Source of the DNA: a virus
Reading direction: 5' to 3' (one strand)
Length of the DNA: 28,778 nt
Virus record (IMG/VR): IMGVR_UViG_3300034082_000452
Location: 1 to 28,778 of that record
Shown: positions 1 through 28,778 of the stretch, in pieces
Layout: each line of letters starts with the position of its first letter
Position numbering within the stretch: position 1 is the first letter of the stretch
Program-made: the position numbers and the translations under genes
Notes under the pieces: generated by a model
What the model was told of the DNA's origin: nothing
Database searches by the model: none
Seen by the model: only the letters and a program-made list of their open reading frames with translations

Positions 1-2
1 AA

Positions 3-1901
3 GACATACCTAAACTTGTTAATACTGCTCTACGCCTAGCACAAAGCCTACGCATTGCTACAGACGAATCAGCATACAAACAAGAGTATGCTAAGAAACT
101 ATACAAACTAATTAGCCCAGAAGGCGAATGGACTGATCCTAACAACAGTGTTGCATTATTCAGCCGCTATGCTCTGGGACAGATTAACAAAACAGAACTA
201 GTCAACAACGTTCGCCAAGCACAGGTAGCACGCAAAGAGAAGAAAGGTGACGAACAACAGTACTGGGTTATGAATAAAGACGGTAGTGGTGGCAAACAAA
301 TGGTGTTTGCTACTAGTAGTACAGAAGCCATCATCAAAGGTGGCAAGCAAATGGGTATGAGTCGTGAAGATAGTATTAGTCGACTCAAAGCTGAACCGTT
401 TGTAGAAACTACACCGGTCACACAAGATAGTACACCCCCGCCAGCATCAGTGCCACTTAGTTGGATTGACTGGTTAACAGACACATTACCCGAGGTCACT
501 GTAGATACAGCAAACTCTGTGAGACAACGAGTAATAAATGGTGGTGATAATTTAGATGCCGATGCCAGTGGCTGGATAGTTAAACAGATTGATGCCGAAC
601 TACGCAGTAGAATGGATCAAGGAGTAGTCGACGGCAATGAAACACGCTGGAAGGTTTATTTTGCTCGTGGTAGACATGTAGATCAAGACCCGGTATTCGT
701 CGATGCTGATAGTCCTCGTCAGGCTAAACTTAAAGCCGCAGATATATTCATGCGAGAGCAACGGATATCAGTGGGCCTACACGATTTAGAAGCCATTGCT
801 ACTACACAAGATGCTGGTCGTCCGGAAGTAACTTGGAATATTATAAACGGTCTGGGTGAACCTGCAGGCACTGTCAACGCAAGAACCAGTGACGAAGCAC
901 TACATGTATATGGTAGTGTTAATAATGTTGATACTAGATACTATAGAGCAACACCAGCCGAAACAACGCCAAGTGCAGGCACGTACACTAGTTTCGCAGA
1001 TGCGCAGGCTGCAGCAGACAGAGCAAACGCAGGTAATACCACTAACAGAGAAGTGTTTGACGGTTTAGCCAATAACTGGCAAGAGTGGCTTCAAGGTGTT
1101 AGTAGACATACCGACGGTAATCTACAGCGTATACTTGATAATATGGCCCAAGGCGTTAATGCTCACTATACTAACTTAACTCTTGACCAAAAAGACTTTA
1201 TTATTAATACTGTTAATCAAGAAATACGCCGCCGTAGTAGTAATAACGAATTAGCTGCCAACGCAGGCGGTGCTGAAAACGCAGTGCGTGATAGTTTACC
1301 TCAAGCACATCGCGAATGGTTGGATAATGTAACCGATAAGAGTGACATGGATCTAATTAACGTATTCCGTAATGTCAGCACAACCGCAGTGTTAAATGAT
1401 CAACAGACCGCTTACTTTAGAGTTATTATTAAACGTGAACTACGTCGTCGTGGTATCAGCGACAGTGAGCGTGATGCTAGCGAACACGGCGCAACTCCAG
1501 TACCTAATTATGAGATATATGCGCCAGACAGCGGAGTAGTAGTACACCAATTCCACGCCGACAACGAAACAGACGCAAATAGAAAGTTCAGTGAATTTGA
1601 ACAGAATTACGAATCAGATTACGATTTCCATCACGAGTATCGCAGAATTGGCCCTGCACAACAGGAATTACCATTGGAACCCGCAGTGCCACAGACCACT
1701 GCTACAGATTTTGAAGTTGTAAGAGATGATGGCTCAATAGTATCAAGAATTCAAGGTGCCGATATGGTTTATGCCCATCGTAAAGCACGTGAGTTAGAAC
1801 AAGACCTAGGCTTAGAAAGTGGTGCGCTAACTGTTAGAGCACTGCCAACAGCAACAAACGAAAGCATTAAAGAATTACGCAGACTAGCAGGATTAGTATA
1901 A
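3..1901 (+). CDS. Large repeat-containing phage protein, 5' end missing
   Basis: The reading frame is open from the left edge of the window, so the true start lies outside; the first internal ATG (270) is not a credible start because coding sequence continues upstream of it. About 632 residues are visible. I do not recognise a family. Two kinds of internal repeat alternate. One is a helical unit of about 55-60 residues with a W..WL core and an ELRRR-like end (near bases 449-622, 1057-1245 and 1288-1465). The other is a small beta-alpha unit of the form aromatic-x-V, a glycine turn, then an A..KA helix, seen about five times. There is no signal peptide or membrane segment in the visible part. 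It overlaps the next start by one base (TAATG), so the two are probably co-translated. The C-terminus (ELRRLAGLV) resembles tails seen on other phage proteins. A virion role is possible but unproven. Confidence 0.75.
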   Translation, partial: DIPKLVNTALRLAQSLRIATDESAYKQEYAKKLYKLISPEGEWTDPNNSVALFSRYALGQINKTELVNNVRQAQVARKEKKGDEQQYWVMNKDGSGGKQMVFATSSTEAIIKGGKQMGMSREDSISRLKAEPFVETTPVTQDSTPPPASVPLSWIDWLTDTLPEVTVDTANSVRQRVINGGDNLDADASGWIVKQIDAELRSRMDQGVVDGNETRWKVYFARGRHVDQDPVFVDADSPRQAKLKAADIFMREQRISVGLHDLEAIATTQDAGRPEVTWNIINGLGEPAGTVNARTSDEALHVYGSVNNVDTRYYRATPAETTPSAGTYTSFADAQAAADRANAGNTTNREVFDGLANNWQEWLQGVSRHTDGNLQRILDNMAQGVNAHYTNLTLDQKDFIINTVNQEIRRRSSNNELAANAGGAENAVRDSLPQAHREWLDNVTDKSDMDLINVFRNVSTTAVLNDQQTAYFRVIIKRELRRRGISDSERDASEHGATPVPNYEIYAPDSGVVVHQFHADNETDANRKFSEFEQNYESDYDFHHEYRRIGPAQQELPLEPAVPQTTATDFEVVRDDGSIVSRIQGADMVYAHRKARELEQDLGLESGALTVRALPTATNESIKELRRLAGLV

Positions 1902-2305
1902 TGAATTTATATGAAATGTTTGATGAATCTAAACCGTTGACGCTGATAGATGCGTTACGTGACTTCTTGCCGATAGTCGTTGACTATTTACAACTAACTG
2001 CCCTACCTAAGATCAAACTCAAAAAGAATGTAGAAGGTAAACATCTACCTACATTTGGATCTTACAGCAACGATGGTAGTGGTGTTGAACTTAACATTGC
2101 CAATAGACACCCAAACGATATACTGCGCACACTAGCACACGAAATAGTACACCACAAGCAAAACGAACTTAACCAATTGAGTGACACTAGTTGGGAAACT
2201 GGTAGCGATGCCGAAAACGAAGCCAACGCAGAAGCTGGCGTGATCATGCGCTTGTTCAACGAACAACATCCAAAGTACCTAGCTCTTAAACCAATTACAC
2301 TGTAG
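1901..2305 (+). CDS. Small zincin-type metallopeptidase
   Basis: A protein of 134 residues with a zinc protease signature: HEIVH at residues 80-84 supplies two histidine ligands and the catalytic glutamate, and the acidic stretch ENEANAEAG (105-113) offers a candidate third ligand, as in gluzincin-like proteins. The N-terminal half has a helix and beta strands typical of mini-zincins. There is no signal peptide, so it would act in the infected cytoplasm or inside the virion. Short HExxH proteins beside structural genes are common in large phages, and processing of a virion protein is the likely but unproven job. Its start overlaps the previous stop by one base. Its last 11 bases overlap the 3' end of the convergent desaturase gene. 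Confidence 0.72.
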   Translation: MNLYEMFDESKPLTLIDALRDFLPIVVDYLQLTALPKIKLKKNVEGKHLPTFGSYSNDGSGVELNIANRHPNDILRTLAHEIVHHKQNELNQLSDTSWETGSDAENEANAEAGVIMRLFNEQHPKYLALKPITL

Positions 2306-3323
2306 TTGGTTGTTTGACAATCTTATAAAATATCTTTATAAAATAGTACTGTAGGTTAAACCACTTACTGATCTTTGTTCCAATCACAAAATTCTTTTTA
2401 TGGTGCGTGTTGTGATAGGCAGTATGAAACATCAACGGAAACAAATACCAAGCATCATACTTGTCTTTGAGTATCCTATGCGGCAATACTTCTGTAAAGA
2501 ACGTGTTGTATACTTTATTCCAATAAATTGGTAATACTAAAAAACAAAAGTACAACTCTACTCCAGCTGTTAGCAGTACTGCTAGATGTATCAAAACTCT
2601 TATAAGTTCCGAATGTAGTTCAATAAACCTTTGTAGTTTAGGTAATTGATCTAGGTCTGCCTGTGCTTGATATCGTAGCAACTGGTGCCCTACTAGAGCA
2701 GGATTTGATTTACCATATGGTGTTATAAATGTATGTAGGAACCAATTGTGATAAACACTCTTAGCCACAACGTCATCAGCAGTAGCATAGTCTATATGAT
2801 GTAGTACATGCCCTTCGCGCCACAATTTCTTTTGAAGGAACATAGACGTTTTAGCACTGTACAACATTAGATAAACATAAGCAAACATATCTAGTAACAT
2901 GCCCACAAATTTATTTTTGGGTGTTATATACCCATGTGCCCAACCCTCGTGCGATACAATTATAGCTAGGTTACTAGTAATCCATGCTACTAGCAAAGAC
3001 CATAACAATAGGCTCGGTCCATAATACCCAATGCCCAACACTACAGCCAATACAAACAAAATTTCTATTAGTCCGCTGTCTTTTGCCCATGCTAGCCCAC
3101 GATGTATTCTGTAGGGATCAGTGATCTGTTGTTTTAATTTTCGGATAGAATTTGGAAAATTAACAGCATCGCAATAGTATAATTGAATACCTTTAATTTC
3201 TAAAAGTTTATACACAGCTAGTCTATCTGTTATCGATAGTTGACTGTTGTCCCAGGTAAAATTTTGATTATCTTCTACGTAGTTGTCAATAATACTTTTA
3301 GTTAATTGATAGTTGTTTATCAT
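2295..3323 (-). CDS. Fatty acid desaturase-like membrane enzyme
   Basis: A protein of 342 residues with the three histidine boxes of membrane di-iron desaturases: HEGWAH (125-130), HVLHH (172-176) and HNTHH (304-308). Hydrophobic segments lie at about 85-122, 138-155 and 240-270, with the histidine boxes on the polar side, as the family requires. The known reaction is oxygen-dependent insertion of a double bond (or hydroxylation) into a lipid acyl chain in the membrane. The related hydroxylase and beta-carotene ketolase families share the fold, so the substrate is open. It is the only gene on the minus strand. No Shine-Dalgarno sequence precedes the ATG, and a perfect T4-late-type TATAAATA sits only nine bases upstream, which implies late expression from a very short leader. 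Host lipid remodelling during infection is an inference. Confidence 0.82.
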   Translation of the reverse strand: MINNYQLTKSIIDNYVEDNQNFTWDNSQLSITDRLAVYKLLEIKGIQLYYCDAVNFPNSIRKLKQQITDPYRIHRGLAWAKDSGLIEILFVLAVVLGIGYYGPSLLLWSLLVAWITSNLAIIVSHEGWAHGYITPKNKFVGMLLDMFAYVYLMLYSAKTSMFLQKKLWREGHVLHHIDYATADDVVAKSVYHNWFLHTFITPYGKSNPALVGHQLLRYQAQADLDQLPKLQRFIELHSELIRVLIHLAVLLTAGVELYFCFLVLPIYWNKVYNTFFTEVLPHRILKDKYDAWYLFPLMFHTAYHNTHHKKNFVIGTKISKWFNLQYYFIKIFYKIVKQPTTV

Positions 3324-3331
3324 GTCAAAAA

Positions 3332-3339
3332 TATTTATA
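3332..3339 (-). promoter_or_regulatory. T4-late-like promoter box for the desaturase
   Basis: On the minus strand this reads TATAAATA, the T4 late-promoter core, which needs no -35 element. No convincing -35 hexamer lies upstream. The predicted start of transcription would fall only a few bases before the desaturase ATG at 3323, so the transcript would be nearly leaderless. The box lies between the divergent desaturase and DsbA-like genes. Confidence 0.5.
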
Positions 3340-3343
3340 GTGT

Positions 3344-3372
3344 TTGACTTTACTCGTTAAATAATATATAAT
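3344..3372 (+). promoter_or_regulatory. Sigma70-type promoter for the DsbA-like gene
   Basis: TTGACT (3344-3349) and a perfect TATAAT (3367-3372) are 17 bases apart. The first gene downstream starts at 3399 behind AAGGAG (3386-3391). This promoter probably reads into the radical SAM genes and perhaps the polymerase. A TGTCAA half-site at 3323-3328 makes an imperfect dyad with the -35 region. Confidence 0.7.
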
Positions 3373-3398
3373 ATATATTTCAACCAAGGAGTCTCACA

Positions 3399-3656
3399 AT
3401 GGCTAAAATGTTTTCCGGCGAGCAAAAAGCAAAACTAACACAAATGGTAAATGAAGGTATCCAAGTGTTAACTGAAGTAGAAGATCTAACCGCGGGTCTT
3501 AACGATACAATCAAAGCAGTAGCAGAAGAATTAGAAATTAAACCTGCTATCTTAAAGAAAGCTATTAAGATCGCACAAAAAAGTAAATTTACTGATACCA
3601 ACGCTGATCACGAAACACTTACAGATATCTTAGAAACTGTTGGTCGCACAGTCTAA
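3399..3656 (+). CDS. dsbA: DsbA-like small dsDNA-binding protein
   Basis: A protein of 85 residues, highly charged and mostly helical, with no cysteine. Its size and layout (a long N-terminal helix, then a helix ending in ELEIKPAILKKAIKIA, then a short acidic C-terminal part) match the T4 DsbA double-stranded DNA-binding protein, a small protein linked to late transcription. The match is from memory of the fold and pattern, and identity is low. A strong AAGGAG ribosome site sits seven bases before the ATG, and a good sigma70-type promoter precedes it, so expression should be high. It is followed four bases later by the first radical SAM gene. Alternatively it could be another small phage DNA- or polymerase-binding protein. 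Confidence 0.55.
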   Translation: MAKMFSGEQKAKLTQMVNEGIQVLTEVEDLTAGLNDTIKAVAEELEIKPAILKKAIKIAQKSKFTDTNADHETLTDILETVGRTV

Positions 3657-3660
3657 TTGA

Positions 3661-4800
3661 ATGACCAATAGTTGTAAGAGTCCATGGGCAGGCATCTTTA
3701 TTGAAACGGACGGCAAGGTAAAATCTTGCTGTGCGGGTGCTTATTACTGGGGCAATCTTCATGACAATTCTATAGAAGAAATAATCAATGGTGAAAAAGC
3801 TCAGGCAATACGTCAGGAAATAATTAACGATGTACCAAGTAGTTATTGCCTAGGCTGTAGACGTGATGAAGAACGCACTGGATACAGCCTACGTAGTTAC
3901 TATGACCAATTTACTCTAACCCAAGATCAATTAGCCGCTGCTGATACATTTATACCACGTAACCTAGACATTCGGTGGAATGCCCTGTGTAATCTAAACT
4001 GTGTATACTGTAATGAATTTAGCAGTACTAAATGGCAAAAGATCAAAGGTATCCCTGTAGAGCTAACCGAGCGTGCCTATTACGATAATCTATTAGACTA
4101 CATAGAGCAACACAGTCAAGATATCGAAATTCTACTGTTGGTCGGTGGCGAGCCGCTATTACCCAAACAGAATGTTAGATTACTCAAAAGTCTAGACGAG
4201 GATATACACATAGATGTTATCAGTAACCTAAGTGTAGATCTAGACTCTAACGCAGTGTTCCAACAACTTAAAAATAAAACTAAAGTAGGCTGGAAAATCA
4301 GCGCAGAAACTATAGGTCAACGTTTTGAGTATGTTAGGCATGGTGCTAAGTGGGATAAATTTGTCAGCAACTTAAAAGCAATCAAATTACTGCCCGGGCA
4401 TCAAATTACTCTATTACCAGTGTACTGTATCTATAGTGCTACTAATCTGGTAGAGCTTTATGAGTTTGTTAATGAACTAGGTATTCAAATCCATTGGCAA
4501 AACTTGTGGGGTCCAGAATATCAAAATCTGGCAAATTTTAGTAAACCTGTAAGAGACCTAGCAATAGCAGAAATAGATCGTGCGCTGGCATTGCCTTATA
4601 TAGACAAGTTTGATCGAGGTATGAATCGTACATTCTTAGAAACCATGCGCAGTCAGCTATCAGCAGTTGACTCTGAAACTAACTGTAATCAACAGTTCTT
4701 ATTGTGGTGTACTGAATATGAAGTCAAACATACCGAACACCTACCCGAATTTGCCGAGATATGGTTAGACCTATACAAGGTTATCAAGTATGACCTGTAG
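3661..4800 (+). CDS. Radical SAM protein with N-terminal twitch-type cysteines (1 of 3)
   Basis: A protein of 379 residues. The radical SAM CX3CX2C motif is C110, C114 and C117, which should hold the 4Fe-4S cluster that cleaves S-adenosylmethionine. A VGGEPLL segment is the usual SAM-binding GGE motif. Ahead of the core, C5, C23, C24, C63 and C66 look like a half-SPASM (twitch) auxiliary cluster placed N-terminally, where most SPASM domains are C-terminal. Enzymes of this broad group modify peptides, sugars or other small substrates; the substrate here is unknown. It is the first of three tandem relatives and overlaps the next gene by 11 bases, so the three are probably made together. Confidence 0.85.
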   Translation: MTNSCKSPWAGIFIETDGKVKSCCAGAYYWGNLHDNSIEEIINGEKAQAIRQEIINDVPSSYCLGCRRDEERTGYSLRSYYDQFTLTQDQLAAADTFIPRNLDIRWNALCNLNCVYCNEFSSTKWQKIKGIPVELTERAYYDNLLDYIEQHSQDIEILLLVGGEPLLPKQNVRLLKSLDEDIHIDVISNLSVDLDSNAVFQQLKNKTKVGWKISAETIGQRFEYVRHGAKWDKFVSNLKAIKLLPGHQITLLPVYCIYSATNLVELYEFVNELGIQIHWQNLWGPEYQNLANFSKPVRDLAIAEIDRALALPYIDKFDRGMNRTFLETMRSQLSAVDSETNCNQQFLLWCTEYEVKHTEHLPEFAEIWLDLYKVIKYDL

Positions 4801-5947
4801 CTGTGTACTAGCAGACATTGGACTAGCTACACAGACCAACGGCGAAATTACTATATGTAACCAAAGCAGAACTAGTTTTAAACAGGGCGCAGAACTCATG
4901 CGACTAGATAAACATACACTCGCACAAGGGTGGAATAGTCTAACACGTCAAGAGATACGCGGAAGTTTAAACAACGGCGTCAGACACCCTAACTGCCAAG
5001 ACTGCTGGGCAGAAGAAGATGCGGGCAGATTAAGTCAACGCAACATTGTCAATGAACGATTTAAAGATGTTGTAGCATATCAAGAACAGCCCAGAGTGTT
5101 TATGCTCAAGCCGGGCAATGCCTGTAACCTAGCCTGTCGTCACTGTAATCCGCATGTGAGCAGTGGTTGGTATAAAGACCATCATAAACTTACAGCAACT
5201 GGCAGTTTCGTAGACTATGTTAAGACTTATAACTACATTAGAGATGGCTACACACAAGACAGCGATGTATGGACTACACTAGGTCAATGGAATGATAATA
5301 TTGTTTACTATGATTTATATGGTGCCGAGCCGCTACTAATAGAACCACTGTTAGAACTATTACGCTCAGGCAACTCAGAGCAAACTGTACACGTTAACAC
5401 CAATGGCACTATTTGGCAAGATGACTTCAATGAAGTGTTTGGTAAATTTAAACACGTTGAACTAGGAGTTAGTATTGATGCCATCGGTGAGCAATTTGAA
5501 TACATGCGCTATCCAGCTAAGTGGGATCATCTACTGGCTAATCTATTAAAATACAAACTACTGGCTGAAAAATATCCTAGTATTGATCTTAGTGTGTGTA
5601 TCACAGCTAGTGTATTAAATGTCTATTATTTGGCAGAATATGTTCAGTTTTTCCACAATTTAGGCATAGAAGTGGGCATAAACTTCGTACATAGACCCGA
5701 TTATTTAAACATGCGTATACTACCCACAAAAGTCAAACAAAAGGTAATTAGCAAGTTACACAGCGCAGGATTTGCCAACGGATGGGATAGTAAGATAGAT
5801 CATATTATCAATTTCTTAATGTTAGACCACGATGCTAGCGAACAGCTAATGACCGAGATGTGGGCATTTACTAATAGCTATGACACTATTAGAAAACAAA
5901 ACTACGCGGATACATTTAAAGAATTCTACGAGATATTAAATGAGTAA
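4790..5947 (+). CDS. Radical SAM protein with N-terminal twitch-type cysteines (2 of 3)
   Basis: A protein of 385 residues, clearly related to its two neighbours. The CX3CX2C motif is C112, C116 and C119 (ACNLACRHC). The usual GGEP SAM-binding motif is GAEP here (within YDLYGAEPLL), a conservative change. N-terminal cysteines C3, C5, C23, C69 and C72 are in positions comparable with the auxiliary-cluster cysteines of the neighbours, although the paired CC is replaced by a single C. The central part keeps the strand-rich barrel pattern (VHVNTNGTIW; LGVSIDAIG). It overlaps the upstream gene by 11 bases and the downstream gene by 8. Function and substrate are unknown. The tandem arrangement suggests related or sequential reactions. 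Confidence 0.84.
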   Translation: MTCSCVLADIGLATQTNGEITICNQSRTSFKQGAELMRLDKHTLAQGWNSLTRQEIRGSLNNGVRHPNCQDCWAEEDAGRLSQRNIVNERFKDVVAYQEQPRVFMLKPGNACNLACRHCNPHVSSGWYKDHHKLTATGSFVDYVKTYNYIRDGYTQDSDVWTTLGQWNDNIVYYDLYGAEPLLIEPLLELLRSGNSEQTVHVNTNGTIWQDDFNEVFGKFKHVELGVSIDAIGEQFEYMRYPAKWDHLLANLLKYKLLAEKYPSIDLSVCITASVLNVYYLAEYVQFFHNLGIEVGINFVHRPDYLNMRILPTKVKQKVISKLHSAGFANGWDSKIDHIINFLMLDHDASEQLMTEMWAFTNSYDTIRKQNYADTFKEFYEILNE

Positions 5948-7157
5948 TACCTTATGTTCATTTGCCTTTGCGCACACTGATATAGAACCCAACGGTGATA
6001 TCAAGTTCTGCTGTGCGGCCATGGGCAATGTACACCGTGATCCCGAGGGTCGCTTGTATAATGTTAATACCCATACCCTTAAGCAAGCATGGAACAGTGA
6101 ACTACTTAAACAAACACGCCTAGAAATGATTGCTGGTCAAAAACCGCAGTCATGTAGTTATTGTTGGCGTATGGAAAACGAAGATAATACCGCTGGAGCC
6201 AGTGTCAGACTACAGGCCGCTAACCAACGTATTCCAATTACAGATATAACAGACCGTGTTGAATATGCTCGAGCACACGGCGGTGAGTTAGAAGATCTAG
6301 CCTACGACTTTCAATTAAGTATAGGCAATCTGTGTAATCTTGCTTGTAAAATGTGTAATCCTACATTTAGTACTAGCTATCAAAAATTCTACAATAAATT
6401 AGATAATATATCCACACCAATTGTATCCTTTGATTGGCCAGTTACATTATCACTACCAGAAATATTTAAAGATCATATCAGCAGTATTCAACGTATATTC
6501 TTTACAGGTGGCGAGCCTACACTAATACCAGAAGTAGTTGACTTTATTGATTACCTAAGCAGTAATCCTAATATTACCATTTGGCCTAGCACCAATTGTA
6601 CCAACATCAATAAGCACCTACTAGACAGCCTAAGCAAGTTTAATAAAGTATGGCTTAACCTTAGCCTAGACGGCATGGATGACATTGCTTATCTACAGCG
6701 CACACCAAGTAATTGGCCCAGCATAGAAAAGAATGTAGACCTGCTGGCCGATTGGATCAAAGCCCAATCCAGTCAACGTGTGATACACACTACATTGATC
6801 ACCACTATCACCTTGCTGAATCTACATCACGTACTAGACTTTTGGAGTTACATTTCTAAACGCTACGCAGACAGAATACATTTTGGACTAGCTATTAATC
6901 TTGTGTTGGACAAAGGCAGCAACTACGGATTAGAAAACGTTCCAAGAGATGCTATTCCAAAAATACAAGCACAGTTAGAATCATTTAAACAGGATGTTCC
7001 GTATCGTATGGAATATGCTGTTGAGTATATAGACAACTTATTACGCACGACTGCTTGGGCTGATGATTACACTGGTATAGACCATTGGTTAAGTGAATTA
7101 CAACGAGCACATCCGGACAAAAATATCAAAGAAATCTATAGCATTTATTACAAATAG
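5940..7157 (+). CDS. Radical SAM protein with N-terminal twitch-type cysteines (3 of 3)
   Basis: A protein of 405 residues. The radical SAM motif is C132, C136 and C139 (LCNLACKMC), followed by FTGGEPTLI, the SAM-binding GGE motif. N-terminal C6, C24, C25, C72 and C75 match the auxiliary-cluster layout of the first tandem gene, and NGDIKFCC is a typical entry to a SPASM/twitch half-domain. Compared with the first copy there is a longer spacer between the N-terminal domain and the core, and a longer C-terminus. It is the last gene of the overlapping trio; a 77-base gap then precedes the polymerase. The product is cytoplasmic. The substrate is unknown. Candidates suggested by the window are sugars or nucleotides, but nothing in the sequence decides this. 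Confidence 0.85.
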   Translation: MSNTLCSFAFAHTDIEPNGDIKFCCAAMGNVHRDPEGRLYNVNTHTLKQAWNSELLKQTRLEMIAGQKPQSCSYCWRMENEDNTAGASVRLQAANQRIPITDITDRVEYARAHGGELEDLAYDFQLSIGNLCNLACKMCNPTFSTSYQKFYNKLDNISTPIVSFDWPVTLSLPEIFKDHISSIQRIFFTGGEPTLIPEVVDFIDYLSSNPNITIWPSTNCTNINKHLLDSLSKFNKVWLNLSLDGMDDIAYLQRTPSNWPSIEKNVDLLADWIKAQSSQRVIHTTLITTITLLNLHHVLDFWSYISKRYADRIHFGLAINLVLDKGSNYGLENVPRDAIPKIQAQLESFKQDVPYRMEYAVEYIDNLLRTTAWADDYTGIDHWLSELQRAHPDKNIKEIYSIYYK

Positions 7158-7205
7158 ACTATATAATAGTAGTATCGTACACTTACGTACATGTAGAAAA
7201 GTATT

Positions 7206-7229
7206 TGCCAGCTATAAGTGGCATAGGAG
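7206..7229 (+). promoter_or_regulatory. Hairpin at the DNA polymerase ribosome site, gp43-operator-like
   Basis: TGCCA (7206-7210) pairs with TGGCA (7219-7223), a five-pair stem around an eight-base loop (GCTATAAG). The Shine-Dalgarno AGGAG (7225-7229) begins one base after the stem, and the ATG is at 7235. The T4 gp43 polymerase represses its own translation by binding a hairpin with a five-pair stem and eight-base loop just 5' of its ribosome site, so position and geometry match. The loop sequence differs from T4's. Confidence 0.5.
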
Positions 7230-7234
7230 AGTTA

Positions 7235-9892
7235 ATGAGTTATGTAGACGCACTATTCGATCGGACAAAAGATCGAATCTACGTTGTTGAACGCAACAAC
7301 GGTCAAAGAGAATATAAAGAATACCCAGCAAACTATGTGTTTTATTACGATGATCCTCGTGGTAAGTTCCGTACAATCTACGACACACCGGTAAGCCGAT
7401 TTAGTACTAAAGTAGGCAAAGAATTCCATAAAGAAGTAAGGGTTAATTCAGGTAAAAAGATATGGGAAAGTGATATCAATCCTGTGTTCCGTTGCTTTGA
7501 AGATAACTATCTAGGCAAACCTGCTCCTAAATTACAAACTGCGTTCTTCGATATTGAAGTTGACTTTGACCCTGTGCGTGGGTTTAGTCGACCCGACGAC
7601 CCATTTAATCCAATTACTGCGGTAACTGTTTACCTAGACTGGTTAGACAAGCTGGTTACTATGGTAGTGCCTCCCAAGAGCATGAGCTGGGAAACTGCTG
7701 AAGAAATTGCTGGTAAGTTTGATAACTGTTTCCTAATGGAACGTGAAGAGGACCTGCTTAACACATTCTTAGATCTAATTGATGATGCGGATATCTTAAG
7801 TGGTTGGAACTCAGAAGGCTTTGATATCCCCTACATGGTCATGCGTACCAATCGTGTCCTAAGCAAAGATGATACCAGACGCTATTGCCTATGGGGTCAG
7901 TATCCCAAGCAACGTGACTTTGAACGCTTTGGTGCTACAAACTTGACCTTTGACCTTATTGGTCGTGTACACCTAGACTACATGCAGCTTTATCGCAAGT
8001 ACACATATGAAGAACGTCACAGTTATAGTTTAGATGCTATTGCTGAATACGAGTTAGATGAGCGTAAGACACAGTACGAAGGCACATTAGATCAACTGTA
8101 CAACAAAGACTTTCCTACGTTTATCGAGTACAACAGACAAGATACTATGCTATTAGGCAAGCTAGACAAGAAACTACGCTTCTTAGATCTAGCCAATGAA
8201 TTGGCACATGACAATACTGTGTTGCTACAAACAACAATGGGTGCTGTGGCTGTTACAGAACAGGCTATTATTAACGAAGCTCATCAACTTGGTATGGTTG
8301 TACCCAATCGTAACCGTGATGAACAGTTTAACACACAGGCCGCAGGTGCGTATGTAGCAACTCCAAAAGCAGGCATGCATGACTACATTGGCGCAGTTGA
8401 TATTAACTCACTGTACCCGTCAGCTATTCGTGCCTTAAACATGGGTCCAGAAACTATTGTAGGCCAACTACGTCCTATTATGACTGACCATTATATCAAA
8501 AGCAAAATGGATGCTGGCAGTAGTTTTGCTGACGCATGGGAGGGCTTGTTTGGTAGCCTAGAGTATTCGGCAGTTATGAATGGTGAAATTGGTACAGAGA
8601 TTACCATTGATTGGATCAACGGTGAATGTGATGTACTAAGTGCCGCAGATGTTTGGCGATTGATCTTTGACAGCAACAAGACTTGGATCCTTAGTGCTAA
8701 CGGTACTATCTTTAGTAATGATCGTAAGGGTGTTATACCAGGCTTACTAGAACGTTGGTATGCTGAACGTAAAGAAATGCAGGCTAAAAAGAAAGAAGCT
8801 GTCACAGACGAGGATATTGCGTTTTGGGACAAACGACAACTAGTTAAAAAGATTAACTTGAACAGTTTGTATGGTGCTATTTTGAATCCCGGATGCCGTT
8901 TCTTTGACAAACGTATTGGACAGTCAACTACACTTACTGGTCGTACTGTTGCTAAACACATGGATGCTTACATTAATGAATGTATCACAGGCAAGTATGA
9001 TCACATAGGTGAAGCAATTATCTATGGTGATACTGACTCATGCTACTTTAGTGCTTGGCCTATTGTTCGAGCTGATGTAGAAGCGGGCAAGATGGAATGG
9101 AACAAAGACATTGCTGTACAACTGTATGATACCATTGCTGATCAGGTTAACGAAAGTTTTCCAGGCTTCTGCGAAAAGGCATTTCACACTCCACGTCGTC
9201 AAGGTGAGCTAATCAAAGGTGGGCGAGAGCTTGTAGCACTCAAAGGCTTGTTTATTAAAAAGAAACGTTATGCTGTGCTAATCTATGACATGGAAGGTAA
9301 ACGTTTAGATAGTCATGGTTACCCAGGTAAAGTTAAAGCCATGGGCCTAGACTTAAAACGTAGTGATACTCCTAAGGTTATTCAAGACTTCCTAAGTGAA
9401 ATTTTACTTGATACGCTTACCGGTAGCCCACGTGAGGATATCATTAAGAAAGTCCGTGACTTTAAACTGATCTTTACAGAGCGTCCAGCATGGGAAAAAG
9501 GTACACCCAAACGTGTAAATAATTTAACCAAGTACACAGCAGAAGAAGCACGCCTAGGCAAAGCAAATATGCCGGGTCACGTTAGAGCTGCTATGAACTG
9601 GAATAACCTAAAACGTATGATGGGCGATAACTATTCTATGGCCATTGTTGATGGCATGAAGACTGTGGTTTGTAAGTTAAAAGACAATCCGCTAGGCTAC
9701 AGTAGCGTTGGATATCCCACAGACGAATCACATATTCCTGGTTGGTTTAAAGAGTTGCCGTTTGATGATGCCCTAATGGAAACAGGCATTGTAGATCAAA
9801 AGGTAGAAAACTTGTTGGGTGTGTTGAATTGGAAGATCAGTGAAAACACACAGATATCAACAACGTTTGATGATTTGTTTACATTTGAGTAA
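7235..9892 (+). CDS. 43: T4 gp43-like family B DNA polymerase
   Basis: The replicative DNA polymerase with 3'-5' proofreading, 885 residues from the chosen ATG (T4 gp43 is about 900). Exonuclease motifs: DIE (106-108), GWNSEGFDIPY, and YNRQDT. Polymerase motif A is DINSLYPS (from 389), motif B is KKINLNSLYG (538-547) and motif C is YGDTDS (597-602), with catalytic aspartates 389, 599 and 601. The last residues, FDDLFTFE, resemble the C-terminal peptide by which gp43 holds the sliding clamp; a clamp gene lies 2.2 kb downstream. An ATG 30 bases earlier (7205) is possible, but AGGAG at 7225-7229 fits the 7235 start, and starting at 7205 would put a likely regulatory hairpin inside the coding region. 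The enzyme should work with the clamp and the 5'-3' exonuclease also encoded here. Confidence 0.96.
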   Translation: MSYVDALFDRTKDRIYVVERNNGQREYKEYPANYVFYYDDPRGKFRTIYDTPVSRFSTKVGKEFHKEVRVNSGKKIWESDINPVFRCFEDNYLGKPAPKLQTAFFDIEVDFDPVRGFSRPDDPFNPITAVTVYLDWLDKLVTMVVPPKSMSWETAEEIAGKFDNCFLMEREEDLLNTFLDLIDDADILSGWNSEGFDIPYMVMRTNRVLSKDDTRRYCLWGQYPKQRDFERFGATNLTFDLIGRVHLDYMQLYRKYTYEERHSYSLDAIAEYELDERKTQYEGTLDQLYNKDFPTFIEYNRQDTMLLGKLDKKLRFLDLANELAHDNTVLLQTTMGAVAVTEQAIINEAHQLGMVVPNRNRDEQFNTQAAGAYVATPKAGMHDYIGAVDINSLYPSAIRALNMGPETIVGQLRPIMTDHYIKSKMDAGSSFADAWEGLFGSLEYSAVMNGEIGTEITIDWINGECDVLSAADVWRLIFDSNKTWILSANGTIFSNDRKGVIPGLLERWYAERKEMQAKKKEAVTDEDIAFWDKRQLVKKINLNSLYGAILNPGCRFFDKRIGQSTTLTGRTVAKHMDAYINECITGKYDHIGEAIIYGDTDSCYFSAWPIVRADVEAGKMEWNKDIAVQLYDTIADQVNESFPGFCEKAFHTPRRQGELIKGGRELVALKGLFIKKKRYAVLIYDMEGKRLDSHGYPGKVKAMGLDLKRSDTPKVIQDFLSEILLDTLTGSPREDIIKKVRDFKLIFTERPAWEKGTPKRVNNLTKYTAEEARLGKANMPGHVRAAMNWNNLKRMMGDNYSMAIVDGMKTVVCKLKDNPLGYSSVGYPTDESHIPGWFKELPFDDALMETGIVDQKVENLLGVLNWKISENTQISTTFDDLFTFE

Positions 9893-9894
9893 TT

Positions 9895-11982
9895 ATGGCA
9901 GAAATAAAACTAATAAATGTTGATGCGTTGAAACAGATGCCGCGGCACCCACTAACAGTAGAACATGTGGGTGCGGAGCATCTTGATCGATATAACAAAC
10001 AGCACATGGATTTTAACAAAGATCTAAATCTCTACGGCAAATACTGCTTTCATCCGTTTAACAGTGTGACTATTGACGGGCAAGGTGATTGTTATGTATG
10101 CGTATGTCAAGCATGGTTACCTATTCCTGTGGGCAATATCATGGACTTTACCAGTTTACAAGCAATTGTACAGAGTCCACGTGCTCGTGAGATACAGGCC
10201 AGTATCATTGACGGTACTTACAAGTATTGCGATCACAAGACCTGTCACTTGATCGACAGTGGTAACTTAGAAACACGTATAGATCATAGACCAGATACTG
10301 TTAATTGGATTGTGTTTGCTCTAGATGATAGCTGTAATTTGAGTTGCCCAAGTTGTCGTACTAGTATGATATTTCATAACAAAGGTGAAGAGTTTGAACG
10401 TCGAATGGCTATCAGTGATCACTTGGTTACTCTTATCGAACAGCACGATCACTTTCTTAAGTTTACCCTAAGTGGCGATGGTGATCCATTTGCCAGTCAC
10501 ATTTATCGTAACATGCTGGACAAGTTAGATCTAACAGACAATAAAAATATTGAGATTGAAGTAGTAACCAACGGTATCCTAGTTAAGAGCCATTGGAATC
10601 GTATGGTAGGTGTACATGACAACGTGGTTAGAATGCGTATTAGTTTTGACGCAGGTTCTCCGGAAACCTATGCTGTTACACGCCGTGGCGGTGATTGGAA
10701 CAAACTTATAGAAAGCTGTAAGTACATTGTCAAATGGAAGCAGAAGAAGTACAGTAACATGGAACTACAGGCCGCGTTTGTTGTACAAAATTCCAACTAT
10801 CAAGACATACACAAGTATGTTAGCCTGGCTATGTCGTTAGGGTTTGACAGTATTATGTTACAAAAAGTAACTGATTGGGGCAAATGGACTGTCAACGGGG
10901 TCAACTACTTTTTTGATCATGCTGTGTGGCAACCAGACCATGCTAACTACCCAGCGTTGGTAGAACTGCTCAATGATCCAATTATGTCAAATCCTAAGGT
11001 AGACTTAACTAACCTATCACATCTACGCACCGACGAAGTGCCATTGGAATTATGTAGGATAGTTGAGTTAAAAAATGCCATACCAAAACAACTAACTGAT
11101 CATTTTGTTCAAATTGACCATATAACAGAGTCTATACACGATAATATCAACGAGCTTAGACCCGGTAATAGAAAGTTTGATGATGATTACGTTGACATGG
11201 TGCGTGTGTTAGAGCAGATCAACGAAAAAGTCACGTTCCTGCGCAACATCACCGAAAACTTAGAATCAAAATACAATAAAGAAATAACTCTAATGACCAA
11301 AGAGTTTTATCGTCAGGGCTATAAGATCGGCGGAGCCGAGGTATTAGTTAAGTCAGACTATCTAACTGAACGAACTAGAACCATGCCAATGAACGAAGAA
11401 ACAGCCACAGCAGTGGCTTCAGCAATTGGGCGTTATGTAAGTTGGGAATACCCCGGATTAGAAATAGGCCCAGGTGACGGCCTGTGGACTAAACATCTAG
11501 TAGGGTGTGATCCTTTGTATCTAGTAGACACTAACAAGGAGTTCCTAACTTCTAGCCTAGAACAATTTCACGAAGACTATCGTAGAAGGGTGCGCACCTA
11601 CACCACTGAAGGTACAGATCTAAGTATGCTACCACAAAATCAATTTGGGTTTGTCCTAGCATGGAATGTATTCAATTACCTAACAGCAGACTTGCTTGAC
11701 CTTTATCTAAGTGAGATTATAAAAGTTCTGCGTCCAGGTGGCTACTGTGTGTTTAGTTATAACAATGCTGAGAGAACTCATTCTGCGGCATTGGTTCAAA
11801 CTGGTTACATGAGTTACATGCCCAAGGCTTACTTACTTAAACTACTTAACAAGTATGGATTTGAAGTGATAGTCACATCCGATCTTGAAGAACATATAAG
11901 TTGGGTAGAAATAAAGAAACCGGGCGAACTACATACTGTAAAATCACATCAAGCAATGGCAAAAATTGTTCATAGAGCGTAA
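9895..11982 (+). CDS. Radical SAM / methyltransferase fusion protein
   Basis: A protein of 695 residues in three parts. Residues 51-117 hold candidate auxiliary-cluster cysteines (C51, C66, C69, C71, C112, C117). The radical SAM core follows, with C147, C151 and C154 (CNLSCPSC) and SGDGDP in place of GGE. After a long, probably coiled helical linker (about 395-480), residues from about 510 to the end are a class I SAM-dependent methyltransferase: LEIGPGDG (522-529) is the SAM-binding loop, LVDTN the acidic end of strand 2, and LRPGGYCVFSY the late motif. The protein would use SAM in two chemistries: radical generation and methyl transfer. It begins three bases after the polymerase stop. The substrate is unknown. 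The first part is akin to the tandem radical SAM proteins upstream. A read-through fusion from assembly error is unlikely because the frame is continuous. Confidence 0.85.
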   Translation: MAEIKLINVDALKQMPRHPLTVEHVGAEHLDRYNKQHMDFNKDLNLYGKYCFHPFNSVTIDGQGDCYVCVCQAWLPIPVGNIMDFTSLQAIVQSPRAREIQASIIDGTYKYCDHKTCHLIDSGNLETRIDHRPDTVNWIVFALDDSCNLSCPSCRTSMIFHNKGEEFERRMAISDHLVTLIEQHDHFLKFTLSGDGDPFASHIYRNMLDKLDLTDNKNIEIEVVTNGILVKSHWNRMVGVHDNVVRMRISFDAGSPETYAVTRRGGDWNKLIESCKYIVKWKQKKYSNMELQAAFVVQNSNYQDIHKYVSLAMSLGFDSIMLQKVTDWGKWTVNGVNYFFDHAVWQPDHANYPALVELLNDPIMSNPKVDLTNLSHLRTDEVPLELCRIVELKNAIPKQLTDHFVQIDHITESIHDNINELRPGNRKFDDDYVDMVRVLEQINEKVTFLRNITENLESKYNKEITLMTKEFYRQGYKIGGAEVLVKSDYLTERTRTMPMNEETATAVASAIGRYVSWEYPGLEIGPGDGLWTKHLVGCDPLYLVDTNKEFLTSSLEQFHEDYRRRVRTYTTEGTDLSMLPQNQFGFVLAWNVFNYLTADLLDLYLSEIIKVLRPGGYCVFSYNNAERTHSAALVQTGYMSYMPKAYLLKLLNKYGFEVIVTSDLEEHISWVEIKKPGELHTVKSHQAMAKIVHRA

Positions 11983-12002
11983 AGAAATTTTATCAAACCT
12001 AT

Positions 12003-12030
12003 TGTATTTTCTAAATACATCATATACAAT
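12003..12030 (+). promoter_or_regulatory. Possible weak promoter for the sliding clamp gene
   Basis: TTGTAT (12003-12008) and TACAAT (12025-12030) with a 16-base spacer form a weak sigma70-type match. CTAAATA (12011-12017) overlaps it and resembles part of a T4-type late box. A strong AAGGAG (12043-12048) follows. This is the only gap large enough to start a new transcript before the clamp. Confidence 0.3.
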
Positions 12031-12054
12031 ATATTATCAATCAAGGAGAAGTAA

Positions 12055-12786
12055 ATGAGAGACCATCTATTAGACATCGTTAAAAACACTTATGGCTTAG
12101 GCAACATTGACTTAGTTAAGGTTCAAGGTACAGCAGAAGAAACAACTATTGAAGCACTAGCCGAAGATCGTTCAGTTATTGTACAGGCTAAACTTAATGG
12201 ACCTGTGGCAGAGTTTGTTGGTACATTTGGTATGCCAAACCTAGCTAAACTAAACACTATCTTAGGTATTCCAGAATACAAAGAAAACGCTAAGATTTCA
12301 TTGACTAAACAAGATCGCAACGGCGAATCAGTTCCGGTGGGCCTACACTTTGAAAATGCCGCTGGCGACTTTAAAAATGACTATCGTTTTATGAGTCAAG
12401 AAATTGTAGCTGACAAACTTAAAACAGTTAAATTCCGCGGAGTTAACTGGAACGTAGAGTTTGAACCAACAGTAGCAAGTATTCAAAGACTAAAATTCCA
12501 AGCTAGTGCTAACAGCGAAGAAACTACGTTTACTGCTAAAACAGAAAACGGTGAGTTGAAATTCTTCTTTGGTGATCACAGTAGCCATGCTGGTAACTTT
12601 GTATTCCAATCAGGTGTATCAGGTACACTAAGCAAAGGTTGGGCATGGCCAGTTAACGCTGTTATTTCAATCTTAAACTTAAGCGGTGATAAAACATTCC
12701 GTATCAGTGATGAAGGTGCGGCACAGATTACTGTCAACACTGGCATTGCTACATACAACTACATCTTGCCAGCACAAAGCAAATAA
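12055..12786 (+). CDS. 45: Sliding clamp, gp45-like
   Basis: A protein of 243 residues (T4 gp45 is 228). The pattern of short amphipathic strands and two repeated half-domains, with an N-terminal MRDHLLDIVKNT helix, a LNGPVAEFVGTFGMPNLAKL segment comparable with the gp45 clamp core, and a C-terminal FVFQSGVSG...W-rich strand set, fits the trimeric clamp that tethers the polymerase to DNA. It is cytoplasmic and in T4 also serves late transcription. The identification rests on fold pattern, length and its place after the gp43-type polymerase, not on a diagnostic motif. AAGGAG lies seven bases before the ATG, suggesting strong translation. The next gene begins directly after its stop codon with no spacing. 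Confidence 0.78.
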   Translation: MRDHLLDIVKNTYGLGNIDLVKVQGTAEETTIEALAEDRSVIVQAKLNGPVAEFVGTFGMPNLAKLNTILGIPEYKENAKISLTKQDRNGESVPVGLHFENAAGDFKNDYRFMSQEIVADKLKTVKFRGVNWNVEFEPTVASIQRLKFQASANSEETTFTAKTENGELKFFFGDHSSHAGNFVFQSGVSGTLSKGWAWPVNAVISILNLSGDKTFRISDEGAAQITVNTGIATYNYILPAQSK

Positions 12787-13125
12787 ATGATTAAAGGTAT
12801 CGCAAATAGTAGATATATTCATGTAATGTCAAATTACGCACCATATATCAACAATGGTGGACAATCGGCTGGTGAGATGCGTTATAATACATCAAATCAA
12901 TTAGTCGAAGTGTACAATGGCAATATATGGCAAAACATTAGTGAGCATATAACTATTAATCTAACTCCCGACGCAGAAGAAGCTATTCAGTGGGCTACTA
13001 TTAAGATGCAGGAAGAGTCCGCGCTTAAAGCTAAGTTGGAGAAATACCCAACACTTAAATCAGCTTACGAACAGTTTAAGATGATAGAAGTGTTGGTCTA
13101 CGAGGAAGAAAAAAGTGGCACATGA
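12787..13125 (+). CDS. Unknown small phage protein between clamp and DpdA-like gene
   Basis: A protein of 112 residues that I do not recognise by function. The N-terminal half is strand- and turn-rich (PYINNGGQSAG, MRYNTSNQLVEVYNG), a phrase style often seen in phage tail or fibre tips, while the C-terminal half is helical and acidic (TPDAEEAIQWATIKM onward). It has no cysteine, signal peptide or membrane segment. Its ATG touches the clamp stop codon directly, and its 3' end overlaps the DpdA-like gene by 11 bases, so it sits inside a transcriptional unit with both. A virion role is conceivable, but the context is replication and DNA modification. Confidence 0.7.
   Translation: MIKGIANSRYIHVMSNYAPYINNGGQSAGEMRYNTSNQLVEVYNGNIWQNISEHITINLTPDAEEAIQWATIKMQEESALKAKLEKYPTLKSAYEQFKMIEVLVYEEEKSGT
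13102..13106 (+). promoter_or_regulatory. Ribosome site deciding the GTG start of the DpdA-like gene
   Basis: GAGGA ends eight bases before a GTG at 13115. No ATG is available at a suitable distance and the protein aligns naturally from this point, so GTG is the likely start. Confidence 0.6.
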
Positions 13126-14677
13126 AATAGATAATTTAACCAGTAAACAAAAAGACTACGCTGTCTTTTTACCTGCACTGTCAGGCTTTTATGCTACCTA
13201 TGTAGGCAAGCAACGTTTTCCAGATGCCAACGGTAATACCTACGTTGAAAGCACACGTGTACCTAGCAACTTTGAAAATGGTATCGAAGGGTTAAATTGG
13301 CTCAATCCAGATGCCGCTTACTTTCCATATCATTGGAGTTTGTACTCAGCAGGTCACGCAGAGTTAGATGTAAACAAACACAGTCCTAAAGAAGATATGG
13401 TGCGTAATAGAGATCGTAGCCGTAGTTTTATCCTAGGTGACTCAGGTGGTTTCCAGATTGGTAAAGGTGTTTGGGAAGGTGATTGGAAGAATCCTAACTG
13501 TCCTAAAGCACAGAAGAAACGTGAGCTTGTGCTAACTTGGATGGACGCATACATGGACTATGGTATGTGTTTGGATATTCCAGCTTGGGTAGCTCGTAGT
13601 CCAGCAGGTGCCAAAGCTACAGGTATTAGCACATACGACGAAGCTGTACTAGGTACCTACATCAACAATGATTGGTTTATTAACAATCGTACAGGTGCTT
13701 GTAAGTTCTTAAACGTCTTACAAGGTGAGAATCACGCAGACGCAGACGATTGGTATGATCGTATGAAGAAATATTGTGACCCTAAACAATACCCAGGCAA
13801 GCATTTTAATGGTTGGGCTATGGGTGGACAGAACATGTGTGATGTACACTTAGTTCTTAAACGTCTAGTAGCTATGCGCTACGACAATCTATTACAAAAA
13901 GGCATACATGATTGGATGCACTTCTTAGGTACAAGTAAACTAGAGTGGGCATGTTTATTAACAGATATACAACGTGCTATTCGCAAACATGTTAACCCCA
14001 ACTTTACTATTAGTTTTGACTGCGCAAGCCCATTCCTAGCATCGGCTAACGGGCAGATATACATTCAAACTGAAATCGAAGATCGTAGCAAATGGGTATA
14101 TCGTATGGTGCCTAGTGTTGATGATAAGAAATATGCGTTAGATACTCGTAAGTTTAGTGATGCTGTACTTCAAGATGGTCGCTTTAGTAACTTTACAGAC
14201 AGTCCTGTAAGCAATCGTATACAGATCAATGATGTATGCTACTATGCGCCCGGCGATTTGAACAAGATTGGCAAGGAAGGACGTACTAGTTGGGATAGCT
14301 TTAGTTATGCTATTCAAATGGGACATAACGTTTGGAGTCATTTAACAGCCGTACAAGAAGCTAATCGTCAATATGACCAAGGGGTAACCCCAAAAATGCT
14401 TGTACAAGAGACCTTTAATCGTGTATACTTTAAAGATGTAGTAGATAGTATCTTTGCTGCTCCCGATCGTAGTACAGCAGAACAGATTATTGAAGAGCAT
14501 AGTAAGTTCTGGATGCAGATTATTGGCACTCGTGGTGCTACAGGTAAGAAAACTGTCAACGCAAGTACCATGTTTAATGACTTGTTTGAAACTGAAGAAG
14601 TCGAAGAACATCACGTAGACGACAGTGGGTTAGACGAAGCAACATTAGATAACTTAGAAGCAGGCCTGGAGGAATAA
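13115..14677 (+). CDS. dpdA: DpdA-like 7-deazaguanine DNA transglycosylase (TGT superfamily)
   Basis: A protein of 520 residues from a GTG start. TGT-superfamily landmarks are in order: GDSGGFQ (108-114, the general-acid aspartate region), CLDIPAWV (152-159), GWAMGGQ (233-239, like GyAIGG), HFLGTSK (269-275) and FDCASP (301-306), where D302 matches the nucleophilic aspartate of tRNA-guanine transglycosylase. The CXCXXC zinc site of bacterial TGT is not seen, and the protein is much longer than tRNA TGT (about 375). Both traits fit DpdA, which swaps guanine in DNA for a 7-deazaguanine base. Context supports this: a QueD-like gene lies two genes beyond the small DUF465-like gene, and folE and queE are in the window. 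The product should mark phage DNA against restriction enzymes. Which 7-deazaguanine is inserted cannot be told. Confidence 0.85.
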   Translation: MAHEIDNLTSKQKDYAVFLPALSGFYATYVGKQRFPDANGNTYVESTRVPSNFENGIEGLNWLNPDAAYFPYHWSLYSAGHAELDVNKHSPKEDMVRNRDRSRSFILGDSGGFQIGKGVWEGDWKNPNCPKAQKKRELVLTWMDAYMDYGMCLDIPAWVARSPAGAKATGISTYDEAVLGTYINNDWFINNRTGACKFLNVLQGENHADADDWYDRMKKYCDPKQYPGKHFNGWAMGGQNMCDVHLVLKRLVAMRYDNLLQKGIHDWMHFLGTSKLEWACLLTDIQRAIRKHVNPNFTISFDCASPFLASANGQIYIQTEIEDRSKWVYRMVPSVDDKKYALDTRKFSDAVLQDGRFSNFTDSPVSNRIQINDVCYYAPGDLNKIGKEGRTSWDSFSYAIQMGHNVWSHLTAVQEANRQYDQGVTPKMLVQETFNRVYFKDVVDSIFAAPDRSTAEQIIEEHSKFWMQIIGTRGATGKKTVNASTMFNDLFETEEVEEHHVDDSGLDEATLDNLEAGLEE

Positions 14678-14859
14678 TGGAACGTATTCAATTAGAAGAT
14701 GAATTAGCAGAACTAGAACAAGTTCATCGAAAACTTGACGAAAACATCGAACGAGGTTATACTAGTTATATGGACGATGCTAGTCTAGGTAAAATGAAGC
14801 AAGAAAAATTAATAGTTAAACGCTCAATCGAAACCATTAGGAAAAAATTAGGTCTATGA
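14677..14859 (+). CDS. Small helical YdcH/DUF465-like protein
   Basis: A protein of 60 residues that is a single helical hairpin: an LEDELAELEQVHRKLDENI helix, a short turn with SYMDDASLG, then a basic helix KQEKLIVKRSIETIRKKL. The spacing H-x2-L-x3-I, then L-x2-K-x-EKL-x-IK, matches the DUF465/YdcH family of small bacterial proteins, whose function is not established. GGAGG precedes the start, which overlaps the DpdA-like stop by one base (TAATG), and its stop overlaps the next start (ATGA). Translation is thus coupled to the transglycosylase. Confidence 0.65.
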   Translation: MERIQLEDELAELEQVHRKLDENIERGYTSYMDDASLGKMKQEKLIVKRSIETIRKKLGL

Positions 14860-15395
14860 AACGTGAATACACATCAGGTACCGCAGAAGCAATTACATTC
14901 TTTGTAGGTGACGAAATTGAACGCACACCTGCTTACGGCATGCGTACACTATTTGTAGTAGGTGTACATGAACCGCAGGATATCTTAGAGATGTTACAGA
15001 CTAAATTGGCCTACAGTGATATTGAACATATTTACTTTGGTGCTAATCAAAGTTTTAATCCTAGTGGCACTAACGATGTAGCAACATGGCGGCCTTGGGA
15101 AGATATGATCTATGTCTTGCTAGAGAATGACTACTGGTGTACCTTAGACTTTGATGTACGAGACGTAGAAGGCCTACTTGAAAGTGGCTTAATTGAAAAA
15201 CGTAGATTCATTCCGCAGATTTCGGTAAAATTGCCCTATTTACAACAGCTAGGTTATAATGCTACAATTAAGTTAGACGATGTAGACTTTGCGGCTACAA
15301 ATCCGGGCGTATGGTGCCATAAACTTAACACCCTATTAGATGAAAACAAATTCACTAACTGGGACCAATATGGTAAAGATGAGATTATCAAATGA
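14856..15395 (+). CDS. Unknown protein in the DpdA-QueD cluster
   Basis: A protein of 179 residues without a recognised family. It is an alternating strand and helix protein: ITFFVGDEIE, RTLFVVGV, DIEHIYFGANQ, a tryptophan-rich middle (WRPWEDMIYVLLENDYW), CTLDFDV, and FIPQISVKLPYL followed by YNATIKLDDVDF. This layout suggests an alpha/beta or half-barrel fold, but no catalytic motif is clear. The two cysteines (both after W) do not form a cluster motif. It is linked by ATGA overlaps to the genes on both sides, between the DUF465-like protein and the QueD-like protein, so it may belong to the 7-deazaguanine pathway. No signal peptide is present. Confidence 0.75.
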   Translation: MKREYTSGTAEAITFFVGDEIERTPAYGMRTLFVVGVHEPQDILEMLQTKLAYSDIEHIYFGANQSFNPSGTNDVATWRPWEDMIYVLLENDYWCTLDFDVRDVEGLLESGLIEKRRFIPQISVKLPYLQQLGYNATIKLDDVDFAATNPGVWCHKLNTLLDENKFTNWDQYGKDEIIK

Positions 15396-15835
15396 TACAA
15401 GCAGAACGTGATCAATTAGAACGTATTAAACATTCAGCTCAAAAAAAGATATGGGTTACTTTTCAAAAGGAAGGTGTACACTGCTATCCAGCGGCAGCTA
15501 CAGACCCAACACTAGCCACAGGAGATCAATATGATGTTTCGTTTCTTGCTAGTCCTCATCGTCATATGTTTCATTTTCGCGTGGCCATTAGCGTTGAGCA
15601 TAATGACAGAGACATCGAGTTTATCCAGTTTAAACGTTGGCTGGTAAATCTTTATGTAAATAATACATTACAATTAGATTTTAAGAGCTGTGAAATGATT
15701 TCAGATGATCTGTATACACAGATTGCTTCAAAGTATCCCAATCGCGATGTTTGGATCGATGTATCCGAAGATGGCGAGAACGGAAGTTATGCTGAGTACA
15801 ACTGTACTCGTCCTCATCAAACTGTCACTATTTAA
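15392..15835 (+). CDS. queD: QueD-like (6-pyruvoyl-tetrahydropterin synthase fold) protein
   Basis: A protein of 147 residues. HRHMFHFRVAISVEH (56-70) matches the HGH-x-Y/F-x-V segment that binds zinc in QueD/PTPS enzymes; H56 and H58 would be two zinc ligands and H30 a candidate third. IEFIQFKRWL corresponds to the conserved DF-x-x-LK helix, FKSCEMISDDL to the helix beginning with E, and VWIDVSEDGENGSYAEY to the final strand with its active-site glutamate. QueD converts dihydroneopterin triphosphate to 6-carboxy-tetrahydropterin, the step between FolE and QueE, both encoded in this window. The sequence is divergent: the catalytic Asp-His (LDH) pair of standard QueD is not obvious. It lies downstream of the DpdA-like gene in the same overlapping unit. 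Confidence 0.58.
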   Translation: MIQAERDQLERIKHSAQKKIWVTFQKEGVHCYPAAATDPTLATGDQYDVSFLASPHRHMFHFRVAISVEHNDRDIEFIQFKRWLVNLYVNNTLQLDFKSCEMISDDLYTQIASKYPNRDVWIDVSEDGENGSYAEYNCTRPHQTVTI

Positions 15836-15847
15836 GGAGATTTTTCC

Positions 15848-16039
15848 GTGGCAAAACTCACTAAGTTAGCAAAAGTAAGTGAATCAATTACCGTCAATCG
15901 TTACGACAATGGCTGGATGGTTGAAGTAAGTGGTCGTAATAAAAAAGAAGATTGGGCAAATACAAAGATTCTGTGTAATACAGAAGATGAATTAATTGCG
16001 TTAATCAAAGAATACAACATAATGGACATTGATAGCTAA
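15848..16039 (+). CDS. Small unknown phage protein, GTG start
   Basis: A protein of 63 residues from GTG, chosen because AAGGAG (15834-15839) ends eight bases upstream and no ATG lies near. The sequence has an ITVNRYDNGWMVEVSGR beta hairpin, a DDW-like KEDWANTKILC strand, and a C-terminal helix. The style is that of a compact conserved protein of T4-like phages, function unknown. It has one cysteine and no membrane segment. It is followed after 11 bases by another GTG-started small gene with its own AAGGAG. Confidence 0.7.
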   Translation: MAKLTKLAKVSESITVNRYDNGWMVEVSGRNKKEDWANTKILCNTEDELIALIKEYNIMDIDS

Positions 16040-16050
16040 GGAGAAATAAA

Positions 16051-16290
16051 GTGGCATCACAACCAGTTTGGCTTAAGAAATACCTTCGTATGACCCCAGA
16101 GGTCTCAAAAATCTACAACGACTTGGATGCGTGGATGAACTACTGTCGCTTCCGTATGATCAAGTTTGATGAAGCAGACTTGTACAAGTCACCTGAGTAT
16201 CGCGAGTGGCAAGAACGCCGCAAAAAACGCCAACAATGGCAACAACGTAATGGTCAGCCTGCTGGTTATCAAGGCAGGAATCCACGATAA
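16051..16290 (+). CDS. Small basic unknown phage protein, GTG start
   Basis: A protein of 79 residues. GTG is the likely start, with AAGGAG (16038-16043) seven bases upstream. The N-terminal part (VWLKKYLRMTPEVSKIYNDLDAW) is helical, then RFRMIKFDEADLY-x-SPEYREW, and the tail is very basic and glutamine-rich (RRKKRQQWQQRN), which suggests contact with nucleic acid. I recall similar short proteins in T4-like marine phages, annotated as hypothetical. Its stop overlaps the ATG of the glycosyltransferase by one base, so it leads into the sugar gene cassette. Confidence 0.68.
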   Translation: MASQPVWLKKYLRMTPEVSKIYNDLDAWMNYCRFRMIKFDEADLYKSPEYREWQERRKKRQQWQQRNGQPAGYQGRNPR

Positions 16291-17360
16291 TGACTGTATT
16301 TCTAGTTGATCTAGAAAGCGTTGAAACACGGTACACGGGCCAGTGGAAGGCTCATGTACCCAAACTATTGGAAGAACACGGACATGACGTATATGTTATC
16401 GCAGGACCACATGATATTCCTGCTGCTACTACCCCTGGCGCTTTTCTTAACTTTGGCGGCACTAACGTCTATAAGGCCAATCAAGTCGAGCAAATGGCTA
16501 GACTATTTACGGAAGGAAGGGTTGCTAAGGGTGATCACTTCATTTTTACTGACGCTTGGCATCCTGGGATTATTAACCTTAAGTATATGTCCGAGCTGTT
16601 GGGCATACCCGTCACTATTCACGCCTTGTGGCACGCTGGCAGTTACGACCCACAAGACTTCTTAGGACGTCTTATTGGCGATAAGCCCTGGGTTAGACAC
16701 AGTGAGAAAGCATTCTTTAGTGCTATAGATCATAACTACTTTGCCACAGACTTTCATATTAATATGTTTATTGAAAATCTATTAGATGAAGAACCTCGTA
16801 ATGGTCGCATGGGATATATGCCCATTAGTAAGATTGTACGTACAGGTTGGCCTATGGAATATATGCCAGAAACTATTACGCCGTACAAAGCCAAGAAGCG
16901 TGACTTAATCTTATTCCCACATCGTATAGCACCAGAGAAGCAGGTAGAAATCTTTAAGGACCTAGCACAAGCACTGCCGCAGTATGAGTGGATTGTTTGC
17001 CAGGAACAGAACTTAAGTAAAGAAGCGTATCATACCTTACTAGGTGAAGCTAAGTTAGTGTTTAGTGCCAATCTACAAGAAACTCTAGGCATTAGTATGT
17101 ATGAAGGTGCTATTGTAGATGCTATTCCTATGGTACCAGATAGACTATCATACAAGGAAATGTATGCTGAGATATGGAAGTATCCTAGTGAGTGGACTGA
17201 ATCCTACAGTAGTTTCTTACACAATAAACAAGCACTATGCGATAAGATTGTAGAGTTCATGACCGACTATGATGAATACGCTAAGTTAGTTCCACAACAG
17301 GCACGTAGTCTACATCACGATTTCTTTTCAGCAACTGAATTGCTAAAGAATATTAAATGA
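16290..17360 (+). CDS. GT-B glycosyltransferase (GT4-like)
   Basis: A protein of 356 residues with two Rossmann-like halves. The N-terminal half (VFLVDLESVETRYTGQW, then GHDVYVIAG and a domain with HALWHAGSYD) would bind the acceptor. The C-terminal half has the GT4 pattern: a LILFPHRIAPEKQVEIFKDL strand-helix and an EX7E motif (E264, E272, within QETLGISMYEGA) that normally contacts the sugar nucleotide in retaining enzymes. It heads a run of six genes joined by ATGA overlaps that includes a UDP-sugar dehydrogenase-like protein, two SDR proteins and a cupin. The acceptor may be modified phage DNA, a virion protein or a host glycan; the sequence does not say. Confidence 0.8.
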   Translation: MTVFLVDLESVETRYTGQWKAHVPKLLEEHGHDVYVIAGPHDIPAATTPGAFLNFGGTNVYKANQVEQMARLFTEGRVAKGDHFIFTDAWHPGIINLKYMSELLGIPVTIHALWHAGSYDPQDFLGRLIGDKPWVRHSEKAFFSAIDHNYFATDFHINMFIENLLDEEPRNGRMGYMPISKIVRTGWPMEYMPETITPYKAKKRDLILFPHRIAPEKQVEIFKDLAQALPQYEWIVCQEQNLSKEAYHTLLGEAKLVFSANLQETLGISMYEGAIVDAIPMVPDRLSYKEMYAEIWKYPSEWTESYSSFLHNKQALCDKIVEFMTDYDEYAKLVPQQARSLHHDFFSATELLKNIK

Positions 17361-17938
17361 GTTTTGATGCTATAGCAAAATTTGAGCGGGCACTAGGTGA
17401 GTTCACTGGTGCCCCTTTTGTTGTCATGACTGATTCGTGTACACACGCAATTGAGATGTGTCTGCGTTACGATCAAGTCAAACGTACAATGTTCCCAGCA
17501 TTTACATATTTGAGTATTCCAATGACCATGCGTAAGCTAGATATTTCATTTGGCTATACAGGTAACAATGAATGGATTGGCGAATATCAATTCCTAACCA
17601 CACGCATTTGGGACAGCGCACGTCTACTACAATTGGGTATGTATCGCAAAGGTCAGATGCAGTGTTTGAGCTTTGGCTATAGCAAACCATTAGACATTGG
17701 TCGTGGTGGTGCTATCTTATTAGATGATGAGCAAGCATACAACAGACTTATACAGCAACGTAGTGATGGGCGCGATTTATCTATTAGTCCTTGGCAAGAC
17801 CAAAAGATATTCGAAGTAGGGTATCATTACAGACCAACTATAGAAGAAGCAGTACGTGGATTAGAATTATTAGCTAACGTAGATCAGTCAGTTAAATATC
17901 ATAAATATCCAGACTTAAGAGAGATTGTAATATTATGA
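17357..17938 (+). CDS. Half-length DegT/DnrJ-type aminotransferase-like protein
   Basis: A protein of 193 residues resembling the large domain of sugar aminotransferases of the DegT/DnrJ/EryC1 family, which use PLP to put an amino group on a keto sugar. Visible landmarks: FVVMTDSCTHAIEM (phosphate-binding helix), MFPAFTYLSIPM (the substrate strand), IWDSAR (D86, the PLP ring-nitrogen aspartate) and SFGYSKPLDIGRGGAILLDD, where K110 matches the PLP Schiff-base lysine. Family members are about 370 residues, so the C-terminal small domain is missing or reduced, yet the frame ends cleanly in an ATGA overlap, which argues against a frameshift. It may act as a minimal enzyme or have another role. 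Confidence 0.7.
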   Translation: MSFDAIAKFERALGEFTGAPFVVMTDSCTHAIEMCLRYDQVKRTMFPAFTYLSIPMTMRKLDISFGYTGNNEWIGEYQFLTTRIWDSARLLQLGMYRKGQMQCLSFGYSKPLDIGRGGAILLDDEQAYNRLIQQRSDGRDLSISPWQDQKIFEVGYHYRPTIEEAVRGLELLANVDQSVKYHKYPDLREIVIL

Positions 17939-18720
17939 AAATAGGAATTATTGGTAAGGGTGTAGTTGGTAACGCAGTTTTTTGGGGGTTAGAATCAGTT
18001 GGCTATAAATTATCATACTACGATAAAAAAGAAGAAAACTCAAATATGGTTGATGTGCTTGACACAGAGATTGTGTTTATTTGTGTTCCAACCAATAGTA
18101 ACACTGACGGAACTTGTAACATTAGTATTGTAGAAGACACAGTCAGTCAACTTAGTCTATTAGATTATACAGGAATTATTGCTATAAAAAGCACAGTTAT
18201 ACCAGGTACAACTGAAAAGTTAATTAATAAATATCCTAGTCGCACTATCTGTTTTGTTCCAGAATTTTTAAAGGAACTTTCTGCTATATCCGACTTTGTA
18301 GATAATCACGATGTTTTGATTGTAGGCACTCATGATAAAACGGTCTATGATACCATAGTTAAATGTCACAGTCATTTACCTAACTCTACAGTACAGGTCA
18401 CTCCTACCGAAGCAGAAATAGCAAAATATTTTAGCAACGTGTATAACTCATTACGGATAACGTTTGCCAATGGTATGTTTGAAGTATGTAGATCGTTAGG
18501 CGCAGATTATCAACAGGTATTTAATGCCTGTATTAAACGCTCAACGATTAGCCCCGAGTATCTACGATGCTCCGAACACCTAAGAGGGTTTGGCGGGCAC
18601 TGTTTACCTAAAGATAGTCAAGCATTTGCTATTTTAATTAAAGATCTAGGATTAGATCATATAACATTATTTGACTCAATCGTTAATGATAATAGTCACC
18701 ACCTAAAGGATGTTAAATGA
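17935..18720 (+). CDS. Short UDP-glucose/GDP-mannose dehydrogenase-like protein
   Basis: A protein of 261 residues. GIIGKGVVGNAV (4-15) is the NAD-binding Rossmann motif; IVFICVPTNSNTDGTC and STVIPGTTEKL are typical of UDP-sugar 6-dehydrogenases; E161, K164 and N168 (in EIAKYFSNVYNSLRITFAN) and C223 (GFGGHCLPKD) match the catalytic lysine, asparagine and cysteine region. The known reaction is two-step NAD-dependent oxidation of the sugar-nucleotide C6 to a uronic acid. Standard enzymes have about 430 residues; the C-terminal UDP-binding domain is absent. The gene is intact, with ATGA overlaps on both sides, so this looks like a natural short form. Confidence 0.8.
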   Translation: MKIGIIGKGVVGNAVFWGLESVGYKLSYYDKKEENSNMVDVLDTEIVFICVPTNSNTDGTCNISIVEDTVSQLSLLDYTGIIAIKSTVIPGTTEKLINKYPSRTICFVPEFLKELSAISDFVDNHDVLIVGTHDKTVYDTIVKCHSHLPNSTVQVTPTEAEIAKYFSNVYNSLRITFANGMFEVCRSLGADYQQVFNACIKRSTISPEYLRCSEHLRGFGGHCLPKDSQAFAILIKDLGLDHITLFDSIVNDNSHHLKDVK

Positions 18721-19619
18721 AAATCTTAGTTACAGGTGCCGGTGGATTACTTGGCTACGAAATCTGTCAGCAACTATTACAAGGCGACAATGACATCTGG
18801 ACTGTGGATAATTACTATAGATCAGAATCTGTTCCTAGTGGATCAACATTTCTAAAAATTGATCTGTCAGATGCTACACAATTAGATCGATTGCCTACAG
18901 ACTTTGACTATATCTATCACTTCTCAGCTATCAACGGCACTGATAGATTTTATAAGATTCCCAATAAGGTATTACAAAATAACATTGTTGGAGATTTAAA
19001 TATTTTTGAATTTGCTGGTAAATGTACTAAACTAAAACGATTAGTATATGCTAGCAGTAGTGAAGTAGTTGCGGAAGATCCAGAACAACCAGTACCAGAA
19101 AAAGTCAACATAACAATAAATGACATACACAATGCTCGATGGAGTTATAGGTTAGCTAAAGTATGTTCTGAAAACTATCTGACTAACAGCAACTTACCAT
19201 GGTTGATAGTGCGTTACTTTAATGTTTATGGTGAACGCAGTCGCGATGGGCACTTTATCGATGATCAGATCCGCAAAATACAAAATAATGAATTTACAAT
19301 AATCGGGTCAAATGAATATAGAAGTTACTGTTATGTCACTGATGCTGTAAGTGCTACCATTGCTCTAGCATGTTTAGAGATACAAGATATTATAAACGTA
19401 GGAAATTCTGAACTGATTTCCATTGCCAAGGCGGCCGATACCATAGCCAAATTGCTAGGATATTCTGATGCCAATTGGAACGAAATATCTGGTCGTCCGG
19501 GCAGTACACTAGTGCGCCAGCCTAAGTTAGACAAACTGTACAGCTATCTTTCTGAATACAATCCTCGTACTTTCGAACAAGGCGTAGCACAGGTATTAAA
19601 AAATAGAGGACTAGTATGA
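18717..19619 (+). CDS. NAD-dependent sugar epimerase/dehydratase (extended SDR)
   Basis: A protein of 300 residues with the extended-SDR pattern: GAGGLLG (7-13) binds NAD; D31 closes strand 2; YASSSEVV (111-118) carries the catalytic serine; Y144 and K148 (YRLAK) are the catalytic pair. The RYFNVYGERSRDG segment and the C-terminal SGRPGST segment are those of sugar-nucleotide epimerases and dehydratases such as GalE- and RmlB-like proteins. It would act on a UDP- or dTDP-sugar in the cytoplasm. In the cassette it follows the UDP-sugar dehydrogenase-like gene and precedes a short SDR. Exact substrate and reaction are not decided by sequence. Confidence 0.85.
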   Translation: MKILVTGAGGLLGYEICQQLLQGDNDIWTVDNYYRSESVPSGSTFLKIDLSDATQLDRLPTDFDYIYHFSAINGTDRFYKIPNKVLQNNIVGDLNIFEFAGKCTKLKRLVYASSSEVVAEDPEQPVPEKVNITINDIHNARWSYRLAKVCSENYLTNSNLPWLIVRYFNVYGERSRDGHFIDDQIRKIQNNEFTIIGSNEYRSYCYVTDAVSATIALACLEIQDIINVGNSELISIAKAADTIAKLLGYSDANWNEISGRPGSTLVRQPKLDKLYSYLSEYNPRTFEQGVAQVLKNRGLV

Positions 19620-20233
19620 AGCACGTGTTTGTAACTGGTGGTTCTAGTGGCATTGGCCAAGCAATTTGTGAAGAGTTGCAACGTAGAGGCATTACTTATT
19701 ACGCTCCCACTAGAAAAGAACTTGATATGCGAGATTTTTTAAAGGTCGCAACTACTAATCTAACTGCTTATGATACAGTAATACACTGTGCTGGAGTAAA
19801 CTGCGGAAGTTATCTTGGATTTGAGAGCAATCCTGTTGAAAATCAAGTTGAACAAATTGATGTGAATTTTATCGCAGGGATAATGCTTATTAAAAATGTA
19901 GTTCAGCAAACTAACATCAAACGATTTATATACATCAGTTCTGACAGTTTTATAGTTAATAAACCATTTGGGGTCGTGTATTCTGCCAGTAAACTAGCAT
20001 TACAATTTACAGTAAATACGTTAAGATCATACTATACTAATATCAAATGGACCGAGGTATTAATTGGCCGTACTCGAACAAACTTATTATACAATAATTA
20101 TTTAGGAACTAGAACGCACGAGCAAGTTACAGAAGAATATAATGCTCTCTCTTGTTTGGAAGTGAGCCAAGTGGTTGATTTAATATTTAAAACAGTTAAC
20201 GAAGATTTAGATTATGTGGAACTAAGACCATGA
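19616..20233 (+). CDS. Short-chain dehydrogenase/reductase (SDR)
   Basis: A protein of 205 residues. TGGSSGIG (7-14) is the classical cofactor motif; HCAGV (57-61) corresponds to the conserved NAG/CAG; YISSDS (106-111) has the catalytic serine; Y122 and K126 (YSASK) complete the triad. The protein is slightly shorter than most classical SDRs (about 250). Its place among sugar-nucleotide genes with ATGA overlaps suggests reduction or epimerisation of a keto sugar, but classical SDRs act on many substrates. Confidence 0.82.
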   Translation: MKHVFVTGGSSGIGQAICEELQRRGITYYAPTRKELDMRDFLKVATTNLTAYDTVIHCAGVNCGSYLGFESNPVENQVEQIDVNFIAGIMLIKNVVQQTNIKRFIYISSDSFIVNKPFGVVYSASKLALQFTVNTLRSYYTNIKWTEVLIGRTRTNLLYNNYLGTRTHEQVTEEYNALSCLEVSQVVDLIFKTVNEDLDYVELRP

Positions 20234-20616
20234 ACGGAAAGATTGTAGTATTACAACCAGCAATTAACAAAACAACTATTACAGATGGGCGTGGAGCAAT
20301 TCTAAGTTTTATTCCATCGGCACCTGTATTAGAGTTCGTCTATCAAGTAACAAATGCTGGTTCTTCAAGAGGATATCATTATCATCCAGAGTTTGACGAA
20401 TACGTATTATTCACTGAAGGTGAAGGGGTGTATATAGAACAACTCGATGACGGCACAGATAGGTTTATCACTATTGGCCCAGGGGTGTGTGTTTATATAC
20501 CTTCAGGTGTTTATCACACATTCAATGCTATTACATTAATGAAGTCAGTTAGTCTACTAACTAAACCCTGGGATAGCTGTGAAAATCCTATCATTTTGAA
20601 AAAAGATAACGTATAA
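20230..20616 (+). CDS. Cupin-fold sugar isomerase-like protein
   Basis: A protein of 128 residues with a single cupin barrel: SRGYHYHPEFDEYVLFTEG holds the histidines and glutamate of cupin motif 1, and GPGVCVYIPSGVYHTFNA is motif 2. The RGYHYH phrase is like that of sugar-nucleotide 3,4-ketoisomerases (FdtA/WxcM type) and RmlC-related cupins. This is consistent with the last position in a sugar-nucleotide cassette. It overlaps the SDR gene by ATGA. The cassette ends here: a gap of 89 bases with a new promoter follows. Confidence 0.72.
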   Translation: MNGKIVVLQPAINKTTITDGRGAILSFIPSAPVLEFVYQVTNAGSSRGYHYHPEFDEYVLFTEGEGVYIEQLDDGTDRFITIGPGVCVYIPSGVYHTFNAITLMKSVSLLTKPWDSCENPIILKKDNV

Positions 20617-20622
20617 AATTCC

Positions 20623-20662
20623 TGTCAATGAGTTGACACGGCCTAAATAATCATGTTATACT
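20623..20662 (+). promoter_or_regulatory. Promoter for folE with an inverted repeat over the -35
   Basis: TTGACA (20633-20638) and TATACT (20657-20662) are 18 bases apart, a good sigma70-type match. TGTCAA (20623-20628) and the -35 TTGACA form a perfect six-base inverted repeat with a four-base centre, a possible operator. CTAAATA lies in the spacer. FolE starts at 20706. Confidence 0.65.
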
Positions 20663-20705
20663 AACTTATCAATTGCCAATCCACTGGCTTAACATCGGAG
20701 ACTAT

Positions 20706-21401
20706 ATGTCGAAATACAAAGTAAGCGAACATATTCGCAACAATCTAAAAGCATCAAACAAACGTTTCTGGGCAGGTGACAACATCTCAGAATACATCAC
20801 AGAAGAAAACAAAGAACTATTAATCGACGAAGCAACTGAAGCATTTGAAGCAGTGCTGGATACATTGTTAATTGATCGCGAAAACGATCCTAACAGTCAC
20901 GGTACAGCACGTAGACTAGCTAAGATGTACTTCAATGAGATCATGGCAGGTCGCTATGAACCTAATCCAGATGCTACAGCATTTCCAAATGACTCAGTAG
21001 ATCGTTATGAAGGTATGCTGGTAGTACGTAGCGAACTACGCAGTATGTGTAGTCATCACCATCAGCCAGTTAAAGGTGTTGCCTACATTGGTATTATTGC
21101 CGCTAGCAAACTAATCGGCTTATCTAAATACACACGTATCGCACAGTGGTGTGCTACACGTGGTACTCTACAAGAAGAACTATGTAACGATATCACACGT
21201 GAGATTATGAAAGCAACAGGCAGTGATAACGTAGCAGTCTACATTCAAGCCACACATGGTTGCTGTGAGAATCGTGGCATCATGGCACATAGTAGCCTAA
21301 CACAAACAACTGTTCTTAAGGGTGTTTTTAAGAATGATCCAGATGCTAAGAAAGAGTTCTTTGACAACATCAAACTACAACAAGAGTTTGCTCCTCGATA
21401 A
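20706..21401 (+). CDS. folE: GTP cyclohydrolase I
   Basis: 231 residues from the ATG at 20706, chosen over one at 20673 because GGAG (20697-20700) lies five bases before it and the promoter ends at 20662. The zinc site is C115, H118 and C187: CSHHHQP (115-121) and GCCENRG match the C-x-HH and C-x-x-RG motifs of FolE. The middle (GLSKYTRI, AQWCATRG) is the conserved core. FolE converts GTP to dihydroneopterin triphosphate, the first step in folate and 7-deazaguanine synthesis. With QueD-like and QueE in the window and a DpdA-like enzyme, the latter use is more likely. It is a single-gene unit between its own promoter and that of the protease. Confidence 0.93.
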   Translation: MSKYKVSEHIRNNLKASNKRFWAGDNISEYITEENKELLIDEATEAFEAVLDTLLIDRENDPNSHGTARRLAKMYFNEIMAGRYEPNPDATAFPNDSVDRYEGMLVVRSELRSMCSHHHQPVKGVAYIGIIAASKLIGLSKYTRIAQWCATRGTLQEELCNDITREIMKATGSDNVAVYIQATHGCCENRGIMAHSSLTQTTVLKGVFKNDPDAKKEFFDNIKLQQEFAPR

Positions 21402-21405
21402 CAAA

Positions 21406-21453
21406 GTGATTGACATTTTGGCAAAATGATGTTATTATGCTAGTGTCAATCAC
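21406..21453 (+). promoter_or_regulatory. Promoter with nested inverted repeats before the subtilase
   Basis: TTGACA (21410-21415) and TATTAT (21433-21438) are 17 bases apart. GTGATTGACA (21406-21415) and TGTCAATCAC (21444-21453) are a perfect ten-base inverted repeat around the promoter, and ATTTTGGCAAAAT (21415-21427) is a second palindrome within the spacer. This looks like a regulated promoter with operator sites. An AAAGGA ribosome site follows at 21462-21467. Confidence 0.65.
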
Positions 21454-21472
21454 AACTCTGTAAAGGATTAAC

Positions 21473-23515
21473 ATGAATAAGTTAGTAATAGCATTACTAG
21501 CGTCGGGTCTTTGGTCTTCTGTACAAGCAGAAACTTTAGATCTAACCCCATATAACACTGCTGAATACACAGCTAATACCATTAGCGCAGGTAAAACTAA
21601 CGATGACTTCCTAAGAGTTATCAATACCAGTTCAGCTTGGGCACGTGGCTACACAGGTAAAGGTAGTACCATTCTTATTATTGATAGTGGTATTAACGCC
21701 AATCATAAAGAATTTGCCGGCAGTATCCTGTTCCAAAAAGATTTTATTCGATCTAAAAACGGAATGATTGACGTAGTAGGTCATGGTACAGGACTAGCTG
21801 GTATTGCGGCTGCCAATTGGGATGGTGTTGGTATGGCGGGCGTAGCACCTGACGCTAGTTTAGCTATTGCCAAAGTTACTGATAGTGCTTCTTCATTTAA
21901 CTTTGTACAGGCACGTAACGCACTAGTTTGGGGTAACCAAATTGGTGCTGTGGTGGCGAATATTTCAGCAAACGTAACATACGACACTACCTACAATAAG
22001 AACTGGACTAAGTTAACGGACGGCACTTGGTATAATAAAGATCCGCGATATACTGGTAGATATTTTGGCGGTGACAATCCCTACACATGGGCAAGTGCGT
22101 TAGGCAAGGAAATGGTCCTAGTTAACAGTGCTGGTAACAGTGGTAAAGCGTACCCGCAACAACCCGGCACATTGGCCACAGCCACAGATGCTAGTGGTAA
22201 TTTAATATTAGGTGGCCAAGTATTGATTGTTGGTGCTTATGATATAACCAATAACAACATCGCAAGTTATAGTAATCGTGCCGGGCATGTTTGTCAAAGT
22301 GTAAGCGCAAGTGGTACCTGTGCTGACAAATATCGTGTTAGTCAATTCTATATTCTAGCACCAGGTAATGCGTTCACTGCTGACGATGTGGGCAATAACT
22401 ATGTTATTCAAACGGGTACTAGTCAAGCGGCGGCCGTAGTATCAGGAAGTGTAGCAGTTATTAATCAAATGTGGCCCTATATGAAAGGTGAAAACATTGT
22501 TAAACTGCTAACATCAACAGCAAATAAAAATATCGCAGGGTACACTCCGGATGTACACGGACAAGGTCTATTAGACTTAGAACGAGCCACACGTCCGTTT
22601 GGCAGTATAGGTATTCCAACTACCGGTCGCACAGGAAAGATTGCGCTTAATGGTGGGTTTAGTACTAACACATCAGGTGGTTTAAGTAGCATTAGCAGTA
22701 AGTTAAGCAGTGTAGTGGTCACCGACGAGTTTGATCGTGACTACCGTATAGATCTAAGCACAACTGCTAATAATAAACGTGCCCGTGCTGATTTCAATCC
22801 TATTGCCAAAGCACAGTTCTATGACAACTACAATCCGTATAATAAGTTAAACTTCTACTCATTTAGTGCTACTGTCCCCAGTGGCGAATATGATATCAAG
22901 TTGGCCGCAAATGACTATACAGGCACTGCTATGCTTGATGTAGGCAAGAATGTGGTAGTTGACAATGTAAAGTATCGTGTAGGCTTTGGTATGTTAAACG
23001 AACGTGATGCTTGGATGGGCAATAGCATCGGTGGTATGTTTGGGCAAGTGCGTGAAAGTTACACTCAATTTACCAACTTCAGTGGTAGTTATAACCTAAA
23101 TAAACAAGTAAGTGTGTTTGGTAGTGCTTGGTTAGGTTACACTACTGCCAACTTGGCCGCACAGGGTCTTGTGACTAACGTAGGCGACACACAGAGTTAC
23201 AGTTGGAATGCTGGTTTAGATTGGACCAAAGACTCGCATAGTATTGGTGCTACAGTAAGTCAACCAGTTACTGTGTACAAAGGTACAGTTAATGTGGCAC
23301 TACCAGTTAGCGTGTCAGCAAATGGTACTGTAAACTTTAGTAAAGAACGTGTAAGTATTGTGTCAAATGTAGTAGAGTATGACGTTGGTGCGTATTACAA
23401 ATACAAAGCCAAGGGCACTAACTTAATTGCCTATACTGAACATCAAATGAACTACTTAAATCAAGCAGGTGTTACAAATAACCAAATTGGGTTAGCATTA
23501 GCCAAGGAGTGGTAG
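21473..23515 (+). CDS. Secreted subtilisin-family (S8) protease with autotransporter-like C-terminus
   Basis: A protein of 680 residues. Residues 1-19 are a Sec signal peptide (MNKLVIALLASGLWSSVQA, cut before E20). The S8 catalytic residues are D71 (IIDSGIN), H104 (GHGTGLAG), the oxyanion N222 (SAGNSG) and S317 (GTSQAAA). Two cysteines, C274 and C283, could pair outside the cytoplasm. From about residue 375 to the end the protein is rich in alternating strands with serine, threonine, tyrosine and asparagine, and ends LALAKEW; a terminal aromatic residue is typical of outer-membrane beta barrels. The whole resembles autotransporter serine proteases of Gram-negative bacteria (SphB1/NalP type). 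An alternative is a soluble beta-domain. It has its own promoter with inverted repeats. A role at the host surface, such as processing of receptors, is inference. Confidence 0.88.
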   Translation: MNKLVIALLASGLWSSVQAETLDLTPYNTAEYTANTISAGKTNDDFLRVINTSSAWARGYTGKGSTILIIDSGINANHKEFAGSILFQKDFIRSKNGMIDVVGHGTGLAGIAAANWDGVGMAGVAPDASLAIAKVTDSASSFNFVQARNALVWGNQIGAVVANISANVTYDTTYNKNWTKLTDGTWYNKDPRYTGRYFGGDNPYTWASALGKEMVLVNSAGNSGKAYPQQPGTLATATDASGNLILGGQVLIVGAYDITNNNIASYSNRAGHVCQSVSASGTCADKYRVSQFYILAPGNAFTADDVGNNYVIQTGTSQAAAVVSGSVAVINQMWPYMKGENIVKLLTSTANKNIAGYTPDVHGQGLLDLERATRPFGSIGIPTTGRTGKIALNGGFSTNTSGGLSSISSKLSSVVVTDEFDRDYRIDLSTTANNKRARADFNPIAKAQFYDNYNPYNKLNFYSFSATVPSGEYDIKLAANDYTGTAMLDVGKNVVVDNVKYRVGFGMLNERDAWMGNSIGGMFGQVRESYTQFTNFSGSYNLNKQVSVFGSAWLGYTTANLAAQGLVTNVGDTQSYSWNAGLDWTKDSHSIGATVSQPVTVYKGTVNVALPVSVSANGTVNFSKERVSIVSNVVEYDVGAYYKYKAKGTNLIAYTEHQMNYLNQAGVTNNQIGLALAKEW

Positions 23516-23516
23516 T

Positions 23517-23852
23517 ATGAAATGGTTTGACAACTGGTTTTATAAACAGGCCAAAAAGGCTTGGGAGCGTGATCAGCGTATCGAAGATGACGGATGGGAT
23601 GAACCTAAGCGCGGCAGACTTGGCAGAGGTAACTCCACCCCTGTGGCTAGCTCTCGTAGAGTAGAACACAACTACGATGATCGAAGCGTTATTAATTTTA
23701 AAGTATACGGAGCCAACGGTGGTTTAATCGTAGAAACATCTCGTTACGATGATAAGACAGATAACGAACGCATCAAACGTTATGTAATTGAAGATGGAGC
23801 AAACATGGCAGAAAGCCTAAGCAAGATTGTTACCATGGAATACATGAGTTGA
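23517..23852 (+). CDS. Unknown small protein, first of a pair
   Basis: A protein of 111 residues with an N-terminal amphipathic, tryptophan-rich segment (MKWFDNWFYKQAKKAWERD), a basic low-complexity link (KRGRLGRGN), and a small beta domain with INFKVYGANGGLIVETSRYDD, then a C-terminal helix. The GG-x-x-x-ETxxxD phrase recurs in the next gene, suggesting that the two share a fold. AAGGAG precedes the ATG, which lies one base after the protease stop. Function not recognised. Confidence 0.68.
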   Translation: MKWFDNWFYKQAKKAWERDQRIEDDGWDEPKRGRLGRGNSTPVASSRRVEHNYDDRSVINFKVYGANGGLIVETSRYDDKTDNERIKRYVIEDGANMAESLSKIVTMEYMS

Positions 23853-24178
23853 TTAGCCTACCACAAGGTGTTACAGTAAACTATCCTGTTAAGATTATCA
23901 TAGATCAGTTATCTATAGAAATTTTTACTTGGTTTAGAGACATTGGCGGTAAGGTATGGATAGAAACTAAACCATTTGATCGCCGAGGTGTTGCTAGAGA
24001 AGAACCAATGGTTCAATACGGTAACAGTAAACCCTGTTACTACTTACAAGACGGTAGTAGTAATGTAATGCTAAACTTTAACGGAAAAGATGCTAGTGTA
24101 GCAACTATGTTTCTGTTAAGGTTTGATACACACGTAGTTTCACACAATTTAAGAGAGGCAGACAAATATGTCTATTGA
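23849..24178 (+). CDS. Unknown small protein, second of a pair, TTG start
   Basis: A protein of 109 residues. The likely start is TTG at 23849, overlapping the previous stop as TTGA; no ATG lies near the beginning of the open frame. It is strand-rich (PVKIIIDQLSIEIFTWF, GGKVWIETKPFDR, SNVMLNFNGKDA) with the GG-x-V-x-IET hairpin also seen in the preceding protein. No catalytic motif is evident. It overlaps the phosphoribosyltransferase gene by 11 bases. Confidence 0.62.
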   Translation: MISLPQGVTVNYPVKIIIDQLSIEIFTWFRDIGGKVWIETKPFDRRGVAREEPMVQYGNSKPCYYLQDGSSNVMLNFNGKDASVATMFLLRFDTHVVSHNLREADKYVY

Positions 24179-24662
24179 TAAAAAATATTATGAATATCTA
24201 CACATCCATGATATGGTTGCTAATATTGTATCTCAGATGTACAAGGACAATTGGCGTCCTGATTATATTGTAGGACTTACCCGCGGGGGATTAATTCCGG
24301 CAGTTATTATGAGCAACATCTATCATATTCCAATGGAGACACTAAAGGTTAGCCTACGTGACAGCGACACTGGTCCAGAAAGCAACTGCTGGATGAGCGA
24401 AGATGCTTACAACGGTAAAAACATTCTTATCTTAGATGATATTAATGATACCGGTGCTACATTAGATTGGATTATCAATGATTGGCAAAGCACTTGTCAT
24501 CCGTCTGATGCGCATTGGTCTAATGTTTGGGGTAACAATGTGCGCTTTGCTGTGCTAATTGATAACTTGAGTAGTAACTTTAGTCGTAAGGTCGACTACT
24601 CAGCTAAAGAGATTAACAAAGCAGAAAAAGATGTATGGATTGTATACCCTTGGGAAAGATAA
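24168..24662 (+). CDS. Phosphoribosyltransferase
   Basis: A protein of 164 residues. ILILDDINDTGATLD (86-100) is the PRPP-binding motif of type I phosphoribosyltransferases, and YIVGLTRGGLIPAVIMS (33-49) is the conserved first strand and loop. Such enzymes join a purine or pyrimidine base to PRPP or the reverse. The hood domain, which sets base specificity, is short and has VSLRDSD and a tryptophan-rich stretch that I cannot assign. It lies before mazG-like and queE genes, so nucleotide salvage during infection, or recycling of released guanine, is a fair inference. GAGAGG precedes the start. Confidence 0.82.
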   Translation: MSIDKKYYEYLHIHDMVANIVSQMYKDNWRPDYIVGLTRGGLIPAVIMSNIYHIPMETLKVSLRDSDTGPESNCWMSEDAYNGKNILILDDINDTGATLDWIINDWQSTCHPSDAHWSNVWGNNVRFAVLIDNLSSNFSRKVDYSAKEINKAEKDVWIVYPWER

Positions 24663-24696
24663 ACTTGACAATGTCTAAAGAGAGTAGTAAACTATA

Positions 24697-24969
24697 ATGA
24701 TTGCTAATAAAACACAAGAAGCATTAATCATCTTACAAGAAGAGTGCGCAGAAGTTATACAGGCCGCTAGTAAGATTTATCGCTTTGGATTAGATAATTC
24801 GCACAAGTCAGGGTCAACCCAGCGAGCTAATTTAGAAATGGAAATTGGTGATATGTTGGCACTTGTAGATATTTTAGTTGAGCAGGGTGTTATTGACCTA
24901 AATAACATTAATACTGCTAACGCAAATAAGAAAGAAAAACTTAAAATATGGTCAAAATTATATGAGTAA
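24697..24969 (+). CDS. mazG: MazG-like nucleotide pyrophosphohydrolase
   Basis: A protein of 90 residues, an all-alpha MazG-type NTP pyrophosphohydrolase. The metal-binding ExxE (E16, E19 in EECAEVIQ) and ExxD (E49, D52 in EIGDMLALVD) motifs are both present. The family cleaves NTPs or dNTPs to monophosphates; phage MazG proteins have been linked to nucleotide pools or alarmone levels. It overlaps queE by eight bases. A TTGACA at 24665 and TATAAT at 24693 are 22 bases apart, too far for a standard promoter, and the TATAAT overlaps the start codon. Confidence 0.82.
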   Translation: MIANKTQEALIILQEECAEVIQAASKIYRFGLDNSHKSGSTQRANLEMEIGDMLALVDILVEQGVIDLNNINTANANKKEKLKIWSKLYE

Positions 24970-25834
24970 ACTAAAAGTAAGTGAGATATTTTATAGTGCG
25001 CAAGGTGAAGGACGCTTCGTAGGTGTTCCTTCAGTTTTCTTACGTACATTTGGGTGTAACTTTAAATGCCCAGGATTTGGTGTGCCCAGAGGTCAAGCAA
25101 GTACAGAAGCAGATGAAGTTGCTAAAACTGTAGAACTTTATAGTCGCTATGAAGACTTGCCGTTAGTTAACACAGGTTGTGATAGCTATGCGTCATGGCA
25201 TCCTAAGTTCAAACACCTAAGTCCAACATATGATACTAGCGAAGTAGTTGAGCGTATGCTGGCATTAACGCCCAATAACCGTTGGCAACAGGCCAATGGC
25301 AATGATGTACACTTGGTCATCACAGGTGGTGAGCCACTACTAGGCTGGCAACGTAGTTATGGTGAATTGTTTGAACATGAGCGTATGCGGGACTTAAAGA
25401 ACATTACGTTTGAAACAAATGGTACTCAAGAACTAACCGACGAGTTCGGTGATGTGCTAGATGTATGGCAGTTTAGCAAGGAAAGTTTAGGTAACCGTGA
25501 ACTTACGTTTAGTGTTAGTGCTAAACTAAGCGCAAGTGGTGAAGCGTGGGCTGATGCTATTAAGCCAGAAATTGTAACTAGCTATCAAGAGTTTGGTACT
25601 ACATATCTTAAGTTTGTAGTAGAAAATCCTAAAGACTTCGATGAAGTTGATCGCGCAGTTGAAGCGTATAGATCAGCGGGCTTTACGGGTGTAGTTTATA
25701 TTATGCCCGTTGGTGGTGTTGTAAGTGTTTACAACGGCAACAAATTTAACGTAGCAGACGAAGCAATGTTACGTGGGTATTATTACAGCCCAAGATTACA
25801 CGTAGACTTATGGGGAAATTCATGGGGCAAATGA
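24962..25834 (+). CDS. queE: 7-carboxy-7-deazaguanine synthase (QueE), phage-type
   Basis: A protein of 290 residues. FYSAQGEGRFVGVPSVFLRT (10-29) is the diagnostic QueE N-terminus and ITGGEPLLGW is the SAM-binding GGE motif. QueE turns 6-carboxy-tetrahydropterin into 7-carboxy-7-deazaguanine by radical SAM chemistry. The cluster motif is odd: C32 and C36 (CNFKC) are present, but the residue two on from C36, normally the third cysteine, is F39 (CPGF). A further cysteine, C73 (TGCDSY), follows a 36-residue insertion and is the best candidate third ligand. QueE enzymes with unusual cysteine spacing are known. The gene is longer than bacterial queE (about 220-240 residues), mainly from this insert. 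It lies between mazG and a DUF2061 gene with overlaps at both ends. Confidence 0.9.
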   Translation: MSKLKVSEIFYSAQGEGRFVGVPSVFLRTFGCNFKCPGFGVPRGQASTEADEVAKTVELYSRYEDLPLVNTGCDSYASWHPKFKHLSPTYDTSEVVERMLALTPNNRWQQANGNDVHLVITGGEPLLGWQRSYGELFEHERMRDLKNITFETNGTQELTDEFGDVLDVWQFSKESLGNRELTFSVSAKLSASGEAWADAIKPEIVTSYQEFGTTYLKFVVENPKDFDEVDRAVEAYRSAGFTGVVYIMPVGGVVSVYNGNKFNVADEAMLRGYYYSPRLHVDLWGNSWGK

Positions 25835-26034
25835 CAGAAACACATAAACGTACACTAGTACGCATGCTCAGCTATCGCATCACTGCGTGGCTGTTTACAA
25901 TCTTTTGGACTTATCTATACACAGGAGATCTAGCAGGCAGTACAGGGTTTGCTACCTTGTTACACATATTATTAAGTGTTGATTATTATATACACGAGCG
26001 TATTTGGTTAAAAATTAAATGGGGAATTAAATGA
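25831..26034 (+). CDS. DUF2061-like small membrane protein
   Basis: A protein of 67 residues from the ATG at 25831, which overlaps the queE stop as ATGA and gives the usual basic N-terminus (THKRTLVRMLSYRITAWLF). Earlier in-frame ATGs at 25810 and 25822 are possible but lie inside queE. The pattern K-R-x-L-x-R-x-x-x-x-R-I-x-x, a membrane segment, YLYTGD, a second membrane segment, and DYYIHERIW at the end fits the DUF2061 family of small two-helix inner-membrane proteins with unknown function. It overlaps metK by ATGA. Confidence 0.75.
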   Translation: MTETHKRTLVRMLSYRITAWLFTIFWTYLYTGDLAGSTGFATLLHILLSVDYYIHERIWLKIKWGIK

Positions 26035-27131
26035 GTTATTTGTTTACCAGTGAAAGTGTTAGTGAAGGACATCCAGATAAAGTAGCAGACGCTATCAGTG
26101 ATGCTATTTTAGATTTGGTTATGGTACACGAAGATACCAGCATGCGTGTTGCTTGCGAAACTCTAGTTACTACCAATCGTGTTATTATTGCCGGAGAATA
26201 TAAAAATGTTGCCCTACATCAAGCGCAGATTGAAAGTGCCGTACGCAAAGTCATTAAAGACATTGGCTACGAACAAACAGGGTTTGATTGGCGTACAGTT
26301 GAGATCACAAATCTATTACATGGGCAAAGTGCGGACATTGCACTAGGCACAGACACATTTGGTGCTGGTGACCAAGGACTAATGTTTGGCTATGCTACAA
26401 ACAAAACTCCTAACTACATGCCGCCAACTATCTACTACAGTCACTTGATTGTAAAAGAACTAGCACGTCAACGCAACGGTGATCAAACTTGGTTAGGTCC
26501 AGATGCTAAGTCACAAGTAACAATTGAATTTAACGATGATCATTCTATTGCTCGTATTGCTAAGATTGTGTGCTCAACTCAACATAGTGAAGACACAAGT
26601 ATTGAACTAGTACGCAGTATGGTAGAGCTATATATTCGTCAGGTAATTCCGGCAGAACTATTAGTTAATACAGAGTTCTTAATTAACCCAACTGGCCGTT
26701 TTGTTATTGGTGGTCCAGATGGTGATACAGGACTTACAGGACGTAAGATCATTGTAGATACCTACGGTGGTAGTTGCCCACATGGTGGTGGTGCGTTTAG
26801 TGGCAAGGATCCTACTAAAGTAGATCGTTCAGCCGCTTATATGGCTCGCTACCTAGCTAAGAATATTGTAGCCAGTGGCAAAGCAACTCACGCTACTGTA
26901 CAATTATCCTATGCTATTGGAGTCGAACAGCCGATGAGTGTGTATGTTGATAGCGACGGAAATAATTTTGAACTTACCTCATGGATAACTACTAATGTAG
27001 ACCTAACTCCTAGAGGCATTATTAATAGATTTAAACTATTCCGCCCTATTTACAGCTCTACTACTAACTACGGACACTTTGGTAAACCTGGGTTACCATG
27101 GGAAGAGTTAGATTTATTTGAGGATCAATAA
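26031..27131 (+). CDS. metK: S-adenosylmethionine synthetase
   Basis: A protein of 366 residues (bacterial MetK is about 384). FTSESVSEGHPDKVADAISD holds the ATP/metal site (H14, D16, K17); GAGDQGLMFGYA is the first MetK signature; GGGAFSGKDPTKVDRSAAY is the second, with the catalytic lysine and P-loop-like phosphate site. It makes SAM from methionine and ATP in the cytoplasm. All signature residues that I can see are kept, so it should be active. It lies two genes after queE in an overlapping unit, and the window also encodes four other radical SAM proteins, one with a methyltransferase domain, which suggests that the phage supplies its own SAM. Confidence 0.95.
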   Translation: MSYLFTSESVSEGHPDKVADAISDAILDLVMVHEDTSMRVACETLVTTNRVIIAGEYKNVALHQAQIESAVRKVIKDIGYEQTGFDWRTVEITNLLHGQSADIALGTDTFGAGDQGLMFGYATNKTPNYMPPTIYYSHLIVKELARQRNGDQTWLGPDAKSQVTIEFNDDHSIARIAKIVCSTQHSEDTSIELVRSMVELYIRQVIPAELLVNTEFLINPTGRFVIGGPDGDTGLTGRKIIVDTYGGSCPHGGGAFSGKDPTKVDRSAAYMARYLAKNIVASGKATHATVQLSYAIGVEQPMSVYVDSDGNNFELTSWITTNVDLTPRGIINRFKLFRPIYSSTTNYGHFGKPGLPWEELDLFEDQ

Positions 27132-27511
27132 TGTTTGATAAAATTAAAAATTTATTTAAAAAGCCAGAGCCAATTAAGTCTGAACCTAAGCCCAAAAAAC
27201 TCTCACCCAAAGAAGCAGCAACTGCCAAAGGTGAGCCATGGGTAGAAATTGTTAGTATGGATCTAGATCCCGCTGACCCAGGTAATGGAGCATTTGAACT
27301 AGACTGGAATGATAAGTTTGTAGCAAATCTAATTCGCAACGGCTATCAAGGCAAAACAGATCAAGACATTGTAGATAACTGGTTCAAAACAGTATGTCGT
27401 AATGTAGTACTTGAAACTTGGGAACAGGACCAAGCGGACCCTGAAAAACGTCAACAGCAAGAATATAATAAACGCCGTGATCTAGGCAACGGCAGAACGG
27501 AAGTAAGTTGA
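27131..27511 (+). CDS. Unknown conserved phage-type protein
   Basis: A protein of 126 residues with a charged, proline- and lysine-rich N-terminus (FKKPEPIKSEPKPKKLSPKE), then a compact core: PWVEIVSMDLDPADPGNGAF, ELDWNDKFVANLIRNGYQG, VDNWFKTVCRNVVLETWEQD. I recall this core in hypothetical proteins of T4-like cyanophages and other marine phages, where its function is not known. No catalytic motif or signal peptide is seen. Its start overlaps the metK stop (TAATG), and its stop overlaps a TTG start for the next gene. Confidence 0.75.
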   Translation: MFDKIKNLFKKPEPIKSEPKPKKLSPKEAATAKGEPWVEIVSMDLDPADPGNGAFELDWNDKFVANLIRNGYQGKTDQDIVDNWFKTVCRNVVLETWEQDQADPEKRQQQEYNKRRDLGNGRTEVS

Positions 27512-28158
27512 TTCTATATGTAAATGGTGATAGCCATAGCTACGGCACAGATGCCGGTGGCCCAAAGTTTAGTTACGGTCAACGATTGGCTGATCATTTA
27601 AAAGCAGAATTTGTCTGCCATGCTAGATCAGGTGCGAGCAACGCACGTATTATTAGAACTACTCGAGAGTATCTTGCTGATAATAAGCCAGATTTTATAA
27701 TTATTGGATGGAGTACTTGGGAACGAGAAGAATGGGAATTTAATGGTCATTATTTTGATGTAAACGGATCGGGCTATCAAGTATTACATAAAGATTTAGA
27801 AAACAGATATAAAGAATGGGTAGTAACCACAGCCACCAATTGGCGGGCACACGAACAGACTGCACACAAAACGATCTGGGACTTTCACCAAGAATTAGAG
27901 CAGATGAATATACCGCACTTATTCTTTAATTGCTATTCATACTTTGAAATCATCGGTAAAACTGATTATCCTAAACATGATTGGGGCACTAGTTACCTTG
28001 CTCCATATGATAAAAATCAAACATATTACTATTGGTTAGAATCGCAGGGGTATACACCAAGTAACCCGGCGTTTTTCCATTACGGGCCAGATGCTCATCG
28101 AGCATGGGCTAATTTTCTCTTGACAAAACTCACAAATGAAAGTATAATTACAACATGA
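27508..28158 (+). CDS. SGNH/GDSL hydrolase-like protein, TTG start
   Basis: A protein of 216 residues. The likely start is TTG at 27508, overlapping the previous stop; it leads straight into the first strand, ILYVNGDSHSYG, in which S9 of GDSH matches the nucleophile serine of SGNH hydrolases. PDFIIIGWSTWEREEW occupies the place of the third strand, with the usual GxN block not clear. HYGPDAHRAWA near the C-terminus supplies the D-x-x-H catalytic pair region (D and H in PDAH). Such enzymes are esterases or deacetylases of glycans and lipids. No signal peptide is present. The phage substrate is unknown. A promoter for the next gene lies inside its 3' end. Confidence 0.7.
   Translation: MILYVNGDSHSYGTDAGGPKFSYGQRLADHLKAEFVCHARSGASNARIIRTTREYLADNKPDFIIIGWSTWEREEWEFNGHYFDVNGSGYQVLHKDLENRYKEWVVTTATNWRAHEQTAHKTIWDFHQELEQMNIPHLFFNCYSYFEIIGKTDYPKHDWGTSYLAPYDKNQTYYYWLESQGYTPSNPAFFHYGPDAHRAWANFLLTKLTNESIITT
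28120..28148 (+). promoter_or_regulatory. Consensus sigma70-type promoter before the 5'-3' exonuclease
   Basis: TTGACA (28120-28125) and TATAAT (28143-28148) are perfect hexamers with a 17-base spacer, inside the end of the preceding gene. The predicted transcription start falls at about 28155, the A of the next ATG, so this promoter would make a leaderless or almost leaderless message. Confidence 0.6.
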
Positions 28159-28778
28159 GATACTTAATCGTAGATGCAGCAAATACATTTTTCCGTGCTA
28201 GACACAGCGCACATAGACAAAGCGATACTTGGGATAAGTTAGGTTTTGCTATACACGTTACACTGGCTAGTGTAAACAAAGCATGGCGTGATCAAAAGGC
28301 TGATCATGTTATATTCTGTTTTGAAGGTCGCAGTTGGCGTAAGGACTTTTACACTCCCTACAAGGCTAATCGTGCTGTAGCCCGTGCGGCTAAAACAGAA
28401 TCAGAGCAAGAAGAAGAACAACTGTTCTGGGACGCCTTTGACGCACTTAAGATATTTGTTACCGAAAAGACGAACTGTACAGTGTTACAGCATGGTAACC
28501 TAGAAGCAGATGATCTTATTGCGGGTTGGATACAAACACATCCAAATGATCATCATACTATTGTAAGTAGTGACACAGACTTTTATCAGTTACTTAATAG
28601 TAATGTTGTTCAGTATAACGGCATTGCTGATGAGTTACACACCTTAGAAGGTATCTTTGATAAGAAGGGCAAACTTGTACTAGACAAGAAAACTAAAGAG
28701 CCTAAGAAGATTCCTAACCCTAAGTTCATCTTGTTTGAAAAGTGTATGCGTGGTGACCCTACAGATAACATCTTTAGT
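28155..28778 (+). CDS. rnh: RNase H / 5'-3' exonuclease (T4 rnh-like), 3' end missing
   Basis: 208 residues are visible before the window ends; T4 RNase H has 305. This is a flap-endonuclease-family protein that removes RNA primers and 5' flaps during lagging-strand synthesis. Metal-binding landmarks: VDAANTFFRARH (6-17), FCFEGRSWRKDFYTPYKANR (the DNA-binding arginine/lysine patch), LEADDLIAGW, VSSDTDFYQL and RGDPTDNI at the edge. The ATG overlaps the previous stop (ATGA) and has no good Shine-Dalgarno sequence. Translation could come from coupling with the upstream gene or from a leaderless message, given the promoter at 28120-28148. It completes a replication set with the polymerase and clamp. 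Confidence 0.92.
   Translation, partial: MRYLIVDAANTFFRARHSAHRQSDTWDKLGFAIHVTLASVNKAWRDQKADHVIFCFEGRSWRKDFYTPYKANRAVARAAKTESEQEEEQLFWDAFDALKIFVTEKTNCTVLQHGNLEADDLIAGWIQTHPNDHHTIVSSDTDFYQLLNSNVVQYNGIADELHTLEGIFDKKGKLVLDKKTKEPKKIPNPKFILFEKCMRGDPTDNIFS

What the first reader, a model, noticed from the sequence alone, without database searches (positions are those of the whole stretch)
7206..7237. Likely autogenous translational operator of the DNA polymerase
A five-pair stem (TGCCA/TGGCA) with an eight-base loop sits one base before the Shine-Dalgarno of the gp43-like gene. T4 gp43 represses its own translation through a hairpin of exactly this geometry at the same place. The loop sequence GCUAUAAG differs from the T4 loop, which could mean a co-evolved RNA recognition pair in a distant phage.
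Basis: partly seen in the sequence, partly recalled or inferred. Interest (0 to 1): 0.68.

Follow-up and report, generated by a model that had tools for sequence, protein, structure and literature searches.

The report
Phage polymerase leader RNA with pseudoknot
Just ahead of a virus's DNA-copying enzyme gene sits a small folded RNA, conserved in hundreds of related uncultured phages, that lies on or beside the ribosome-binding site and probably lets the enzyme (or another signal) turn its own production down; its shape is a pseudoknot rather than the simple hairpin known from phage T4.

Summary
The hairpin is real: UGCCA (7206-7210), eight bases, UGGCA (7219-7223), one base before the Shine-Dalgarno (SD) of a gp43-type polymerase. 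In one sequence such a hairpin would be unremarkable (about 8% of 77-nt stretches). Comparison of about 160 distinct relatives' leaders settles it. The stem covaries strongly and the eight-base spacing is fixed. The hairpin is, however, only part of a ~50-nt element (7177-7223): a second covarying hairpin upstream (P1), a conserved AUGNA linker, and an H-type pseudoknot in which the first three "loop" bases (GCU) pair with AGU at 7200-7202. That pairing holds in every leader tested, and GCC/GGY and GCU/AGY switch together at least four times on the polymerase tree. The element occurs once per contig and only in polymerase operons (216 of 216 checkable occurrences), overlaps or abuts the SD in 80 of 96 leaders, and matches no Rfam family. 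So a cis-acting translational control element of the polymerase is well supported. Autogenous repression by the polymerase is the likeliest mechanism by analogy with T4/RB69 gp43, but it is untested. The T4 match (5 bp plus 8-nt loop) is superficial: the stem is 3-7 bp and the "loop" is not free.

The parts
7177..7180 (+). P1 hairpin, 5' strand (GUAC)
   Evidence: pairs with 7187-7190; P1 columns 100% paired in 40 diverse leaders, 3 of 4 pairs with two-sided changes; pair probability about 0.76 in the window
7187..7190 (+). P1 hairpin, 3' strand (GUAC)
7191..7197 (+). conserved single-stranded linker AUGUAGA (family consensus A[U/A/G]GNA...)
   Evidence: AUG 86, AAG 8, AGG 2 of 96 leaders; invariant or near-invariant columns in A2
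7200..7202 (+). pseudoknot stem S1, 5' strand (AGU)
   Evidence: complementary to 7211-7213; a complement 1-4 nt before S2 in the leaders; 63/63 versus 15.5 expected; swapping GCC and GCU loops gives 0/62
7203..7205 (+). pseudoknot loop L1 (AUU)
   Evidence: 1-4 nt in the family
7206..7210 (+). pseudoknot stem S2, 5' strand (UGCCA) = reported hairpin 5' arm
   Evidence: covaries, 3-7 bp in the family
7211..7213 (+). S1 3' strand (GCU) = first three bases of the reported loop
7214..7218 (+). loop L3 (AUAAG; consensus NNAAN)
   Evidence: A at the 3rd and 4th of its five positions in all 67 distinct pseudoknots
7219..7223 (+). S2 3' strand (UGGCA) = reported hairpin 3' arm
   Evidence: abuts the SD
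7225..7229 (+). Shine-Dalgarno AGGAG of the polymerase gene
   Evidence: sequence; in 96 leaders S2 overlaps the SD in 26 and ends within 2 nt in 54
7235..9892 (+). gp43-type family B DNA polymerase (885 aa), the regulated gene
   Evidence: phrog_262 E 6e-190; Pfam DNA_pol_B and exo1; RB69 gp43 in PDB, E about 1e-60
7162..7167 (+). TATAAT, possible promoter about 15 nt before P1
   Evidence: TATAAATA-like motifs (at most 1 mismatch) lie upstream in 58 of 95 leaders versus about 14% in shuffles; function inferred only

Best explanation
The reported hairpin is stem S2 of a ~50-nt cis-acting leader RNA made of an upstream hairpin (P1), a conserved AUGNA linker and an H-type pseudoknot whose last strand abuts or overlaps the polymerase SD. 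It works as a translational switch: when the pseudoknot is stabilised by its ligand, 30S subunits cannot load on the SD and polymerase synthesis stops. The most likely ligand is the polymerase itself when not engaged on DNA (autogenous repression, as for T4/RB69 gp43 and gp32). Shown by comparison: the RNA structure, its pseudoknot, its confinement to polymerase operons, its position at the SD. Inferred: that it represses translation. Inferred by analogy only: that the polymerase is the ligand.
For: Covariation of P1 and S2: 93% of cells paired, 111 two-sided changes versus 35 in shuffles. Pseudoknot stem S1: 63/63 leaders versus 15.5 expected, 0/62 if GCC and GCU loops are swapped; the co-switch needs at least four changes on the polymerase tree. 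Polymerase specificity: 218 occurrences in viral contigs, 215 of 216 with downstream sequence have the polymerase within 1.5 kb and the last has it 1.85 kb away; no second copy scoring above 20 bits in contigs up to 374 kb. SD overlapped or abutted in 80/96. The element fills the intergenic gap (upstream stop typically -59 to -77), whereas element-free relatives mostly start the polymerase at or overlapping the preceding stop codon. Precedent at the same place: T4 and RB69 gp43 operators.
Against: No binding or translation data. The structure is not the T4 gp43 operator. Some relatives lack the element (7 of 24 long contigs without a match) and L049 keeps P1 but has lost the pseudoknot, so the control is dispensable. 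In a few phages another gene lies between element and polymerase, so there it would act first on that gene. Conserved unpaired bases would equally suit another protein or a small ligand.
Confidence: 0.56

Rival explanations
1. The same pseudoknot switch is operated by another phage or host protein (SSB, a RegA-like repressor, the clamp, a ribosomal protein), not by the polymerase.
For: Architecture resembles the gene 32 autoregulatory pseudoknot bound by an SSB rather than the gp43 hairpin. T4 RegA represses replication genes in trans. A possible sliding clamp gene lies in the same cluster (12055-12786).
Against: A trans regulator would usually have several sites; no second strong site in any long contig and all 216 occurrences are in polymerase operons. 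RegA sites are unstructured.
Confidence: 0.17
2. It is a small-molecule riboswitch (H-type pseudoknot at the SD, like preQ1 or SAM-II classes) sensing a nucleotide or a metabolite such as SAM or a 7-deazaguanine precursor.
For: Compact pseudoknot at the SD with conserved unpaired bases. The window encodes SAM synthetase and GTP cyclohydrolase I and a radical SAM protein that looks QueE-like by sequence.
Against: No Rfam riboswitch match even at E up to 10. Never found upstream of metabolic genes alone, only in polymerase operons.
Confidence: 0.15
3. It is a constitutive structure: a 5' mRNA-stabilising leader or a fixed translation attenuator without ligand.
For: A promoter-like motif lies upstream of many leaders, so the element would sit near the 5' end of the mRNA.
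Against: A passive stabiliser needs neither a conserved linker, an invariant RCYNNAAN segment nor a co-varying 3-bp pseudoknot helix.
Confidence: 0.1
4. Member of the T4 gp43 operator family proper: a 5-bp, 8-nt-loop hairpin with a diverged loop co-evolved with its polymerase.
For: Same gene family, same place, 8 nt between stem strands, adenines within the loop.
Against: Stem 3-7 bp, first three loop bases paired in a pseudoknot, constant P1 and AUGNA linker, none of which is visible in T4 or RB69 leaders; polymerases of intermediate divergence lack it.
Confidence: 0.05

Closest known systems
T4/RB69 gene 43 translational operator (gp43 autogenous repression)
   Same: Gene family (gp43-type polymerase), position just before the SD, hairpin with 8 nt between strands, presumed repression of polymerase translation
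   Different: T4/RB69: single hairpin, loop AAUAACUC, reviewed as having no evidence of a pseudoknot (PMC3014915). Here: 3-7 bp stem, loop bases 1-3 paired upstream, extra 5' hairpin, different loop sequence, binding not tested
T4/T2/RB69 gene 32 autoregulatory pseudoknot
   Same: H-type pseudoknot in the leader of a replication protein gene
   Different: Gene 32 pseudoknot lies about 67 nt upstream of the start codon and nucleates binding on an A+U-rich tract (PMC3014915); here it abuts or overlaps the SD and the gene is the polymerase
Small H-type pseudoknot riboswitches at the SD (preQ1, SAM-II)
   Same: Compact pseudoknot masking the SD (from general knowledge)
   Different: No match to any Rfam model; found only in polymerase operons; extra P1 hairpin
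rpsO (S15) pseudoknot operator of E. coli
   Same: Pseudoknot translational operator with autogenous control (PMC3014915)
   Different: Unrelated gene, sequence and host setting

Membership tests
T4-type gp43 translational operator | lies at the ribosome-binding site of a gp43-type polymerase gene | tested here: met
   216 of 216 occurrences in polymerase operons
T4-type gp43 translational operator | simple hairpin of 4-5 bp with an unpaired 8-nt loop | tested here: not met
   stem 3-7 bp, and loop bases 1-3 are complementary to an upstream RGY in every leader tested
T4-type gp43 translational operator | AAUAACUC-type loop (UAAC, or UAAA in RB49) | tested here: not met
   loop consensus RCYNNAAN versus AAUAACUC in T4 and RB69
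T4-type gp43 translational operator | specific binding by the cognate polymerase and repression | not testable with these tools
   needs purified protein and reporter assays
Gene 32-type autoregulatory pseudoknot | H-type pseudoknot in the leader of the regulated gene | tested here: met
   S1 and S2 both covary; no base between S2 5' strand and S1 3' strand
Gene 32-type autoregulatory pseudoknot | upstream of an SSB (gp32) gene, with an A+U-rich coating tract between pseudoknot and start codon | tested here: not met
   gene is the polymerase; the pseudoknot abuts or overlaps the SD
Any Rfam 15 family, riboswitches included | score at or near a family's covariance model | tested here: not met
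   no gathering hit in the window; only chance-level hits for the window leader and none for L154 at E up to 10
cis-acting translational control element | change in translation when the structure is altered | not testable with these tools
   position at the SD is consistent; no expression data

The most novel reading that the evidence does not exclude
A previously undescribed RNA family, a P1 hairpin plus an H-type pseudoknot at the SD, is the autogenous operator by which a large clade of uncultured phages controls its gp43-type polymerase: a different RNA solution to the same control problem as T4, with natural matched variants (GGY/GCC and AGY/GCU) of the recognised RNA.
Probability: 0.5. 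Interest if true: 0.78.

Novelty: new variant of a known kind. Interest (0 to 1): 0.68.

Why it matters
T4 gp43 and its operator are a textbook case of a polymerase regulating its own synthesis, and the target of the first RNA SELEX experiment. A 2010 review said that the gene 32 pseudoknot may be the only viral pseudoknot used in translational autoregulation and that gene 43 shows no evidence of one (PMC3014915). Here a gp43-type gene carries a conserved pseudoknot at its ribosome-binding site, with hundreds of natural examples and clean compensatory switches. That makes the question of how replicative polymerases come to recognise their own mRNA directly testable, and suggests that polymerase leader control has more than one architecture. 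It also gives a specific RNA marker for a phage group with no close isolate in the phage collection searched.

Tried and rejected
(1) Energy alone: the leader is not unusually stable and a 5-bp/8-nt hairpin is an 8% event, so the single-sequence argument was rejected as evidence. (2) Known RNA family: none in Rfam, including permissive searches of the window and L154 leaders; a passing look-alike of GCCAUAAACG to the fluoride riboswitch, noted from memory, was dropped because Rfam gave no hit. (3) Start-stop upstream ORF AUG-UAG at 7191: rejected, because the base after AUG is A, C or G in many relatives. (4) General regulator with many sites: rejected by the single strong match per contig; the weaker matches (19.7 and 13.4 bits) look like coding sequence and lack the element's features. 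(5) First degenerate patterns had a spacing error of one base and hit only unrelated DNA; repeated correctly. (6) The inverse relation of L1 and S2 length (rho -0.76) fits deep-groove geometry, but it may simply follow from a fixed 6-8 nt distance between the two S1 strands, so it is not counted as independent proof. (7) Isolated phages (Phosso, Atu_ph07, GAP32, 121Q, RaK2, SCTP-2, PA5oct and others): no element. (8) genome contigs: one relative only, a MAG contig titled Pacearchaeota, without the element. (9) The primary papers on the T4/RB69 operator (e.g. PMC137073) are not held, so only the review was used.

Full report
OBSERVATION. The window (a 28,778-base virus record) has TGCCA-GCTATAAG-TGGCA at 7206-7223, one base before AGGAG (7225-7229) and the ATG at 7235. 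The gene is a gp43-type family B polymerase: phrog_262 E 6e-190, Pfam DNA_pol_B and exonuclease domains, best PDB relatives RB69 gp43. By itself the hairpin proves nothing: stems of 5 bp with 8-nt loops occur in about 8% of 77-nt stretches and the leader folds no better than shuffles.

COMPARISON. Polymerase homologues were fetched from viral contigs and the leaders read. Of 157 distinct leaders, 96 contain a stem with exactly eight bases between its strands, starting RCY, near the SD. Examples: UGCCA/UGGCA (window), UGUGUGA/UCGCACA, GACCA/UGGUC, UGUCG/CGACA, GUGUAA/UUACAC, GAUUG/CAAUC, CCG/CGG. All 96 also have a second, upstream hairpin P1 (G...C, then A[U/A/G]G). A sequence-only MAFFT alignment of 40 diverse members (A2) gives 93% paired cells, 111 cells with two-sided changes (35 in shuffles), covariation 0.80 (0.29 in shuffles, below 0.1 when slid); P1 is 100% paired. 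RNAalifold independently returns the same two helices.

PSEUDOKNOT. The first three bases of the 'loop' find a complementary RGY 1-4 nt upstream of S2: GCC with GGY, GCU with AGY, ACU with AGU. In 63 of 63 distinct leaders tested a complement exists in the 8 nt upstream of S2; 15.5 are expected after shuffling and other loop registers do far worse; exchanging GCC and GCU gives 0 of 62. One further leader, L165, was excluded because its S2 was over-extended by the parser; read with a shorter S2 it fits as well (its S1 was set by hand). On the polymerase tree the GCC/GCU state changes at least four times, forced by well-supported branches, and both S1 sides agree in every row; L132 and L134, on very short branches of the polymerase tree, differ in both strands. 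The remaining five loop bases are NNAAN, with the two adenines present in all 67 distinct pseudoknots. In the window: P1 7177-7180/7187-7190, linker AUGUAGA 7191-7197, S1 7200-7202/7211-7213, S2 7206-7210/7219-7223.

SPECIFICITY. A covariance model of P1+S2 (R1) finds only 7174-7228 in the window, E 2.5e-14. In 24 long contigs, 16 have one strong match, a seventeenth only a weak chance-like one, and no contig has a second match above 20 bits. In several phages the element stands one gene further upstream of the polymerase: a 57-aa ORF (L111), a 360-aa ORF (L252), a 101-aa ORF (L155), a reverse-strand endonuclease-like ORF (L064/L477). Two pattern scans of all viral contigs gave 218 held occurrences; 215 of the 216 with usable downstream sequence have the polymerase within 1.5 kb, 210 of them immediately downstream, and the last has it 1.85 kb downstream. 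The patterns cover two common types of the element, not all of it.

POSITION. S2 overlaps the SD in 26 of 96 leaders and ends within 2 nt of it in 54. With the element, the preceding stop codon mostly lies 59-77 nt before the polymerase start, just enough for the element; without it, most polymerase starts abut or overlap the preceding stop. L049 has lost the pseudoknot but kept P1.

MECHANISM. Shown by comparison: a conserved RNA structure with a pseudoknot, tied to the polymerase operon and placed at the SD. Inferred: it gates translation initiation. Inferred by analogy: the ligand is the polymerase. T4 and RB69 gp43 bind a leader hairpin at the same place (PMC3014915; leaders), and gp32 binds a leader pseudoknot. 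Rivals are another protein, a metabolite, or a constitutive structure.

RELATION TO KNOWN SYSTEMS. It works like a T4-type translational operator, if the inference holds, but it is not the T4 gp43 operator: no T4 loop, variable stem, paired loop bases, extra hairpin. Isolated phages with the nearest polymerases (53% identity and less) lack it, so there is no visible continuity with T4. It matches no Rfam 15 family. Literature searches in the open-access library found no description (the text of the 104-motif survey PMC2864571 does not mention DNA polymerase); papers outside that library were not searched.

LIMITS. All relatives with the element are metagenomic. Host and expression are unknown. 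Leaders were selected for the RCY loop and 8-nt spacing, but not for the bases upstream of S2 on which the S1 test rests, and the A2 alignment was made on sequence alone. Counting sequences overstates independence because the leaders are related; the tree count is the safer measure for S1.

Noticed in passing
window 26031-27131: A complete S-adenosylmethionine synthetase (all three Pfam domains) in a phage that also has several radical-SAM proteins: three at 3661-7157 and one fused to a methyltransferase at 9895-11982.
   Followed up: partly
window 21473-23515: 680-aa protein with signal-like N-terminus, S8 subtilase domain and a C-terminal part that looks like an autotransporter-type barrel: unusual cargo for a phage.
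   Followed up: partly
window 20673-21401 and 24962-25834: GTP cyclohydrolase I and a QueE-like radical SAM protein: possible 7-deazaguanine (DNA or tRNA modification) pathway.
   Followed up: partly
window 16290-20616: Sugar-nucleotide gene run (UDP-glucose/GDP-mannose dehydrogenase, epimerase) with a possible glycosyltransferase and aminotransferase.
   Followed up: no
window 12055-12786: phrog_12062 protein; in Sinorhizobium phage Phosso a gene just downstream of the polymerase is annotated as a sliding clamp, so this may be the clamp.
   Followed up: no
L064 2229-2969 (also L477): Reverse-strand endonuclease-like ORF lying between the leader element and the polymerase start: a possible homing insertion that separates operator and gene.
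   Followed up: partly
L049 2963-2999: Natural loss of the pseudoknot with P1 and SD kept: a ready-made possibly unregulated variant for comparison.
   Followed up: no
upstream of P1 in 95 leaders: T4-late-promoter-like TATAAATA (at most 1 mismatch) in 58 of 95 versus about 14% in shuffles: the polymerase mRNA may start just before P1.
   Followed up: partly
L063 763-1374; L386 after its element: Sulfotransferase-like genes (PRTGSTL-like motif) lie between the element and the polymerase in two phages; the slot behind the element seems to accept cargo genes.
   Followed up: no

Follow-up and report, generated by a model that had tools for sequence, protein, structure and literature searches.

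A phage-borne family of autotransporter-like subtilases with a predicted outer-membrane beta-barrel

Bacterial subtilase autotransporters and their phage counterpart

Subtilase autotransporters such as Ssp, NalP, SphB1 and EprS, described in Serratia, Neisseria, Bordetella and Pseudomonas, respectively, are composed of a signal peptide, an N-terminal S8 passenger and a C-terminal beta domain, and the best studied of them, NalP and SphB1, cleave surface proteins (PMC9977779). The same arrangement is found in a protein of 680 amino acids encoded by the window, which denotes here the whole stretch of 28,778 nucleotides that was analysed (positions 1 to 28,778 of the IMG/VR virus record IMGVR_UViG_3300034082_000452). 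Unlike the bacterial subtilase autotransporters, the family to which this protein belongs is encoded by phages. Further differences concern lipidation, since NalP and SphB1 are lipidated whereas the window protein lacks a lipobox and some of its phage relatives carry one, and the type of barrel, which in the bacterial S8 autotransporters L208, L210 and L212 is of the PF03797 type and in the phage proteins belongs to another, unnamed family. No account of a phage subtilase autotransporter was found in the one open library that was searched, and a survey of 224 jumbo phages makes no mention of subtilases (PMC7824862).

The initial annotation had read a signal peptide, a full S8 triad, a beta-rich C-terminus and a terminal tryptophan from this gene, all of which are present in the following features:

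21410..21438, plus strand, sigma70-like promoter TTGACA-17-TATTAT, 11 of 12 positions matching, with the start codon about 60 nt downstream
21463..21467, plus strand, Shine-Dalgarno sequence AAGGA, read directly from the sequence
21473..23515, plus strand, phage subtilase with predicted outer-membrane beta-barrel, 680 amino acids (open reading frame, Pfam, AlphaFold2 model)
21473..21532, plus strand, Sec-type signal peptide, about residues 1-20 (sequence; low-pLDDT helix 2-18 in the model)
21656..22531, plus strand, Peptidase_S8 catalytic domain, residues 62-353 (PF00082, E 1.3e-30)
21683..21685, plus strand, codon of catalytic Asp71, invariant
21782..21784, plus strand, codon of catalytic His104, invariant
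22421..22423, plus strand, codon of catalytic Ser317, invariant
22598..22858, plus strand, linker, residues 376-462, with the KLSSVxxxDxFxRDY motif (410-424) and helix 443-459 (alignment)
22862..23512, plus strand, predicted beta-barrel of about 12 strands, residues 464-680, W680 last (AlphaFold2, hhalign)

Protease domain, export signals and the C-terminal domain

Translation starts at an ATG codon, and the protein is organized in the order Sec-type signal peptide, Peptidase_S8, linker, short helix and a beta-rich C-terminus that extends to W680. An AlphaFold2 model built with 84 relatives in the alignment has a pLDDT of 90.4 and a pTM of 0.85, and an autotransporter-like architecture of the window protein is thereby strongly supported at the level of prediction. 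Assignment to peptidase family S8, with proteolysis itself as the predicted activity, follows from the domain score (107 bits against a curated cut-off of 21.8 for PF00082), from the triad and from the predicted fold. D71, H104 and S317, together with the oxyanion residue N222, are invariant (100%) among 43 non-redundant relatives, and residues 29-374 of the model adopt the subtilisin fold (VIA-align Z 38.9 over 268 residues, rmsd 1.8). Among PDB sequences, the best match is to the Ssp passenger from Serratia, for which the structural Z is 36.7; in the Foldseek and VIA-align comparisons with the PDB the matches are filled by the protease domain and the barrel is barely probed. The model NF051851, built on the autotransporter EprS, matches all 42 members scanned, with a match in the window protein that spans the protease part and lies far below the cut-off of that model. 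A full-length structural match (E 1.6e-54, TM 0.71) was obtained with A0A6J5TBB6 of an uncultured Caudovirales phage, which evidently belongs to the same family and whose annotation, "Peptidase S8/S53 domain containing protein", is a domain name only, without a described function.

The first 20 residues of the window protein, MNKLVIALLASGLWSSVQA, followed by ETLD, have the form of a Sec signal peptide, and a signal-peptide-like N-terminus is found in 86 of 90 relatives by a simple heuristic rather than a dedicated predictor. A heuristic scan of the N-termini recognized a lipobox in about 17 of the 90; none is present in the window protein, whose signal region contains no cysteine. Four relatives (L040, L047, L055 and L191) combine a lipoprotein signal LTACGGGG with long N-terminal extensions and are reminiscent of lipidated bacterial subtilase autotransporters. 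Nine others (L004, L005, L006, L022, L025, L026, L027, L028 and L030), with proteins of about 760-833 amino acids, have, between the signal peptide and the protease, helical repeats rich in alanine (type EEVxxAxAAAxARxxAARAAILAEQARQ), the copy number of which seems variable.

The region that the initial annotation had singled out for barrel prediction, residues 375-680, proved to consist partly of linker, and the predicted barrel is confined to residues 464-678, where the model contains a beta-meander of about 12 strands with helix 443-459 just before strand 464. Structure modelling thus yielded a long meander ending in a beta-signal in place of a soluble C-terminal domain. In the Foldseek library of viral structures, phage autotransporter beta-domain proteins and porins rank next after subtilases. 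The alternation of interface hydrophobicity along strand residues exceeds that of shuffled strands (p 0.0085), with an amphipathicity that is only moderate. The last residue of 95 distinct relatives is F in 84, W in 3 and Y in 1, and two end in FD; the terminal F or W of 87 of these 95 constitutes a putative outer-membrane beta-signal. With a barrel of this kind fused to it, the protease is probably displayed at the surface of infected Gram-negative cells.

No match to PF03797, the classical autotransporter beta-domain, was obtained in the window protein or in the 42 members scanned, and profile comparison of the phage C-terminus with the PF03797-type barrels of L208, L210 and L212 gave nothing (probability 0.3). 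A search of PDB sequences with the barrel profile returned chance matches only and no sequence relative with a solved structure. X25, DUF1269 and Pam3 gp18 were rejected as identities of the C-terminus, with Pfam scores that lie below the cut-off and differ between members. The barrel domain appears to represent a protein family missing from Pfam.

Relatives of this domain do occur in bacteria. The profile of the phage C-terminus aligns, through to the final residue, with the C-terminal domain of secreted subtilases from bacteria (hhalign E 1.3e-18, 181 columns), and hmmsearch with this profile detects one of them, L211, at 81.5 bits. Proteins of the L211 type (L211, L213, L214, L215 and L209), encoded on plasmids of Thioalkalivibrio, Pelagibacterium, NT-25 and Sphingomonas, share with the phage proteins the order signal or lipobox, S8, LSSV...D.F.RD motif and the same C-terminal domain, with the linker motif present in L211 as LSSVAAFDQFGRDF, a SQPxxVxxGxxxLxxPxG motif within the C-terminal domain and F as the last residue of most; no Pfam C-terminal domain was matched in them either. 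The term autotransporter-like chosen in the initial annotation fits this situation, because the C-terminus is not of the PF03797 type, yet is homologous to the C-terminal domain of other bacterial secreted subtilases. The L211-type proteins are more distant than any phage member, and the 55 phage rows are grouped in a single clade, separate from all bacterial ones (SH-aLRT 99), in a tree whose small bacterial sampling (five L211-type and three PF03797-type rows) and partly long branches do not fix the direction or the date of transfer.

Distribution, genomic position and promoter of the gene

Homologs were found at more than 90 non-redundant viral loci, on contigs of up to 353 kb. An initial screen of viral contigs yielded 9 relatives, and queries with alignments yielded 72, 79 and 80 loci, among which several contigs recur. 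Once duplicates had been merged, the comparison comprised 95 distinct proteins in which a triad could be recognised, and gene neighbourhoods were analysed for 92 sources, one of them the window. A full-length relative was not found in 50,697 deposited phages, where the matches, mostly in Bacillus phages, cover the protease region only. Close pairs have a dN/dS of about 0.05-0.18, whether computed over the entire gene or over the protease or C-terminal part separately, which indicates purifying selection and hence maintenance of both parts. In L007 (388-2531) the homolog is split into two frames near residue 311, either by an assembly frameshift or as a broken gene. The family is real and widespread, borne by a large group of uncultured T4-like and giant phages, and combines an autotransporter-like design with a barrel domain that is not of the classical Pfam type.

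The existence of bacterial relatives might raise the suspicion of a misassembled host fragment, which the initial annotation itself had considered, or of a recent chance capture of a host gene. This is contradicted by L001, a separate assembly from another sample that is collinear with window positions 20501-28778 at 99.6% over 8278 bp and so confirms the integrity of the contig at the gene, and by dozens of further contigs that share this gene order. In the more distant L002, L003, L012 and L036, the gene neighbourhood is largely retained in a similar order, with DNA identities that are mostly 65-86%. With a common gene order at over 90 loci, a single phage clade apart from the bacterial rows and long-term purifying selection, misassembly or recent capture is rejected as having a negligible probability. 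A scan of genome contigs with two short peptide patterns revealed two partial S8 matches only, and two patterns as short as these leave room for close relatives in bacteria.

A T4-type major capsid protein (gp23, PF07068) is encoded by 15 of 20 larger contigs and a terminase by 13 of 20. The DNA polymerase of the window is closest to those of the jumbo phages Phosso (52.6%) and Atu_ph07 (47.0%), which infect Sinorhizobium and Agrobacterium, respectively, a kinship of polymerases that carries no host assignment for the window phage. Across the 92 sources, the FolE (47/47), DpdA-like (47/47) and glycosyltransferase-like (54/54) genes are always located upstream of the subtilase and the QueE (63/63) and 5'-3' exonuclease (50/50) genes always downstream, in every case on its strand. 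The position of the subtilase is fixed, between FolE/DpdA and QueE, among replication and DNA-modification genes and outside the tail module. The corresponding FolE-QueE stretch of Phosso contains three hypothetical genes, and no protease is annotated in it. Phosso and Atu_ph07 are the nearest cultured phages by DNA polymerase; their S8 genes are located elsewhere in the genome and match the protease part only.

One of these, Atu_ph07 gp329, is an S8 protease of 1251 amino acids without signal peptide and barrel end, and S8 proteases of other phages that are devoid of export features in this manner make it conceivable that the window protein is likewise associated with the virion or processes it. 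Such a role is rejected as very improbable: almost every member has a signal peptide and 17 have a lipobox, and the terminal aromatic residue, the beta-meander and the location of the gene outside the structural module also speak against it.

Several further observations concern the surroundings of the gene. A small gene (window 23517-23852) lies 3' of the subtilase, but 5' of it in L002, L003 and L012, which indicates that the subtilase moved by one gene within the block. The conserved block of DpdA-like transglycosylase, FolE and QueE lies beside nucleotide-sugar genes in the window (12055-28778) and in many relatives, and suggests 7-deazaguanine DNA modification. Three consecutive radical-SAM-type genes of one sequence cluster occupy window 3661-7157, and a radical-SAM/methyltransferase-like fusion follows the polymerase at 9895-11982. 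On G003, the 343-kb phage contig of L009, a separate open frame of 665 amino acids contains a true PF03797 domain (46782-47351).

A promoter match of at least 10 of 12 positions within 100 nt upstream is present in 54 of 89 relatives (61%), compared with 15.7% of the remaining genes at these loci and 4.5% of shuffles, which amounts to an about 4-fold enrichment over the neighbours. This enrichment of sigma70-like promoters suggests transcription by the host RNA polymerase and hence early expression. A perfect 10-bp dyad, GTGATTGACA...TGTCAATCAC, surrounds the -10 region (window 21406-21453), and dyads of 9-13 bp with differing sequences occupy the same place in L002, L003, L067 and L110. Such dyads, found at 5 of 49 promoters and in 0.9% of shuffles, could be operators or leader hairpins.

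The timing bears on whether the protease might act late, destabilising the envelope by surface proteolysis and thereby aiding lysis or the dispersal of progeny from aggregates. The predicted outer-membrane location would suit such a role in release; however, the early-type promoter match, the position among replication genes and the lack of recognised lysis genes adjoining the subtilase make it quite improbable.

Candidate roles at the host surface

The best explanation, which we regard as fairly probable, is that the phage encodes an autotransporter-like protease for display at the cell surface, where it trims proteins of the host. According to this model, the host RNA polymerase would transcribe the subtilase gene from its own sigma70-type promoter, the protein would exit the cytoplasm via the host Sec pathway, and the host BAM machinery would insert the C-terminal barrel in the outer membrane via the aromatic beta-signal, so that the subtilisin domain would reach the outside of the infected cell, either anchored or released. 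What was observed comprises the gene with its promoter match, its active-site residues and predicted fold, its homology and conservation, and its genomic setting; export route, surface exposure and early timing are derived here from knowledge of the family. The displayed protease may then cleave outer-membrane or surface proteins of the host, and trimming of receptors or adhesins would prevent progeny from being re-adsorbed to the infected cell or debris and would keep rival phages out. Surface cleavage by NalP and SphB1 together with the early-type promoter makes surface trimming the likeliest action, with chances that are evenly balanced, and control of re-adsorption or superinfection the likeliest gain, which as a specific purpose is tentative.

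The same architecture would also serve a surface-bound or released protease that digests extracellular proteins or antimicrobial peptides instead of receptors, and would in this way feed a long jumbo-phage infection or shield that cell up to the point of lysis. The large size of the phages and the many metabolic genes in the same region are in keeping with this possibility, which is nevertheless considered unlikely, as neither a peptide transporter nor a peptidase was seen in the vicinity of the gene in the window and the best-studied bacterial relatives act on surface proteins (PMC9977779). Nutrient supply, peptide defence and release are all weaker rivals than surface trimming. Points that count against the best explanation itself are the lack of PF03797, the failure to find a sequence relative of the barrel among solved structures, the moderate amphipathicity of the strands and the absence of the gene from Phosso and Atu_ph07, the nearest cultured phages. 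The broader proposal that a T4-like/jumbo lineage carries, as standard equipment, an early surface subtilase on a non-PF03797 barrel, which would trim the host against re-adsorption or superinfection, is possible and falls somewhat short of an even chance.

Phage factors known to mediate superinfection exclusion are mostly small membrane proteins, lipoproteins and glycan-modifying enzymes. A conserved phage protease acting outside the infected cell would, if true, represent a different means, namely an enzyme that reaches the outside through host-assisted autotransport and removes surface proteins there. The family supplies many sequences for direct tests of what looks like a common but undescribed phage route to the remodelling of the host surface.
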